This document shows, one piece after another, positions 1 to 64,000 of a stretch of DNA of 64,000 nucleotides. This DNA is from Desulfococcaceae bacterium HSG9. Lineage in GTDB: Bacteria; Desulfobacterota; Desulfobacteria; Desulfobacterales; JAUCGF01. The notes below the pieces were generated by a model, which was not told where the DNA came from, ran no database searches, and saw nothing but the letters and a program-made list of their open reading frames with translations. Both the position numbers and the translations under genes were made by a program. The stretch lies in contig JAUCGF010000075.1 of the NCBI GenBank assembly GCA_030378005.1, forward strand, positions 1-64,000, read 5' to 3'. Position 1 is the stretch's first letter. The number at the start of each line of letters is the position of its first letter.

Positions 1-233
1 CCCAGCGATTCTGGCAGTTCCGTCAGTTGGTTTTCGGAGAGATTTAGCAACTGCAACTGCGTGAGTTGTCCCAGCGATTCTGGCAGTTCCGTCAGTTGGT
101 TTTCGGAGAGATTTAGCAACTGCAACTGAGTGAGTTGTCCCAGCGATTCTGGCAGTCCCGTCAGTTGGTTTTTGGAGAGATTTAGCGACTGCAACTGAGT
201 GAGTTGTCCCAGTGACTCCGGTAGTTCGGTTAG
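1..233 (-). repeat. 69-bp tandem repeat coding for LRR units
   Basis: Three 69-bp units (starts 1, 70, 139) differ by only a few bases, and a fourth, more diverged unit begins at 208. The period is exactly 23 codons, so the array can expand or contract without breaking the frame. The units nearest the window edge are the most alike, which suggests recent duplication. Confidence 0.85.
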
Positions 234-326
234 ATTTATATAGAAAAGCCTAAGTTTCGTTGCCTCCAACCGCCACGCTACTTCGATTTTCTTTACCGCC
301 ATATAATAAGCCTCGTTACGTGCCAT
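1..326 (-). CDS. Leucine-rich repeat protein, N-terminal part (runs off the window)
   Basis: The minus-strand reading frame starts at the ATG at 326 behind an AAGGCGGAGA ribosome site and stays open to base 1, so only about 108 residues are seen. After a charged N-terminal stretch of about 30 residues come 23-residue leucine-rich repeats of the pattern LxxLxxLNLSxNQLTxLPESLGQ. The DNA encoding them is tandem: three almost identical 69-bp units at 1-69, 70-138 and 139-207, plus a diverged unit from 208. Such repeats form a curved protein-binding surface. In bacteria this N-terminal layout often precedes a Roc-COR GTPase, TIR or other effector domain, but that part would lie outside the window. 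The LRR call is secure; the full-length function is unknown. Confidence 0.85.
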   Translation of the reverse strand, partial: MARNEAYYMAVKKIEVAWRLEATKLRLFYINLTELPESLGQLTQLQSLNLSKNQLTGLPESLGQLTQLQLLNLSENQLTELPESLGQLTQLQLLNLSENQLTELPESL

Positions 327-483
327 ATTCTCCGCCTTTCAGTTTCAAGATTTGCGTTCGACAATTCAGACGATATTTGTTTGCTGATTGAGCCATTAAC
401 AGATTTTTCCTTTTTCTATTTCGTCCTTATGGGCATGCGCGTCAAGCCAAGGGTGAAATCAATTTCAGATTTAAACAGTGCCT

Positions 484-536
484 GAACGAAAATCCTTCGC
501 TCCCTCCCCCTTGATGGGGGAGGGGAGTTTTCGTTC
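484..536. terminator. Inverted repeat / probable terminator after the hydrolase gene
   Basis: A perfect 9-bp stem (CCCTCCCCC at 502-510, GGGGGAGGG at 516-524, loop TTGAT) lies inside an outer 9-bp inverted repeat (GAACGAAAA at 484-492, TTTTCGTTC at 528-536). It sits directly after the hydrolase stop at 538 and upstream of the LRR gene. The inner GC-rich stem resembles a repeat common in many bacterial genomes, so it may be a repeat acting as a terminator. Confidence 0.6.
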
Positions 537-537
537 G

Positions 538-1740
538 TTAATTTTTCAACCACTTTTTAACAGTTTCATAGACTTCCGGATGATTGAGCAGATCGATATG
601 GTTCATATTACGGCCGACCCACTGATGGGTTTCAGGAAACAAAAGATTCAATTCGGCATTCTTATGACGCCCCAAAGCGCTGTTTAATGTCACGAGACCG
701 TCTCCGATAAGATTACCAGCGAGTGTGTCAGATTCTTTGCCGGTAGTTGCGGCGATTGCATAACACTGTACGCCTTGCGGCAGAGGTGCGGGGATTCGCC
801 GATCTCCGGAACAATCGAAGCGGTCGCGTCCTTTCCAATCATCGTCTGTCACATTGCCATAACGCAGATCGGTCAAGCCACTGCTCCGAATTTTTCCCAG
901 ACGCGCAAAGGGGGTGCTATACGGGCTTATCTTCAGGATGATATCGAGCCAGGCGCCGCCTTTTTCCAATGGCGCCCCGTGATGCGGCGTACCGAGAAAT
1001 ACGAGCTTTTCAAGATGATTCAGCCAGGTATGGCCGGATAATTTTCCGTAATGGCAGGCGCTTCGGGAAACAAGCCCTCCCATGCTGTGGGTGATGATGT
1101 AAAGCGTTGTCGGCTGAGGTGTTTGCGAGATGACATTTTCAAGGAGAGCGGCAAATTTGCGGCCGTTTTCAGAAATGTGAAGTCCGGTGTTATAATGGAG
1201 ATAAACCGGTGCGAAACCCAGATCACGGGCCAAAGCGGCGCCATGGTCATGCCCCTTCCGGTTCCATAGCAAATCATTCATACATGATCCGTGTACCATG
1301 ATCGCAAGTCGGCCGCGGGATTGCCGAATCGCTTGGGAAAGAGCCTGTTCACTCAACGGTTTTCCATTACGGCGAAACTGCATGGGAATGGCAAGTGGAT
1401 TGTTCCGGGCGACAAGATGATCGCCGAGGACGCCGTTCAATGCGGACAGAACGGCTTCACGACCGGAGGATGAGTCCTTTTCTCCGAGCATCGGGCCGAG
1501 TCGGCCAAGCAGAGCATCGATTCCATCCCCAGCCGATTCGGTGACAGTACGGATGTTTCGGTAAACCATTCCCGTGACGCCCTTTGTCCGATATTGATCG
1601 GGTGCGCCAAGCATGCCCCCCAAACCGGCTATCGTGTGATGCAATGATTCGACAATATCTGTAATGCCGGTAATGGCGTCAACCGTCAAATTCCCGATGC
1701 CGCGAAGGTCTGTTGAAAGGTTATCATGATTTTGGGGCAA
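538..1740 (-). CDS. Alpha/beta hydrolase, lipase/PGAP1-like esterase
   Basis: A 400-residue protein with a poorly conserved N-terminal 140 residues and a C-terminal alpha/beta hydrolase domain. The oxyanion strand ends in MVHGS (around residue 148). The nucleophile elbow is THSMGGLVS (around 217), followed by LGTPHHGAP, a signature of the PGAP1/triacylglycerol lipase group. A late Asp in GDGLV and a late His in NHIDLL complete a plausible Ser-Asp-His triad. No signal peptide is evident. It probably hydrolyses a lipid or other ester in the cytoplasm; the substrate cannot be read from the sequence. It stands alone between the LRR gene and the type I restriction locus. Confidence 0.8.
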   Translation of the reverse strand: MPQNHDNLSTDLRGIGNLTVDAITGITDIVESLHHTIAGLGGMLGAPDQYRTKGVTGMVYRNIRTVTESAGDGIDALLGRLGPMLGEKDSSSGREAVLSALNGVLGDHLVARNNPLAIPMQFRRNGKPLSEQALSQAIRQSRGRLAIMVHGSCMNDLLWNRKGHDHGAALARDLGFAPVYLHYNTGLHISENGRKFAALLENVISQTPQPTTLYIITHSMGGLVSRSACHYGKLSGHTWLNHLEKLVFLGTPHHGAPLEKGGAWLDIILKISPYSTPFARLGKIRSSGLTDLRYGNVTDDDWKGRDRFDCSGDRRIPAPLPQGVQCYAIAATTGKESDTLAGNLIGDGLVTLNSALGRHKNAELNLLFPETHQWVGRNMNHIDLLNHPEVYETVKKWLKN

Positions 1741-1782
1741 GATTCCTCCTCATATTTTTATCGTCTAATAAAAACCTTAGCA

Positions 1783-1815
1783 AGAAATCGGATTTTTCTA
1801 AAAAATCCGATTTCT
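1783..1815. repeat. 33-bp palindromic repeat, copy 1
   Basis: A perfect palindrome with 15-bp arms (AGAAATCGGATTTTT and its complement) around a 3-base centre. The same 33-bp element recurs at 12622-12654, 33632-33664 and 33776-33808. Here it lies between the hydrolase and hsdR, and its flank also resembles the sequence at 12720-12750. Confidence 0.85.
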
Positions 1816-1884
1816 AAAATACCGGAAAACTTTTGTCCAGGTACTTATTTCTGCCAAAAACTTTTTCCATCTACTGATTATTAT

Positions 1885-4800
1885 TTATTCCAAACCTCGC
1901 TTTGAATTCTGCCACATCATGTCAAAAACAAATTCCTGATATTGCTTTTTGAAATCCGGGTCATCCATGAATTTTTTGTAAATACTGGTGTGAGTAAACA
2001 TCAATGTTTGCATTAAATCAAGCACTTTATCATCTGATGTTATTTTGGCGTTGGCTTTATCGGAGTTTTTGATAGATTGCAGTGTTTTTAAATCCGCTTT
2101 CATTTTTTCCGGTATCTGTCCGGTTAAGATATGTTCGGCTTCTTGGGCGTCAACGCCTTGGCCCCAATCAATATTACCGAATCTTTTGTTAAATTCAGAA
2201 ATGATGCTTTCCAGGGTGTCATATTCGTGTTCCGTCATTCCGCCGCCGGTGCCGACAGGTATGGGTTCAATGGGTTTTACATCGTCATCCAAAACGATAT
2301 GGGTGACGCCCTTTTTGTGAATCCGGTAACTGTCCATATCCACCGCTTCCAGAATATTTTCATCTGAAGCGTCATCTTCCACTTTCAGTTTCGGAATCAG
2401 GTGTTTTAAAAACAGCCAGAGTTTTTCCCAATAGGGATTATTAAAATCAAGGAGTTTGGCAAGATAGCTGTAAGTGCGTACAAACGCTTTGGCATCCCCT
2501 TTGAATTTAATCTGCTTTTCCTGTTCCAGGTCATGCTCAAAATTGCTCACAACTGCGTTTATAATGGGGTCTAAGCGGGTTGTAGCCGCTTTTGAGTAAA
2601 ACAGGTTGAAAAAGAGATCAATATCGTCATCTGTGTAAATCTGGGTGCGGTCCAAGTCGTCTTGCAAGTCATTCAGTTTATTGACATCGGTTTCACGGCT
2701 GAGAATGGTGGTGGTATAAAACGGCGCGAAGGCTTCCTGAATCGCATCGGCCGTATTGAAAAAATCCAAAACCAATGTGTCGGTTTTATGGGGTTTGCAA
2801 GACCGGTTTAATCGGGAAAGGGTCTGCACGGCCTGCACGCCGGCCAGTTGTTTATCAACATACATCGTGTGCAATAAGGGCTGGTCAAAGCCGGTTTGAA
2901 ATTTATTCGCCACTATCAAAAAGCGGTACGGCTCGGTTTTAAATTGTTTGGGAATGTCATTATTGCCGTCAGGGAAGTTGTTCATATCGGCTTCGCTTAA
3001 ATCCTGACCGGTTTTATAATGCGCTTTTTTGCCGGAAAACGCTACAATCGCTTTGTAAGGCGAACCGATTTCTTTAAGGCGGTCGTCAAAGGCGTCTTTG
3101 TATTTCATAGCCGCTTCGATTAATTTTGTAACGACCATAGCGCGGGCTTTTCCGTTGATTAACGGGCGAACCTTTTTATTGAAATGGTCAATCATAACGT
3201 GCGCTTTGTCGGTGATGGCCAATTCATGGCCTTCCACAAAGGTTTTCAGTTTTTTATAGGCTTTTTGCGTGTCATAGATGCTGTCACCCGCAATTTGACG
3301 GCCACCGCCTTTTTCGCGGATTTTGTAATAAGATTGATACGTTGTGTAGTTTTGCAAAACATCAAGGATATAGCCTTCCTCAATCGCCTGTTTCATGGAA
3401 TAGGTGTGAAAGGCTTTAAATTGACCGTCGCTCTGTCGGCATCCGAAGGTTTCCAGGGTTTTGTTTTTGGGAGTGGCCGTGAACGCAAAATAGGAAGCGT
3501 TTTTAAGCATCTTGCGGCTCTCAATCAAGTGATTGAGCAAATCCTCTGTGTTGATACGGCCCTCTTCATCTTCAGACAGCAGCGCGATATCACGGTCTGC
3601 AAAAAGCGCGTTCATGCTTGCCGCACCCTGGCCGCTCTGGCTACTGTGCGCTTCATCAATAATAAAGGCGATATTTTTGGACGGCATCGACTGGATGGCC
3701 TCAAGCGCAAAAGGAAAGGTCTGCACCGTGCAAATAACGATTCTTTTATTGTTTTCCAGCGCCAGGCGTATATGGGTCGTTTTGGAAAATGAGGTTTCGG
3801 CCGGGTCTAACGCTTTGATGTCCGAAGCATTGCCGGTGATCGCCTCAACCACTTTTTTAACATGCGTAAAGGCTTTGATGTTTTCGCGTATCTGGGCGTC
3901 AAGCACGGTGCGGTCCGTGACAACCACAATACAGTCAAAGAGCGGCGTGATGTCATTGCGGTCATATAAGCCGGTGAGCTGATGCGCCAGCCAGGTGATG
4001 GAATTGGATTTGCCCGAACCGGCCGAATGCTGGATAAGATAACGACTGCCCACGCCTTTTTGTTTGGCATGGTCAAGCATCAGACGAACCGCCGTTAATT
4101 GATGGTACCGGGGGAAAATCAGTTTGCGCTTAGTTTTATTCGTGTCCGGGTCTTTTTCGGTCAATACCTGGGCATATTTTTCAATGATACCGGCAAGGCT
4201 TGGTTTGCTGAAAATATCTTCCCAGAAATAAGCTGTTTTCAAGCCGTTCGGGTTGTTCGGATTGCCGGCTCCGAATTGCGGAGAAGCCGCGCCATCGTTT
4301 AAGCCTTTGTTAAACGGCATAAAAAACGTGTTTTTCCCGTTTATATGTGTGGTCATAAACGCTAAGTCCGTATCCAGCGCGAAATGAACCAGGCAACGGG
4401 CGAAATGAAATATTTTGTCTTTGGGACTGCGGTCGTATTTATATTGCCGGATAGCGTTTGTCACGGCCTGATGGGTGTAAGCGTTTTTCAATTCAAGGGT
4501 GATAATCGGCAGGCCGTTCAGGAAGATAACCAGATCAAGGCGGTTTTGATTGTTCGCCGTGTAATATAATTCCTGAGTGACGGTGAAAATATTGGCTTCA
4601 TAGCGTTTGCGGTCTTTGATATTGTGAATCGAATTGGGCTTGGGATAAAAAAGGTCAACCGTTTTGTCAAAGTGCTTCACCCCTTTGCGCAGCACTTCGA
4701 TAATGCCATGTTTTTTGATTTGCCCGTCAAGGCGGCTGAAAAACGGACGTTCGCCTTTTTTTTGGATAAAAGTGTGATTGTCAGGCTGGCTGGTTTGAAT

Positions 4801-4941
4801 AAATTCCAAAAGACCGGCTCGGTTCACGCAAAATTCACGGTCAAAAGCGTTAGATTGCGTTTCAATATAGTCCTGTTTTTCAACCAGTTCTTTGACGATC
4901 AGTTTTTGAAAGCCTTTTTCCGAGGTGTCCGAAGTTTGCAT
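1885..4941 (-). CDS. hsdR: Type I restriction enzyme, R (endonuclease/translocase) subunit
   Basis: About 1018 residues. HsdR is the motor and nuclease of a type I restriction complex, which translocates unmethylated DNA and cuts at a distance. The N-terminal nuclease domain shows the PD-(D/E)XK signature (LDLVIFLNG, then LELKN near residue 150, then a Q-rich helix with YKY). The SF2 helicase part has Walker A SAGSGKS (near 310), DEAH (IIDEAHSS) and motif III FTATP. The ATG at 4941 is preferred over the TTG three codons upstream. The gene is the last of hsdM-hsdS-hsdR but is separated from hsdS by about 110 bp holding a good promoter, so R may be expressed independently of M and S. Confidence 0.93.
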   Translation of the reverse strand: MQTSDTSEKGFQKLIVKELVEKQDYIETQSNAFDREFCVNRAGLLEFIQTSQPDNHTFIQKKGERPFFSRLDGQIKKHGIIEVLRKGVKHFDKTVDLFYPKPNSIHNIKDRKRYEANIFTVTQELYYTANNQNRLDLVIFLNGLPIITLELKNAYTHQAVTNAIRQYKYDRSPKDKIFHFARCLVHFALDTDLAFMTTHINGKNTFFMPFNKGLNDGAASPQFGAGNPNNPNGLKTAYFWEDIFSKPSLAGIIEKYAQVLTEKDPDTNKTKRKLIFPRYHQLTAVRLMLDHAKQKGVGSRYLIQHSAGSGKSNSITWLAHQLTGLYDRNDITPLFDCIVVVTDRTVLDAQIRENIKAFTHVKKVVEAITGNASDIKALDPAETSFSKTTHIRLALENNKRIVICTVQTFPFALEAIQSMPSKNIAFIIDEAHSSQSGQGAASMNALFADRDIALLSEDEEGRINTEDLLNHLIESRKMLKNASYFAFTATPKNKTLETFGCRQSDGQFKAFHTYSMKQAIEEGYILDVLQNYTTYQSYYKIREKGGGRQIAGDSIYDTQKAYKKLKTFVEGHELAITDKAHVMIDHFNKKVRPLINGKARAMVVTKLIEAAMKYKDAFDDRLKEIGSPYKAIVAFSGKKAHYKTGQDLSEADMNNFPDGNNDIPKQFKTEPYRFLIVANKFQTGFDQPLLHTMYVDKQLAGVQAVQTLSRLNRSCKPHKTDTLVLDFFNTADAIQEAFAPFYTTTILSRETDVNKLNDLQDDLDRTQIYTDDDIDLFFNLFYSKAATTRLDPIINAVVSNFEHDLEQEKQIKFKGDAKAFVRTYSYLAKLLDFNNPYWEKLWLFLKHLIPKLKVEDDASDENILEAVDMDSYRIHKKGVTHIVLDDDVKPIEPIPVGTGGGMTEHEYDTLESIISEFNKRFGNIDWGQGVDAQEAEHILTGQIPEKMKADLKTLQSIKNSDKANAKITSDDKVLDLMQTLMFTHTSIYKKFMDDPDFKKQYQEFVFDMMWQNSKRGLE

Positions 4942-4957
4942 TTTACACAATCCCTAA

Positions 4958-4986
4958 AGTATAATAAATGTCATATCTGTTGTCAG
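4958..4986 (-). promoter_or_regulatory. Sigma-70 type promoter for hsdR
   Basis: On the minus strand CTGACA (complement of 4981-4986) and TATACT (complement of 4958-4963) are separated by exactly 17 bases. The predicted start lies only about 10 nt before the hsdR ATG, giving a very short leader. The spacer holds a direct repeat of TGACA that could be an operator. Confidence 0.55.
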
Positions 4987-5050
4987 AATCAGGGTTCCTA
5001 TGATTAAATGATGACAGGATTTATTTCTGATTTCAAAGTGTTTCAATCAT

Positions 5051-6394
5051 TTATAGTTTCAGCCGTCCCGTAACAACCTGATAAATCAAACTTTGCAAAT
5101 ATTCTTTGACAAGGATTATCTCTTTTTCCGCTTTTTCGATGGCTTGGTCTATTTTTGCGGTTTTGGTTTCGATGTGGGTGACGATTTGGTGTTGTTCTTC
5201 TTTTCGTGGTAATGCAACTTCAATTGATGATAATTTAGGCTGCGAAATAGTAGACATCGTTACCATCTGTGTTAACGAAATTAATCTTTGACGAACTATA
5301 ATAGAATTTAAATAATTTATTAAAAAAATAGGCAAAATGATTTTTTTATTTGGACTCATTTTGACAACATGACATTCAAAAATTGTTGGCTCATTGCGGT
5401 TGCGGTTAATGATACAAGCCGAGACACCTGTTCCTTCGAGTTTTAATGATGAACGCACAAAAAAAATGTCTCCCACCGAAACTAAATATCTTTCTATTTC
5501 TTTATTATTAGCCTCCACTCGGTCTAATTTATCGAAATCAACTAAAAAATCATTTTGGTATACATCAAGGACATTAATAATTTTTGTACCTTTGCCAAAC
5601 TTTTCGTTTTTCTTAAAAATGCCGTTTTTAAACCCATTCACGCTTAAGTGCTTCAACTTTCTCACTTCCCAATGCCCCGGTATCTCCCCAAGCCATTCAA
5701 TACCGCTATCTTTCATCGGCGCATCAGGATTCAAGCCTTTGGTAACGGCTTGATTGATGATGGCTTTTTTCTGCTCTTTTAAAAGTTCGATAATCCGTGT
5801 CTGCTTTTCAATAAAAGTATCAGCCTGTTTGGTTTTGCGGTTGAGGTAATTAGCGATTTTTTGTTGCTCTTGAAGCGGTGGAAGTAAGATATTAAATTTT
5901 GTTAATTGCGTTGTCGAAAATTCTACAAATGTACTTCCACTGCTTAAACTGTTAAATATTTCTTTTGTTGTTGAAAATAAATAGTATAAAAAATTATAAA
6001 AAATAATATTTCTATTTACAACAATCGCTTTGCATCCTTGGTTTGTACATAGTTCAACTCCGGCAATAGCAATGTTTCCAACAGGCGCTCTTGTAGTTAA
6101 AATTATTGAATTTTTAGGAACTAATGTTGTTCCGCAACTTAGCAGCCCTTTCTTGGTTATGTTTCTATTTGAAGTATTTATTGTTGAATTTCTACTTATA
6201 TCAACCGGGGTAACCCAAGTTATGTCGCCATCCCAAAAAAGTGAATTAGAAGTAGAGGGAGTTGAGCCATTATACACTTTGGCAATATACTTCAATTTCC
6301 TGACTTCCCAATGCTCCGATATTTCTCCAATCCACTCAACCCCGCTATCTCTATATTTTTCATAAGGCTTCAGAGTTATCTTAAACATTGACAA
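5051..6394 (-). CDS. hsdS: Type I restriction-modification specificity subunit
   Basis: A 447-residue DNA-recognition subunit with the usual two half-repeats. Each target recognition domain is introduced by a motif of the type DSGxEWxGEIxxHWEVRKLK (near residues 17 and 232). Each is followed by a conserved helical spacer (LPPLQEQQKIANYL near 170; LPRKEEQHQIVTHI near 400). The start overlaps the 3' end of hsdM by 14 bp, so translation is probably coupled. The two variable halves differ from each other, implying a bipartite asymmetric target. Confidence 0.93.
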   Translation of the reverse strand: MSMFKITLKPYEKYRDSGVEWIGEISEHWEVRKLKYIAKVYNGSTPSTSNSLFWDGDITWVTPVDISRNSTINTSNRNITKKGLLSCGTTLVPKNSIILTTRAPVGNIAIAGVELCTNQGCKAIVVNRNIIFYNFLYYLFSTTKEIFNSLSSGSTFVEFSTTQLTKFNILLPPLQEQQKIANYLNRKTKQADTFIEKQTRIIELLKEQKKAIINQAVTKGLNPDAPMKDSGIEWLGEIPGHWEVRKLKHLSVNGFKNGIFKKNEKFGKGTKIINVLDVYQNDFLVDFDKLDRVEANNKEIERYLVSVGDIFFVRSSLKLEGTGVSACIINRNRNEPTIFECHVVKMSPNKKIILPIFLINYLNSIIVRQRLISLTQMVTMSTISQPKLSSIEVALPRKEEQHQIVTHIETKTAKIDQAIEKAEKEIILVKEYLQSLIYQVVTGRLKL

Positions 6395-8615
6395 ACTCCT
6401 CCAAAAGCCCTTTGGTCTCGCCTTGCAATTTGGCTAAATCAGCGGCAATCGCTTCCAGATTTCGAGGCGGCTCATATTGATAAAAATAGCGTGTAAATGA
6501 AATCTCGTACCCTTTGACGGTCTTGCCAGGGTCGATCCACGCATCCGGCGCATACTGCAAAACTTCCCGCTTGAAATATTCCTCAATATCCTCATTCAAA
6601 GGAATCTGCTCACTGTCGCGCAAATCGCTGTCCGGCTCATAAACAATCGTCCCGTCTTTGGCCGTTTTTTTAATCACCGGCTCGGCCAGCTCATCTTTGA
6701 TGCTGACCGCATTAAAAAACATCTTTTTTTCTGAAGCCGTCAATTTGATTTTAAGCGTTTTTAAAGCCAGGTTCACATCACGCTGAAACCGGTTAAAATC
6801 GGTGTATTCCCTGTCGCCCAGGGCTTGGTATAGCTCTTGGGCGGCAGCCATCAGTTTTTGTTGCGCCAGCCAGAATTTGAGAGCAAAGAGTTTCTTTTTA
6901 TTGGCCGGCGTAATTTTGATTGCGTTCTTTTCCAGCCATTTCTCAATATCTTTCTGCAAGGGTTTTAAGCCGTTATACACCCGGTCGCCGAATTGTTCGT
7001 AAATCCAGCGCATCTCTTCCTGAACCGTTTTATGAAACCGCAAGCTTTCAACCGCCTCCTGCGTGATAGCGGCCTTTAAGCGCAACGGGCGGTCAACGAT
7101 TATTTTCCAATAGCCGAAATCAGGATTGTCAAATATTTTGGAAATATCCGTCACCTTGAAATCAAGGTAGAGTTGAGTGATTGCGTTTATCTGCTCTTTC
7201 GTCAGTTCGCAGTTTTTCTGACCCAGATTTTTACGCAGTTTCTGATAAATGTCAATGGCATTGATCAACTGAACCTTGCCTTTGCGACGCTTTTCCTTTT
7301 TATTGGAAAGAATCCATACATAAGTGGGAATGCCGGTATTGTAAAAGATATTTTTGGGCAGGGCGATAATACATTCCAGAAAATCCCGTTCAATCAGCAT
7401 TTGACGGATATTGCTGGCACCCTGGCCGGCATCGCCGGTAAAAAGCGCGGAACCGTTATGAACGCAGGCAATGCGGCTGCCCAGGGCGGTTTTCTTTTTC
7501 ATTTTGGAAACCATATTGACAAGAAACAACAACTGCCCGTCATCGATGGACGGCAAACCGCTTTGAAAACGCGGGTCTTTGATGATTTCGCGGCCTTTTT
7601 TACCGCGGTCGCGTACAATCGCGTGTTCATCGATTTTCCACGTTTTGCCGTAAGGCGGATTGGAAAGCATAAAATCGAACTCGTGAGTCAAAAAGCCGTC
7701 ATCAGCCAGGGTGGAGCCGTAAACAATATTTTCAGACGGATTTTCATCAGGCCGGGTTTTTATCAGCATATCGCCGGTGCAGATCGCCCATGTTTCGGGG
7801 TTGACTTCCTGGCCGAACAGAGAAAAATCACATTTGCCAGCCGTGATTTGCAGGGCGTATTTTTCCGCTTCAGTGAGCATTCCCCCGGAACCGCAGGCCG
7901 GATCGTAAATGGTGAAACGAGCGCGCTCTTTTTGGCGTAATTTCGCTTTCACCGGTTCAAAAAGAATCTGGGTCATCAAGCGGATAATTTCACGCGGCGT
8001 GAAATGCTCGCCGGCTTCCTCGTTGTTCTCCTCATTGAATTTGCGGATCAATTCTTCAAACACATACCCCATGCCCAAATTGCTCAAACCCGGAAGTTTC
8101 ACGCCTTTGGCATTCACAGCTTCATGGGGACTCAGGTTAATGCCGGCAGATGTCAGTTTTTCAATCAGACCGTAAGTGATGCCCGCATCCAGCATGGTTT
8201 CCAACTGATTGCGGACTTTGAACTTGCTGATGATTTCCTGAACATCAGGGCTGAATCCGTCAATATAGGTTTCCAAGTTAGTGTCAATATTGTCAGGGTC
8301 GGACAGCAGCGCGACAAACGGGTGCTTCGCGTCTTTGGGACCGTTTAACCCCATTGTAAAAGGGGACGTGTTGTAAAACGGATAGCCGGATATTTTGATA
8401 AGGCCGGTTTTATCGTCAATCTTGTTGGCGATCATAAATTGATAGGATTCAAGCGTCTTTGCTTTGGTGGCTTCCAGCAGCACGTCAATGCGACGCAAAA
8501 CCGTAAAAGGAAGAATGATGTCCCTGTATTTGCCTCTGACAAAAACATCCCGAAGAACATCATCTGCAATTCCCCATATAAAACTGACGATTTGATTGTG
8601 TACGGTGTGATTCAT
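6381..8615 (-). CDS. hsdM: Type I DNA methyltransferase subunit (long form)
   Basis: About 744 residues from the ATG at 8615, which has GGAAAG about 8 bases upstream; an in-frame TTG at 8657 would add 14 residues but has no ribosome site. Motifs of an N6-adenine methyltransferase are clear: HFTPREI, the SAM-binding DPACGSGGML and the catalytic NPPYGKTW. It has an N-terminal HsdM helical domain (IVSFIWGIADDVLRD). It is about 200 residues longer than the common 500-residue HsdM; the additional C-terminal region ends with a YEPPRNLEAI segment. First gene of the operon, overlapping hsdS. Confidence 0.93.
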   Translation of the reverse strand: MNHTVHNQIVSFIWGIADDVLRDVFVRGKYRDIILPFTVLRRIDVLLEATKAKTLESYQFMIANKIDDKTGLIKISGYPFYNTSPFTMGLNGPKDAKHPFVALLSDPDNIDTNLETYIDGFSPDVQEIISKFKVRNQLETMLDAGITYGLIEKLTSAGINLSPHEAVNAKGVKLPGLSNLGMGYVFEELIRKFNEENNEEAGEHFTPREIIRLMTQILFEPVKAKLRQKERARFTIYDPACGSGGMLTEAEKYALQITAGKCDFSLFGQEVNPETWAICTGDMLIKTRPDENPSENIVYGSTLADDGFLTHEFDFMLSNPPYGKTWKIDEHAIVRDRGKKGREIIKDPRFQSGLPSIDDGQLLFLVNMVSKMKKKTALGSRIACVHNGSALFTGDAGQGASNIRQMLIERDFLECIIALPKNIFYNTGIPTYVWILSNKKEKRRKGKVQLINAIDIYQKLRKNLGQKNCELTKEQINAITQLYLDFKVTDISKIFDNPDFGYWKIIVDRPLRLKAAITQEAVESLRFHKTVQEEMRWIYEQFGDRVYNGLKPLQKDIEKWLEKNAIKITPANKKKLFALKFWLAQQKLMAAAQELYQALGDREYTDFNRFQRDVNLALKTLKIKLTASEKKMFFNAVSIKDELAEPVIKKTAKDGTIVYEPDSDLRDSEQIPLNEDIEEYFKREVLQYAPDAWIDPGKTVKGYEISFTRYFYQYEPPRNLEAIAADLAKLQGETKGLLEEFVNV

Positions 8616-8663
8616 TTTGTTGCTTTCCAGTTTTGGATTTACGTAATTGTTTTGCAATACGTG

Positions 8664-8850
8664 TTTTTATTCATGTTTGCAATATGTATTTTGGCATCCT
8701 TCATTCGTCAGTTCACACTTTGTCCCGTCAGGGACACAATATCTATAGAAAGATGCTTGCTGATATAACAAGTCCCGTAGGGACGATATCGAAAAGTGCA
8801 AACTGCTTTGATGCTATTATGATGGATGACCGTATTTTTATTCATGTTTG
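8664..8850. repeat. Palindromes and a 16-bp direct repeat upstream of hsdM
   Basis: This spacer holds a TGTCCC/GGGACA palindrome (8721-8736), the repeat GTCCCGTAGGGAC (8772-8784), which recurs in the 12.2 kb spacer, and a 16-bp direct repeat TTTTTATTCATGTTTG (8664-8679 and 8835-8850) bracketing them. No gene is seen here. Confidence 0.6.
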
Positions 8851-8860
8851 TACGCCAGGT

Positions 8861-11125
8861 TTACAACCGTGAAGATGACAGAAGAATCGGCGTAATCAAT
8901 AAATCCACAACCAGCGCGCACAGCATTGTCAATACCGCCAGAAATCCGAAATGGACAAGCGGCTGCATATCAGACAACATAATCGCTCCAAACCCTGAAG
9001 CCAGGCCCAGCGATGTCGCCACTATCGGTCGTATTTCATGAAGGATAGTGGCTTCGATGGCCATGTTTTGATTTTTCAAACGGCGCATTTCCCTGTAATA
9101 GCGGGTCAAAAAATGAACCGTGTCATCCACCGCGATTCCAATCGCAATCACCGCCACCATAGATGTCCCCGTATTTAAAAAAATCTTTGACGCTCCCATC
9201 AGCCCAAATAAAAGCGTGATGGGAAGTATTGTTGTGAACACCCCCAGCGCACCGGCTTTGATATTGGCAAACAACAAGGACATCAGCACAAACACCACAA
9301 TGAGTGTAAAGCTCAGGGAAATAACCTGGCCGGCAGACAGCGTATCCGCAGCCGCCATACTGATAATACTCTCCCCGGTGATGCGATAGTCAAAGCGCTG
9401 ATTCAGATTTTGTTCGATAAAGCCGGACGCCTCCGCGACAAGCTCTTTGAGACCCCTGGAAGAACTTACATTGTGCCGGACAACAATATTCACTTCACTG
9501 GCGTTACGGGTGATGAAGGGGGCGATTACATCCGGCGGTAAAACAAACAAATATTGAGCGATCACCCTGGAGGATTCAGGAATACGTTCATAGGCTGTAT
9601 CCCCGTTGTGCATTTCACGGTAGATCAACTGGAGATAATCAACGATAGAGGCGGTCTGATCACACCAATCTCTTTGTCGAAGAAAAGACTGAATGTCGGC
9701 AATCCGGGTTAGATGTTCAGGTTGATTGAACGTATTCGCGGCGTCGCTTTTGATATGAATGAAAAAAGTTTGGGCGCCGGCCATTTTCTCATGAAGCTTT
9801 TGGCTGAAAACCCTAATGGGTGACGAAGGCTTGAACATCCCCACAAAATCGTTATCGACTTTGATGTTGCAAGAAAACAGCCCGATAATCAGGATACCCC
9901 CTGTCAGCACTCCGAATGTTGGCCGCTTGTATCCGCGGACAAGCACGATGATTTTTTGCGTCAGGCCGCTGAAAAAGGCATTCACGAATCCGGAGGCGGA
10001 GCCGGTGTCACAGCCGGCCTGTTCAGGGCCGAGCCATTTGAAATAAACCGGAGCCGCCAGAAATGTGACTGCCGGGTTCGCCAGCAAGCCGAACGCGGAC
10101 ACCATGCCGAATTGTTTCAAGATCACTATTTTGTTGAGCGTAATGGCCAGAAATCCCAAAAATGTTGTCAACGCTGTTAAAAAGAGCGCAAAGCCACTTT
10201 CCCGAATCATATAGGGGACGGCACCAGTTCGCGTACCGGTTTCACGAACGCCCGCCAAATATGATGAAAACAGGTGCATGTCCTCGGTCGAGCCGACCAC
10301 GATCAACAAAGCGGGAATAATAGCCGTGAACAAATTCATGGGAATGCCGGACAATCCCATAAATCCCAGCGTCCAGATAATACTCAGCCCCGAGGTGATT
10401 ATGATAAAGCCTAACAGCCTTACGGAGCGCCAAATCACAAAAATGACCAGGGAAGACAGGAAAAAGGCCAGGGGGATCACCGTGCGTTGATCGTTCAATT
10501 GCCCTTCGTAGCACATCCGGGTTGTATAGGGTGTGCCGAGTTGGAAGACCTCTTCAACATGGGATGAGAGCGTGGCCATAAGCTCATCGACCTGCTGCGA
10601 AAAGATCGTCTCGTCATCCGGGCCGGTGTGCTCATTTAAAAACAGATTGAACGTCATGGCGTCGCCGTCGCCGGACACAAGGCGGCCAACCGCTATCGGA
10701 TTCCGAAGGGCATCCGCCTTGATCTCCCGCGCCGCGTTCAGGGTTTCCGGCAAATTTTCAATAAACGGCTCCAAAAGGAGAACCCCTTTTTCCCCGTTCA
10801 TATTGACAATCGAAAACAAGCTGTCCACACGATTTACATTGGGGATATTCTCCAACGCGGTCTGAAAATCATTCAGGAGTGTAAGCATCTCCGGTGTAAA
10901 GAGCCGGCTGTCCCGGACATACACCACGGTGATTTTATCCGAGCCGAATGTTTTCACTGTTTCGTCATATACTTGCCTGGCCGGGTCTCCTTTGATCCAA
11001 AGGGTCTGAATGGAAACATCCACTGTAATGACCGAAACAAAATATCCGAAACACAGCGTCATACCTGACAATAAAATCACCACGAGTTTTGAATGGCGAT
11101 AACTCCAAAACATCAGTTTTTGCAT
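8861..11125 (-). CDS. RND superfamily transporter (MMPL/HpnN-like), paralogue 1
   Basis: 754 residues with the duplicated RND layout: one N-terminal membrane helix, a periplasmic loop of about 180 residues, five helices, then the same again. Conserved acidic membrane motifs are VGSTEDMHLFSSY (first half) and IAVDDTVHFLTRY (second half), where RND proteins place the proton-relay aspartates. A GGAG ribosome site precedes the ATG. It follows a LolA-like gene on the same strand by 130 bp. Small RND proteins of this kind paired with LolA-like proteins are thought to move lipids or hydrophobic molecules through the envelope; the substrate is unknown. It is closely related to the proteins at 12713-15004 and 17992-20727. 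Confidence 0.85.
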   Translation of the reverse strand: MQKLMFWSYRHSKLVVILLSGMTLCFGYFVSVITVDVSIQTLWIKGDPARQVYDETVKTFGSDKITVVYVRDSRLFTPEMLTLLNDFQTALENIPNVNRVDSLFSIVNMNGEKGVLLLEPFIENLPETLNAAREIKADALRNPIAVGRLVSGDGDAMTFNLFLNEHTGPDDETIFSQQVDELMATLSSHVEEVFQLGTPYTTRMCYEGQLNDQRTVIPLAFFLSSLVIFVIWRSVRLLGFIIITSGLSIIWTLGFMGLSGIPMNLFTAIIPALLIVVGSTEDMHLFSSYLAGVRETGTRTGAVPYMIRESGFALFLTALTTFLGFLAITLNKIVILKQFGMVSAFGLLANPAVTFLAAPVYFKWLGPEQAGCDTGSASGFVNAFFSGLTQKIIVLVRGYKRPTFGVLTGGILIIGLFSCNIKVDNDFVGMFKPSSPIRVFSQKLHEKMAGAQTFFIHIKSDAANTFNQPEHLTRIADIQSFLRQRDWCDQTASIVDYLQLIYREMHNGDTAYERIPESSRVIAQYLFVLPPDVIAPFITRNASEVNIVVRHNVSSSRGLKELVAEASGFIEQNLNQRFDYRITGESIISMAAADTLSAGQVISLSFTLIVVFVLMSLLFANIKAGALGVFTTILPITLLFGLMGASKIFLNTGTSMVAVIAIGIAVDDTVHFLTRYYREMRRLKNQNMAIEATILHEIRPIVATSLGLASGFGAIMLSDMQPLVHFGFLAVLTMLCALVVDLLITPILLSSSRL

Positions 11126-11255
11126 AACGATTTTTCACTCCGGCTCGGCAGTTAATACAAAAAGAAACAGCCCTGTCCAACTGCTCAGGGCTGTTTCATT
11201 TTTATTTCTAAAAATATAAAATATGCTTTATCGTAACCTACAACGGACGTCTCAT

Positions 11256-12116
11256 TTAATTCCGGGAAAAAGCCGTATCCTTGTTCGGGACATCCACTTC
11301 GATTTTCCGACAAAGCAAAACAGTGCTTGTATTTTGGCGAATCCGTTTCCACGTGATCTTGAAACTCCGGTGCAACGGGCCTTTGATCTGCCTGATATCC
11401 TCAAATAACACCGTTTTGACATGCCGGACATTGGGGTTGGGGGAATAAAACTCTATTTTCAATGGATAATAATGGACTTGGTCCACCCAGATGATCAGTT
11501 TCCCATAGGGGCTGTCATCTGCTTTTTCTTTCAAGCCATATGTAGTCGAGACGGGATTTATTTTCCCCACATCCGCATCAGAAGGGGCGTCCCAATCGCC
11601 GTTGCATACGCTATTAGTAGCAATTTTCCAGGCTTTCCGGCCGAAAAGGAAATCCTCCCCAATAAGTTTGAATTCATGGCCATCCAGATTGTCGAGCCGA
11701 ATATCCTCAAAGGCGATATCCGGTCCTATGAACTGACGTATTGTGCTATTGCCGGAGATTTGTTTGAATGACCTGTCTGCGGGCAAATACATCCATTGTT
11801 CGTCCGGCTTTCCTTTTTTCTGGCCGTGGGTCAATAGCTCCACCCCGCGGATGTTCGCGGGCGAAAGGTACTGCACCGAAGTTAAATAGCGCGAAGTGTT
11901 TTCTCCATCATTTTTCGAGAAATGGATACGGATTGATTGCCGGATTTCCTGCCCGTTGCGGTCGATCAGTGTCATGGCGATTTCATTGAGTTCATTATCG
12001 ACCGTGTGTCTTTTTCTCATTTCCTCAATGATGCTATTACCGGTTAATTCTTCAGCCACACCCGGGAATGGGATCCCGCAAAAAACTGCCATAATCAAAA
12101 TAAGTCTTAACCACAT
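11256..12116 (-). CDS. LolA-like periplasmic outer-membrane lipoprotein-sorting protein, copy 1
   Basis: 286 residues with a clear signal peptide (cleavage near GVAEE, residue 21) and a strong AAAGGAGGT ribosome site. The mature part resembles the LolA-like beta fold family PF17131: MTLIDRNGQE, the YLSPANIRGVELL segment, DEQWMYLPADRSFKQI, then VLFEDIRQIKGPLHRSFKITWKRIR. It is a paralogue of the protein at 16849-17643 and likewise precedes an RND transporter. It probably carries a lipophilic substrate in the periplasm for the adjacent transporter. It is somewhat longer than its paralogue because of an insertion near residues 170-200. Confidence 0.8.
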   Translation of the reverse strand: MWLRLILIMAVFCGIPFPGVAEELTGNSIIEEMRKRHTVDNELNEIAMTLIDRNGQEIRQSIRIHFSKNDGENTSRYLTSVQYLSPANIRGVELLTHGQKKGKPDEQWMYLPADRSFKQISGNSTIRQFIGPDIAFEDIRLDNLDGHEFKLIGEDFLFGRKAWKIATNSVCNGDWDAPSDADVGKINPVSTTYGLKEKADDSPYGKLIIWVDQVHYYPLKIEFYSPNPNVRHVKTVLFEDIRQIKGPLHRSFKITWKRIRQNTSTVLLCRKIEVDVPNKDTAFSRN

Positions 12117-12238
12117 GTGAACCTCCTTTCTTAAATCATCAATTTGTTATTTATAATTAACCTACATTCAGTAGATGGAAAAGTTCCTTAAAAGTTCCGT
12201 AGGAACGGCATGTTTGTAGCAGATGTCAGCCCCGCACC

Positions 12239-12296
12239 CTGAGTCCCGTAGGGACGGTATGTCCGCATCGGAATATGCCGTCCCTACGGGACTCAG
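12239..12296. repeat. Long hairpin built on GTCCCGTAGGGAC repeats
   Basis: Arms of 22 bp (12239-12260, 12275-12296) pair with a single mismatch around a 14-base loop. The core GTCCCGTAGGGAC is itself palindromic and recurs at 8772-8784. It resembles dispersed extragenic palindromes seen in several phyla. Confidence 0.8.
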
Positions 12297-12563
12297 CGGA
12301 CACGGGGAATTCGGATTCTACAAATATGCCGCTCCTACGGAGCTGAAAACAGGCATGCCGTTCGTCACCTTTCAAAAACTTTTCCATCTACTGACATTCA
12401 GTAGATGGAAAATTCAGAAGTGCGAAAATCAAGTGTGGCGATTTTCAGCATCCGGCACACGGAGAGACTGGCGGATTCAAGGTTTTGCAAAAAGCCGCTG
12501 TGCTTAATGTTTGCACTTCATGCCGTATTTTTAAGCATTTTCCATCTGCTGACATCAGATAGC

Positions 12564-12598
12564 TTATATCATTAATCTGAACCGCATGTCAACCTCCT
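12564..12598 (-). pseudogene. Remnant of a LolA-like gene start
   Basis: On the minus strand an AGGAGGTT ribosome site (12591-12598) is followed by ATG at 12587 and the codons for MRFRLMI, then a stop at 12564. The ribosome site, spacing and first residues parallel the starts of the lolA-like genes at 12116 (MWLRLIL) and 16849 (MWFRIFL). The remainder is missing and replaced by dispersed repeats. This suggests that one LolA-RND unit was deleted between the two minus-strand RND genes. Confidence 0.5.
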
Positions 12599-12621
12599 AT
12601 TTTCAATTTTTCCGGTATTTT

Positions 12622-12654
12622 AGAAATCGGATTTTTTAGAAAAACCCGATTTCT
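12622..12654. repeat. 33-bp palindromic repeat, copy 2
   Basis: The same 33-bp element as at 1783-1815, with centre TAG and one mismatch between the 15-bp arms. It lies downstream of the RND gene ending at 12713. Confidence 0.85.
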
Positions 12655-12712
12655 TGAATAATTCCATACCTGAAAATATATGTCCAAGTACTTAAGTGTT
12701 GCAATTTGATGT

Positions 12713-15004
12713 CTAAAAAATCGAAAAACTTTTGCCCAGGCGCTTATTTGTCATCACCTTGACAGATGACAAGAGAATCGGCGTGATAAGCAGATCTGTC
12801 ACCATGGCAACCAGCATCACAAATGCCGACAAAAAGCCGAAATGGACAAGTGGCTTCAGGCTGGACAGCATGAGCACTCCAAACCCCAGGGCGAGTCCCA
12901 ATGATGTCGCCACGACAGGCCTGATTTCATGGCGGATACAGGCTTCCATGGCCTGATTCCTGTCCTGCAACCGGAGCATTTCCGCGTGGTAGCGGACCAT
13001 AAAATGAATGGTGTCATCCACTGCGATCCCAATCGTAACCACCGCCACCATCACGGTCCCCAAATGCAAAAAAATACCAAACAACCCCATGACCCCAAAC
13101 ATCAGGACGGTGGGCAACACATTCGGAATCAGAGACAATGCCCCGGCTTTGACATTGCCAAACAGAAGGGACATGAGCAGAAACACTGCGATCAGCATGA
13201 CGGACAGTGAAAATAGCTGCCTGATAAACAGCGTATCGCCTGCCGCTACGGTGAGAATGCTTTCCCCGGTGATACGAAAATCAAAGCGAGGGGTCAGGTG
13301 CTGCCCGATCATGTCTCCGGTCTGTGCGACCAGTTCTTTGAGGGCATGCGACGAACTTACGTTATGCCGAATAACGATGGCGACTTCACGGGCGTCATTG
13401 GTGATGAAAGAAGCGATTGCACTGGGAGGAAGAATCACCAGGTATTGTGCGATCAGGTCAGGGGATTCGGGAATGCGCGCGTAAGCGTCATCTCCGTCGT
13501 GCATTGCGCGGTTGATCAACTCAAGATAATTCACGATGGAAGCAGTCGCGTCACACCAGCCGCTCTGCTCCAGAGACGCCTGGATGCCGGCAATACTGGC
13601 CAAATGCTCCGGTTGTATGAAGCTGTCCGCGGTTCTGCTCCTGATATGAATGACAAAGGTTTGCACTCCCGCAAGTTCCTCATGCAGTTGTCGGCTGAAC
13701 CGCCTGATTGGCGATGATTCCTCGAACGACCCTATCAAATCGCCGTCGGCATTGATATTGAAGGAAAAGACCCCTACGAGAAGGATGCCTCCGACCAGCG
13801 AGCCGAAGATGCGCCATTTGTAAGCACGAATCAGACGTGTTATTGTTCCGGCAATGTTGCTGAACACGGTATTGACGGATCCGGTGCCGCAGGTGCCGGC
13901 ATGCCGCGGCCCAAAATACCTGAGCCATGCCGGGGCAGTTAAAAAGGTGATCAAAGGATTGACGAATAAGCCAAAGGCGCACACAATGCCGAATTGTTGC
14001 ACAATCAAATACTTGTTGAGTGAAATCGCCAGAAATCCTAAAAATGTGGTCAGAGCGGTCAGGAAGAGGGCCAGGCCGCTTTTCTCAATCATGTGACGGA
14101 TGGCATCGGGGCGTGTCCCGGTTTTCCGAATACCCGCCAAATATTCCGAAAACAAGTGTACATCCTCGGTTGAGCCGACCGCGATCAATAAAGCAGGCAT
14201 AATAGACGTAAATCTGGTTATGGGAAATCCGGCCAGTCCCATAAAGCCCAGGGTCCAAAGAATACTCAGACCTGATGTGAGCATCGTCATGCCTGCCAGG
14301 CTGAATGACCGCCAGATCACTAATGAGAGCAGAGTGTACAGTACGAATGCCAGGGGAACCAGCCGGCGTTGATCGCGCATTTGGCCCTCAAACAACACCC
14401 GCTTTGTATAAGGCTCGCCTAATTGGAAAACTTTTTCCATATAAGGCGAGATCGTGGAAATGGCTTCGTCCACTTGAATAGAGAAGCGCTCTTCATTTTG
14501 GCCGATGTCCTCATCCATAAACAGGTTGAAAGCTATGGCGGAGCCGTCGCGGGACACCAGATTGTCGAGCACCAACGAATTGCGGAGTGCATCGGCCTTG
14601 ATCGCCTGCGCCTCTTCAAGAGTATCCGGGACTTCATTCACAAACGGATTCACATAAAGCACCCCCTCTTCCCCTTTCAGATTGGGAATGGAAAACAGGC
14701 TGTCCACCCTGTAAACACCGGGGATTTTTTCCAACACGTTCTGAAACTCATTCAGCCGTGCCAAAACCTCAGGCGTAAAGAGCCGGCTGTTCTTGACAAA
14801 GACCACGGTGATTTTGCAGGACCCGAATGTCTCCAGCGTGTCATCGTACAGTGCCTTGACCGGATCATCCTTGCTCCATCGCATCAGCGTCATCTCCTCC
14901 GACGGAATTGCCGGAATATAACAGGCGAAAAATAGGGTGGCGCCAAGCAGCAAAACGATGACATGCACGGGATGGTCATAACTCCACAACATCAGTTTTT
15001 TCAT
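12713..15004 (-). CDS. RND superfamily transporter (MMPL/HpnN-like), paralogue 2
   Basis: 763 residues with the same architecture as the other two RND proteins of the window: a membrane helix near residues 10-32, a periplasmic domain with ITVVFVKNSRLFTPEVL, the motif VGSTEDVHLFSEY, a second periplasmic domain and IAVDDTIHFMVRY near the C-terminus. It lacks the cyclic-nucleotide domain of paralogue 3. The ribosome site is weak. It is transcribed divergently from the beta-barrel gene at 15467, and the lolA-like gene one would expect next to it is reduced to a remnant downstream. Function inferred: export or intermembrane movement of a hydrophobic compound. Confidence 0.83.
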   Translation of the reverse strand: MKKLMLWSYDHPVHVIVLLLGATLFFACYIPAIPSEEMTLMRWSKDDPVKALYDDTLETFGSCKITVVFVKNSRLFTPEVLARLNEFQNVLEKIPGVYRVDSLFSIPNLKGEEGVLYVNPFVNEVPDTLEEAQAIKADALRNSLVLDNLVSRDGSAIAFNLFMDEDIGQNEERFSIQVDEAISTISPYMEKVFQLGEPYTKRVLFEGQMRDQRRLVPLAFVLYTLLSLVIWRSFSLAGMTMLTSGLSILWTLGFMGLAGFPITRFTSIMPALLIAVGSTEDVHLFSEYLAGIRKTGTRPDAIRHMIEKSGLALFLTALTTFLGFLAISLNKYLIVQQFGIVCAFGLFVNPLITFLTAPAWLRYFGPRHAGTCGTGSVNTVFSNIAGTITRLIRAYKWRIFGSLVGGILLVGVFSFNINADGDLIGSFEESSPIRRFSRQLHEELAGVQTFVIHIRSRTADSFIQPEHLASIAGIQASLEQSGWCDATASIVNYLELINRAMHDGDDAYARIPESPDLIAQYLVILPPSAIASFITNDAREVAIVIRHNVSSSHALKELVAQTGDMIGQHLTPRFDFRITGESILTVAAGDTLFIRQLFSLSVMLIAVFLLMSLLFGNVKAGALSLIPNVLPTVLMFGVMGLFGIFLHLGTVMVAVVTIGIAVDDTIHFMVRYHAEMLRLQDRNQAMEACIRHEIRPVVATSLGLALGFGVLMLSSLKPLVHFGFLSAFVMLVAMVTDLLITPILLSSVKVMTNKRLGKSFSIF

Positions 15005-15466
15005 ACGAAAATGTCAGGCGGTTTTTGACCCGCCTGTCCCAATTCTGCTTTCGACAAAAAGAGCTATCAGTTTCTTACATAAAGAAATAAAAGAGTTGGA
15101 GAAATCACAGAGAGATGGCGCGGACTTGCTATTCCGCAATACACTACGCTAAAACTCTAACACTACGCTAAAACTCTAAAATAATACATGTTAATTTATT
15201 ATTTTAGAGTTGTATTTGGTGGAAGTCAAGAGACAATTATGGGAGTGCGATTAGATTTGCGGCAAAATTAGCCAAAATGCACAAACAGAAAGGATATGAT
15301 GCGCCAATATGGACGAAAGAGATTGGCTGGTTGGTTGAAGTGAACGGTTCCGGTAAAAAACAACTTGCATTTTAACTGTTACTTTGTTACATATTTGGTA
15401 ATTTCAAATTATGGCTTACACATACGAATTAAAGTATGGAATGTACCTTTTCGGAGAATAAATCTT
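15005..15466. other. Divergent intergenic region with an inverted and a direct repeat
   Basis: This 462-bp spacer holds two direct copies of ACACTACGCTAAAACTCTAA near 15140-15178. It also has a perfect 15-bp inverted repeat (AACTCTAAAATAATA at 15172-15186, complement at 15197-15211, 10-base spacer). A short open stretch at 15277-15375 is treated separately. Both flanking genes point away, so promoters must lie here, but none is convincing by eye. Confidence 0.6.
15277..15375 (+). pseudogene. Short coding remnant, unrecognised
   Basis: The frame stays open from a stop near 15205 to the TAA at 15373. Its composition looks coding (segment KQKGYDAPIWTKEIGWLVE, then a lysine-rich end). The only ATG gives 32 residues. 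No ribosome site or family is recognised. It may be the 3' end of a displaced gene. Very uncertain. Confidence 0.2.
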
Positions 15467-16825
15467 TTGAAATCTGCGGCCATTCATCAATATAGCAAGA
15501 TAGCGATATGGTTTTTTTTGCTCATTATCCATCTGACATCTTTGCCCCCTGCTTTTGGAGACGAAAACACACAATCAAGCATCTGGACCTCTTTTCAGGA
15601 AAACTGGTCGCCCAAGCTTGATATTGATGTGTGGGGCGCTTACTACTACGAAGATTCAACCCTGGAACCCGAAGAAGTCGGCCTTACAGGAAACGCCACC
15701 CTGGAATTGAGCAAAGACCTGGGACGCGGCTTGATGTTGCGCATTGATCCCAAGGTGAATGCAGCCCCCTTGAATACCGGAGGCGTCCGACTTTTTGTGG
15801 AAGATCAGGAGGACAAACCGATATTTACGCTGAATGAGGCCTTTTTAGCCTGGTATGGGGAAACGACCGAGATCGAGGTTGGAAAAAAAATATACTCATG
15901 GAAAGTTGCGGACGGATTAAGCCCCGTTGATACGTTGAATCCGACCGATATCACTGAACCGTTGGATGTGGATAAAATCGGGATTCCTTCGGTATCTGTT
16001 TTAAAAATGTTTGAACTTGTCAATATTCAAGCCGTGTTCCTCCCTGTTTTGGTTGCCGACCGGTCACCGCCGGATACGAGCCGCTGGACCGGTGGAGCCT
16101 CGTATGTAAGTCAATCCGAACAAACGACGATAACAAACAGGGAACTGCCAGATAACTGGTTTGAAAAAGTGTCGGTCGCATCGAAGATCAGTTCGAGCAC
16201 CCTTTTGCCCGGATGGGATCTGGCTGCAATATACCGGTACGGTTACAGCTCCCGAGGAGTGGTTCAAATCGATTTCGATGAACTTTCGTCGTCTGCGGTG
16301 GTCAAGAATATGGAATATCCGGCCTACAACCTCTTCGGATTCACTTTTTCCACCGCATGGAGCGACATTGTAGGCCATGGTGAAGCCGCATTGTATGACA
16401 CCCGGGATAATGCAAAAGGGGAAGACTATCTATCCTATATTTTGGGTGTGACTTACACTAACTACAGATGGATGGCCGATCTATTCGATGAAATCGGATT
16501 TATTATGGAATATGCCGGCGAGGCGGTCCTGAAAGAAAGAGAGGCGGACAGCAGCTATTTGGACCCAAGCACGAGTCGCGGGCTGTCCGACAATATTATC
16601 GGCAGCATTGATGTCAAGATCAATGAAGACCATATAGTGGAGACCGCTTTCACCTATAATGTTACAAATGAAGATTCTGTTTTTGATTTCAAAGGCCGAT
16701 CACGCTTGAATGACCATCTGCAAGTTGTTTACGGCTATCAAATATTATCCGGGGATTCTGCTTCCTTTTTGGGACAGTGGGATGCCAATGACAGGTTTTA
16801 TATGGAAATGGCAATAACTTATTAA
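15467..16825 (+). CDS. Outer-membrane beta-barrel protein (DUF1302-like), module partner of LolA/RND genes
   Basis: About 452 residues from the TTG at 15467, preceded by GGAG; an earlier in-frame TTG at 15365 has no ribosome site and would put an odd 34-residue extension before the signal peptide. The signal sequence (IAIWFFLLIIHLTSLPPAFG) is followed by alternating hydrophobic/polar strands, many aromatics and a C-terminal strand ending in tyrosine (FYMEMAITY), as expected for a transmembrane barrel. DUF1302-like proteins are often encoded with LolA-like and RND/MMPL genes, as here. The lolA-like gene follows after 23 bp, so they form an operon. Likely the outer-membrane part of the transport system. 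Confidence 0.7.
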   Translation: MKSAAIHQYSKIAIWFFLLIIHLTSLPPAFGDENTQSSIWTSFQENWSPKLDIDVWGAYYYEDSTLEPEEVGLTGNATLELSKDLGRGLMLRIDPKVNAAPLNTGGVRLFVEDQEDKPIFTLNEAFLAWYGETTEIEVGKKIYSWKVADGLSPVDTLNPTDITEPLDVDKIGIPSVSVLKMFELVNIQAVFLPVLVADRSPPDTSRWTGGASYVSQSEQTTITNRELPDNWFEKVSVASKISSSTLLPGWDLAAIYRYGYSSRGVVQIDFDELSSSAVVKNMEYPAYNLFGFTFSTAWSDIVGHGEAALYDTRDNAKGEDYLSYILGVTYTNYRWMADLFDEIGFIMEYAGEAVLKEREADSSYLDPSTSRGLSDNIIGSIDVKINEDHIVETAFTYNVTNEDSVFDFKGRSRLNDHLQVVYGYQILSGDSASFLGQWDANDRFYMEMAITY

Positions 16826-16848
16826 TTACTTTTTTAAAGGAGGGTGCT

Positions 16849-17643
16849 ATGTGGTTCAGAATTTTTTTGATTGTTGCAGCGGTTTGGGGGTTCTCGTTAT
16901 CGGGTGCGGTTGCGGAAGAATTAACCGGTCGGAGTATCCTTGAGGAACAGGAAAAAAGACATGTAAGCGATAATGAATCAGGTGAAATCGATATGACGTT
17001 GATTGACCGCAAGGGCAAAGAAAGCCAGCGGCAGATGAGAGTTTTTCACTTAAAAAAAGATGAACAAAGCAAGATTTTGATTCAATTTCTTGCGCCCGCC
17101 AATATAAAAGGGACAGGGCTTCTGACCTGGGAACAGGGCGAAGGCAAGGAAGACGATCAGTGGCTGTATTTACCCGCAACCCGGTCAGTCAAACGAATCG
17201 CCGGCGGTGGCAAAAAAAATCAGTTCATGGGAACGGATCTCGCTTATGAAGACCTTCGGTTTGAAGATATGGACAGTCATAAATACACTCTTATGGGGGA
17301 AGAGACCGTTGCCGGCCGAAAATGCTGGAAAATCGAGTCTGTACCGGCCACGGAAGATGAAAAGAAGACCAGTGGCTATGGAAAACGGGTTATCTGGGTG
17401 GGCCAGGATAATTATTTTAACCAAAAAATAGACTATTATGACCACAATGGACGCCATGTTAAAACGACCTTATTTGAGGATATCAGACAGATGAAAGGCC
17501 AGTTGTATCGGCCCTTCAAGGTTACGGTGAAACGGATTCGCAAGAAAACGTCCACCATTTTGATTACCAAGAAAATTGAGTTGGATGCTCCGAAACAGGA
17601 TGTTATTTTTACCCAGAATTATTTGAAACGTCCGATCAAGTAG
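16849..17643 (+). CDS. LolA-like periplasmic outer-membrane lipoprotein-sorting protein, copy 2
   Basis: 264 residues with a signal peptide (cleavage near GAVAEE, residue 22) and an AAAGGAGGG ribosome site. Family features match PF17131: MTLIDRKGKE, IQFLAPANIKGTGLL, DDQWLYLPATRSVKRI, GTDLAYEDLRFEDMD, GRKCWKIE and TLFEDIRQMKGQLYRPF. It is a paralogue of the protein at 11256-12116. It sits between the beta-barrel gene and the RND-cNMP gene; the order barrel, periplasmic carrier, inner-membrane RND is consistent with one envelope-spanning pathway. Confidence 0.82.
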   Translation: MWFRIFLIVAAVWGFSLSGAVAEELTGRSILEEQEKRHVSDNESGEIDMTLIDRKGKESQRQMRVFHLKKDEQSKILIQFLAPANIKGTGLLTWEQGEGKEDDQWLYLPATRSVKRIAGGGKKNQFMGTDLAYEDLRFEDMDSHKYTLMGEETVAGRKCWKIESVPATEDEKKTSGYGKRVIWVGQDNYFNQKIDYYDHNGRHVKTTLFEDIRQMKGQLYRPFKVTVKRIRKKTSTILITKKIELDAPKQDVIFTQNYLKRPIK

Positions 17644-17991
17644 TGTTGTGTCAAGTTTAAGATGATAGGTGAAAATCAGGAGTGCTGACTTCAGTTTGCC
17701 GCTTTTGGAGCGTTTTGGCAAACTGAAGTCAGCACTCCTACCCGTCAGCTAAATATTGACATAACAGTAGTGTTAGGAATGAGGACGAAATAACTTCCCC
17801 ATTTGTATTTTGATTTTGAATTCATAATCCTAATCGTACTCTTAATCTTAATCGTTCAGATTAAGATTAGGATTAAGATTAAGATTATGAAATGGGGAAG
17901 TTATTTCATCCCCGATCCTTAGGGGGACGTTCATTCTCAATATTTTAAACATCGGAAGCAACAACGTGGTTATGCCGGGAGTAAATGTACG
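17644..17991. other. Intergenic region with two large inverted repeats
   Basis: No gene is seen in these 348 bp. The first inverted repeat has perfect 23-bp arms (17678-17700, 17717-17739). The second spans roughly 17777-17912: GACGAAATAACTTCCCC-type ends face each other and enclose imperfect arms made of GATTAAG/ATTAAGA heptads. Related versions of both outer motifs occur near 57470-57500 and 59348-59425. Confidence 0.75.
17678..17739. repeat. Perfect 23-bp stem hairpin
   Basis: Arms begin AGGAGTGCTGACTTC (17678) and end GAAGTCAGCACTCCT (17739), with a 16-base loop. A diverged relative, with about three mismatches between its arms, lies at 59348-59391. It may be a non-autonomous element or, lacking a T-run, a transcription barrier after the lolA-like gene. 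Confidence 0.8.
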
Positions 17992-20727
17992 ATGCAAAAA
18001 CTAATGTTTTGGAGTTATAAACACCCAAAACTTGTCTTGGTTATATTGCTTGGCGTCACACTATTTTTCTCCTTTTTTATTCCGAAAATTCCGGTGGATG
18101 TTTCCGTCCAAATGTTTTGGAGCAAAGGCGACCCGGCCAAGCAATTGTACGACGATACTGTTGCGACATTCGGTTCGGATAAAATCACTGTGGTGTATAT
18201 CAAAGACAGCCACATTTTCACCCCGGAGATGCTGGCGCGGCTGAGTGATTTTCATTTTGCCCTGGACGGCCTTCCTGATGTTATTCGCGTGGACAGCCTG
18301 TTTTCCATTGCCAATCTCAAAGGGGAGGACGGCTTTCTCAACATAGAGCCGTTTTTTGAAAATATTCCGGAAACGATTGCGGCAGCCGAGACGATCAAAG
18401 CAGATGCTCTTAAAAATCCCATCGCGGTCAATAATATTGTGGCGAGCGACGGTTCGGCCATAACGTTCAATGTCTTTTTGGATGAGGGCGTCAGCCCTGA
18501 TGATGAAACGCAATTCTCTACACAAGTAGATGAAGTCATCGCCACAATCGCTTCCCATGTTGAACAGGTCTTTCAATTGGGTACACCCTATTCAACCCGG
18601 ATGTGTTATGAAGGACTCGTACACGATCAGCGCACGGTGGTTCCGCTGGCGTTTTTACTGTTTTCTCTGACTTCCTTAGTGATCTGGCGGTCTTTCAGCC
18701 TGCTCAGTCTGACCATCATCACTTCGGGTTTAAGTGTTATCTGGACGCTGGGCTTTATGGGATTGTTTAATATCCCCATGAATCTGTTTACGGCCATTAT
18801 TCCAGCCTTGCTGATCGTCGTCGGCTCCACTGAAGATATGCATCTGTTTTCAGAGTATCAGGCTGGGTTGCGTGAAACCGGAACGCGCACCGGCGCGGTC
18901 CCCTACATGATTCAGAGATCCGGCCTTGCCCTCATGCTGACCGCGTTGACCACGTTTTTGGGCTTTCTGGCAATTTCGCTGAATAAAATTTTAATTTTGA
19001 AGCAATTCGGCATCACCTGCGCGTTTGGTCTGATGGTAAACCCGCTGGTCACATTTCTGGCGGCGCCGGTTTTTCTCAGGTTTTTCGGGCCTCGAAGCGT
19101 CGTTGATTCCACCAGCCGGGCCTCTGAATTCGTAAATGCCCTTTTCACCGGGCTGGCTCGCAAAATTACCATTCTTAATCGCGCCTATAAATGGCAAGCC
19201 TTCGGTATCTTTACCGGAACCATCCTGATCGTCGGAATATTCACTTTCCAAATCAAAATCGACAACGATTTGGTGGGGGTTTTTAAGCCATCTTCACCGC
19301 TCAGGGTTTCCAGCAAGCAACTTCATGAGGAACTCGCTGGCGCTCAAACCTTCCTCATTCATATCAAAAGTGAAAACGCGAACGCTTTTAATCAGCCGGA
19401 AAATCTGGCTCAGATTGCGGCTATTCAGGCGTTTCTTCGACAGAGCAGTTGGTGTGACCTGACTGTCTCCATCGTGGATTATCTTAAATTAACTTCCCGT
19501 GAAATGCATGACGGAGATAAAGCCTTCAACAAAATTCCCGACTCTTCCGATCTCAGCGCCCAATATCTATTGATTCTGCCGGCAGATGAAATCACTTCTC
19601 TCATCACGGATGATGCCAGCGAGGTCAATATCATTGTCCGGCATAACGTGAGTTCCTCGCATGGCCTTAAAGAAATAGTCGCCCAGATAACCGACTTTAT
19701 CGAGGGCAATTTAAATCCGCGTTTTGAATGCCGCATAACCGGGGAAAGCATTATCAGCCTGACGGCAGCCGATACGCTGGTCACCGGTCAGGTGACTTCC
19801 CTGAGCTTTACGCTTGTTGTGGTGTTTCTGCTGATGTACGTGTTGTTCACCAATGTCAAAGCCGGAGTGCTGTCACTGGCCACGAATATGCTTCCCATCA
19901 TACTCTATTGCGGGCTGATGGGCGTTTTAGGGATTTTTTTGAACACTGGAACTTCCATGGTGGCGGTGATTGCCATCGGGATTGCGGTGGACGACACCGT
20001 TCATTTTATGACGCGGTATAGCAAGGAGATGCGCCGTTTGCAGAATCAAGACAAGGCCATTGAAGCCTGTATCCATCATTTAATCCGACCGACCATGGCA
20101 ACGTCTATCGGGCTGGCACTGGGATTCAGTGCAATTATGCTGTCCGACCTGCTTCCGCTGATTCATTTCGGATTTCTGGCGGCTTTGACGATCCTTGTCG
20201 CCCTGATGGCGGATCTGATTATCACACCGATTTTGTTGGCTTCCACCCAATTGCTGACACTATGGGACATGCTCACGTTAGAGTTGCAGCAAGCCGTGAT
20301 TTCCGAATCCCCCTTGTTTAAAAACCTGAAACGCTGGCAAATCAAAAAAGTGGTGCTGTTAGGCAAGATTATGTGCGCCGGAAAGGGCGACGCCCTTATT
20401 CGGCAAGGCGACCAGGGGCAAAGCATGTATCTCCTGTTGGAAGGCAGGGTGCGGGTTGAAGTCGGAGATGGCCCTGCCGATGTTTCAAAGCAGGTTTTAT
20501 ATCATTTCAATCCCGGCGAAGTGTTCGGTGAAATCGCACTCGTCAATCCCGGCCCCCGGACGGCTGATATTATAGCTACGGAGGATGTCTCCTATTTAGA
20601 GTTTGATTGGGACGGCATTGAACGCATCTTTCGTGTCTTTCCGCCCATAGCCGCACGCCTTTACCGCAATCTGGCTCTTATCCTGGGACAACGGCTCAGA
20701 GAAACAACCAAAAAAATGTTGGTGTAA
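17992..20727 (+). CDS. RND superfamily transporter fused to a C-terminal cyclic nucleotide-binding domain
   Basis: 911 residues. Residues 1-755 are an RND (MMPL-like) transporter with VGSTEDMHLFSEY and IAVDDTVHFMTRY in the two halves. After the last helix and a linker, residues about 775-905 form a cyclic nucleotide-binding domain of the CRP/CAP fold: GDALIRQGDQGQSMYLLLEGRVRVEV, then the phosphate-binding cassette FGEIALVNPGPRTADIIA. The transporter part is close to paralogues 1 and 2, which lack the added domain. The known role of such domains is to gate or tether a protein in response to cAMP or cGMP, so regulation of transport by a cyclic nucleotide is inferred. The 3' quarter recurs as a detached copy at 33836-34577. 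Confidence 0.87.
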   Translation: MQKLMFWSYKHPKLVLVILLGVTLFFSFFIPKIPVDVSVQMFWSKGDPAKQLYDDTVATFGSDKITVVYIKDSHIFTPEMLARLSDFHFALDGLPDVIRVDSLFSIANLKGEDGFLNIEPFFENIPETIAAAETIKADALKNPIAVNNIVASDGSAITFNVFLDEGVSPDDETQFSTQVDEVIATIASHVEQVFQLGTPYSTRMCYEGLVHDQRTVVPLAFLLFSLTSLVIWRSFSLLSLTIITSGLSVIWTLGFMGLFNIPMNLFTAIIPALLIVVGSTEDMHLFSEYQAGLRETGTRTGAVPYMIQRSGLALMLTALTTFLGFLAISLNKILILKQFGITCAFGLMVNPLVTFLAAPVFLRFFGPRSVVDSTSRASEFVNALFTGLARKITILNRAYKWQAFGIFTGTILIVGIFTFQIKIDNDLVGVFKPSSPLRVSSKQLHEELAGAQTFLIHIKSENANAFNQPENLAQIAAIQAFLRQSSWCDLTVSIVDYLKLTSREMHDGDKAFNKIPDSSDLSAQYLLILPADEITSLITDDASEVNIIVRHNVSSSHGLKEIVAQITDFIEGNLNPRFECRITGESIISLTAADTLVTGQVTSLSFTLVVVFLLMYVLFTNVKAGVLSLATNMLPIILYCGLMGVLGIFLNTGTSMVAVIAIGIAVDDTVHFMTRYSKEMRRLQNQDKAIEACIHHLIRPTMATSIGLALGFSAIMLSDLLPLIHFGFLAALTILVALMADLIITPILLASTQLLTLWDMLTLELQQAVISESPLFKNLKRWQIKKVVLLGKIMCAGKGDALIRQGDQGQSMYLLLEGRVRVEVGDGPADVSKQVLYHFNPGEVFGEIALVNPGPRTADIIATEDVSYLEFDWDGIERIFRVFPPIAARLYRNLALILGQRLRETTKKMLV

Positions 20728-20796
20728 GCAATGTCAGTAGATCGAAAAGTTTTATAAAATACTGGCAAATAGGGTGTTAACATTAAAAAGTAGGTT

Positions 20797-20854
20797 GGGT
20801 TGAGGCACGAAACCCAACATCAGCTTGAATTCGTCAGGTTTCGTTCCTCAACCC
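20797..20854. terminator. Inverted repeat between convergent genes
   Basis: An 18-bp stem with one mismatch (20797-20814 with 20837-20854; GGGTTGAGGCACGAAACC type) lies between the RND-cNMP gene and the convergent hsdR. It probably serves as a bidirectional terminator. The same family of GTAGGGTGGG/GGGTTGAG repeats recurs near 33551 and 42801. A TCAGTAGAT repeat copy lies just before it (20733). Confidence 0.6.
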
Positions 20855-20864
20855 AGCCTATATA

Positions 20865-23800
20865 CTACAACGCCCCATTGGAGATATCAAAAAATCGCTC
20901 GAAGAATTGAGTAAGCCTGCTTAGGACGCTCTCTCGTTTTTGGGTTCGTTCACCCGTTTTACCAAACCTGGATACAGGTGGTAAAACCTTGGTGATAGCG
21001 GTACCGGTGGTTGCGATATGACCATCACGAAAAGCATTGTTCACAAAGGTGTAAGCGGCATCACGGTTAAGATTTTCATCTTTGATAATCTGATCAAGCT
21101 CATCAATTTTCCGCTTGTTGACAAATTTCTGCCAATCTTCATCAATATTTGCCCCTACATCAAGAGAGCTGATAAACTGGTCGATAAGCTCTTTCTTGTT
21201 ACGCAGCTCAACGCTTGAATCAATCGCCTTGTTGATATCAACCAAAATCTCCTTATCTTTGATATTTTCTTCGTGATACCGCTTAATCAGTGAGAGGATA
21301 TAGTCAATGTTGATCTCTATCTGCTTGATAAGCTCCATCTCAAACACCAGATCATCGTTGATGTTCTCTTTGTCCGCCTTATCGGTTTTGCGTAACTGGG
21401 TATAGAGATCAATGTAGGCGCTGTGATAATCCTGAACATCACGCTCGGTCAAAATCTCATTACCCGCGAATTCATCAAAAGTGGTCAAGATATTTTGCAT
21501 CCGCAAAATAGCGCCATAAAGCCGGATAAAATCCTTCTGGGCTTGTTCGCTGATAATTTGCTCACCCGCTGGATATTTTTCCAGCAACTCGTCAATCATG
21601 CTCTTGTAGCCTCGAACCTCTTTATCCTCATCCTGATAGCCGTTGTAGTACTCATCATACGATTTCAGCAGTACTATGCCGCCAGCCTCTTTATCACCAA
21701 ACAAGGCTATTGACTCGTTGGTGGTTTTTTCAAGATTGCGAAAGCAAACAATATTGCCAAATGTTTTAACGCTGTTCAGGATTCGGTTGGTGCGCGAATA
21801 GGCTTGCAGCAAACCGTGCAAGCGCAGGTTCTTATCCACCCACAGGGTATTCAAGGTGGTGGCATCAAAACCTGTCAAAAACATATTCACTACAATCATA
21901 ATATCCACTTCACGGTTTTTTACCCGCTCGCTCAAATCTTTGTAGTAGTTTTGAAATTTATCGGCTGATGTATCATAAGAGGTGCCAAACATAAGGTTAT
22001 AGTCGCTGATTGCACTGTCTAAAAAATCTCGTGAGCCGGCATCCAGGCCTGTCGTGTTTTCTGAGTTTTCATCATCAAGAAAACCGTCTGGTTCCTCGTT
22101 GGCATAACTAAAGATGGTGGCTATTTTTAGCTGCTTGTCACTGGGCACGCCCTCAAGTTGTTTTTTAAATTCAACATAATATTTTTTTGCGGTATCAATA
22201 GATGAAACAGCAAAAATTGAATTAAATCCCGACAGGCGAATTTTCTCCATGACCTTTTCAACTTTTCTCCGGTCTTTCGCGCTTACAATCTCATTGATAT
22301 TTTTTGTGACACTATGAACGTAAAACTTATTATTCCGTTTGGTTTTTTGGTCAAAATGTTCCCGGATATACCCCACAATATTGCTCAAGCGTTCAGCAGA
22401 TGAGAGCGCCGCCTCACGATCAATAGCGCTTACCTTCTTATCTTCGATATTCTCTTCCTCACGCATGGTGGATATGTAGTCCACTTTAAAGGGGAGAACA
22501 TTTTTGTCACTGATGGCATCAACAATGGTATAAGTGTGGAGCTTATCGCCAAAGGCCTGTTCGGTGGTTTTAAGATCCGCTCTGCCACCGGAGCTGGAAT
22601 TTTTCGCAAAAATCGGTGTGCCGGTAAATCCAAACAGGTGATAGTTTTTGAATGCTTTGGTGATGCCTGTGTGCATATCACCAAACTGGCTGCGGTGGCA
22701 CTCATCAAAGATAATCACAGTATGATCACTGAAAACCTTATGCCTTTTGTTTTTTTTGATAAAACGATCCAGCTTCTGGATGGTGGTAATGATAATTTTT
22801 GCGTCTGGGTTTTCAAGCTGTTTGGTGAGTATCCTGGTGCTGGTGTTGCTGTTCGCCGCCCCTTTTTCAAACTTGTCATATTCGCGCATGGTTTGATAAT
22901 CGAGATCTTTTCTGTCCACCACAAACAGTACCTTGTTGATATGGGACAGCCTGCTTGCCAGTTGTGCTGTTTTAAAGCTGGTCAGTGTTTTGCCCGATCC
23001 TGTGGTGTGCCAGATGTAACCACCCGCTTCTAATTTGCCCAAAGTTTTGGCATTGAAGCTGATCTCTATGCGGCTAAGAATCCGCTCGGTGGCAACGATC
23101 TGATAAGGTCGCATCACCATCAGCTCGTTATCTGCGGTAAATACGCAATAACGGATGATGATATTCAGCAGGGCATGTTTGCTAAAAAAGGTTTTGGCAA
23201 AGTCCATCAAATCGGTAATGGGTCTATTGGCGGCATCCGCCCACCAACTGGTAAACTCAAAACTGTTGCTGCTTTTTTTCCCTTTTTTTGTAGCAGATTT
23301 ACCGCTCTCTTTAATATGTCGAACACGGGTGGTATTGCTGTAATATTTGGTATGAGTGCCGTTAGAAATCACAAAGAGCTGCACAAACTCAAACAGCCCG
23401 CTATCGGCCCAAAAGCTCTCACGAGCGTAACGGTTAATCTGGTTAAATGCCTCGGTAATCGCCACCCCTCGGCGTTTCAGCTCAATATGCACCATGGGCA
23501 AACCATTCACCAGCACCGTTACATCGTAACGATTGGCGCGTTGGCCCGTATCAGTGGCGTATTGGTTGATCACCTGTAGCTGATTGTTGTGGATGTTTTT
23601 CTTGTCCAGCAGATAGATATTTTTGACCGTGCCATCTTCAAGGGTGAGGTTCTTGATGTGATCCTCGGCAATGGTGGTGGTTTTTTCAACAATGCTCTGG
23701 TTGGGGTTGGCAAGCTCGGTATTAAAAAACTGCTGCCACTCGCTTTGTGTAAATGAATAATTGTTGAGTTTTTCCAGCTGGATTCGCAGATTGCTTTCAA

Positions 23801-24002
23801 GTGCCTTGGCATCGGTGATCGGCAGATACTCGTATGCCTGTAGCTCAAGTCGTTTGATAAAAGCTTTTTCAAGGGCATCTTCGCTCTGGTAATATTCGGC
23901 CCGTTTTTCCCGTGTCTCATTCACACCCTCAGGCGGATACTTTGCCACCACCGTGCTGGTCGGGTTTTGAGCAACCAGATTGTACCCGTAATCAGTTGAC
24001 AT
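20865..24002 (-). CDS. hsdR: Type I restriction enzyme R subunit, second system
   Basis: 1045 residues, similar in layout to EcoR124-type HsdR. The nuclease domain shows RYDVTVLVNGLPMVHIELKRRG (Asp and ExK of PD-(D/E)XK) with NQINRY following. The helicase motor has Walker A TTGSGKTLTS, DECH (IIFDECHRSQFG) and FTGTPIF. The helical C-terminus ends near residue 1045. It differs strongly from the first HsdR, so this is an independent acquisition, not a duplicate. The ATG overlaps the end of hsdS by 11 bp. As part of the complex it translocates and cuts unmethylated DNA. Confidence 0.93.
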   Translation of the reverse strand: MSTDYGYNLVAQNPTSTVVAKYPPEGVNETREKRAEYYQSEDALEKAFIKRLELQAYEYLPITDAKALESNLRIQLEKLNNYSFTQSEWQQFFNTELANPNQSIVEKTTTIAEDHIKNLTLEDGTVKNIYLLDKKNIHNNQLQVINQYATDTGQRANRYDVTVLVNGLPMVHIELKRRGVAITEAFNQINRYARESFWADSGLFEFVQLFVISNGTHTKYYSNTTRVRHIKESGKSATKKGKKSSNSFEFTSWWADAANRPITDLMDFAKTFFSKHALLNIIIRYCVFTADNELMVMRPYQIVATERILSRIEISFNAKTLGKLEAGGYIWHTTGSGKTLTSFKTAQLASRLSHINKVLFVVDRKDLDYQTMREYDKFEKGAANSNTSTRILTKQLENPDAKIIITTIQKLDRFIKKNKRHKVFSDHTVIIFDECHRSQFGDMHTGITKAFKNYHLFGFTGTPIFAKNSSSGGRADLKTTEQAFGDKLHTYTIVDAISDKNVLPFKVDYISTMREEENIEDKKVSAIDREAALSSAERLSNIVGYIREHFDQKTKRNNKFYVHSVTKNINEIVSAKDRRKVEKVMEKIRLSGFNSIFAVSSIDTAKKYYVEFKKQLEGVPSDKQLKIATIFSYANEEPDGFLDDENSENTTGLDAGSRDFLDSAISDYNLMFGTSYDTSADKFQNYYKDLSERVKNREVDIMIVVNMFLTGFDATTLNTLWVDKNLRLHGLLQAYSRTNRILNSVKTFGNIVCFRNLEKTTNESIALFGDKEAGGIVLLKSYDEYYNGYQDEDKEVRGYKSMIDELLEKYPAGEQIISEQAQKDFIRLYGAILRMQNILTTFDEFAGNEILTERDVQDYHSAYIDLYTQLRKTDKADKENINDDLVFEMELIKQIEINIDYILSLIKRYHEENIKDKEILVDINKAIDSSVELRNKKELIDQFISSLDVGANIDEDWQKFVNKRKIDELDQIIKDENLNRDAAYTFVNNAFRDGHIATTGTAITKVLPPVSRFGKTGERTQKRESVLSRLTQFFERFFDISNGAL

Positions 24003-25110
24003 CCTGTGTCTCCAGGGGTTTAAAGGTTAATAGCTGGTTGCGATAATATTCATACTGTTTTTTGCGGGCGGCGATCTCTGCGGGCAGACCGGTTGAAATG
24101 TCGTTGACCAGGGCATCGAATTTGTCGAGGATGGCGACGATCTTTTTTTGTTTGGATAGGGGTGGGATAGGGACAGGGTATGGTTCAAAGTCCTTCACAC
24201 GAACATGTGGCACCCCATAACCTTTCTTCATGGAATGAATCGTTTTCTGGTTTTTCTTCAAAAAGTAATAAATAAATTTTGGCTTAAGCAAAGCAGTTTC
24301 CAAATGAATGCTGAACGCATCTGTAACAAAAATTGGCTGTTTCCAAAAACTAACCAGACCACAGTTAGCGCCAGATCTAGAAACAACAATTGTTTCTCCT
24401 GCTCTGTTGCTTTCACCATGGAAGCAAATAGGTATAGGTGCATTTGCAACAACCGGAATTTCTCCAACCGTCGTTTCCTTCTTTGTAATAGCTGATCCTC
24501 GAAGAAACTTGCCAACCTCCCCCAACGCCCGAAATTCCACATCATCCCCAAAGCTCAAAAGCTCCTCACGATAATGCTCATACTGCTTCTTTCTCGCTTC
24601 CAGCTCTGCTTTCAGTTCTGCTTCCAGCCGGGTAAAATTATCAAGGATTTTGACAATCTCTTTTTGGATGGTGAGGGGTGGGATGGGGATAGGAATATCT
24701 AAAACTTCACTTGTTTTTAATGCAGGAATACCTGCCCCGTGTTGCTTATTAGTTAATTTTTCTTGATTAAGTTTCAAAAAATGATAGGCATATCTATTTT
24801 TTACCACTTCAGTTTTGGTCAAGACTACATAGCAATGAGCATTTGCATAAAACTTTGTGGTAACAAAATTAACAAAGCCTGCTGATGCACCACCTTGACT
24901 GATTATAATTGTGTTTTCATTATAATTGTAATTATTAGTAAAACCTGAATACGAAATACCTCCATTATAAGCAGGGTAAAGTCCATTTTCAGATAAAAAT
25001 TCTTTATTAAGCTGTTTGCCTTTTTTTAATTTTATTACTTCTCCCAACGTCTTAAACTCCACCCCCTGCGGACAAAGCTCCTCTATCAATTGCTCTATTT
25101 TATTCATCAC
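23992..25110 (-). CDS. hsdS: Type I specificity subunit, second system
   Basis: 372 residues with two target recognition domains, each followed by the conserved spacer (IPPLTIQKEIVKILDNF near residue 140 and IPPLSKQKKIVAILDKF near 320) and an ARKKQYEHYR / ARKKQYEYYR helix. The two half-repeats are clearly homologous to each other. The start overlaps the hsdM stop by 4 bp (ATGA) and the end overlaps hsdR by 11 bp, giving a tightly coupled M-S-R operon. Confidence 0.92.
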   Translation of the reverse strand: MMNKIEQLIEELCPQGVEFKTLGEVIKLKKGKQLNKEFLSENGLYPAYNGGISYSGFTNNYNYNENTIIISQGGASAGFVNFVTTKFYANAHCYVVLTKTEVVKNRYAYHFLKLNQEKLTNKQHGAGIPALKTSEVLDIPIPIPPLTIQKEIVKILDNFTRLEAELKAELEARKKQYEHYREELLSFGDDVEFRALGEVGKFLRGSAITKKETTVGEIPVVANAPIPICFHGESNRAGETIVVSRSGANCGLVSFWKQPIFVTDAFSIHLETALLKPKFIYYFLKKNQKTIHSMKKGYGVPHVRVKDFEPYPVPIPPLSKQKKIVAILDKFDALVNDISTGLPAEIAARKKQYEYYRNQLLTFKPLETQDVN

Positions 25111-26651
25111 GCCCCCTCAATATCCGCCACAATCTCATCAATGGCAGTGCGCAGCTCACTCTGCCTTGCGACTATCTGTCTAATCTCGGCATTGAGCTGG
25201 GTGATGTCGATAACTTCTCTTGTGTCCTCCTGCACCACGTAGCTTGATACGGCGATGTCGTAGTCATTTTCGCCAATTTTTTGATTATCGACCAGCGTGG
25301 CAAAATATTCACTATCTTTACGGTTTTTAAAGGCAGTTAAAATCTTTTGGCGGTTCTCATCGCTTAACTTGTTTTTGTTGCCACTGCGGACAAACTCGGC
25401 CGAGGCATTAATAAACAGGGTTTTGTTGTCTTTTTTGCTTTTCTTTAAGACGATGATGCAGGTGGCAATGCCGGTTCCAAAAAAGAGATCAGGCGGAAGC
25501 TGGATCACTGTATCAACATAGTTGTTCTCTATCAGATATTTGCGAATTTTCTGCTCGGCGCCACCGCGATAAAGCACACCGGGAAACTCAACAATCGCGG
25601 CTGTGCCTGATGTTGAGAGCCAGGAGAGTATATGCATGGTAAAGGCAAGGTCGGCCTTGCTGGGCGGGGCAAGCACACCTGCGGGTGAGAAACGGGGATC
25701 GTTGATAAGAAGCGGGTTTTTTTTGCCCTCCCATTTAGTCGAATAAGGAGGGTTGGAGACAATCGCATCAAAGGGTTCATCGTCCCAGTGGTTGGGGTCG
25801 GTCAGGGTATCTCCGTGGGCGATATCAAAATGATTGTAGTTGATGTCGTGCAAAAACATATTGATGCGGCAAAGGTTGAAGGTGGTGAGATTGACTTCCT
25901 GTCCAAAAAACCCAACCCGTACATTCTCTTTGCCCAAAACCTTGGCAAATTTCAACAGCAGTGAGCCGGAGCCGCAAGCAGGGTCATACACTTTGTTGAC
26001 CTCAGTTTTACCAACAGTGGATATCTCTGCCAAAAGTTCACTCACCTCCTGCGGGGTGTAGTATTCCCCACCTGATTTGCCCGCATTTGAGGCGTACATC
26101 TGCATCAGGTATTCATAAGCATCACCAAAAGCGTCGATGGTGTTGTTGGAAGAGCCAAGTTTCAAGCCGGCAATAGCATTGAGCAGTTTGACCAGTTGTT
26201 TGTTTCGCTTCTCTACGGTGGAGCCTAATTTATTGGAGTTGACATCCAGGTCATCAAACAGCCCTTTGAGGTCATCTTCACTCTCTGTGCCTTTGGCAGA
26301 ACTTTCAATATCACGAAAAATTGTGGCAAGCGTTTCATTGAGGTTGGAATCGTTTGCGCCATTTTTAGCCACATTGACAAAAAGCGAACCGGGCAGAATA
26401 TAAAACCCTTTCTCTTTTACCGTATCATCGCGTCCAAACTCGGCATCACTGTCGGAGAGTTTGGTATAATCAAAATCTTGTTCAGGTTCATTGACATTGA
26501 TGTAATTGGTAAGGTTTTCGCTAATAAAGCGATAGAAAAGCATTCCAAGTACATACTGTTTAAAATCCCAGCCATCGACACTACCACGCAAATCATTGGC
26601 AATTTGCCAGATGGTACGGTGTAGTTCTGTGCGTTCTTGTTCTTTGCTCAT
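25107..26651 (-). CDS. hsdM: Type I DNA methyltransferase subunit, second system
   Basis: 514 residues, the normal HsdM length and of the EcoR124/M.EcoR124 type: N-terminal ELHRTIWQIANDLRGSVDGWDFKQYVLG, SAM motif DPACGSGSLLLKF, catalytic NPPYSTKW and GGEYYTPQEV. It methylates adenine in hemimethylated or unmethylated target sites with HsdS and protects host DNA. It is the first gene of the operon; its start lies only about 75 bp from the last integron attC site. Confidence 0.93.
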   Translation of the reverse strand: MSKEQERTELHRTIWQIANDLRGSVDGWDFKQYVLGMLFYRFISENLTNYINVNEPEQDFDYTKLSDSDAEFGRDDTVKEKGFYILPGSLFVNVAKNGANDSNLNETLATIFRDIESSAKGTESEDDLKGLFDDLDVNSNKLGSTVEKRNKQLVKLLNAIAGLKLGSSNNTIDAFGDAYEYLMQMYASNAGKSGGEYYTPQEVSELLAEISTVGKTEVNKVYDPACGSGSLLLKFAKVLGKENVRVGFFGQEVNLTTFNLCRINMFLHDINYNHFDIAHGDTLTDPNHWDDEPFDAIVSNPPYSTKWEGKKNPLLINDPRFSPAGVLAPPSKADLAFTMHILSWLSTSGTAAIVEFPGVLYRGGAEQKIRKYLIENNYVDTVIQLPPDLFFGTGIATCIIVLKKSKKDNKTLFINASAEFVRSGNKNKLSDENRQKILTAFKNRKDSEYFATLVDNQKIGENDYDIAVSSYVVQEDTREVIDITQLNAEIRQIVARQSELRTAIDEIVADIEGA

Positions 26652-26726
26652 TTAATATCCTTTTGCTTCAGTCTTTGTCACTTTTCCATAACACTAAACG
26701 CTGGTGCAGAGTTGGGTGTTTTTTGC

Positions 26727-26807
26727 AGATAACGTTAAGCTAACCGGTTTTCAAAATGTGGAGTGAAACGAAACATTTTGAAAATCCGGTTCAGCGCTTT
26801 GTTAGCC
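26727..26807 (-). other. attC: Integron attC recombination site 1 (last of the array)
   Basis: On the minus strand the site runs from an R'' box GGCTAAC (complement of 26801-26807) to an R' box GTTATCT (complement of 26727-26733). The inner arms (AACCGG... and ...CCGGTT followed by GCTTAAC) pair as a stem around a short loop. It lies 11 bp after the stop of the Hsp70-like gene, as a cassette attC should. Confidence 0.8.
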
Positions 26808-26817
26808 GCATGCTTTA

Positions 26818-27960
26818 TCAATGAAATATTTCTTCTGGCCACGGTACAAAATGCTTTATTTGATCTCTTGTATTTAGAGTCAGAAAAGTACTTCCTTCAG
26901 AATTGGTATTAATCCCATAGTAAAGTGCCCCTTCAGAAATGATGTCAAATATATTTCTAAAGTCTATTGTGTGTATATTTACTGGGATATCCTGTAAGTT
27001 ATTTATATACTCAACGATATTATCCTTAATATAAGGTACACATAAGTATTCTTCACTGATAATAACAGAATTTACTTTTATAAAATTATTCTCACCATCT
27101 CGTATGATAGAATTTAATGGTTCAAAAATTTGATCTGATAAATACTCTTTTTTTAAATAATCGTTAACTATACCTAAAGGAAAGTCAATAAACATTTTAT
27201 AATCATCTTTTCTTAGATAAAATTCATTTTTCATCTTTTTTTTGAACAAATCGAATGAATCATCTGTCATATATAAAAAAGACATTGCTCTTAAATCCAT
27301 GTCATATGGAATTCTAATTGATAAGCATTTTGTTTCATTATCTAACTTAGTTTTTGCATCATGGATAGAATCTAATAAGTTGTATAGCGCTCTTTCTTGA
27401 TGAATGATAGCGTCGTCTTCAATTCTTTCAAAACAAGGAAAAAAAATAAAAATGCCAGAATAAGTGCTCATGGATTTATTATCATCATGAATTTTAAGAA
27501 GTTTTGTTAGATATGAGTCAATTAGTTTCGCTATCTTCTTATCAAGTAAATTACCACCACCCAAAACATTAATTCTTTCATGAGAACCTTTATTTTTAAA
27601 GCTGATATTGTATGAAGATTTACTAAACTTGCTGCATTCAACTCTGTAAAGAGATATATTAGTTGTGTTCTGGCTTATATTTACATGGAGAATGTTTTCA
27701 TGGCTTCCTTCATTTAATATTAGCACATTTTTATCTATATGGCGTTTTCTTAAATAATTATATATAATAGCCAATGACTTATTAACAGGTAAAATTTCTT
27801 TTAACTCAGGTATTGTTTCAAATATTGTTTTCCTAATGAAATAGATTGTATCATCTGAGTAAAAATTCGGATGAACAAATACTAATTTGTCATATTTTTT
27901 AGAGTTTCGAAATTTCATGATGTAATTATCATGTAACGTTTTAAATACAAATTTTACCAA
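26818..27960 (-). CDS. Degenerate Hsp70/actin-fold nucleotide-binding-domain-like protein
   Basis: 380 residues, possibly the C-terminal part of one protein with the TIR gene upstream. Segments line up in order with the Hsp70 ATPase domain: KLVFVHPNFYSDD (like the VITVPAYF strand), ILPVNKSLAIIYNYL (like INEPTAAALAYGL), VLILNEGSHENILHV (phosphate-2 loop), INVLGGGNLLDKKI, LLDSIHDAKTKLDNE (like the E..K..LS helix), and SVIISEEYLCVPYIKDNIV with ISEGALYYGI (adenosine region). The usual DLGGGT and VGGS glycines are not kept, so ATP binding may be lost or altered. It starts at a TTG overlapping the stop of the TIR gene in the -1 frame. AT-rich. The similarity is by eye and should be treated as a fold-level guess. 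Confidence 0.6.
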   Translation of the reverse strand: MVKFVFKTLHDNYIMKFRNSKKYDKLVFVHPNFYSDDTIYFIRKTIFETIPELKEILPVNKSLAIIYNYLRKRHIDKNVLILNEGSHENILHVNISQNTTNISLYRVECSKFSKSSYNISFKNKGSHERINVLGGGNLLDKKIAKLIDSYLTKLLKIHDDNKSMSTYSGIFIFFPCFERIEDDAIIHQERALYNLLDSIHDAKTKLDNETKCLSIRIPYDMDLRAMSFLYMTDDSFDLFKKKMKNEFYLRKDDYKMFIDFPLGIVNDYLKKEYLSDQIFEPLNSIIRDGENNFIKVNSVIISEEYLCVPYIKDNIVEYINNLQDIPVNIHTIDFRNIFDIISEGALYYGINTNSEGSTFLTLNTRDQIKHFVPWPEEIFH

Positions 27961-28724
27961 ATTAATAATAGGAAGTAAGCTGCTGTCAGGTAATTACAAT
28001 ATTGCTCTGTATCTATATATGTTTCTAATGAAGTTATTAAGTAAGAGTTTTTTTTCAATAATCCACCAAAAGTTGGAGGGGAAAAATGAAGCTCTTTATT
28101 TCTGTCAAGATATATAGCACTTGATATTAAATTTCTTTTATTAACCCTTGAAGTGTCAAATTTATTATTATATAAATTTTCCCATAGTCGATTCATAGGT
28201 ATGTTTTCGCACACTTGTTCATTTTCTATAATTGTCGCATTAGCAGCAGCCGTTTCAATATTACCATAATATATTGATACCACTTCATTGCTTATATTCT
28301 TTATTTTTTTTAAATCTTTAATTCCTATAACTTGCAATATCTTTTTTAATCCAGATTGATAAGATGGGAACAAATCAACCCAATGGATTTCAAGTAGTTT
28401 ATCATCAACTGGCTCACAACTATTAATTTTCACTGGAATAATAAAAATATCATCTGATGGCAATTCATCAACAACGTCAAAAGCAGTTTTTAATTCCTTT
28501 TGAATATGTCCTCTTTTTGATATTGAATTCGATGAAATTAGTGCAAGGAAAAAATTACTGCCCTTTATGGCTTTTTTTATTTCTGCTTTCCATTTTTGAC
28601 CTGGGAGAAGAATTTCACTATCTAACCACGTTTCTACACCATTATTAGTTAAATCAATATATATCTTTTTGGCAATATCGCAATCTTCTCTTGCATAGCT
28701 AATGAATACTTTATTTTTCATCAT
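27954..28724 (-). CDS. TIR-domain protein with Hsp70-like N-terminal segment
   Basis: About 256 residues from the ATG at 28724 (a GTG two codons upstream is possible; no ribosome site). Residues 1-135 are a TIR domain: KVFISYARED, VETWLDSE, FFLALISSNSISKRGHIQKEL with the likely NAD-cleaving Glu at about residue 77, then IIPVKIN. Bacterial TIR domains typically consume NAD or make signal molecules during phage defence. From about residue 148 the sequence (VSIYYGNIETAAANATI, RNLISSAIYLDRNKELHF) resembles the start of an Hsp70 ATPase domain, which continues in the next gene in the -1 frame. Both lie in one cassette between attC2 and attC1. Confidence 0.8.
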   Translation of the reverse strand: MMKNKVFISYAREDCDIAKKIYIDLTNNGVETWLDSEILLPGQKWKAEIKKAIKGSNFFLALISSNSISKRGHIQKELKTAFDVVDELPSDDIFIIPVKINSCEPVDDKLLEIHWVDLFPSYQSGLKKILQVIGIKDLKKIKNISNEVVSIYYGNIETAAANATIIENEQVCENIPMNRLWENLYNNKFDTSRVNKRNLISSAIYLDRNKELHFSPPTFGGLLKKNSYLITSLETYIDTEQYCNYLTAAYFLLLIW

Positions 28725-28779
28725 AAGCACAATTACTTAAAGTGTATGTTTTGTTCTTTCCTTCTTAAAATGTATTAGC

Positions 28780-28910
28780 GGCTAACGTTTGAACTCAGCG
28801 GAAAAATGAGTGCGTTGCAAGGAGTTTTGATTTATCAAAATTCTTATTACGTGACGGAAAGCAGACCAAACCCCGGACATCATTTTTTCCGCTGAAGTGA
28901 CTTGTTATAT
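28780..28910 (-). other. attC: Integron attC recombination site 2
   Basis: Minus strand: R'' ATATAAC (complement of 28904-28910), AAGTCACTTCAGCGG arm, variable loop, complementary CCGCTGAGTTCAAAC arm and R' GTTAGCC (complement of 28780-28786). The extrahelical asymmetry (GTCACTTCAGCGG against CCGCTGAGTTC) is characteristic of attC. It follows the QueG-like gene by 8 bp. Confidence 0.88.
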
Positions 28911-28917
28911 TCAGATT

Positions 28918-29634
28918 TCACTCATCAACTTTTTTCAGCACTTTCTGACCATAAGGGCAGACTGACGAACAGATTCCACAATTGTGTCCTTTGTGGTATT
29001 GAAAATAGTGTTCCTTTTTCCATAGGTCACATGCTTCCACATCCAATATTTCCTCCCGGGCTGACCCAGTATACCATTTCCTACCTTTTAAAGCCTTTGC
29101 AGGGCAGGCCTCGACACAGCTCATACAGCTACCGCAAAAATTTTTTTCTACAGAGGATCCACACGGAAGTTCAATGTCGGAGAAGACTGTCCCCAGTCTG
29201 ACCCAAGAACCGTACGGACGTGTAATTAACTGACAATGACGTCCAATCCAGCCCAGACCTGCTCTTGTCGCTGCTGTTTTGTGTGGGAAATCACCTTTAA
29301 TCTTCACCGGATCTGAACGTACAGATGCAGCTAACGGCCAGGATTGAAAACCTCTTGTTTTGAGTACTTCCGCTAAAGCTGTTGATAATTGATTGATATG
29401 GTTGTTCACTCTGACGTACTCATCGGCATATGCCTGATTGGGCCCATTATGAATCCTGCCCATTATTTGTGGATTCATTGGAATTGCCAATGAAATAGCG
29501 AGAGGGAACTCTTTTCCAGTTTGATCTGAAGGTGTGGGTAAATCTTGAAGGTCTGCCACACCCCAAAGAGTAACTTTATGTGCTTCCATCCACTCGGTAA
29601 GCCATGTTGGGAATGTCGTTGATATGGTCGGCAA
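28918..29634 (-). CDS. QueG-like double [4Fe-4S] cluster protein (integron cassette)
   Basis: 238 residues from a TTG about 20 bp after the preceding attC. Two ferredoxin-like clusters are evident: CGSCMSCVEACPAKAL (around residue 163) and CGICSSVCPYGQ near the C-terminus. Upstream lie AATRAGLGWIGRH and WVRLGTVFSDIELP, typical of epoxyqueuosine reductase (QueG) relatives. It is shorter than true QueG (about 350-380 residues) and lacks the C-terminal HEAT-like part, so it is probably a QueG-like reductase rather than the tRNA enzyme itself. Related small proteins are known as integron cassette cargo. Substrate unknown. Confidence 0.75.
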   Translation of the reverse strand: MPTISTTFPTWLTEWMEAHKVTLWGVADLQDLPTPSDQTGKEFPLAISLAIPMNPQIMGRIHNGPNQAYADEYVRVNNHINQLSTALAEVLKTRGFQSWPLAASVRSDPVKIKGDFPHKTAATRAGLGWIGRHCQLITRPYGSWVRLGTVFSDIELPCGSSVEKNFCGSCMSCVEACPAKALKGRKWYTGSAREEILDVEACDLWKKEHYFQYHKGHNCGICSSVCPYGQKVLKKVDE

Positions 29635-29650
29635 AGTATTATTTCCTACA

Positions 29651-29749
29651 ATATAACGTTTACATCACCGGCCTGCGTTGTGGCGCGACTTTTGCGCTTT
29701 TTGCAAAAGGCGTGACGCAGCGCAGGTCGGGTGTATGTTTATGTTATGT
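29651..29749 (-). other. attC: Integron attC recombination site 3
   Basis: Minus strand: R'' ACATAAC (complement of 29743-29749), arm with CACCCGACCTGCG, loop with an internal CGCC/GGCG stem, complementary CGCAGGCCGGTG arm and R' GTTATAT (complement of 29651-29657). It begins 5 bp before the stop of the nuclease-like gene region at 29754. Confidence 0.88.
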
Positions 29750-29753
29750 GAAT

Positions 29754-30638
29754 TTAGACTTTTAGATCATATAACTCAATAGCAGAATATTGTGAAAAAG
29801 AGTTATTAACACCTTCATCACAGCCAAAATAATTTTCAAGAATACTCTTCAATGATGAAACTGTTATTATCTCTAAGTGGGATAGTGTATACCAAGCGAA
29901 GTCATTGAATAAGTAGTTATCCCCCACATAACCAACCTTCCACTTTTGCCCAACATATTGCGTAAGATGATTGCATAATTCAATGTTACCTAGCATATTC
30001 CCTTCTTGATCATATTTAACCACCCAAAGCCTATCATCTGGAATCACTAATACAGGCAATACTAATTCAACTTTACCATCGATACCTTGATCCTTGTAAT
30101 GTGCCTTTGCAATTAAATCATAAGCGGAGTGGATTGCTTGATTGATTTTCTCAAATACTGAACCATCATTGGAAGTTATTCCATTTGCTGTTCTACCTAC
30201 TTGATCTATTGATTTTGCGACAAATTCATCTTTTTTATAGAGGCTATGTGGTGATGACAATCGTTTCATTATCGAGCTAGGATCCTTGCCTGTAAGTATA
30301 CTTTTGTTTTTATCAACATGTTTATTTACCAAAACATTATGATAGCTTTCATCTTGTTTTCTTTTACAACAATGCGCGACTAGTGGAAAGTTCTCCCTGA
30401 AATTTTTACATTCTACGCTTAGTTTTACATGCCTAAAACCAAAAGACTTTGTTGCCCTTATATCAAATTCCCGTGTTTTTTTTGTAATTGGATCTTCGTA
30501 AATGCCACTGTGTTCGCATTCAAACCCCATTTGGTTTAGTAAATTTAGAACTTTTAACTCAAATGAAAAATCAGAATATTGATCAAGGTATTCTTCGATA
30601 TCGTGCTTTTTTATAGGTTCTTGATATAATTTAGCCAT
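29754..30638 (-). CDS. PD-(D/E)XK nuclease-like protein (integron cassette)
   Basis: 294 residues. The N-terminal 90 residues look like a restriction-endonuclease fold: FELKVLNLLNQMGFE (helix with Glu 27), TREFDIRA (Asp 59) and LSVECKNF (Glu 76-x-Lys 78), the Glu...Asp...ExK order of Mrr/PD-(D/E)XK nucleases. The rest has no recognised domain, though it contains strand-rich stretches such as VELVLPVLVIPDDRLWVV. No ribosome site is seen, as is common for integron cassettes. It probably cleaves nucleic acid; whether it is a solitary defence nuclease or another enzyme cannot be told. Confidence 0.6.
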   Translation of the reverse strand: MAKLYQEPIKKHDIEEYLDQYSDFSFELKVLNLLNQMGFECEHSGIYEDPITKKTREFDIRATKSFGFRHVKLSVECKNFRENFPLVAHCCKRKQDESYHNVLVNKHVDKNKSILTGKDPSSIMKRLSSPHSLYKKDEFVAKSIDQVGRTANGITSNDGSVFEKINQAIHSAYDLIAKAHYKDQGIDGKVELVLPVLVIPDDRLWVVKYDQEGNMLGNIELCNHLTQYVGQKWKVGYVGDNYLFNDFAWYTLSHLEIITVSSLKSILENYFGCDEGVNNSFSQYSAIELYDLKV

Positions 30639-30660
30639 AATTTCTTGATAAGTTCAGTAG

Positions 30661-30799
30661 ACATAACGCCTCGGTTGTGAAGCCCTAAAAGCGCCCTAAA
30701 CGGAGGCACACAGCCAAATTAACCACTGAACCTTAGTAGCGGGCACATATGCTGAAATTGCGCCGCGCTTTTAGGGTCGTTACCAACCGTTTGTTAGAA
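30661..30799 (-). other. attC: Integron attC recombination site 4
   Basis: Minus strand: R'' TTCTAAC (complement of 30793-30799), AAACGGTTGG arm, long stem GACCCTAAAAGCGC with its complement GCGCTTTTAGGGC, then CACAACCGAGGC and R' GTTATGT (complement of 30661-30667). A clean attC ending the two-gene ricin/Ig-like cassette. Confidence 0.88.
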
Positions 30800-30827
30800 T
30801 TCTTGTCATCCCACCATACTCATGTTT

Positions 30828-31268
30828 TTACTGTCGGACAGTCACCTCGATAGTTGCTGAGTTATATTCCCGTCCATATTTATCTTTTAGCGTTGCTTCA
30901 ATGACATGGGCCTTCCCACCAAAACGTGCATTCGGGAACACCCAATGTCCATCACTATCTACCGTAATGTCGTCATTCGTTAACGTTTTTTGCTCATACC
31001 ACTCATCTGTCTTGATACGTATCGCCACCTTGAGTCCTAATGTCAGGATTTCATTCTTTGTAAATCCGTTAACCCTTCCTGAAATTTGCCGTTCTATAGG
31101 CTTTTTCTCATTGGATGTCTTGGTGATGATGCTATCGGCTTTCGGTGATAATATCATTATATCTTTTACTTTCGTGTTATTGCCATGAGTCGCAAGATAT
31201 TTGCTAATAAACGGAACGCTTATTGCTCCAATAAGTCCGATAATAGCAGCCCAAATGACAGGTTCCAT
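30828..31268 (-). CDS. Membrane-anchored Ig-like domain protein (integron cassette)
   Basis: 146 residues with a single N-terminal membrane helix (VIWAAIIGLIGAISVPFI) and a soluble part ending in alternating strands: ISGRVNGF, LKVAIRIKTDEWYEQKT, GHWVFPNARFGG, HVIEATLKDKYGREYNSATIEVTV. This pattern resembles a carbohydrate-surface-type immunoglobulin-like domain. A GGAG ribosome site precedes the ATG. The gene starts 24 bp after the ricin-lectin gene in the same cassette, so the two products probably act together. The exact family is not recognised. Confidence 0.55.
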   Translation of the reverse strand: MEPVIWAAIIGLIGAISVPFISKYLATHGNNTKVKDIMILSPKADSIITKTSNEKKPIERQISGRVNGFTKNEILTLGLKVAIRIKTDEWYEQKTLTNDDITVDSDGHWVFPNARFGGKAHVIEATLKDKYGREYNSATIEVTVRQ

Positions 31269-31292
31269 ACTCTTCTCTCCTTCTCTATTCAG

Positions 31293-31859
31293 TTATATTT
31301 TCCCAGCTTCTACAATTTTCCAGAGTTGATTATCACCACCATGAAAATCATACTGCTGAATACGAGTTCCGCTTCTTTTCTTCCACCCTGAAACATCCAA
31401 ACATTTTCCACTATATTTCGAACGTATTTGATAATACCCACTGTGCGCAGGTACAAGCTCCCATAACTGGTTATCCCCACAATGGAGAGCGTATTGCTGA
31501 ATAGGAACGCTATCCTCCTTTCGCCAACCTGAAACATCCAGGCATTTGTGGCTATGTCGCGACATGATCGCAAAATAGTGTTCATCGATAGGGACAAATT
31601 GCCATCTCTGGTTATTTCCTTTATGCAGCCTGTATTGCTGGATCTGAGCAGAATCGTCTTTTCGCCAACCCGATACGTCGAGGCACTTTTTATTATGTTT
31701 GGAAAGAATATAATAACTTTTCATGGGGTCCATATTCTGCCCAAAAATTTTAGACGTTCTTAATTTGAGTAACTCGTAGGCTTCATTGACAACCTTTTCA
31801 CCAAACTTTGTCGCACCACCAGTAATGATTGCTATGATTGCAGATGTAAAAATGTCCAT
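31293..31859 (-). CDS. Ricin B-type lectin domain protein with an N-terminal effector-like segment (integron cassette)
   Basis: 188 residues. Residues about 50-188 form a ricin-type beta-trefoil with three repeats, each holding KCLDVSGWxK and a QxW motif (NQRWQF, NQLWEL, NQLWKI), a fold that binds glycans. The first 40 residues (AIIAIITGGATKFGEKVV then NEAYELLKLRTSKIFG) resemble a short N-terminal module seen on bacterial conflict or adaptor proteins; that likeness is from memory and uncertain. It is the first gene of the cassette whose second gene encodes a membrane Ig-like protein. Inference: a sensor or effector that recognises a surface glycan or phage component. Confidence 0.7.
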   Translation of the reverse strand: MDIFTSAIIAIITGGATKFGEKVVNEAYELLKLRTSKIFGQNMDPMKSYYILSKHNKKCLDVSGWRKDDSAQIQQYRLHKGNNQRWQFVPIDEHYFAIMSRHSHKCLDVSGWRKEDSVPIQQYALHCGDNQLWELVPAHSGYYQIRSKYSGKCLDVSGWKKRSGTRIQQYDFHGGDNQLWKIVEAGKI

Positions 31860-31895
31860 TACTTGTATCAGCCCTCTCCTTTATTAAATGTAGAA

Positions 31896-31980
31896 TTCTA
31901 ACAGTGTTAATAGGCGGAAAATTTTTCCATGATATCAGAAGATATATATGGAAAAATATTCCGCCTATACAGATATTATC
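31896..31980 (-). other. Degenerate attC-like site at the upstream edge of the array
   Basis: Minus strand: a good R' TTAGAAT context (GTTAGAA, complement of 31896-31902) and a long inner stem (ATAGGCGGAA... pairing with ...TTTTCCGCCTAT). The R'' box at the other end (near 31972-31980) no longer reads as CTAAC. This would be the attC of a lost upstream cassette, broken next to the tnpB element. Confidence 0.5.
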
Positions 31981-32110
31981 AACAAAAACTGTAAAATTAA
32001 AAATTGAGTTTGATATTTTTATCTATAAATCAATTTTCCATTTATCAGGATATTATCGCAAAAATATGGATATTACCAAATTGTGATTATAGTTAAGCAA
32101 AACATAGCAA

Positions 32111-32132
32111 TTTAACCTTAAATATGGTTAAA
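32111..32132. repeat. Right-end hairpin of the IS605-type element
   Basis: TTTAACC (32111-32117) pairs with GGTTAAA (32126-32132) immediately around the tnpB stop. IS200/IS605 elements carry such subterminal hairpins, and tnpB guide RNAs span this region, so the omega RNA would run from the end of tnpB through here toward lower coordinates. Confidence 0.45.
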
Positions 32133-33183
32133 TAACCTGCTTTGAATATGAGACTTGAGGACTGTAAGCTCCCAAGTGTAGAATATTTAAAGAAGCGTTG
32201 AGGTCGGCATCCATAATATTTCCACAAGCACATTTGTAAATCTCACCCCTGCGGTTTGACTTACAAATAGCTTCGCAACTTGAGCAACGTTGGCTCGTAT
32301 ATTGAGGTGGGACTTTCTTAAACAAAATCCCCCGCTCTTCACAAGTCAACGCAAGTTTACTCAAAACTTTTGGATAAACCCACCGCGCAAGTTTGTTGTT
32401 AAAAGATTTTCTTATCTTACCTTTGGATTTATGCTTTACATTCTTTAAATCCTCAGCGTACAAGGCATTGGTATCACTCAAATCTAAAAGGTTACATGAA
32501 GCGTTAACAAGATTATCGCGTTCTGTCAAAGCCCTCTTAAACGCCTTGGAACCTTGCTTCTTTCCAGCTATCTTCTCATAAATTTTGTTGTCTCCCAAAA
32601 ACTCACCGTCTGAACTCACGATTAACTTTTTGTACCCTATATCTATCGCTTTCGGTTTACCTTGTGTTTTTATCGGAGGTGCTGTCTTTTGAAAGAATAA
32701 ATCAAGAAAATAACCTTTATCTGTAATTCTTAATCTTACAGATTTCTTAATATCCCAATCATCGTTTATTAGTTTGTTTATATGTTTATGTTTCCTTGAG
32801 GGCAAATTTAAAATGATTTTGTTTCCTATGGATGTTAAACGAATCCAAATATCAAAAGTATTCTCCAAGTCTTGAGTGACAGTCACAAATCGTGAGTCTA
32901 AATCCATCACCAGCTTATTAAATTTCGGTTTCGTTTTTCTCTTCTTTTTTCTTTGAGATTTAACAATAGCAAGAGCTTGCTTTGCGGCGGCTTGCCTCAA
33001 CCTGGCAGAAAGCCGGCTCTCAACCGCGGTATTTTTTACAAACTTACCGGAGAATTGTTTTTGTTTCCAAAGGGAGTCAATGAAAAGATTTATAACCCTT
33101 TGATACTCTATGGCTGTGGTGTGAACTTTTTGGAGCTTTCCGGCATTGGCGTATTTAAGATTCACAGTTGATTTTCTTATCAT
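32128..33183 (-). CDS. tnpB: IS200/IS605-family TnpB (OrfB) RNA-guided nuclease
   Basis: 351 residues. RuvC-like active site: Asp 181 (AIDIGYKKL), Glu 244 (LYAEDLKNV) and Asp 325/327 (DADLNASLNI). A four-cysteine zinc ribbon (C300, C303, C318, C320; CSSC ... CAC) sits between the last two. The full-length, undamaged frame suggests a working gene. TnpB proteins are nucleases guided by an RNA from the element's right end and help it persist after excision; TnpA, needed for movement, is not seen nearby. Inserted at the upstream edge of the integron cassette array. Confidence 0.9.
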   Translation of the reverse strand: MIRKSTVNLKYANAGKLQKVHTTAIEYQRVINLFIDSLWKQKQFSGKFVKNTAVESRLSARLRQAAAKQALAIVKSQRKKKRKTKPKFNKLVMDLDSRFVTVTQDLENTFDIWIRLTSIGNKIILNLPSRKHKHINKLINDDWDIKKSVRLRITDKGYFLDLFFQKTAPPIKTQGKPKAIDIGYKKLIVSSDGEFLGDNKIYEKIAGKKQGSKAFKRALTERDNLVNASCNLLDLSDTNALYAEDLKNVKHKSKGKIRKSFNNKLARWVYPKVLSKLALTCEERGILFKKVPPQYTSQRCSSCEAICKSNRRGEIYKCACGNIMDADLNASLNILHLGAYSPQVSYSKQVI

Positions 33184-33557
33184 TTTTCAACTCTTTTATC
33201 AAGCTTTCGGTTTTTCGTTCGCTTATTCTCAAACCATACAATCTGGCAACAAGGGTATTTGTTATTATTTCGTATATATTTGTTAATAATTCAAAAGTAT
33301 TGTTATTATACCATATTTTGAGGCATGTCCTGAAAGCCCATCACATACCAGCCCGGTTATGCCGGCAGCCAACGCCGGCCACGATTGATGTTAACGCCGA
33401 CAGTTTTTACAGCGTTGATCACCCTGCCGACTTTAATGCTTAAATACCGTTAACTACATGTTATTAACATCAAAAGTCAACCCCAAAAGGAGCCAGACTT
33501 CCGCATATTTTAATTAACAAACTCAACCTTTTCCGGTGTCAAAAAGACAGTTGTAGG
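33184..33557. other. Spacer upstream of tnpB, no gene recognised
   Basis: Presumed to contain the left end of the tnpB element. A short open frame at 33168-33443 (+) lacks a ribosome site and any family resemblance. An imperfect palindrome GTTAACTA/TTATTAAC is near 33449-33470. Nothing else can be supported. Confidence 0.5.
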
Positions 33558-33845
33558 GTGGGCAACCGCATGATTCAACCGGTATTTATTGCTAAACAAG
33601 ACGGCAAAACACGAATGCTGTCAGGTGCATCAGAAATCGGATTTTTTGGAAAAATCCGATTTCTTAAATTGATTGAAAACAATGGGTTGTGGTTAAAACC
33701 GGTGGGCAACCGCATGATTCAACCGGTATTTATTGCTAAACAAGACGGCAAAACATAAATGCTGTCAGGTGCATCAGAAATCGGATTTTTTGGAAAACTT
33801 CGATTTCTTAAATTGCTTGAAAACAACGGCCTGATGACACCGTTC
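33558..33845. repeat. 144-bp tandem duplication holding the 33-bp palindrome (copies 3 and 4)
   Basis: Two nearly identical 144-bp units (33558-33701 and 33702 onward to about 33831). Each contains one copy of the AGAAATCGGATTTTT palindrome (33632-33664 perfect, 33776-33808 with mismatches). The first unit reads through in one frame because 144 is a multiple of three, but it does not look like a gene. The second unit abuts the RND gene fragment. Confidence 0.8.
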
Positions 33846-34577
33846 ATTTTATGACGCGGTATAGCAAGGAGATGCGCCGTTTGCAGAATCAGGACAAGGC
33901 CATTGAAGCCTGTATCCATCATTTAATCCGACCGACCATGGCAACGTCTATCGGGCTGGCACTGGGATTCAGTGCAATTATGCTGTCCGACCTGCTTCCG
34001 CTGGTGCATTTCGGATTTCTGGCGGCCTTGACGATCCTTGTCGCCCTGGTGGCGGATCTGATTATCACACCGATTTTGTTGGCTTCCACGCAATTGCTGA
34101 CACTATGGGACATGCTCACGTTAGAGTTGCAGCAAGCCGTGATTTCCGACTCCCCCCTGTTTCAAAACCTGAAACGCTGGCAAATCAAAAAAGTGGTGCT
34201 GCTGGGCAAGATTATGTGCGCCGGAAAGGGCGACGCCCTTATTCGGCAAGGCGACCAGGGGCAAAGCATGTATCTCCTGTTGGAAGGCAGGGTGCGGGTT
34301 GAAGTCGGAGATGGCCCTGCCGATGCTTCAAAGCAGGTTTTATATCATTTCAATCCCGGCGAAGTGTTCGGTGAAATCGCGCTCGTCAATCCCGGTCCCC
34401 GGACGGCTGATATTATTGCTACGGAAGATGTCTCCTATTTAGAGTTTGATTGGGACGGCATTGAACGCATCTTTCGTGTCTTTCCGCCCATAGCCGCACG
34501 CCTTTACCGCAATCTGGCTCTCATCCTGGGACAACGGCTCAGAGAGACAACCAAAAAAATGTTGGTGTAAGCAATGT
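33836..34577 (+). pseudogene. Detached copy of the 3' end of the RND-cNMP gene
   Basis: This 742-bp segment matches 19993-20734 at roughly 97 percent by eye, starting inside the second IAVDDTVHF motif and ending just after the stop. An open frame from the ATG at 33851 to 34570 would give 239 residues: the last membrane helices and the whole cyclic nucleotide-binding domain (FGEIALVNPGPRTADIIA intact). Most differences from the full gene are silent (the amino acid changes noticed are few, such as Ile to Val and Val to Ala), so the source was probably a diverged functional paralogue and decay is slight. No promoter or ribosome site is evident; most likely a truncated gene, though a small membrane cNMP protein cannot be excluded. 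Confidence 0.8.
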
Positions 34578-34643
34578 AACCGTTCAGGTTCCCATGCTTT
34601 ACATGAGACCTTTAACACGGATATAATTTCCCTGCACGGATAT

Positions 34644-36992
34644 CTACTTTTTCGTCAGCGTATGCACGCCATCCCATATTTCACCTGGGGCAACCGGCGG
34701 ATTATCTTTGTATAACCGGCAACGCTCTATATAGACGCTGGAAGGGTTGATTTTTCCAGCCGGTGAGCGTTCAAGCTTGAGCGCCAGGGTAAACCCGTCA
34801 ATCGCTTCATCCCATTTCATCTCCAAGTAACAAGCCATTGCCTCGTCAAATAACTTAAAAAGTGTTGTTTCATCATCAGTCAGCTGACCTTTTTCGGCGC
34901 GGACCTCGTAAACTTTTACCGGTTCTGAGCGCCCCACAACGATGATGCAGTCGATAAAGCGGATTGCCATCATATCGCCCACGGTTCCGGTTTTCCCGTT
35001 TTCATCAGGGTTTTTGGAATTCAGGGTGTCTTCGCTTACCAATATGCCTACGCCATACTGTTTGCCGGCTTGTTCCAACCGTGATGCCAGGTTGACAGCG
35101 TCTCCGTTCATGGTGTATTCCATCCGAAATTCGCTTCCCATATTGCCAACCACGATTTCTCCGGTATTGACACCGATGCGTATGGTCATTTGCCCGATTG
35201 CATCGGGCCATTTTTTGCCGGGCGTCCATTCTTCAGGCGGAAGTTTTTTTATATTACGGTCAGGTTCTTGGGGAGATGTCTTTTCCTCTTGCCATTTCGC
35301 GCGCAACTCGATCTGCTTTTTTTGCATCACCACCGCAGTTTTACACGCCATCAACGCATGATCATCAAATTCAAGTGGTGCATTGAAAAAAGCGGCGATA
35401 CCGTCGCCCTCATATTTATCCAGCGTGCCTTTATGGTCTGCCAAAATATTGGTCATAGCGGAAAGATACTCGTTTAAAACCTCGACCAATTGTTCGGCGG
35501 TCAGTTTTTCACTGAAAGTGCTGAAACTGCTGATATCACTGAAAAAGGCGGTTATGTTGCGGGATTCGCCGCCAAGACGCGGCATGACATTTTTTTTATA
35601 CATCTCATCAATTACCGCAGGTGGGAGGTAACTCTTAAACGTGGCTTTGAGAAAACGCTTCTTTTTTTCGGAAATCCAGAATTTGAACAATGTGAGCAGG
35701 GAAAAATTCATCACCAGAGACAGGATAGGAAAAAGCGGTGAAATAAACATGCGCCATCGACCTAGCGCTAAAATGGAGCCATACCAAATCAATATGCCGC
35801 TAACAAGCGTCACTGGCAACACCCATAAGGCTTTCAAGCGCGTAATCAACAGGCCGGTGATAAAGGCGGTGAAAATGATTAAAATGATCTCAAGTCCCGG
35901 CACCCAATCCGGTTTAAAAAAATAATCACCGGCTAATACATTATCAACGATGGTAGCGTGCGCTTCAACGCCCGGGAACCAGGAATCAAGAGGAGTGGGT
36001 CGAAGATCATGAAGGCCGGCGGCGGATGTGCCTACAAACACGATTTTACCTGCCAGGCTCTGAGGCTCTAATTTATCTTTTAACACATCACTTGCGGATA
36101 TATAGGGAAACGTATGTTTCGGCCCCCTGAAATGCAACAGCAAACGGCCATTTTGATCAACCGGAATTGACAACTTGCCCAAACGCAGCGATTCAACTCC
36201 GCCGGATGACATTTTTAACGCGCCGAGCGGTTGGTCAAAAGCGGTCCATAAAGCCGCCAGTGCGAGGCTGGGATAAATCTTGCCTTTCCAAGTAAGCAGC
36301 AACGGCGTGCTGCGGAGGATGCCGTCTTCATCAGCGCCCGTGTTCACAAATCCGGAACTTGTCGCTTTTTCAGATAAAACCTGAATTGTTGACAAAACAC
36401 TTTGCGCCTCAAGGAGATAATCTCTGGCGTCAGCCGCGCCTGGTGTTTTAATTTCAGACAGTTTGAGCGGATGAAGAAATGGGTCGGCCGACTGTTGGGC
36501 GCTTTTATGAAAATAAAAATAATTGCCTAAAACAAACGGCCCTTTGGCGATAATATTGGCAAGAATGCGATCATTGTCTAACAGCTCATCGGGCAAACCG
36601 GTGAATTGAACATCAACCTCCAGTTCTTTTTTCAGGTTTTGCTTGAGCACACCTAAAGAGGTGCGATCCGCTTCGGCAAATAAGATATCCAGAGAGATCG
36701 CTTGGGCACCGGCGTTTTGAATTTTAACCAGTAATTGAGCCACCCGGTAGCGCGGCCAGGGCCATTGTCCGAATTCGCTCAGGCTGGCTTCATCAATATC
36801 AACGATACACGACATCCCGGTCGTTTGCGTGCTATGCACTTTTGATAGAAACACATCATATAATTTACGATCCAGATAGTTTAAAAAAGGGGGTTCGTAA
36901 TTGTACAAGAGTGCAATCGTGCCAGTGATAATAAGACAAACCAGAGGCAGCAGTAACGCCGTCCGAAATTTATAAATCAGTTTTTTTAACAT
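34644..36992 (-). CDS. CHASE2-domain class III adenylate cyclase
   Basis: 782 residues. An N-terminal membrane helix (ALLLPLVCLIITGTIALLY) is followed by an extracytoplasmic CHASE2 sensor (DIDEASLSEFGQWPWPRYRVAQLL, SLDILFAEADRTS, FVGTSAAGLHDLRPTPLD). Three more helices (about 375-460) and a cytoplasmic cyclase domain follow. The catalytic core shows both metal-binding aspartates (FFSDISSFS and YEGDGIAAFF), a lysine in DKYEGD and the NGDAVNLASRLE transition-state segment, matching adenylate cyclases. A GAGGA ribosome site precedes the ATG. It should make cAMP in response to an external signal. It converges on the cNMP-domain fragment 74 bp away, suggesting a link with the RND-cNMP transporter. 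Confidence 0.9.
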   Translation of the reverse strand: MLKKLIYKFRTALLLPLVCLIITGTIALLYNYEPPFLNYLDRKLYDVFLSKVHSTQTTGMSCIVDIDEASLSEFGQWPWPRYRVAQLLVKIQNAGAQAISLDILFAEADRTSLGVLKQNLKKELEVDVQFTGLPDELLDNDRILANIIAKGPFVLGNYFYFHKSAQQSADPFLHPLKLSEIKTPGAADARDYLLEAQSVLSTIQVLSEKATSSGFVNTGADEDGILRSTPLLLTWKGKIYPSLALAALWTAFDQPLGALKMSSGGVESLRLGKLSIPVDQNGRLLLHFRGPKHTFPYISASDVLKDKLEPQSLAGKIVFVGTSAAGLHDLRPTPLDSWFPGVEAHATIVDNVLAGDYFFKPDWVPGLEIILIIFTAFITGLLITRLKALWVLPVTLVSGILIWYGSILALGRWRMFISPLFPILSLVMNFSLLTLFKFWISEKKKRFLKATFKSYLPPAVIDEMYKKNVMPRLGGESRNITAFFSDISSFSTFSEKLTAEQLVEVLNEYLSAMTNILADHKGTLDKYEGDGIAAFFNAPLEFDDHALMACKTAVVMQKKQIELRAKWQEEKTSPQEPDRNIKKLPPEEWTPGKKWPDAIGQMTIRIGVNTGEIVVGNMGSEFRMEYTMNGDAVNLASRLEQAGKQYGVGILVSEDTLNSKNPDENGKTGTVGDMMAIRFIDCIIVVGRSEPVKVYEVRAEKGQLTDDETTLFKLFDEAMACYLEMKWDEAIDGFTLALKLERSPAGKINPSSVYIERCRLYKDNPPVAPGEIWDGVHTLTKK

Positions 36993-37128
36993 TTTAAGAT
37001 TCCTCGGTGTCTTATTTTCAAATTTAAGGGGCTTGAATTCTTTAAGTCAGTCATTCGCTTTTGTATGAATCAGTAGGTAAATTCAATTACCTCTTTACTC
37101 AGAAAACCCATAATTTTAGTTAAGTTGT

Positions 37129-37505
37129 TTAAATCATAAACTCTTTTTTGCAATTCAGGGGGCTGGAAAAATAATTCAAAATCTGTTCCCAGCAGTTTTT
37201 CAAAATAACGAACAGTTTATGTCTTTTCTTCAAGGATATTTCGTCAATTCCCAAAACTCCGGTGCGAATAGCGCCTGTAGGCTTTATTTCAGCCTTTTCC
37301 CGGCGATAGAATATCTCTTTTACAACAGACCGGCTCAGACATTCTTTTTCAGCTATTTTTTTCGGTTGCCAGATAAACAACTCTCATACACCGGTTCTTC
37401 AAAAGCGGTACTTTGTCGTCGATGTGATTCTGCACAGGGCAGTTCCTCAGTGAATATCTTTCTGCATTCCTGACATTTAAAACGCCTTGATAAAAATTGA
37501 ATTGT
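37129..37505 (-). pseudogene. ISL3-family transposase remnant, frameshifted
   Basis: Minus-strand frames encode the typical ISL3 zinc-finger start (RRFKCQECRKIFTEELP, 37450-37490). After a frame change come KKIAEKECLSRSVVKEIF and TGVLGIDEISLKKRHKLFVI, the start of the DDE domain. The rest of the transposase is absent and the reading frame breaks at least once, so the element is dead. Confidence 0.6.
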
Positions 37506-37615
37506 GGAAAAAATACGGAGCAAAATGAAGTGGGTGTGTTATTCCATTATCAAATCATCGGTTTCGACAGACGTGCTGTAAAAAATGGCGACCCTGTCAT
37601 GGTCCGGATCCAAAG

Positions 37616-39442
37616 TTAATCCTGATCCCAGGTCACTCTTAACACTTCTTGATAGGTGGTTTCTCCGGCCAGCATTTTTTGAATGCCGTTTTCACGCAAG
37701 GTCACCATACCTTCCTCTTTAGCCTGCACACGAATCGCTTCTAAATTAGTGGTTGGCGTGGTGATTTTTTTAAGAGATTCGGTAAAAGGCAAAACTTCAA
37801 AAATTCCAATTCTGCCCATATAACCGGTGTCACGGCATTGGTGGCATCCGCGTCCGCGACTCAGCTTGATTTCACCGTGATCTGGCATATCCAGGCCCAT
37901 ACGCCGCAGCTCCAGCGTATCTATCATAAATGTCTCTTTGCAATTATTGCAAATCTGACGCATCAGGCGTTGAGATAAAATGCCAATTAAAGTGGCTTGT
38001 ATCAGGAATGATTGGATGCCCAAATCTAAAAGGCGAGTGACCGAGGATGGCGCATCGTTGGTATGCAGTGTTGACAATACCAGATGACCGGTTAAGGCGG
38101 CTTGCACCGCATTTTCAGCGGTTTCCAAATCACGCATTTCACCAATCATAATAACATCCGGGTCTTGTCTCAAGATAGTTCGTAGAATTGACCCAAAGGT
38201 GATATTCACTGCCGAATTGACAGCGATTTGGTTTAAGTCCTCGTGAATAATTTCGATGGGGTCTTCCACTGTGGTGATATTGATATCCGGCGTGGAAATA
38301 TGGCGCAGCGCGGAATAAAGCGTTGTGGATTTACCGGAGCCGGTGGGACCGCAAACCAGAACAATTCCGTGAGGCATATCAATGAAGCGCTGAAAGGTAA
38401 TAAAATCTTCGGGCGAAAAACCGATTTCTTCCAGTTTTTTGACCTGCATTTCCGGGTCCATGATACGCATAACCGCTTTTTCGCCAAACGTCACCGGCAG
38501 GGTGGATACCCGGATTTCAACTTCTGTACCGCTTTTTTCTGTTTTGATACGCCCGTCCTGGGGTCTGCGCTTATCCGCCATATCCATTCCGGCCACGCCT
38601 TTTATCCGGCTGATAATCGCGTTATGCACTTTTTTAGGTAAAGTGTAAACATCGTGCAAAACACCGTCAATCCGCATTCTCACCCGGCTGACATCCCGCT
38701 TGGGTTCAACATGAATATCACTGGCGCGCTGTTCAAAAGCGTGTACCAATAAATGATTGACCGCATGTACGATATGTTGATCATTGGGCGGCACCTCTTC
38801 AGCCGACATCAAGCGAATATACCGTTCCAGGTTGCCCAGATCAACGCCTTGGCCTTCAAACTGATCTTGCGCTTTGGTAATAGAGCGCTGAAATCCGAAA
38901 AATTCGCTGATAATTTTGATAATATCCGCTTTGGAACTGACCATTAATTTGACCCGCATCTTACTCACACGGGAAATGTCATCAAACACCTCAAGGTTAA
39001 ACGGATTAGGCGTTACCACCGTAATAAAACCATCTTTAACGCCGATGGGAATCACCAGATGTTTAATCGCAAACGTATGTGAAATCGTCGCAGTAACATC
39101 ATTTATGTCCAGTTTGAGCGGATCAAGCTTTATGTAAGGGTAGCCCCATTCATCGGCCAGCATCTTATAGATAATGTCTTCATTCAGTTCGCGCGCAGGT
39201 TTATCAAGGCGCTTGAGTTTAAGGGAAGCAATGACATCAATAATATTGATCGGATTCGTATTGCGCGTCGATGCCGACATACCTCGAAATTTTTGAGCGC
39301 GCAATTTTTCCATTTTGCTGGTAAGCGTAAATTTTTGCTCAAGAATGCTTTTAGCTTTCTTTGGGGAAAGGTAGCCATTTTTAATCAGCTGTTTTAAGAT
39401 TGTTCTGGTAGCGAAGGGATCTTTGACTGAAGATACAGGCAT
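37616..39442 (-). CDS. Type IV pilus / type II secretion assembly ATPase (PilB/GspE family)
   Basis: 608 residues. An N-terminal MshEN-like domain (GYLSPKKAKSIL, then a second LAxxWGYPY block near 110-175) precedes the hexameric ATPase. The ATPase shows an arginine-finger segment, Walker A GPTGSGKSTTLYS, the Asp box TVEDPIEI, Walker B VIMIGEMRDLETA and the His box LSTLHTNDA. A four-cysteine zinc motif (CNNCKE ... CHQC) follows. It powers pilus or pseudopilus assembly at the inner membrane. Walker B has Met where GEIRD is usual, a minor variation. It lies upstream of the pilin cluster on the opposite strand but is not in its operon. Confidence 0.9.
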   Translation of the reverse strand: MPVSSVKDPFATRTILKQLIKNGYLSPKKAKSILEQKFTLTSKMEKLRAQKFRGMSASTRNTNPINIIDVIASLKLKRLDKPARELNEDIIYKMLADEWGYPYIKLDPLKLDINDVTATISHTFAIKHLVIPIGVKDGFITVVTPNPFNLEVFDDISRVSKMRVKLMVSSKADIIKIISEFFGFQRSITKAQDQFEGQGVDLGNLERYIRLMSAEEVPPNDQHIVHAVNHLLVHAFEQRASDIHVEPKRDVSRVRMRIDGVLHDVYTLPKKVHNAIISRIKGVAGMDMADKRRPQDGRIKTEKSGTEVEIRVSTLPVTFGEKAVMRIMDPEMQVKKLEEIGFSPEDFITFQRFIDMPHGIVLVCGPTGSGKSTTLYSALRHISTPDINITTVEDPIEIIHEDLNQIAVNSAVNITFGSILRTILRQDPDVIMIGEMRDLETAENAVQAALTGHLVLSTLHTNDAPSSVTRLLDLGIQSFLIQATLIGILSQRLMRQICNNCKETFMIDTLELRRMGLDMPDHGEIKLSRGRGCHQCRDTGYMGRIGIFEVLPFTESLKKITTPTTNLEAIRVQAKEEGMVTLRENGIQKMLAGETTYQEVLRVTWDQD

Positions 39443-39486
39443 GGCAGAATTTTAAGTTTTAAGTTTTAAGTTGAAAATCCGTCTTG

Positions 39487-39508
39487 TTCCAACACTCCGG
39501 TGTTGGAA
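39487..39508. terminator. Short hairpin upstream of the ATPase gene
   Basis: TTCCAACAC and GTGTTGGAA flank a TCCG tetraloop between cpsB-like and pilB-like genes. It may be a terminator for the phosphatase gene; direct repeats of TTTTAAG follow. Confidence 0.4.
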
Positions 39509-39526
39509 TAAGTATAAATTATCATA

Positions 39527-40300
39527 CTAAAACAGAGAAAACCAGCGTTTTTTTGCCGGTTGTTCTGGTTCAGGAATCACAATCTTTTCACCGGCAAGTA
39601 TTGCTGCCGGACACACTGTCACCATCTCTTCGGCCTGCTCGGCACTGCCAAGAATTTTAGCGGCTTTTTTTACGCCCGTGGATAAAATGGGAGGCCGGTA
39701 CGCAACTGAATGGGCGTCTGTGGCAATGATATGTGCCAGACGGCATTCAAGCATTTTTTGAGCGCAAAGCTGAGTTTCGCGACCTAAATTTCCGGTGATA
39801 CTCATTGCTGTAATTTGCACCAAACAGCCCATACTGACAAATTCATAAAGTTCTTCTATATGTTGCTGGAAACCGTAATTACGTTCCGCATGAGCTAAAA
39901 TAGGCGTAATACCTTTGATTTGCAATTGAAAAATTTCTTGCTTGGCGCCCGGCGGAATGCTGTGAAAAGGAAATTCCAGTAACAAATAACGCTGATTATC
40001 ATTCAATGTAACAGCTTCGCCTGAAAATATTTTTTCTGCCATTCCGAAATTCAAATGGGTTTCCGAACCGGGAAACAGGTCTGATTTGATTTGCTCTTTG
40101 GCAAAGGCAGTGCGCAACTCGTCTGTGCCAGCGAGTATTTTGGAACGCGAATTGGAATAAATACCGTTTAAGATATGAGGCGTGGCAATAACAGTATGAA
40201 TGCCATCGTTTGCCGCAATTTTGGCCATGGCCAGGCTTTCTTCGATATCGGAAGCGCCATCGTCCATTCCGGGAAGAATATGCGAATGAATATCAATCAT
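39527..40300 (-). CDS. CpsB/CapC (YwqE)-family manganese-dependent protein tyrosine phosphatase
   Basis: 257 residues of the PHP phosphoesterase fold. Metal ligands are visible in DIHSHILPGMDDGA (residues 3-16), ATPHI (around 39), the SETHLNF stretch, LAHAERN (around 137) and ATDAHSV (around 196). These enzymes remove phosphate from tyrosine kinases that control capsule and exopolysaccharide synthesis. No capsule kinase gene is seen in the window. The gene follows the ftsB-like gene by about 90 bp on the same strand. Confidence 0.85.
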   Translation of the reverse strand: MIDIHSHILPGMDDGASDIEESLAMAKIAANDGIHTVIATPHILNGIYSNSRSKILAGTDELRTAFAKEQIKSDLFPGSETHLNFGMAEKIFSGEAVTLNDNQRYLLLEFPFHSIPPGAKQEIFQLQIKGITPILAHAERNYGFQQHIEELYEFVSMGCLVQITAMSITGNLGRETQLCAQKMLECRLAHIIATDAHSVAYRPPILSTGVKKAAKILGSAEQAEEMVTVCPAAILAGEKIVIPEPEQPAKKRWFSLF

Positions 40301-40390
40301 AGTTTAAATGTAAGGTTGTTTTGGTTTTTACAGGCGGCCATCGTAAGCCGAAAATTGTACTCTGGATGGAGAAATTATATTTAGCTGCAA

Positions 40391-40717
40391 TTACCGCACA
40401 GGTGCCGGGTTTTTGGTCTGTTTTACTGAGGTTGACGATTTTATCTTAAAAATGACCTCATCCTTTTCAACCCAACCCAGTTCATGTTTGGCTAAAATTT
40501 TTAAAAATTCCAGATCATTTTTTAAACGCTCAATTTCACGATAGTATGACAGAATTTTCTTTTCAAGCATTTTATTGCGTTCAATCAAGTGTGTTTTTTC
40601 AATTTTTTTAAAATTTAATTCAACCAAACCATTATGACCGTAAGCGATAAATAACACCAGAGATGCGGCCAGCAAAATTGCCGCAGCTATCAAAATGCTT
40701 TGTCGGTACTTTATCAT
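40391..40717 (-). CDS. FtsB/DivIC-like septum formation initiator
   Basis: 108 residues: one N-terminal membrane helix (ILIAAAILLAASLVLFIAYG) and then a heptad-rich coiled coil (FKKIEKTHLIERNKMLEKK and onward), ending in LGWVEKDEVIFKI, the FtsB-type tail. FtsB forms a complex with FtsL and FtsQ at the division septum. Its ATG overlaps the murJ stop by 4 bp, so the two are translationally coupled; both serve cell-envelope growth. Confidence 0.75.
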   Translation of the reverse strand: MIKYRQSILIAAAILLAASLVLFIAYGHNGLVELNFKKIEKTHLIERNKMLEKKILSYYREIERLKNDLEFLKILAKHELGWVEKDEVIFKIKSSTSVKQTKNPAPVR

Positions 40718-42309
40718 CTATGCACCTTGCTTTTTATTATAGTAGTTACCGTTTTGAGTTCATCGCTTTTCATCAACAAGGACAACCCGGCATATAAGAT
40801 TAAGCCGGAAACAATACTCACGGATAATCCGATCAACAGATGGGTGAACGGAACCGTGGGCGATGAAGATGAAATTGTATAATAAGCCATAATATATACT
40901 CCTACACCCATAATGACAGAACTGGCAACTGTTTTTATAGCTGAAATCATGATGGGGTGCCAGTCGGGGACACCTAAACGCTGTCTTAACACCCAAATCA
41001 GTAACACCAAGTTCAATATGGATGACAAAGATGTGGCCAAAGCCAATCCGCCGTGTGCCAGTGGTTTCATCAAGATAATACTGAGTGCGATATTTGCAAC
41101 AATGGCAATAATGGCGATACGTACCGGTGTGCGCGTGTCCTGAAGTGCATAAAAAGTGGAAACAACAACACGTACCGCTGAAAACGCCCATAAGCCGATG
41201 CAATAATATAAAAGAGCAACGGCGGTCTGACGGACTGTTTCCGCATCAAAAGCACCGCGCTTAAATAACAGCGCTACAATCGGTTCTCTGAGTACGATCA
41301 GACCAATCATAGCCGGAATGGTGATAAATAAAACCAATCGGATGGCATAAGCAAAGGTTTCCCTGAGCGCATCTATATCTTTTGCCGCCGCCTGTCTCGA
41401 AAGGGTCGGTAAAATAGCGGTGGCAATAGCTATCGCAAAAATTCCAAGGGGAAACTGTACCAGACGGTCGGCATAATAAAGATAGGAAACGCTGCCTTGG
41501 GGCAGTAACGATGCCAGTAAGGTGCCTATCAAAATATTGATCTGATAAACGGCCGCCCCTAATATCGTAGGCAGCATCAGCACCCCGATTTTTTTCAGAC
41601 CGGGGTGGTAAAAAGAAGCTCTTTTCCAAAAGATAAATCCTTTGCTGATAAGAAAAGGCACTTGCAGTAAAAGTTGCAGTATGCCACCGATGATAACCCC
41701 GATAGCCACTCCTAAAATCGGATCGGACATGAAGGGGGCGATTAGGAAAACAGAGCCTATCATGGCGATATTCAAACAGACCGGGGCCAGTGCCGGCGCG
41801 GCAAAATGCCCCAACACATTCAAAATCCCCATAAACAATGCGACCAGGCCGATAAAAAAAATATAGGGAAACATCATTCTGGTCAGTGTGACTGTTAAAG
41901 CAAGCTTGCCCGGTGTGGCGCTAAAACCGGGTGCTATAAGCCTTACAATAAGCGGTGACAACAGAACACCGGCAACAGCTACCAAAATAAGCAACGCACT
42001 CAGCGTTCTTACGGCTGATCGCGCCAACTTAAATGCCTCATTTTTACCTGAATTTGTAAGATATTCGCTGAAAACAGGAACAAATGTGATGCTTAAAGAG
42101 CCTTCGGCAAATAACCTTCTTAAAAGATTGGGAATTCTGAAAGCGACAAAAAAAGCATCTGCGCTCAGGCCGGCTCCAAAAACACTGGCAATAACCATAT
42201 CTCTTATAAATCCGAAAATACGGCTTAAAAAAGTGGCCGCACCGACAATTCCGGCGGCTATGGTAACTTTTGATTTTTCAGATACCGATTGGGGTTGATT
42301 TTGATTCAA
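40714..42309 (-). CDS. murJ: Lipid II flippase MurJ
   Basis: 531 residues with about 14 membrane helices of the MOP superfamily, typical MurJ length. Family signatures include TFLSRIFGFIRDMVIASVFGAG near the start, FFVAFRIPNLLRRLFAEGSLS around 50-70 and the LVQFPLGIFAIAIATAILPTLSR block near 280. MurJ moves lipid II across the inner membrane for peptidoglycan synthesis. It overlaps the ftsB-like gene and is divergent from rpsT. Confidence 0.93.
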   Translation of the reverse strand: MNQNQPQSVSEKSKVTIAAGIVGAATFLSRIFGFIRDMVIASVFGAGLSADAFFVAFRIPNLLRRLFAEGSLSITFVPVFSEYLTNSGKNEAFKLARSAVRTLSALLILVAVAGVLLSPLIVRLIAPGFSATPGKLALTVTLTRMMFPYIFFIGLVALFMGILNVLGHFAAPALAPVCLNIAMIGSVFLIAPFMSDPILGVAIGVIIGGILQLLLQVPFLISKGFIFWKRASFYHPGLKKIGVLMLPTILGAAVYQINILIGTLLASLLPQGSVSYLYYADRLVQFPLGIFAIAIATAILPTLSRQAAAKDIDALRETFAYAIRLVLFITIPAMIGLIVLREPIVALLFKRGAFDAETVRQTAVALLYYCIGLWAFSAVRVVVSTFYALQDTRTPVRIAIIAIVANIALSIILMKPLAHGGLALATSLSSILNLVLLIWVLRQRLGVPDWHPIMISAIKTVASSVIMGVGVYIMAYYTISSSSPTVPFTHLLIGLSVSIVSGLILYAGLSLLMKSDELKTVTTIIKSKVHR

Positions 42310-42431
42310 TTTGGCTTATCTTATCAGAAGTGATTTTTTGAACCGCTTTCAGTTTTTCCGGAAGAGGAGCGCAAGCTTGAGCTTGCAGGAATACCGTAAT
42401 AAATAACAATTGTCGGCACTCTTAATTTCGC

Positions 42432-42460
42432 TTGACACTTATTTTATTATTCAGTACAAA
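42432..42460 (+). promoter_or_regulatory. Sigma-70 type promoter for rpsT
   Basis: TTGACA (42432-42437) and TACAAA (42455-42460) are spaced by 17 bases, about 45 bp before the rpsT start. Confidence 0.6.
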
Positions 42461-42504
42461 ATATAAATTATATTTTAACTTCAAATTTGAAAGGAGCAAC
42501 ACCA

Positions 42505-42774
42505 TTGGCAAATCATAAGTCCGCAGTCAAACGCGCCCGTCAAAACGAAAAACGGCGTGAACGTAACAAGATAGTCAGAACAGGAATTAAGAATGTTACG
42601 AAAAACGTACGTCTTGTCGCCCAGAAAAAAGAGGATAGCGAAATTGTTTTAAAAACATTGAATAATGCCAAATCAGTAATTGATAAAGCCGCTAAAAAGG
42701 GCGTTATCCACAAGAATACCGCCTCACGCAAAATATCTCGCCTCACCAAACTGGTAAATAAAGCCGCGGCCTGA
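42505..42774 (+). CDS. rpsT: Ribosomal protein S20
   Basis: 89 residues. The start is TTG at 42505, chosen because AAGGAG lies about 8 bases upstream and the protein then begins (M)ANHKSAVKRARQ, the canonical S20 N-terminus; an upstream TTG at 42487 overlaps the ribosome site and is unlikely. Basic helical protein with KNVTKNV and the conserved KGVIHKNTASRKISRLTKLVN C-terminal helix. Structural protein of the 30S subunit. Terminated by a strong hairpin. Confidence 0.95.
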   Translation: MANHKSAVKRARQNEKRRERNKIVRTGIKNVTKNVRLVAQKKEDSEIVLKTLNNAKSVIDKAAKKGVIHKNTASRKISRLTKLVNKAAA

Positions 42775-42800
42775 CGGCTATCAAAACGTTTTCATCCGTT

Positions 42801-42837
42801 GTAGGGTGGGTTCCGTTTAGCGCTTCACCCACCCTAC
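42801..42837. terminator. Bidirectional hairpin between rpsT and lptE
   Basis: A perfect 10-bp stem GTAGGGTGGG/CCCACCCTAC (42801-42810, 42828-42837) lies between two convergent genes. The same GTAGGGTGGG motif appears in repeats at 33555 and, diverged, 20791. Confidence 0.65.
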
Positions 42838-42858
42838 TATTGGATTATGCCGGCCGGC

Positions 42859-43374
42859 TTAAAAATCATCCGTTAAACGATTATATACTCTTTCCGCCAA
42901 TTTTTTGGAAAGGCGTTTAATCGCCGCACTTTTGTTTGATTCTGTCTGCGCCTTGTCGTCATCAACGTCATATTCCTCTTTTTCTGAAATCCCTTTGGAA
43001 AACCACAATACTTTCCCATTCTTAGCGGTCAATTTTAAATCAACGGTCATGTAAACCCGGCTTTCAAGGGAACTTTGAGGGCCTTTGCGAGCGATAGTAC
43101 CACTTCGGATAGCTACAATTGAGCCTTCCATTACAGCATCTGCGGATGTCTGACGCGTTACCATCACATCGCTGTTGGTAATAAATTGATCAACCAACTC
43201 ACTCGTAAAGGTATTTTCAACACCGACTTCGGATGTACGATTCTGGAAAGTGACAATATTGATGCTTTTGATACCTCCCGGAGGTTCGCCGCCACCTGAA
43301 AATTTATAGCCACATGCTGAAGCTAAAATACAGATGCTCAGTAACAGTCCGATATTAATTTTTTTTAATTGCAT
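42859..43374 (-). CDS. lptE: LPS assembly lipoprotein LptE
   Basis: 171 residues: lipoprotein signal peptide with lipobox LASAC (Cys 21), then GYKFSGGGEPPGGIKSINIVTFQNRTSEVGVE, the typical LptE/RlpB beginning, and a charged C-terminal helix. LptE plugs the LptD barrel that inserts LPS into the outer membrane. It lies 30 bp after leuS on the same strand, the common leuS-lptE arrangement. Confidence 0.88.
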   Translation of the reverse strand: MQLKKINIGLLLSICILASACGYKFSGGGEPPGGIKSINIVTFQNRTSEVGVENTFTSELVDQFITNSDVMVTRQTSADAVMEGSIVAIRSGTIARKGPQSSLESRVYMTVDLKLTAKNGKVLWFSKGISEKEEYDVDDDKAQTESNKSAAIKRLSKKLAERVYNRLTDDF

Positions 43375-43404
43375 ATTTTTCCCCTAAAGATGTGTTTATC
43401 TGAT

Positions 43405-46008
43405 TTAAATTACAATATTCACCAGTTTATTTTTTACCACGATCACTTTTTTAATCGTCTTGCCATTTAAAAATTTCTGAGCCCGCTCATCAGCCAGTGC
43501 TGTCTCCTGAATGGTATTCTTATCGGCATCCGCGGCAATATTGAATCGGCTCCTTAATTTGCCATTCACCTGAACGACGATTAAAAGCTCTTTTTTTATC
43601 AAAGCTTCTTTACTGAAAGATGGCCAGGGTTGCGATAAAACACTTCCGGATCGACCCAGTTCAACCCATAATTCTTCGGCAAAATGGGGCGTGATCGGCG
43701 CAAGCAAAAGAACGGCCGATTCGATGGCAAAACGCCATACAGCATCAGTCGATGCTATGTTAAAATCAGGCTTGATTGAATACATGGTATTCACCAGTTC
43801 CATAACAGCACTGATGGCGGTATTGAAATGAAACCGTTCTTCGATGTCGGTAGTAACTTTTTTTATGGTGCGATGCGTTTTTTGATACAGTTCTTTCAAG
43901 TCGCCCTCAAGGTCATCCGCGTGACCGTCATAAGGCAGACTGTTTTTTATATCATCTATATAGGTGCAGGTCAGTCGCCAAACCCGGTTAAGAAAGCGGA
44001 AACTCCCTTCAATTCCCTGATCGCTCCACTCCAGACTCCTTTCCGGCGGTGCAGCAAAAAGACAAAATAAACGGGTTGTATCCGCACCATATTTATTAAG
44101 CAGGATGCTCGGTTCAATGACATTTTTTTTGGATTTGGACATCTTTTCGGTGCGGCCTATTTTGACCGGAGCATCACATTTATCACAAAAGCGTTGTTCA
44201 CCATCGATCCGGATGTCATCGGGATGTAAAAAACCATGTTGCGGACACGCCGTCGTCTCCTTGCACACCATTCCCTGGGTGAGCAGACGGGTGAAAGGTT
44301 CTTTATACTTAACCAAGCCGAAATGATGAAGCACGCGTGTGAAATACCTTGAATAGAGCAGATGTAAAATAGCATGTTCCACACCGCCGATGTATTGATC
44401 CACGGGCATCCAATAATCAACCGCGTCTTGTTTAAATATGCCCTGATTCCAATCAGGGCTACAGTAGCGTTCAAAATACCATGAAGACTCGACAAACGTG
44501 TCCATCGTATCTGTCTCGCGGGTAGCGTCCTGCCCACATTCAGGGCATTGGGTGTGTAAAAATTCATCCAAAGCACCTAATGGTGAGCCTCCGCCCTCAA
44601 GCAAACTGACATTTTCAGGAAGAATGACCGGCAAATCTTCCTCTTTAACGGGAACGATACCGCATGTCGGACAATGTACCATGGGAATGGGTGCGCCCCA
44701 ATAGCGTTGCCGGGATATTCCCCAATCACGCAGGCGAAAACTGACCGTTTTTTGTCCCATACCTTTTTTTTCAAGATCGGCAGTGATGGCGTCAATTGCT
44801 GATTTATTGTTCATGCCGTTAAACTCACCGGAGTTGATCATCACGCCTTCATCCGTATAGGCCGCAGTCATTGTTTCAGCTTGGATATCAGTGTCAGGCG
44901 GCTGAACAACAGGTATGATTTCCAGATTGTATTTTTGCGCAAATTCAAAATCACGCTGGTCATGGGCCGGAACGGACATAACCGCGCCTGTGCCGTATTC
45001 CATAAGGGCAAAATTGGCGGTATAGATCGGCATCCGTTTTCCACTGGCCGGATTGATGCAATAGGCACCGGTGAACACACCTTCTTTTTCGTAAGATTCA
45101 AGTGCTTTAACCGAACGATCCTGCAAGGCCATGCGTTCCGTGAAAGCGTTTACGTCACTTTCATGAGCAGTATTTCGAGCCAGCAGAGGCACAAGCGGAT
45201 GTTCAGGAGCCAGACACATGAAAGTAGCCCCATAGATTGTATCCGGGCGTGTGGTGAAAACGGTGATAACATCATCCGATGGTGTGGATGCGCTTTCTTC
45301 AATCTTAAAACGAAGTTCAGCACCGTAACTTTTGCCGATCCAGTTTTTCTGCATCTGCACAACTTTATCGGGCCATCCGGGCAATTTATCACAATGAACG
45401 AGAAGGTCTTCGGCATAATCGGTTATTCGCAAAAACCATTGAGATAATTTTTTCTGACGTACCGGTTGGCCGCATCGCCAACAAGCACCGGCCTCAACCT
45501 GTTCATTAGCTAATACCGTTTGGCAGGGTTGGCACCAATTAACATAAGATTCCTTGCGATAAGCCATATCTTCGGCGAACATTTTTAAAAAGAGCCACTG
45601 TTCCCAACGGTAATAATCGGGCGTGCAAGTGGCCAGTTCACGGCTCCAATCATAGCTGAAACCGAGGCTTTTTAACTGGCCGCGCATAGTGTCTATATTT
45701 TGAGTCGTCCATACAGCCGGATGGGAATTATTGGCAATGGCCGCATTCTCCGCCGGCATCCCAAAAGCGTCCCATCCCATGGGATGCAGCACATTAAAAC
45801 CTTGCATCCGTTTGTAACGCGCAATCACATCACCAATGGTATAGTTGCGCACATGTCCTATATGAATGTTGCCCGATGGATAGGGAAACATTTCAAGAAG
45901 ATAATATTTTTTTTTAGCGGCCTCTTCTCTAACAGCAAACAGCCCGGACGTTTCCCATTCGTTTTGCCATTTGGCTTCAATATTCGCCGCTTTGTATTTT
46001 TCATCCAT
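43405..46008 (-). CDS. leuS: Leucyl-tRNA synthetase
   Basis: 867 residues, a normal length. Class I motifs: [13 protein letters not shown] (HIGH, near residue 42) and [10 protein letters not shown] (KMSKS, near 618). Editing-domain signatures [13 protein letters not shown] and a zinc-type CPTCG/CPECG region are present. The ATG is preceded by GGAG. Charges tRNA-Leu with leucine. A hairpin plus T-run upstream may attenuate it. Confidence 0.97.
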
Positions 46009-46123
46009 TATTCATTCAACTCCGTATTCGGATGTATCTGTCATTTATTCTGTTACTACCGAAGTTTCTATTGCCACACTCCTTTTGAAATTGCAAGAAT
46101 AATCCTGATGGTAAAAGTAAAGG

Positions 46124-46148
46124 AAAAGCCGTTCAATTGATGAACGGC
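46124..46148 (-). terminator. Hairpin with T-run upstream of leuS
   Basis: On the minus strand GCCGTTCA pairs with TGAACGGC (46128-46148), followed by TTTTCCTTTT. It lies between leuS and the divergent pilin operon, so it is either an attenuator in the leuS leader or an unrelated hairpin. Confidence 0.4.
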
Positions 46149-46432
46149 TATCTTTCGATTAACATAGTTTACATATAACTATTATCAGAGTTTGCCCTCA
46201 TTGCAAACGAAATTCTTTAAATATAGATATAAACGAACCGCTGGTGTATTTGGGTAAATTATTTTTTGGAACCCCCTGCCTCTATCCTGTTGTCTGACAA
46301 ATTATGGTTTTTCAATAACAGTATGCTTTAATCATACTTGATCGGCCGCTTTTATTATCCATTTTTACTCTCTGCATAAATTGAATTTATATAACTATAT
46401 GATATTACAGTAATAAAAAAATATATTCCGCT

Positions 46433-46449
46433 TTGGCACGATTTATGCA
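46433..46449 (+). promoter_or_regulatory. Sigma-54 (RpoN) promoter of the minor pilin operon
   Basis: TTGGCACGATTTATGCA has GG and GC exactly 10 bp apart as in the -24/-12 consensus, about 90 bp before the first pilin start. Type IV pilin genes in deltaproteobacteria and gammaproteobacteria are often RpoN-dependent. Confidence 0.7.
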
Positions 46450-46538
46450 TCACCTATTAGCAAGTGTATGAAAAAAATGCAAAATGGTTAGAAAATTTTC
46501 AAGTAATCTGAAATACATCATTTTTTAAGGAGGAAACA

Positions 46539-47072
46539 ATGAAAACAACAGACAGAAAAAACAACAGTGAATCCGGTTTTTCAATGGTTGAAGCTTTGGT
46601 TTCGATGGCAATCCTGGCAATTATCGCAGCCATAGCGATTCCTAATCTGATTACGTTCAAGCAAAATTCGCAATTAAGCGCAGCCAGCAGGGAGCTTTTT
46701 TCAGGTTTTCAGCAAGCTAAAATGACAGCGATTAAAAGAAACGCCAATTGCACTATCACTTTCAATCAACCTGTTGCCGGAACAACCTATGATTACGTTG
46801 TTTATGTGGATGAGAATAATGACCTGAAATACGATACAAACGAAGAAATTATCGTCAGCCAACTTTGGGAGCAATCTGCAAACATAGACAGCGTTATTCC
46901 TATTTCTTTTTTGGATAATGACGAAGGAAACCCGAGCATCGCTTTCAGCCCTTACGGATTACCCTCAGACAAAGATGGAAAATTGGTAAACGGAACGATT
47001 ACGTTGACAAATCCCAACAGAGTTAAAAATCTGGAACTGTCCATTGTGGGCAATGTCAAAATCACCAGTTAG
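46539..47072 (+). CDS. GspH/FimT-like minor type IV pilin
   Basis: 177 residues behind a strong AAGGAGGAAA ribosome site. The prepilin leader ends in SESG, followed by FSMVEALVSMAILAIIAAIAI, the N-methylated pilin helix cleaved and methylated by PilD (Gly-Phe with Glu at +5). The C-terminal part matches the GspH/FimT fold (SREL then QAKMTAIKRNANCTITF). FimT/GspH minor pilins help start pilus or pseudopilus assembly. First gene of the operon. Confidence 0.85.
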   Translation: MKTTDRKNNSESGFSMVEALVSMAILAIIAAIAIPNLITFKQNSQLSAASRELFSGFQQAKMTAIKRNANCTITFNQPVAGTTYDYVVYVDENNDLKYDTNEEIIVSQLWEQSANIDSVIPISFLDNDEGNPSIAFSPYGLPSDKDGKLVNGTITLTNPNRVKNLELSIVGNVKITS

Positions 47073-47114
47073 GTCTATCGTAAATTTGGGGGTCGTAAAT
47101 TAGGAGATTTATAA

Positions 47115-47810
47115 ATGAATACGACACTAAAAAATAAAAACGGTTTTACGCTTATCGAAATACTAGTTGCCATGGCGGTTGGTATGACGGTCATGTACAT
47201 GATTTACACCTTCTTCTACCTGCAACAGAAAACCTATATCAATCAGAGCGAAATTACCGCAATTCAGCAAGATATAGTTGGTGCCATGCATATTATGGAG
47301 CGAGACATCAGATTGGCCGGTTATGATGCTACAGGTGAAGCCAAATCAGGAACTGTAAAACCTGGATTTTTAACCCCCACTAGTGCTGATGTCATTAAAT
47401 TTTCGGCCGATTTAACAGGTGATGAAGATTTAGACGACACGGGCGAAATTTTATCCTATTCATTGGTGGGAAGCAGCATTGTTCGGATTGATGAATCAGA
47501 TCTGGCGAATCCAGGAGTGCTGATAAGCGGTGTTGATGCCTTCGACATTCGCTATTTAGACAAAGATGGAAATTCGACGAGTTCTTTGTCTGATATTCGA
47601 TCTGTACAAATAACAATAGTAGTCCGAACCGGACGTGCCGATTATAACTACACAAACAGTGAATCATACTATCCAAACAATGATACGACTGCAACACCAA
47701 TTTACAATGCTCCCAATGATAATTTCCGCCGGCGCGTTATGGCCACTCAGATTTTATGCCGAAATATGGGGTTGAGTCCAAAAGCGACAGGTTCCGTTAT
47801 ACCTTCCTAA
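47115..47810 (+). CDS. pilW: PilW-like minor pilin
   Basis: 231 residues with leader KNKNG|FTLIEILVAMAVGMTVMYMIYTFF, a prepilin peptidase site with Glu +5. The conserved MERDIRLAGYDATGE segment is typical of PilW. A GGAG ribosome site lies before the start. PilW is a minor pilin of the type IVa initiation complex with FimU/PilV/PilX and PilY1. Confidence 0.85.
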   Translation: MNTTLKNKNGFTLIEILVAMAVGMTVMYMIYTFFYLQQKTYINQSEITAIQQDIVGAMHIMERDIRLAGYDATGEAKSGTVKPGFLTPTSADVIKFSADLTGDEDLDDTGEILSYSLVGSSIVRIDESDLANPGVLISGVDAFDIRYLDKDGNSTSSLSDIRSVQITIVVRTGRADYNYTNSESYYPNNDTTATPIYNAPNDNFRRRVMATQILCRNMGLSPKATGSVIPS

Positions 47811-48003
47811 TAGCTCCATTGAAGGCCAGCTATATCAACCGGTGTAAAAAAAGTTATAGATTCAGATATATGAAAGGCCGTTTTTTGCCCCTCTGCTCCC
47901 GTTGCATTGTCAATTGATAAACATTAAAACTTAATCAAAATTATCAACAACTTGGAAATATAAATTTATCAAACCTGTTCCACTATGGCGAAAGGTTGAA
48001 ACC

Positions 48004-48393
48004 ATGAAACAACAACACGGATTCACATTAATTGAAGTTTTGATCACTATGGCCATTTTCAGCATCGGTATTCTAGCGCTGGCCGCCATGCAAATCAGTG
48101 GAATGAGTTCAAACCAATTTGCCCGCACCTTGGCCACAGCATCCACATTGGCGGGTGATAAAATTGAACGAATGACGTTGACCGATTCCGACCATACCTC
48201 TCTGGACGCTGGGACAGCTCACTCAGAAACATACACCGAAGGGCAGATTAGTTATACAGTTAATTGGACGGTTACAGATGATCTGCCCGCAACGGGCTCA
48301 AAAACCGTGAATATAGAGATCACTTGGCACTACGGTGATAAGAATAGAAAACTAAACGTCACATACATTAAAGGCAACCGAGGTGCATCATGA
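48004..48393 (+). CDS. pilV: PilV-like minor pilin
   Basis: 129 residues with a very short leader (MKQQHG) and FTLIEVLITMAIFSIGILALAAMQ, the PilV signature, then ATASTLAGDKIERM. Its stop overlaps the pilX start by 4 bp (ATGA). The 190-bp gap from pilW contains no other gene. Confidence 0.85.
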   Translation: MKQQHGFTLIEVLITMAIFSIGILALAAMQISGMSSNQFARTLATASTLAGDKIERMTLTDSDHTSLDAGTAHSETYTEGQISYTVNWTVTDDLPATGSKTVNIEITWHYGDKNRKLNVTYIKGNRGAS

Positions 48394-48860
48394 TGAAGAC
48401 AGTGAATGTGAATAACGAAAAAGGCAGCGTTCTGATCCCAGCACTTATGATTATGGTGTTGATGACAATTATGGGTTTTTCCATCGCAGCAACCACAACC
48501 ATGGGGTTAAAGGTGGCAGCTAATAAAAAATACCATAAGACGGCGTTTATTTCAGCGGAATCCGCGCTTTCGTATGTCATGGTTAACGTTAATTTGTATG
48601 GTAATGACAATAGCACGGTGGGCAATAAAATTTATTTCCCTGACAACTCAAACCCGGATAACAAGTATCAATTAAGTTCGGAAAACGATCAATTTTTCCA
48701 CGGATCGGTTGAATATGTCGGCTCAAGAATGGTGCCAAGAGGCTCCGGCTCCGAAGCGGGCCTGTTCCGAGCGCATGACTACCAGATCGCCTGCACAGGT
48801 TATGGGCCGGTCAGTTCTAAAAGTATTGTAAACTCTGGTTTTTATCGCATCGGTTATTAA
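48390..48860 (+). CDS. pilX: PilX-like minor pilin
   Basis: 156 residues. The leader is followed by KGSVLIPALMIMVLMTIMGFSI, the PilX N-terminal pattern (GSVLIxxL rather than GFTLIE) and the AESAL motif typical of PilX. It overlaps pilV by 4 bp, indicating coupled translation. It works with PilY1 in the tip complex. Confidence 0.82.
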   Translation: MMKTVNVNNEKGSVLIPALMIMVLMTIMGFSIAATTTMGLKVAANKKYHKTAFISAESALSYVMVNVNLYGNDNSTVGNKIYFPDNSNPDNKYQLSSENDQFFHGSVEYVGSRMVPRGSGSEAGLFRAHDYQIACTGYGPVSSKSIVNSGFYRIGY

Positions 48861-48938
48861 TCAGTTCACCTATTGGTAAACTGCTGATTTCCAAATAACA
48901 CTGATACTACGAACAATATAAGAAGGAGAAAGAAGAAA

Positions 48939-51900
48939 ATGAAATTACGAATGCAACATATCAAAATCAGCGCTATGGTGTTCTTAGGTATTTTTTTGCT
49001 CTATCAGCATGTATGGGCGGCGGTGTCTATACCTATTTATGCCATCAGCTCCACGTCGAGCGTCAGCGAAGATGACACAGGGACTGCGACCTTCACAATC
49101 TCCGTCATAACCAATAACAGAACCTCCAGCATCACACTTAAACTATCGGGCACGGGCACGGACGGCACCGACTATGAAAACTTTGTGGATGCGGTGACCA
49201 CTGCGGCAACCGCGGCGACATACGTGACCATTGATGGAACTCCTACGGCTGACGAAATCACGCTGACCTTTGACAAGAAGTTCGTCACCGGAAATTTCGT
49301 CTTCTCAATGCAAGCCCTTGACGACGCAGATGTGGAAGGCACGGAGACCATTATCGTCACTCTGAGCAGTACAGACAATGTCGACATTACCACCGCGACA
49401 GCCACCACCAATATCACCGATTCAACGACGACAACAACATCCTCTTCAACGGCGACAACAACTTCCTCTTCAACGGCGACAACAACATCCTCTTCAACGG
49501 CGACAACAACATCCTCTTCAACGACAACGACAACGACGACTGCCCCTACAACGACAACGACCACTGCCCCTACGACAACAACGACGACTGCCCCTACGAC
49601 TACAACGACGACTGCCGCCCCTACGACTACAACGACGACTGCCCCTACAACGACAACGACGACTGCCCCTACAACTACAACGACAACAACGACAACTCCT
49701 ACTACTCCTACGACGATTCCCACGCCTTCATCTTCGGATGGTGACATCTGCGTCTTTAACGAAACCTCCGACGACGTGGTGCCTAATATCTTTATTTTGT
49801 TAGACACCGGCGCGGGCATGGAACAGATTATTTGGCATAAGGACTATAATAACAGCGTTGATTACACCCCCACAGTATCTGAACCCAAAGAAGTAATCTC
49901 AGATACCATCACTTCCACTTCCATTCTCGCTGCCAACGGTTTTTATCATGCCAACGGTTATGGTATCTTACCGAATAAATGTGTTTTGGTGAAAGTGCCA
50001 GACGGTTTGAATATTGACAAAGAATCCGGTTTAACCGCTGATTCATGCAGCGACGGGTTTGGAACATGGACAATCAATGGCAAAACGATAAAATTGCCTG
50101 CCGTACCCGGAGGGTCGAATGACAAAACAGATGGAGTTTCAGATCAAGCCGCCCATTTCCGGTATAGCGCCAATTATCTGAACTGGATTTTTTTCAGTGG
50201 AGAATATACTGGCACCGGTGACGATTTTGAGGCATTCAGCCGTTTATACTTTGCCAAAAAAGCAATGATGATAACGGGAAAGATGACAGCAAACAAAGCC
50301 AGGTTGGGGCTTTGGTATTTAAATTCCGATCCTACCCAGGCGCAGCCGATCCAAAGTGATTATGTCACTTCATTCGATGATTCCGATCCGAATAACAATG
50401 TTTTAGATTCGGCCTTTGTCAATAACGTCAATGGAATGAAAACGCCTTCGACGCCTTATTCGCCTCTGGCCTACGGTTTGTCAGCGGTGGCCGGAAAATA
50501 CAACAGCCCGTCAGCCGACGCCCTTCAATACGAATGTCAGAAAAATTTTGTCATCGTTGTTTCACCGGGTGTATCTTCCGATGATCAGAGTGCGGACAAC
50601 TCAAGCAATCCCGACAGCTTTTCTGATTATGATAATGATGGCGAAGGTACCATTAAAAGAGGGGATGAACCCTTCACTATTCCTATAAAAGGTGTAGGCG
50701 ATAATGCCGGTTCCACCTATCTTGATGATGTGGCTCACTACCTATACACTCATGATATGATCACCTATCAAGAAGGCGGCAAAACCGCAGGTATGCAGAA
50801 TATTATCACCTATACAGTCGGTTTTAAGGGAGATTTGGAGAGCAAACTTTTTCTGATTAACACTTCCAATAACGGTAACGGACATCCCAATCTGTATGAT
50901 CCGAATGACTCAGAATACGGCAAATATCATTTTGAAGCCGAATCACCTGAAGGATTGGCCACGGCGATTATGAGGGCCATAAACGACATTTTGAACCGTT
51001 CCAGTTCTTTCACCGCGCCGGTTGTGCCGGTTACCCGAACCACCAGCGGCGATAGAATCTACCTCTCCTTTTTTAAACCGGATGTGGTCAATTTTTGGGA
51101 AGGTAATGTCGCCAAGTACGGCATTAACACAGATGTGCGCTATAAGCTGACGGATGAAGCCTTGCAATCCTTGAGGGAAGAAACTGTTGAAACCGTTATT
51201 GATCCTAACACAGTTCCACCGACAACGACGATTGACCCTGCCATACCTGTAGATGTTATGGCAAAATTGGAAAATTTAAAAAATGTGGGGTATGAAAGCG
51301 AAGTTGACTTTCTCGCCGCTTTGAAAAATGATGCCGGTCTGACTGAGCTTGAAATCACTTCGCATCAATCGTTAATTTTATACCATGCCAATTTTGGCAC
51401 CATGCAACTCGTAGATAAAAATGGCGACCCCGCAACTTGGCCTAACGGCGCGATGAAAGATACAGCGGAACCTTACTGGCAGACCAAAGATTGGGCGACC
51501 GTGGGAAAAAGCAACTATATTAATAATGCCGATAGGGAAATATACACATGGCTGAATCAGAATGCCAACTGGTCCGCCTCGATTCGTACAGACGAAAATG
51601 CGTTTACAACCGCCAATACAAGCATTGACGACCTCCTGCTCGGCAGTCCGTTTAGACCAAGGGAAAAGCTCATCAATTATATCCGGGGTGCGGATGCATT
51701 TGATGAAGACGGTGACGGCGACAGAGCCGAAAACAGAGCTATTATCACGGGTGATGTCCTTCATAGTGAACCGACCGTGGTTTATTATAACGATTCTGTC
51801 CGGGTGGTCTTTTTCGGAGCTAATGATGGCATGTTGCATGCGGTTGCAGATGAGGACGGTACTGAAAAGTGGGCCTTTATTCCACCGGATGTCCTCCATC

Positions 51901-53426
51901 GGTTAAAGGATATCAAAGACGGTGTCGGACACCAGAACTATGTCGATCTCAGTGCTAAAGTGTATATCAAAGACGCCAACGAAGACGGTAACATTGAAGA
52001 GACTGATGGCGATCAGGCGATTTTGGTGTGCGGTGAAAGAAAAGGCGGCGATGTCTATTTTGCCTTGGATATTACTGACCCTGATAATCCGAAATTTTTA
52101 TGGCGCATCAGCTCGTTCGACGATTCATTTAGTGGACCTGGAGCGACAGCGGCACCTGACTGGAAACTTCCGGCAGATGCCGCGCCTGATTATGTAATCC
52201 CGGAAATGGGCGAGAGTTGGTCAGAACCACAGTTCGGCAAGGTTTTAACCGCAACACCGACAATAAATCCGGGCACTCTAGAGGAGGTAATCGATCCCAC
52301 AGATATTGAGGATGTGATGTTTATCGGCGGCGGCTATCGGTCGGACAATTCATCCGGCAATACCGTACTGATTATCAAGGTTCAGACCGGTGAGGTGTTA
52401 AAACAATTCAATAGTGCCATGAGTCCTGCCACAGGCATGGATTACAGTATCGCCTCCCAGTTGGCCATCGTTGATGAAAATGACAACGGCTATATCGATA
52501 AGCTCTATGTAGGCGATTTGGGTGGGCAAATCTGGCGGTTTGGAAAATTCTATGATTACAGCTCAACAGATTACAGCTTCCCTGATAGTGATGAAAATAT
52601 TAATAACTGGACCGCCCATATCTTATTTAAAACTGAAACTTACCGTAAGTTTTTCTACCGGCCGAATGTCACTTTGGATGAAGGTTTTGACGCTGTTTTC
52701 ATCGGTTCTGGAGATCGAGAGAATTCCTGCGACGACGGTGTTATCACAGACGACAACGGCACTATTATCGGGTATGAATATAATCGGGTGTATATGCTGA
52801 AAGATGTTCACTCTTCCAAAACCCTTACCGATTATGACGTCACAACCGGGAAGGATGTGGATTTGGTTAATATTACCATTGAAACCAACCCTAAACCAAA
52901 TCTAAAATCACCGCCTATCGCCGATAACCCCGCTACTGTGGATCGAGATGAAAGCGATCCGCAAAAAGTGGATTACGAAACGTCGGAATGGAACGAAATT
53001 AATGTAGACCCTTTAGAGAACGATCTGGCTGATTGGGGCTGGTACATCAATCTTGCGGGAAGTGAGAAAGTGCTTGCCGAAGGAGTACTCTTTGCCGAAG
53101 TGCTATATATCACCACGTTCACGCTTAATGATGATCCCTGCACCCCAGGCGGTGATGGAAAGCTTTACGCGTTTGACTACCTGACCGCCGAATCGGTGTT
53201 GGATTTTGACAATGACGGCACAATGGAGCGGAGCGTTCCCCTGGGCGGAGGTATTCCTTCCAAACCGGTTCTGGTGATACCGGAAAGCGGCGAATTGAAA
53301 CTGTTTATCTCCGTAGGCAGCACCCTGGGAGATCCCAATAGTCTCTCAACGGAAGCCGGCATTATGGCCATTAATCCCAAAGAGCCTGGCCTTAATTTTT
53401 TCTTCCGCTGGTGGAAAGATTTTTAA
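48939..53426 (+). CDS. pilY1: PilY1-like type IV pilus tip adhesin with Calx-beta domain and Thr-rich linker
   Basis: 1495 residues behind a GGAG site. A signal peptide (ISAMVFLGIFLLYQHVWA) leads into a Calx-beta-like domain (residues about 30-160: SSVSEDDTGTATFTIS ... DDADVEGTETIIVTL). A Thr/Ser/Pro-rich low-complexity linker follows (about 165-265). Next is a von Willebrand-like start with a weak MIDAS (ILLDTGAGME) and the C-terminal PilC/PilY1 beta-propeller with calcium loops (DANEDGNIEETDGD near 1010; DENDNGYIDKLYVGDLGG near 1180). PilY1 sits at the pilus tip, aiding adhesion, extension and surface sensing. The repeat linker and N-terminal Calx-beta domain are unusual. Confidence 0.88.
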   Translation: MKLRMQHIKISAMVFLGIFLLYQHVWAAVSIPIYAISSTSSVSEDDTGTATFTISVITNNRTSSITLKLSGTGTDGTDYENFVDAVTTAATAATYVTIDGTPTADEITLTFDKKFVTGNFVFSMQALDDADVEGTETIIVTLSSTDNVDITTATATTNITDSTTTTTSSSTATTTSSSTATTTSSSTATTTSSSTTTTTTTAPTTTTTTAPTTTTTTAPTTTTTTAAPTTTTTTAPTTTTTTAPTTTTTTTTTPTTPTTIPTPSSSDGDICVFNETSDDVVPNIFILLDTGAGMEQIIWHKDYNNSVDYTPTVSEPKEVISDTITSTSILAANGFYHANGYGILPNKCVLVKVPDGLNIDKESGLTADSCSDGFGTWTINGKTIKLPAVPGGSNDKTDGVSDQAAHFRYSANYLNWIFFSGEYTGTGDDFEAFSRLYFAKKAMMITGKMTANKARLGLWYLNSDPTQAQPIQSDYVTSFDDSDPNNNVLDSAFVNNVNGMKTPSTPYSPLAYGLSAVAGKYNSPSADALQYECQKNFVIVVSPGVSSDDQSADNSSNPDSFSDYDNDGEGTIKRGDEPFTIPIKGVGDNAGSTYLDDVAHYLYTHDMITYQEGGKTAGMQNIITYTVGFKGDLESKLFLINTSNNGNGHPNLYDPNDSEYGKYHFEAESPEGLATAIMRAINDILNRSSSFTAPVVPVTRTTSGDRIYLSFFKPDVVNFWEGNVAKYGINTDVRYKLTDEALQSLREETVETVIDPNTVPPTTTIDPAIPVDVMAKLENLKNVGYESEVDFLAALKNDAGLTELEITSHQSLILYHANFGTMQLVDKNGDPATWPNGAMKDTAEPYWQTKDWATVGKSNYINNADREIYTWLNQNANWSASIRTDENAFTTANTSIDDLLLGSPFRPREKLINYIRGADAFDEDGDGDRAENRAIITGDVLHSEPTVVYYNDSVRVVFFGANDGMLHAVADEDGTEKWAFIPPDVLHRLKDIKDGVGHQNYVDLSAKVYIKDANEDGNIEETDGDQAILVCGERKGGDVYFALDITDPDNPKFLWRISSFDDSFSGPGATAAPDWKLPADAAPDYVIPEMGESWSEPQFGKVLTATPTINPGTLEEVIDPTDIEDVMFIGGGYRSDNSSGNTVLIIKVQTGEVLKQFNSAMSPATGMDYSIASQLAIVDENDNGYIDKLYVGDLGGQIWRFGKFYDYSSTDYSFPDSDENINNWTAHILFKTETYRKFFYRPNVTLDEGFDAVFIGSGDRENSCDDGVITDDNGTIIGYEYNRVYMLKDVHSSKTLTDYDVTTGKDVDLVNITIETNPKPNLKSPPIADNPATVDRDESDPQKVDYETSEWNEINVDPLENDLADWGWYINLAGSEKVLAEGVLFAEVLYITTFTLNDDPCTPGGDGKLYAFDYLTAESVLDFDNDGTMERSVPLGGGIPSKPVLVIPESGELKLFISVGSTLGDPNSLSTEAGIMAINPKEPGLNFFFRWWKDF
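49430..49735 (+). repeat. Low-complexity repeat coding the Thr-rich linker of PilY1
   Basis: Runs of ACGACAACAACG-type codons and repeated TCTTCAACGGCG units encode TTTSSS/APTTTTT blocks. In-frame, so length changes alter linker length without frameshifts. Confidence 0.8.
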
Positions 53427-53521
53427 GGTATCTAGCAAATATATTGATGTAACATATAATATTATAAACCATTTTAACATATTGCCAAATCAATTTTAAG
53501 TCGATTTAATAGGAGGGAACC

Positions 53522-56515
53522 ATGAATTTCAAACAATTTTTAATTATTGTTTTTCTATCATCAGTTGGTGCAGTTTCAGCTTTGGCAGATCAGTCTCTGT
53601 CCATATCAGGAGGTGATTTTCATACCTTAGCCATTAAAACCGATTCTACTGTTTGGGCATGGGGCAGTAATAGTGATGGACAACTCGGAATTGGAGAAAC
53701 TCCTTCGGAAAAGACAACCCCTGTTCATGTCGCGACTGATGCTCTTGGACAGGATTTTAAATCAATAAAAGCCGTTGCCGCTGGGCGCTACCACTCGGTT
53801 GCGCTTAAAACGGATGGAACGGTATGGACTTGGGGATCAAATTCACATGGACAACTTGGCCATGGAACATCGGGCACTGATCAAAAAGAAACTAAACCGG
53901 GACAGGTATCCATTTCATATTTTGATCACATGGGTCAGGAAATCAGCACCGATGTTTTAAAAGATGTTGATGCCATCGCCGCGGGGAAATTCTACACCGT
54001 TGTTTTGAAAAATGATAAAACCGTTTGGGCATGGGGTTCTAATGCTTATGGACAGCTAGGCAATAACTCAGGTGAAAGTAGTATCACTCCGGTTCAAGTA
54101 GTCACCGATATTTACGGCACAAAACTTGAAAATATCAAAGCCATATCCGCAGGTTATGCGCACACGATTGCTTTGAAAGAAGATGGTACGGTATGGGCGT
54201 GGGGATATAATCAGTATGGACAAGTTGGAGATGGGTCAAGTTTACCCGCTACTTCACCCGTCGTGGTTGCGAAACAAGTGGGGTCGCTGTCGGGTGTTGT
54301 TCAGATAGCCACTGGCCAAAATCATTCACTCGCTTTAGAAGATAATGGTAATAGTACTACGGTTTGGGCATGGGGTTGGAACGAAAATGGGCAATTGGGC
54401 GACGGCTCAACAACAAATTATAGTACACCGAGGCAAGTGGATTTATCAAATATAATTGCTATTGCGGGGGGCGGTTATCATTCACTCGCTTTAGATAATA
54501 ATGGTATGGTTTGGGCATGGGGTAAAAATTCTTATGGACAACTCGGCACCGGGGACTTTACACAAAAAACGTCTCCCGTTACATCTGCTCTTACCACATT
54601 TGGAACATCTATTGCCGCCGGCGACGAACATTCTATAGTGCTAAGTGACAACGATTTATGGATTTGGGGTAGTGATGAATCAGGCCAACTTGGCGATGAT
54701 AATAACAAAGTTGATCAAAATCTTCCTGTTCAGATTGCAGGCGAATTTGGTGCCGTAACCGAACCGGCCCCGGAAATAAACTTAATACAGGGAGCGACAA
54801 TTATACCGGTTGGCAGCATCCACGATATCGGCAGCACTGACGAGGACACCGATTTAGATATTGTATTTACAATAGAAAATAAAGGTACTGCTGACTTGAC
54901 ACTGACAGGAAACAGCCCGATCACCTTTAGCGGTGCCAATGCCAGTGAATTCAGCCTTGCAACTTCGGCCGCTTCAACGGTTACTCCGGGAAATAACACT
55001 ACTTTTACAGTGCGTTTTACACCGACTTCGTTCGGCAGGAAATTCGCGACGATCAGCATTGCCAACAACGACAGCAATGAAAATCCCTACGATCTGGATA
55101 TCAGGGCTTTCGGCGGCAGTCCCGAAGCCTCCGTTATCACGAGTCCAACGCCATCTTCGAGGCTTGCTTCGACCACTGTAAGATTTATATGGAAGGATAC
55201 CGCGACTAAATACTTGCTGAGTGTCGGAACGTCATCCGGAGGCAACGAACTTTATTTCGGTGACCAGGATATCGGCACATCGGTCGATGTTTCCGGTCTG
55301 CCGTATAACGGAAGTACGGTGTATGTTCGTCTGTATTCCTTAGTGGATGGTGATTGGGTTTACAATGATTACACCTATACGGCCTATAACCCCGTCCTCA
55401 AAGGCGATATCAATGTTGACGGGGTTGTGAATTTAGCCGATGTCATCGCCGGTCTTCAAATCTGTGTCGGCATTAAACCTGTAACGTCGAATATAGTACT
55501 TGCGGTGGATTTCGGCGCATACGGGTTATACGGATACAACAACAACCAGACATGGAGAGGGTTGAGCGTCGAAGACCCTGTCGAAATGATAACATTGGAC
55601 ATTAACGGAGACGGTGTTGATGAACTGATCGCCAGTTTTACCGATTATGGGCTGTATTACTGGAACGGTCTGATGTGGATAGGTATAAACGCTAACGCGC
55701 CCGAAGCGATGATTGAGTGGGATAACAAACTGGTTGCAGATTTTGGGTCGCTGGGCCTCTGGACATATAATACGACCGACGTCTGGGTGAATCTGAAAGA
55801 TAATGACCCTGGTCTGATGTCTACAGCCAATGTGAACGGCACGGGGATTGATGAACTCGTTGTATATTTTGCTGATTTAGGCATTTACACTTGGGACGGC
55901 AGTGTCTGGACACAGATTAACGAGAATACTCCGGATGCTCTTGTCGGATGGAACAACAGACTGGTGGCAGATTTTGGCAATTCGGGAGTTCATACATATA
56001 CAACCGACGGATGGGTGTCAGTAAAGGAGGATGACCCCAGCATGATGGTTGCCGGTGTCGGCGGCATGGCGTTTTGGTATCCTAATTTATCAGGCCTTTA
56101 TAAATGGGATGGAACCGTATGGAGTTATATCAATCCGAGCCAGCCTGAAGCAATGGTGTGGCAGGGTTCAAAGCTTGTGGTTGATTTCGGAGCGAGCCTA
56201 GGAATCTGGTCTTATGATACTGAGTGGCTTCAGATGAATACCAACGATCCTGAAAATATGGCAGTCACGGATATCAATGGCGATTCTCAAGAAGAAGTGA
56301 CCGCAATCTTTTCAAATCCTGTAGGTATAAGGTACAATGTCAACGGAACGGAAAATTGGATCAATATTATTGAAAGTCCGGCTGAAAAATTGGTCGCAAT
56401 GAAATCAAGCAATGCAAATCAAAATAATTATAAATTAGCAGATGTTAATGGAGATGGAAGAATTGGGTTGGCAGATGTGATTTATGTTTTAGAAAAGGAA
56501 GCTGAGTTAAGATGA
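53522..56515 (+). CDS. Large secreted RCC1-repeat protein with ASH-like and dockerin-like parts
   Basis: 997 residues behind AGGAGGG. A signal peptide (MNFKQFLIIVFLSSVGAVSALA) is followed by about seven RCC1 repeats (each with VWAWGxNxxGQLG) up to residue 405, a predicted propeller. Then come an ASH/choice-of-anchor-like beta domain (about 425-550, with NNDSNENPYDLDI) and a fibronectin-like segment. A dockerin-like calcium loop (KGDINVDGVVNLADVI near 635) precedes repeats of about 50 residues with VADFGxxGLxTY...W and DINGDG/DVNGDG, and a second dockerin-like loop (ADVNGDGRIGLADVIYVL) ends the protein. Probably exported and surface- or matrix-bound; a partner of the PilY1-containing pilus is only inferred from position. 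Confidence 0.7.
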   Translation: MNFKQFLIIVFLSSVGAVSALADQSLSISGGDFHTLAIKTDSTVWAWGSNSDGQLGIGETPSEKTTPVHVATDALGQDFKSIKAVAAGRYHSVALKTDGTVWTWGSNSHGQLGHGTSGTDQKETKPGQVSISYFDHMGQEISTDVLKDVDAIAAGKFYTVVLKNDKTVWAWGSNAYGQLGNNSGESSITPVQVVTDIYGTKLENIKAISAGYAHTIALKEDGTVWAWGYNQYGQVGDGSSLPATSPVVVAKQVGSLSGVVQIATGQNHSLALEDNGNSTTVWAWGWNENGQLGDGSTTNYSTPRQVDLSNIIAIAGGGYHSLALDNNGMVWAWGKNSYGQLGTGDFTQKTSPVTSALTTFGTSIAAGDEHSIVLSDNDLWIWGSDESGQLGDDNNKVDQNLPVQIAGEFGAVTEPAPEINLIQGATIIPVGSIHDIGSTDEDTDLDIVFTIENKGTADLTLTGNSPITFSGANASEFSLATSAASTVTPGNNTTFTVRFTPTSFGRKFATISIANNDSNENPYDLDIRAFGGSPEASVITSPTPSSRLASTTVRFIWKDTATKYLLSVGTSSGGNELYFGDQDIGTSVDVSGLPYNGSTVYVRLYSLVDGDWVYNDYTYTAYNPVLKGDINVDGVVNLADVIAGLQICVGIKPVTSNIVLAVDFGAYGLYGYNNNQTWRGLSVEDPVEMITLDINGDGVDELIASFTDYGLYYWNGLMWIGINANAPEAMIEWDNKLVADFGSLGLWTYNTTDVWVNLKDNDPGLMSTANVNGTGIDELVVYFADLGIYTWDGSVWTQINENTPDALVGWNNRLVADFGNSGVHTYTTDGWVSVKEDDPSMMVAGVGGMAFWYPNLSGLYKWDGTVWSYINPSQPEAMVWQGSKLVVDFGASLGIWSYDTEWLQMNTNDPENMAVTDINGDSQEEVTAIFSNPVGIRYNVNGTENWINIIESPAEKLVAMKSSNANQNNYKLADVNGDGRIGLADVIYVLEKEAELR

Positions 56516-56531
56516 TGTTCGCTAACTATTC

Positions 56532-56585
56532 GTTCACGCCCCCTTACTCCAAAGTATGTATGGAAACGAGATTGGGGGTGTGAAC
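56532..56585 (+). terminator. Terminator-like inverted repeat after the RCC1 gene
   Basis: GTTCACGCCCCC (56532-56543) pairs with GGGGGTGTGAAC (56574-56585) with one G-T mismatch around a 30-base loop, just after the stop at 56515. Confidence 0.5.
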
Positions 56586-56870
56586 GGCTATCCTACCCAA
56601 AACTTATAACTGCACATTTGCTCAAATAATAATAACAACCGCCTTCCCCAAACATGATATTCCAGCCATTCCTTCGTAGAAGCGTTTAATTTTACTCCCC
56701 CAATCCATCCATTTTGATACACCCAGATCAATCCATCCGGATTTTATTCTGATCTTTAATCTGTAATTCATTTTTCTTACCTACACGCATAACGTGCAAT
56801 CCCAATGTTTTGTTACGCCTTTCCAATATCAAAATACCAATTTTTAAAATAGATCGTTAAAAAATATATC

Positions 56871-56887
56871 TTGGTATGATATTTGCA
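56871..56887 (+). promoter_or_regulatory. Sigma-54 (RpoN) promoter of the GspG-like pseudopilin
   Basis: TTGGTATGATATTTGCA fits TGGYRYRNNNNTTGCA with correct GG-GC spacing. It lies inside an in-frame extension of the pilin gene, which shows that the real translation start must be further downstream. Confidence 0.75.
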
Positions 56888-56992
56888 TATTACTTTAGTA
56901 TGAAATCCAATCTATACAATAAACTTTTTAACATCAACACCTACGCTGATTTTTCTTGCCTTTTTACCCAAAAAAATCTTATAATATGTGGC

Positions 56993-57463
56993 ATGGCTAT
57001 TGACAAACGAAGCTTTGAAAAAACCAAGGGCTTCACTTTAATTGAGCTGATGCTTGTGATTGCCATTATCGGTACGTTAGCGGCAATTGCGATGTTATCT
57101 TATAACGTTTATATTGATCAGGCTAAAATTACGCGGACGATTGTTGAAATTAAAAATATTGAAAATATGATTGCAGGATATGAGATTGACAATGGGAAAT
57201 TACCTGAATCTTTAACCGATCTGGGTATGGGCATTTTGATTGATCCTTGGAGTAATCCTTATGAATATTATGAGGTGAAAACCAAGAAAGGTAAGGGCAA
57301 GCAACGCAGAGATAAATCATGGAATCCTTTAAACGACGATTACGATCTTTATAGTTGCGGCCCGGATGGCAAAACCCAACAACAAGCCAATGCGAAGTAT
57401 GGCCGTGATGATATTATTCGGGCTGCCAACGGACAGCGCATCGCATTAGGGAAAAACTTATAA
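56993..57463 (+). CDS. GspG-like major pseudopilin / type IV pilin
   Basis: 156 residues from the ATG at 56993; earlier in-frame starts (56876, 56900) fall in or near the sigma-54 promoter. Leader MAIDKRSFEKTKG|FTLIELMLVIAIIGTLAAIAM with Glu +5. C-terminal part shows DPWSNPYEYYEV and DYDLYSCGPDGK, the GspG calcium and beta-sheet signatures. GspG polymerises into the pseudopilus of type II secretion; a type IV pilus role is equally possible given the neighbours. Under its own RpoN promoter. An additional KKGKGKQRRDK basic loop is present. Confidence 0.82.
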   Translation: MAIDKRSFEKTKGFTLIELMLVIAIIGTLAAIAMLSYNVYIDQAKITRTIVEIKNIENMIAGYEIDNGKLPESLTDLGMGILIDPWSNPYEYYEVKTKKGKGKQRRDKSWNPLNDDYDLYSCGPDGKTQQQANAKYGRDDIIRAANGQRIALGKNL

Positions 57464-57565
57464 TAATAAAGACGAGATAACTTCCTCCATTGCGGAATGC
57501 GAGCTTCAACTTGCACTCCTATTTTGAAGATTCCCAGTTGATTAGAATATCAAGAGGTTATTTAT

Positions 57566-59332
57566 TTGGGTTTACTCAAGAACAAACAAGCGTTTCTAAC
57601 AAGCAAGGTTGCGCGTCGGATATTTTCCCTCTTCCTCTTTTGCACTCTATTTCCTCTGCTAATCATTTCCGTAATTTCTTATATCTCTGTCAGCAAGCAA
57701 CTCAACGATCAGGCATATCAAATGCTTCTTCAATCTTGTAAGGCCGGAGGGCATGAAATTTATAACCATTTCTCAACGCTGCAAAGGGAATTGAAGCGTA
57801 TCATTATTTTATTTGATCTTAAATATCTTAAAGAAAAAGATTTTACTGACTTTCAACAGGAATATATCAATAAAGAATTAAGTCAATATTTTAAAAGTCT
57901 GATCATAATGAATGGTAATCAATATATTCCAATATTGGACGATATTGAAAATTTACCTGATTTTTCATCAATTGAAAGGAAACATATCAATAGCGGACAG
58001 ACGCTCCTTTTTAAACGACAAAGAAATGACATATCAGCTGACATTTTTCTGGCGCGGCTTTATGATCATCAAAAACCTGCCGAGGGTATCATCGTAGCTG
58101 AAGTCAATCCCGATTATTTTTGGAGTTTCATAAAAGACGACGCATTACCAGCAGATGTGGAAATAGTTGTGATTAATCAAAAGCAAGAGTGTCTTGTTTC
58201 ATCATCGCCCAATTTAAATTCGTACAAAACATATCTTAAAGCATTTCAACAAGCTTCGGCCACCGGAAATTTTCAAATCTCTTATCAAAAAGAAGAATAT
58301 ATCGCCAGCTACTGGTCTGTTTATATAGAACGCCGATTTCTAACGCCCAATTGGATTATCATATTTAGCAAATCGAAAACAGACGTCATGGCACCCGTCT
58401 CGCAATTTAAAATAATCTTTTTCCTGCTCCTGTTATTAACTTTCTGGATTGTCGCCTATTTAAGTATATCCCTTATTCGTAAAAGCCTGATTCCCATTGA
58501 AACATTGCGACAAGGCACCCAACGCATCGCAGAAGGCGATTTCGGATATACGCTGGAAATTGACAGCGATGACGAATTTGAAACGCTGGGGCACTCGTTC
58601 AATGAAATGAGTCTCAAGCTTAAAAAAAGTCAGGAGATGCTGGTTCAGTCCGCTAAAATGGGAACCTTTGGGCAAATGGCCGCCGGTATTGTACATGAAA
58701 TCGGACAGCCATTGAGTTCCATTATGGGATTTGCCGATATACTGTTAATGTCCAAGCCATCGGCCAAACAGAAAAAATATTTGGAAATCGTCCGTCGTGA
58801 ATTAAACCGCTTGGCTGCCATTGTTGCCCGGTTCAGGTCTTACTCACAGGCTTCGTCCGAAACAATGCAATCCCTTGCAATCAATCGCATTATTGATGAC
58901 ACCTACACGTTATTGGAGCATCAGGTGTGTAACAAAGGCATTGAATTCAACGTGGCCAAAGCCTCGGATATGCCGAACATCGCCGGTGATGAAGACAGCC
59001 TTAAACAAGTGATTCTTAATTTAGTCATCAATGCCCGCGATGCGCTGGAAGAAAGGCCGGATCACCGTCAGTTTATCAATATCAAAACCGAATCAGATGC
59101 AACCTGTGTCTATGTTAAAATTGAAGATAACGGATCGGGAATGTCACCGGAAATCCAACAGCAAATTTTCGATCCTTTTTTTACCACCAAGAGTAAAGAT
59201 AAAGGTACCGGCTTGGGGTTGGCCATTATCGATTCAATCCTGCACAAACATAAGGCGCAAATCCGTTTGGAAAGTAAAGAAGGCGTTGGAACGCGCTTTA
59301 CAATCTCTTTTCCGACGATAAAAGACGCCTGA
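57566..59332 (+). CDS. Membrane sensor histidine kinase with HAMP domain
   Basis: 588 residues from a TTG preceded by AGAGG. Two membrane helices (about 20-42 and 275-300) enclose a periplasmic sensor of about 230 residues. A HAMP linker, a dimerisation/phosphorylation domain with H-box IVHEIGQPLSSIMGFA (His 377) and an HATPase domain follow (N box QVILNLVINARDAL, G1 EDNGSGM, F box FDPFFTTK, G2 GTGLGLAI). The VHEIGQPL variant is common in deltaproteobacterial kinases. No receiver in the same protein; it may act on the hybrid at 61477 or another regulator. First of three signalling genes in a row. Confidence 0.88.
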   Translation: MGLLKNKQAFLTSKVARRIFSLFLFCTLFPLLIISVISYISVSKQLNDQAYQMLLQSCKAGGHEIYNHFSTLQRELKRIIILFDLKYLKEKDFTDFQQEYINKELSQYFKSLIIMNGNQYIPILDDIENLPDFSSIERKHINSGQTLLFKRQRNDISADIFLARLYDHQKPAEGIIVAEVNPDYFWSFIKDDALPADVEIVVINQKQECLVSSSPNLNSYKTYLKAFQQASATGNFQISYQKEEYIASYWSVYIERRFLTPNWIIIFSKSKTDVMAPVSQFKIIFFLLLLLTFWIVAYLSISLIRKSLIPIETLRQGTQRIAEGDFGYTLEIDSDDEFETLGHSFNEMSLKLKKSQEMLVQSAKMGTFGQMAAGIVHEIGQPLSSIMGFADILLMSKPSAKQKKYLEIVRRELNRLAAIVARFRSYSQASSETMQSLAINRIIDDTYTLLEHQVCNKGIEFNVAKASDMPNIAGDEDSLKQVILNLVINARDALEERPDHRQFINIKTESDATCVYVKIEDNGSGMSPEIQQQIFDPFFTTKSKDKGTGLGLAIIDSILHKHKAQIRLESKEGVGTRFTISFPTIKDA

Positions 59333-59347
59333 TTTTTAAAAGAGGGG

Positions 59348-59425
59348 GCTGGCTTCAGCTTGCGTGATAACCATCGCAAACTCAAGTCAGCGGGAAATTA
59401 TTTCGTCCTAATTCCTAACAGCTAA
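59348..59425. repeat. Diverged relative of the 17.7 kb hairpin and GACGAAATAA repeat
   Basis: GCTGGCTTCAGCTTGCG (59348-59364) faces CGCAAACTCAAGTCAGC (59375-59391), an imperfect hairpin like 17678-17739. The following bases to 59425 are the inverse of the GTTAGGAATGAGGACGAAAT motif at 17768-17790. Confidence 0.6.
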
Positions 59426-59444
59426 GAAATTTATGGAGTAACCC

Positions 59445-61343
59445 ATGTCTTTAAAAACCAAAGTGGCTTTAATTGTAACAGCCGTTTTTGTTTTGTATGC
59501 CTTAGCGGAATACGCTATCCAACATTTTATTATCTATCCTGAATTTGTCGCTTTGGAACACGATGAAGGCAAGAAAAATATGGACCGCGTCTTGCGGGCG
59601 ATCAAAAACGAGATGCATCACCTTGATAAACTTTGCCATGACTGGGCCGCATGGGATGATACTAACGCATTTGTAAATTCACCGACTGATGAATATATTG
59701 AGACCAATTTGCCTTTAAGCACTTTTGTCGATAGTAATATTCATTTTATCTGTTTTTTAGATGCAAATGGCAAACGTGTATGGAGTGAAGCCCATAATCT
59801 GGAAACCGGTGCGTTAATTCATCTGCCGTATTTTGAAAAAAAGCATTGTCAGTCATCAAAATCGCTGATATCTTTTCAAACTAAAAGGCAACCGCTTGTC
59901 AATGTAAAAGTTACCGGTGTTTTTAGGACTGCAAAGGGGCTGATGCTGGTCGCGTCCCGTCCGGTTCTTACCAGCAATAATGAAGGCCCGATCAGAGGTG
60001 CGGTCATCTTAGGACGTTTCCTCAATGACAAAATTGTCAAAAACCTGACAGAGCAGACCCTGATGCAATTCCGCCTGTTTCCATTATTTGATGAGCCCAA
60101 GCAACAGCACTTGCAAGCTATATCCAAACGCATCACTGACAAGAACCCCTATTTTATTGATGATAAAAGTGATTCCAGTCATCTGTATATTTATAGTCTT
60201 TTCAAAGACATTAAAGGAAATAACGCTTTTCTCGTTCGGGTTGAAATTGACCGCCGAATCACCGTCAGGGGTCTAAAAACCATGTACCAGGCCCTGCTGT
60301 CCAAAGCCATAGCCGGATTAGCGATGCTGATCATAATACTGTCGCTTTTACAGTACAGTACGCTGCAACCTCTGGATAAATTAAAAACCATCATTTTGAA
60401 TATCGGACAAACCGGCGAGCTTGCGATGCCTTTATCCAACTTTCACCGTGATGAAATTGGCACACTGGCAACCGAGTTTGATAAAATGTTACGACAATTG
60501 AAACTGGCCCGGAAAAAAATCGCGGAACAGTCGCACCGTTTCGGAATGGCGGAAATGGCATCTGAAATTTTGCACAATATTCGTAACACCTTAACTCCTC
60601 TTACCGGGCAAATTGAATTGTTGAATGATCGTATGCGCAAAGTGATGGCAAGAGAGATTTATAATGTTATCACTGAGCTTGAAGAAGATTCCATTTCAGA
60701 GCAACGTCGGTCAGAACTGGTGCGTTTCTCAATTCTTGCTAATAAAGACTTGATCAACGTGATCAAGCGCGCGACTCTTAAATTGGATAACATTAACAAT
60801 ATCACACAAAAAATTGAAAAGATGCTTGATGATTATCAATTTTTAGCATATAGTGAGCGTATCCTTGAATCAATTCGAATCAAAAACCTGATTTCGGATT
60901 CTCTTCAACAACTCCATAAGGATTTATTGAAAACAATTGTGGTTAACATTGATTTAAAAGATGCTAAGTGTGAATCACTCTATACTGATCGAATAGCCCT
61001 GTTAAAAGTATTTATCATTATTCTGACCAATGCGGCAGAGTCTGCTCAACGAAGAGGGCTTGGGCGAGGTGAAGTGCAAATTACAATTGAAGCGCAAACG
61101 CCGGAAGAACCCGGCAAAATGACATCCATCCAGATTTGTGATAACGGTGAAGGAATCAAATCAGTGCCACTGGAGCAAATTTTTCAGCGCAATTTTACAA
61201 CCAAAGCAAAAAGCTCATCTGTCTTCGGTTTGCACTGGTGTGCGAATACGATCACAGCGCTTGGCGGTCAAATATTTGCCACCAACCGAGAAGCAGACCA
61301 GGGGGCTTGTATTCAAATATTATTACCCCGTAACTCACCGTGA
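59445..61343 (+). CDS. CHASE4-domain histidine kinase with an unusual H-box
   Basis: 632 residues. An N-terminal helix precedes a CHASE4 sensor (LDKLCHDWAAWDDTNAFVNS near 60-75, FLDANGKRVW), then a second helix and a HAMP region. The phosphorylation helix reads EILHNIRNTLTPLTGQIELL (His 377), where the residue after His is Asn, as in the LHNxxN subgroup of kinases. The HATPase has ILTNAAESA, DNGEGI and a VFGLHWCAN lid. Enzymatic activity is likely but the family is atypical. It follows the previous kinase by 112 bp and precedes a hybrid kinase. Confidence 0.85.
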   Translation: MSLKTKVALIVTAVFVLYALAEYAIQHFIIYPEFVALEHDEGKKNMDRVLRAIKNEMHHLDKLCHDWAAWDDTNAFVNSPTDEYIETNLPLSTFVDSNIHFICFLDANGKRVWSEAHNLETGALIHLPYFEKKHCQSSKSLISFQTKRQPLVNVKVTGVFRTAKGLMLVASRPVLTSNNEGPIRGAVILGRFLNDKIVKNLTEQTLMQFRLFPLFDEPKQQHLQAISKRITDKNPYFIDDKSDSSHLYIYSLFKDIKGNNAFLVRVEIDRRITVRGLKTMYQALLSKAIAGLAMLIIILSLLQYSTLQPLDKLKTIILNIGQTGELAMPLSNFHRDEIGTLATEFDKMLRQLKLARKKIAEQSHRFGMAEMASEILHNIRNTLTPLTGQIELLNDRMRKVMAREIYNVITELEEDSISEQRRSELVRFSILANKDLINVIKRATLKLDNINNITQKIEKMLDDYQFLAYSERILESIRIKNLISDSLQQLHKDLLKTIVVNIDLKDAKCESLYTDRIALLKVFIIILTNAAESAQRRGLGRGEVQITIEAQTPEEPGKMTSIQICDNGEGIKSVPLEQIFQRNFTTKAKSSSVFGLHWCANTITALGGQIFATNREADQGACIQILLPRNSP

Positions 61344-61476
61344 AATTAGCCCGTAGGTTATAGTTTAAGTGTATTACCGAAAACCGAGAATTGAATACGG
61401 TTTAAATATTCAGGTTCCGCTCGTCTCACTCCTGGCCCCTTTCCAATTTCTGACAAAATATACATGAGGTTAAATA

Positions 61477-63609
61477 ATGCCGCAAACAGACAATCCGAAT
61501 AATACAATCCGAATTCTTGCTGCTGATGATGAGGAATCGTTCTTGGAATTATACCAAGCGGTTCTGGAATCGGATGAAGATGACGAAGATTTATCTTCAG
61601 AGATGAATCAATTAAGTGGCAATCTGTTTGATCGGGAAATATCTGATAAAAGTTCCCGTGTATTTGACCTTACACTTTGTCGTCAGGGCCAAGAAGCGGT
61701 TAAATCGGTGCAAGAAGCCCTTGACGCTGACCGACCTTATGCCGTGGCGTTTCTCGATGTCAGGATGCCTCCCGGACAGGATGGCATCCGCACTGCCGAA
61801 CAGATTCGCGCGTTGGACCCGTATATTGAATTTGTAATCGTTACCGCTTATTCGGATGTACATCCTATGGACATCTCTGAGCGAATTCCTCCTGAAGATA
61901 AACTGCTATACGTTCAAAAACCGTTTCATCCTCAGGAGATTTATCAGTTTGCATCCGCTTTGAGTTCCAAATGGATGGCTGATCGGGAATTGCGCTCCCT
62001 GCACGCCGATCTTGAAAATCGGATCAAAGAACGAACGTATGAATTGGTCGAAACCAATATTGCCTTGCAGCAGGATATTGAACAACGCATACGTGTGGAA
62101 AAAGAGCGAGAGCGACTGATCGCAGCGATTGAACAACTGTCAGAATGTGTGATCATAACAGATGACAAGGGGATTATTCAATATCTGAATCCGGCTTTTG
62201 AAAAGATCACAGGGCATCGTTGCAAGGATTCACTGGGAAAGCCCGCACGAACCTATTTCCTGCAGGATGACACATTATATAATAAAATGTGCGATTTCAT
62301 TCAACATGGTTTGGTTTGGTCCGGTAATATCCAAATTTCACGCTACTCTGCAAAACGCTCCTTGGTTGATATAAACGTCACCGTTGCGCCCATTGTCGAT
62401 CTGTCGCATAATATAATTAACTTTATTGCAGTGTTGCGTGATGTTACCAAAGAAATCAAACTAGAAAAACGGGTGCAGGCGATTCGTAAAATGGAGGCTG
62501 TCGGAACACTGGCCGACGGTGTGGCACATGACTTTAACAATATCCTTGCTGCAATCATCAGTTATACTGAAATCGCCAATTTTAATCTAAATGAACCTGT
62601 TAAAATAAAAGAAAACATAAATGGCATCATGCAGGCCAGTTATCGTGCTAAAGATCTGATCAAACAGATCCTGGCGTTCAGCCGGCAGGAAAAAGGCGGC
62701 TTTCAATCGGTTCAGTATGATACGATTATTAAAGAAGTTCTCAAACTGGTTGAAGTTACTTTGCCTTCCAATATAACCATTCACAATCAGATTAAAATCG
62801 ACGATGGCATCGTGTACGCTGACCCAACCCAACTGCATCAAGTGTTAATGAATCTTTTCACCAATGCAGTTCATGCCATGCGTGAAACCGGAGGACTGCT
62901 GGAAATATCCCTTGCCAAAGTTAAAATGAGTGCTGATGCGGTCGTCATGTATCCCGACATGTGTGCCGGTGTTTATTTCAGACTATCGGTGAAAGATACG
63001 GGATATGGCATCACACCAGAGGTGCAAGAACGTATCTTTGAACCCTATTTTACGACCAAATCCAAAGATGAAGGCACCGGATTGGGATTGGCGGTTGTCA
63101 GCGGGATCATTAAAAGCCACGGCGGTGTTATCACGGTGAACAGTGAAAAAGGCAAAGGCACCCAGTTTGATGTCTTTCTGCCTGAAATGACGAAGACACA
63201 AACCGAATCGCCCTCTGTTACAGAAAACTTTTTACCCAAAGGCCATGAACATATTTTATTTGTAGATGATGAAATTATCATTGCCAAAAACAGCGCCAAA
63301 ATATTGGAACATTTGGGGTATCAAGTTACGATTCGCACTAGCAGCATCGAAGCGTTGGAGCTTTTTAAAGCGGACCCGCAACGTTTTGATTTGGTGATTT
63401 CCGATCTGGATATGCCCAACAAGAGTGGCACTGTTTTGGCTGTTGACTTGATGTTGATCCGACCGGACATTCCAGTCATTATCTGTAGTGGTTTTAGTCG
63501 GCGACTTAGTGATGAGCGAGCTGAAATGCTCGGTATTCGTGAAATTGCGCTAAAACCCCTGGTAATGAGCGATTTGGCCAATATGATTCGGCGGGTTCTG
63601 GATAACTGA
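61477..63609 (+). CDS. Hybrid histidine kinase: REC-PAS-HisKA-HATPase-REC
   Basis: 710 residues, no membrane helix. An N-terminal receiver (ADDEESFLELY; phospho-Asp 94 in FLDVRMPPGQDG; TAYSD; QKPF) is followed by a coiled linker and a PAS domain (around 215-320, with DDKGIIQYLNPAFEKITGH). Then come HisKA with H351 in GVAHDFNNILAAI, an HATPase (NLFTNAVHAM, GTGLGLAV) and a C-terminal receiver (phospho-Asp 643 in VISDLDMPN; KPL). The N-terminal receiver suggests it takes a phosphate from one of the two kinases before it. A GAGG site precedes the ATG. Confidence 0.9.
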   Translation: MPQTDNPNNTIRILAADDEESFLELYQAVLESDEDDEDLSSEMNQLSGNLFDREISDKSSRVFDLTLCRQGQEAVKSVQEALDADRPYAVAFLDVRMPPGQDGIRTAEQIRALDPYIEFVIVTAYSDVHPMDISERIPPEDKLLYVQKPFHPQEIYQFASALSSKWMADRELRSLHADLENRIKERTYELVETNIALQQDIEQRIRVEKERERLIAAIEQLSECVIITDDKGIIQYLNPAFEKITGHRCKDSLGKPARTYFLQDDTLYNKMCDFIQHGLVWSGNIQISRYSAKRSLVDINVTVAPIVDLSHNIINFIAVLRDVTKEIKLEKRVQAIRKMEAVGTLADGVAHDFNNILAAIISYTEIANFNLNEPVKIKENINGIMQASYRAKDLIKQILAFSRQEKGGFQSVQYDTIIKEVLKLVEVTLPSNITIHNQIKIDDGIVYADPTQLHQVLMNLFTNAVHAMRETGGLLEISLAKVKMSADAVVMYPDMCAGVYFRLSVKDTGYGITPEVQERIFEPYFTTKSKDEGTGLGLAVVSGIIKSHGGVITVNSEKGKGTQFDVFLPEMTKTQTESPSVTENFLPKGHEHILFVDDEIIIAKNSAKILEHLGYQVTIRTSSIEALELFKADPQRFDLVISDLDMPNKSGTVLAVDLMLIRPDIPVIICSGFSRRLSDERAEMLGIREIALKPLVMSDLANMIRRVLDN

Positions 63610-63653
63610 CGAAAAATACAAATCTGATTCCTAAAAATTTTGAGATTAAAAAA

Positions 63654-64000
63654 ATGAAATTTCCCCAAACCCTTGCCGTCCCCTTTGTAACCCTTTTTCT
63701 AAGTGTTGCCATCAGCGGATTGCTGATCGGTTTCTATATCAATCTCCATGCTTTGCAAGATGCGTTGGTCAATCGCGAATATGAAAAGATCAAAAATATC
63801 TATGCTATCATCAAAGTACACACAGATCAAGAAATCCGCAACCTGACCGCGCTGACCAAAGCGCTTCAAATGAATTATCTGCTGATCGAAAAAGTTGGGG
63901 ACGGGTCTGAATCCCGTAAGGAACCGGACACATTGCAAAACCTGATCGCCCGCTATCTTCCGGAAATGGATACCGAAATTTTCGAGATTACGGACATCAA
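63654..64000 (+). CDS. Membrane sensor protein, N-terminal part (runs off the window)
   Basis: 115 residues seen: one membrane helix (LAVPFVTLFLSVAISGLLIGF) and then a helical extracytoplasmic segment (ALQDALVNREYEKIKNIYAII, HTDQEIRNLTALTKALQMNYLL). This is the start of a signal-transduction protein (histidine kinase, cyclase or chemoreceptor), but the effector part is missing. The ribosome site is weak. It follows the hybrid kinase by 44 bp in the same direction. Confidence 0.65.
   Translation, partial: MKFPQTLAVPFVTLFLSVAISGLLIGFYINLHALQDALVNREYEKIKNIYAIIKVHTDQEIRNLTALTKALQMNYLLIEKVGDGSESRKEPDTLQNLIARYLPEMDTEIFEITDI

What the first reader, a model, noticed from the sequence alone, without database searches (positions are those of the whole stretch)
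17992..20727. RND transporter fused to a cyclic nucleotide-binding domain
Two paralogues in the window have no such domain, so the fusion is specific to this copy. The phosphate-binding cassette FGEIAL...R.A looks intact. Few transporters of this size carry one; cAMP or cGMP control of envelope transport is implied.
Basis: partly seen in the sequence, partly recalled or inferred. Interest (0 to 1): 0.56.

Follow-up and report, generated by a model that had tools for sequence, protein, structure and literature searches.

The report
Lipid pump with cyclic-nucleotide switch
A bacterial membrane pump of the lipid-exporting RND kind carries at its inner end a domain that normally binds cAMP or cGMP; the same fused protein, beside the same partner genes, occurs in many unrelated bacteria, which suggests that a cell signal directly controls lipid traffic to the outer envelope.

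Summary
ORF 17992-20727 (911 aa) is an RND/MMPL transporter with a C-terminal cyclic nucleotide-binding (CNB) domain (aa 798-880) and an intact phosphate-binding cassette. Two corrections. (1) The fusion is not peculiar to this copy: I found 55 more fused ORFs across several phyla, and on the RND tree the two CNB-less window paralogues lie inside the fused clade, so they lost the domain. (2) The protein belongs to a conserved gene set: 42 of 55 loci have a LolA-like carrier gene beside it, mostly with either an outer-membrane beta-barrel gene (as in the window) or pqiABC. Best reading: a proton-driven pump that hands a lipid or other hydrophobe to a LolA-like carrier and an outer-membrane exit, gated from the cytoplasm by cAMP or cGMP. 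Ligand binding, gating and substrate are inferred, not shown. The cyclase near the window locus is no support: cyclase neighbours are not enriched (1 of 45 loci; 3 of 29 controls). Relatives carry CNB+GGDEF or a histidine kinase in the same C-terminal slot. Eight searches of the open-licence library gave no paper that I saw describing this fusion. New variant of a known kind.

The parts
17992..20727 (+). RND/MMPL transporter fused to a C-terminal cyclic nucleotide-binding domain (911 aa)
17992..20256 (+). RND core, aa 1-755, fold like MmpL3/4/5, HpnN, NPC1L1
   Evidence: Foldseek hits; aligned range 3-755
20383..20631 (+). CNB domain, aa 798-880
   Evidence: PF00027; nearest solved sequences PKA-RII, PKG, SthK
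20515..20568 (+). phosphate-binding cassette, aa 842-859 (GEVFGEIALVNPGPRTAD)
   Evidence: conservation
16849..17643 (+). LolA_like periplasmic carrier (264 aa)
   Evidence: PF17131 E 8.1e-57; LolA-like gene beside 42 of 55 other fusions
15365..16825 (+). predicted outer-membrane beta-barrel protein (true start uncertain, probably near 15470 or later)
   Evidence: related to the barrel downstream of the fusion in other species; model with about 20 strands, mean pLDDT 66; Foldseek hits are porins and AlgE
12713..15004 (-). RND paralogue that has lost the CNB
11256..12116 (-). LolA_like paralogue
8861..11125 (-). RND paralogue that has lost the CNB (nearest relative of the fused copy, 68% identical)
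33833..34577 (+). second copy of the 3' end of the fusion gene (TM tail and CNB), 97.4% identical to 19990-20734
34644..36992 (-). CHASE2 and class III nucleotide cyclase, catalytic part closest to CyaB adenylyl cyclase; functional link to the pump not shown
   Evidence: not enriched near fusions

Best explanation
The protein is an inner-membrane, proton-driven RND exporter of a lipid or other hydrophobic molecule. It passes its substrate to the co-encoded LolA-like periplasmic carrier (16849-17643), which delivers it to the outer-membrane barrel (15365-16825). The CNB domain hangs on the cytoplasmic end of the last transmembrane helix through a conserved short helix, and binding of cAMP or cGMP there switches the pump, much as CNB domains gate SthK/HCN channels or the exchanger SLC9C1. 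Shown here: architecture, conservation of the cassette, operon partners, RND fold. Inferred: cyclic nucleotide binding, direction and energy source of transport, substrate, sign of the control.
For: Domains over cut-off. Confident full-length model, pLDDT 86.8, pTM 0.79, whose core matches lipid and siderophore RND proteins MmpL3/4/5, HpnN and NPC1L1. Cassette Glu and Arg invariant in 70 of 70 rows across many phyla; channels without this Arg are insensitive to cyclic nucleotides (passage in PMC10620091). Closest solved CNB sequences are mostly cAMP/cGMP receptors. LolA-like gene within two genes of 42 of 55 fusions, with a barrel in 18 or pqi genes in 18; within 5 kb 38 of 45 against 0 of 29 control loci. 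LolA-like and RND proteins form a predicted lipid export route in the aryl polyene cluster (ApeL, ApeM; passages of PMC8253772) and are fused in TOL_3187 beside a porin (passages of PMC6304351). The genome has 26 class III cyclase matches, and 9 of 10 chosen genomes with the fusion have at least one.
Against: No binding or transport data exist. A CNB domain does not guarantee a cyclic nucleotide as ligand: trypanosome PKA responds to nucleosides (abstract start of PMC10959531 in the listing). Cyclase genes are not enriched beside the fusion: 1 of 45 loci against 3 of 29 controls. The window itself keeps two paralogues that do without the domain. 11 of 55 loci show no LolA, barrel or pqi neighbour, some because the flank is short. 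The protein scores below the curated cut-offs of the named RND transporter families it touches in NCBIfam, so the substrate cannot be read from a family name.
Confidence: 0.6

Rival explanations
1. The CNB domain binds some other ligand (nucleoside, other small molecule) or works only as a dimerisation or partner-docking module, so that no cyclic nucleotide controls the pump.
For: Such cases exist: trypanosome PKA binds nucleosides (listing); CNB folds without the Arg are insensitive. Position 857 after the Arg varies between T, S, G and V. No cyclase neighbour enrichment.
Against: E847 and R856 are invariant in 70 of 70 rows, the expected pattern if the phosphate of a cyclic nucleotide is bound. 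Nearest solved sequences are mostly cAMP/cGMP receptors.
Confidence: 0.2
2. The RND part is chiefly a sensor of envelope lipids that reports inward through whatever module occupies its C-terminal slot; the CNB is then a coupling or output element rather than a gate on transport.
For: Related proteins carry CNB+GGDEF (L031) or HisKA+HATPase_c (L036) at the same place after the same helix (alignment). A histidine kinase is an output module.
Against: In the close family the slot holds only a CNB, a typical input domain. The conserved transport partners (LolA-like, barrel, PqiABC) argue for flux. No cognate target for an output was found.
Confidence: 0.12
3. The CNB is a neutral passenger, retained by chance and on its way to loss, as in the two paralogues.
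For: Both window paralogues have lost it.
Against: The domain persists across several phyla with invariant cassette residues. The two window copies of the 3' end differ mainly at silent sites (11 synonymous to 4 non-synonymous single changes; pS 0.063, pN 0.0072).
Confidence: 0.05
4. Assembly or frame artefact.
For: The genome is a draft in 197 contigs and the 3' end of the gene is duplicated in the window.
Against: Same full-length architecture in dozens of independent assemblies, including cultured strains by their record titles (Mariprofundus sp. EBB-1, Sulfurisoma sediminicola BSN1).
Confidence: 0.01

Closest known systems
MmpL3/4/5, HpnN and other lipid RND transporters (MMPL family)
   Same: RND fold, two MMPL halves; best structural matches
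   Different: No CNB named in any listed entry. The sequence stays far below the HpnN and HAE3 cut-offs of NCBIfam.
Aryl polyene export module ApeL (LolA-like), ApeM (RND), ApeN
   Same: LolA-like carrier and RND pump encoded together for an outer-membrane lipid (passages of PMC8253772)
   Different: No CNB mentioned in the passages seen; LolB-like ApeN in place of a barrel or PqiABC; inside a biosynthetic cluster
TOL_3187/TOL_3188 of Thalassolituus oleivorans
   Same: MMPL and LolA-like parts with an adjacent porin (passages of PMC6304351)
   Different: LolA fused to the RND, no CNB reported in the passages seen; induced on long-chain alkane
PqiABC (MCE-type envelope bridge)
   Same: pqiABC genes stand next to LolA-RND-CNB in Beta-, Gamma- and Zetaproteobacteria and one Desulfobacteraceae genome
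   Different: In the window and its close relatives a barrel takes that place
SthK/HCN channels and SLC9C1
   Same: C-terminal CNB domain controls a membrane transport unit (PMC10620091 passages; SthK sequence match)
   Different: Unrelated membrane part
MFS transporters fused to CNB domains
   Same: Bacterial transporter with a CNB (one-line mention, PMC10710835)
   Different: Different transporter superfamily

Membership tests
RND superfamily, MMPL family (PF03176) | two MMPL halves above the curated cut-off | tested here: met
   90.6 bits against 20.5, two stretches
RND superfamily, MMPL family (PF03176) | RND fold of the transporter | tested here: met
   model pLDDT 86.8; Foldseek E down to 3.6e-25 with MmpL proteins
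RND superfamily, MMPL family (PF03176) | acidic proton-relay residues in TM4 and TM10 (recalled from MmpL3 work) | tested here: inconclusive
   acidic pairs are present (E281-D282, D667-D668; E281 and D667 at least 90% conserved in alignment A3); proton coupling itself not testable
HAE3 subfamily (TIGR00921) | curated score cut-off 351.9 bits | tested here: not met
   153.3 bits; only HAE3-like
HpnN hopanoid transporter (TIGR03480) | curated cut-off 751.85 bits | tested here: not met
   66.2 bits
Cyclic nucleotide-binding domain (PF00027) | profile score above cut-off | tested here: met
   66.6 bits against 27.5
Cyclic nucleotide-binding domain (PF00027) | cassette Glu and Arg that hold ribose and phosphate | tested here: met
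   E847, R856; invariant in 70 of 70 rows
Cyclic nucleotide-binding domain (PF00027) | binds cAMP or cGMP | not testable with these tools
   needs a binding assay
CRP/FNR transcription factors | DNA-binding helix-turn-helix after the CNB | tested here: not met
   no such domain in the Pfam scan; the protein ends about 30 aa after the CNB match

The most novel reading that the evidence does not exclude
This clade of lipid RND transporters is a plug-in chassis. One conserved helix after the last transmembrane segment takes a cyclic nucleotide switch, a CNB plus GGDEF unit, or a histidine kinase, so the same transporter couples envelope lipid flux to second-messenger or two-component signalling in both directions (gate and sensor).
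Probability: 0.17. Interest if true: 0.75.

Novelty: new variant of a known kind. Interest (0 to 1): 0.52.

Why it matters
Control of Gram-negative envelope lipid transport is, to my knowledge, mostly described at the level of transcription. A pump of lipid-transporter type with a built-in cAMP/cGMP receptor, kept next to LolA-like carriers and to either an outer-membrane barrel or PqiABC in many phyla, would be a direct post-translational link between second messengers and lipid traffic. It also gives PqiABC-type systems a candidate energised partner, and supplies a clean genetic test: one cassette Arg in a cultured host.

Tried and rejected
Cyclase next door as support: the CHASE2-cyclase at 34644-36992 ends 67 bp from the second copy of the CNB. 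I first took this as support for cAMP control, but cyclase neighbours are not enriched near fusions (1 of 45 loci, L066, against 3 of 29 control loci), and this genome has 26 cyclase matches. Dropped as evidence.

CNB remnants behind the two paralogues: none.

cAMP versus cGMP from sequence: R+1 is T in 40, S in 16, G in 3 and V in 1 of 60 rows. I recall that Thr there is linked to cGMP in PKG and Ser to cAMP in CRP, but this does not decide the ligand.

VIA-align of the full model was filled by RND chains, and the CNB part was barely tested there. Absence of CNB chains in that list means nothing.

A Pfam scan of further neighbours failed because one of my coordinate ranges contained stops; not repeated. 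AcrB-like matches (Z about 42-44) show only the shared fold.

Eight literature searches listed no paper that I saw describing an RND-CNB fusion. Domain databases may list the architecture; I could not look.

Full report
WHAT IS THERE. The open frame 17992-20727 encodes 911 aa. Pfam finds MMPL (E 1.2e-25, two stretches) and, at aa 798-880, cNMP_binding (E 1.9e-18; 66.6 bits against a cut-off of 27.5). The two other RND genes of the window, 8861-11125 and 12713-15004 (both minus strand), have MMPL only, and the DNA behind them holds no CNB remnant. NCBIfam places the protein near HAE3, actII and HpnN but far below each cut-off (153.3 against 351.9, 97.9 against 874.7 and 66.2 against 751.85 bits). 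I therefore call it HAE3-like or MMPL-type, not a member of a named transporter family.

STRUCTURE. AlphaFold2 with 39 aligned rows gives mean pLDDT 86.8 and pTM 0.79. Foldseek's best matches are mycobacterial MmpL5/4/3, then NPC1L1, HpnN, Dispatched and Patched; VIA-align covers residues 3-755 with RND chains. The CNB follows TM12 through a short helix that is recognisable across the family (for example TLWDML). RND termini face the cytoplasm (established knowledge), so the CNB would too.

THE CASSETTE. The window protein and 55 fused ORFs were aligned. G842, F845, G846, E847, R856 and A858 are identical in 56 of 56. One search pattern contained FGEI, so part of that constancy is built in; R856 was not in it. 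In a wider set (60 CNB rows and 10 rows of the longer CNB-plus-tail type) G846, E847 and R856 are present in 70 of 70, including 13 of 13 'CNB' rows that did not come from the pattern scan. The closest solved sequences include PKA-RII, PKG and the bacterial channel SthK. PMC10620091 (passages) states that channels lacking this Arg are insensitive to cyclic nucleotides. Against an easy conclusion, the CNB of trypanosome PKA answers to nucleosides (abstract start of PMC10959531, listing).

DISTRIBUTION. The protein search of the genome and 39 relatives found fused relatives at 47% (G024) and 34% identity (G034). 45 of these 48, plus 10 loci, gave an ORF covering RND and CNB. L047 is cut by the contig end, L084 is partial, and L085 was missed by my ORF picker and recovered. 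In the phylum search, 25 of 395 genomes have a listed match running through the CNB (two candidates scored per genome and the list truncated, so a lower bound).

ORIGIN. On a tree of the RND part alone (79 rows; 10 near-copies or cut rows were left out beforehand), CNB state needs 4 changes, and the window paralogues sit with the window fusion inside fused proteins. A careful tree of 27 rows agrees: the trio is 100/100, the pair of the fusion with 8861-11125 is 98/95, and the trio lies inside a 24-row clade whose other rows are all fused. Holding all fused rows together without the paralogues is rejected (p-AU 8.75e-15). So the CNB is ancestral in this clade and the paralogues lost it. Gene conversion among the three copies cannot be excluded, but would not change the ancestral state.

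PARTNERS. In the window, barrel (15365-16825), LolA_like (16849-17643) and RND-CNB follow one another on the plus strand, opposite RND-LolA_like-RND (8861-15004) on the minus strand. Among the 55 loci (not freed of near-copies, some with only 1.5 kb of flank), 18 have LolA-like and barrel, 18 LolA-like and pqi genes, 6 LolA-like only, 1 pqi only, 1 barrel only, and 11 none of these (rows). Within 5 kb of 45 fusions: LolA-like 38, PqiB 19, PqiA 18, PqiC 18, barrel 14, cyclase 1. Within 5 kb of 29 control loci: 0, 0, 0, 0, 0 and 3. PqiA, MlaD-type PqiB and LolA_like were confirmed by Pfam in G034. The barrel has no Pfam family at E 0.001. Its model has about 20 strands at a modest mean pLDDT of 66, and its Foldseek matches are outer-membrane porins and the alginate exporter AlgE.

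PRECEDENTS. The aryl polyene cluster lists a LolA-like chaperone (ApeL), an RND protein (ApeM) and a LolB-like protein (ApeN) as a predicted lipid export route (passages of PMC8253772). TOL_3187 of Thalassolituus joins MMPL and LolA-like parts and has a porin neighbour (passages of PMC6304351). PMC10710835 mentions MFS-CNBD fusions in one sentence (passage). In the passages seen of PMC12436622 and PMC13078400 no RND-CNB protein appears.

MECHANISM. The best-supported reading is a cyclic-nucleotide-gated RND exporter of a hydrophobic substrate, working through a LolA-like carrier with either an outer-membrane barrel or PqiABC. Architecture, conservation, partners and fold are shown. Ligand, gating, substrate and direction are inferred. 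The genome can make the signal: 26 class III cyclase matches and 28 CNB matches, and 9 of 10 chosen fusion genomes have class III cyclases. The cyclase at 34644-36992 is closest to CyaB. Its closeness to the CNB copy is not evidence, because cyclase neighbours are not enriched.

SIDE BRANCHES. More distant relatives carry extra or other modules in the same place: RND-CNB-GGDEF (L031 by Pfam; L032-L034 alike by alignment), lying near hyp, apbE-like and rimO-like genes by my reading of the translations (not scanned), and RND-HisKA-HATPase (L036). This supports seeing the C-terminal end as a regulatory slot and leaves open that the RND part also senses.

THE REPEAT. Bases 19990-20734 and 33833-34577 are 97.4% identical over 745 bp. 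They differ in 17 codons; of the single-base changes 11 are silent and 4 are not (pS 0.063, pN 0.0072). That looks like two alleles kept under selection and brought together by recombination, more than decay after a local duplication. The 13.1 kb between them hold a type I restriction system, a TIR-like protein and a TnpB-like gene by my reading of the translations.

NOVELTY. Both parts are well known. Eight searches of the open-licence library listed no paper that I saw on an RND-CNB fusion or on the LolA-RND-CNB-PqiABC gene set, but the library is partial and domain databases could not be consulted. I rate it a new variant of a known kind.

Noticed in passing
window 19990-20734 and 33833-34577: 745-bp direct repeat (97.4%) of the 3' end of the fusion gene flanks a 13.1-kb stretch with a type I restriction system, TIR-like and TnpB-like genes; the differences are mostly silent (pN/pS about 0.11), as if an island from a related strain had been recombined in. 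No integrase was noticed.
   Followed up: partly
window 1783, 12622, 33632 and the whole genome: Palindrome AGAAATCGGATTTTTTNGAAAAANCCGATTTCT is a REP-like repeat: 81 forward and 86 reverse matches (the site is nearly self-complementary, so strands overlap) with up to 2 mismatches, 0 in the control. Copies sit near the junction of the repeat (33.6 kb), just behind a CNB-less paralogue (12.6 kb), and in an array spaced 92 bp on contig C191.
   Followed up: partly
L031-L034: Distant relatives are RND-CNB-GGDEF proteins (Pfam for L031; GGDEF motif looks degenerate) in a similar gene setting across several families.
   Followed up: partly
L036:6762-9749: RND transporter fused to HisKA and HATPase_c (histidine kinase), 995 aa; L039 groups with it on the tree but was not scanned.
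   Followed up: partly
L060-L080, L086, L087 (many of them): pqiA-pqiB-pqiC-LolA_like-RND-CNB gene runs in Beta-, Gamma- and Zetaproteobacteria and one Desulfobacteraceae: an RND pump as a possible energised partner of PqiABC.
   Followed up: partly
L038:6716-7891: 391-aa protein with a C-terminal CNB and a weak N-terminal match to FeeM N-acyl amino acid synthase (23.8 bits, below the cut-off of 27).
   Followed up: no
L051, L052, L057, L071: Fusion proteins of about 1010 aa in Syntrophus-like bacteria with about 100 extra residues in the N-terminal part.
   Followed up: no
window 1885-8657 and 20865-26651: Two apparent type I restriction-modification gene sets in one 64-kb window (by reading the translations, not scanned).
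   Followed up: no
window 48939-53426: 1495-aa pilus-biogenesis-like protein with a long Thr/Pro-rich low-complexity stretch near its start (by reading the translation).
   Followed up: no
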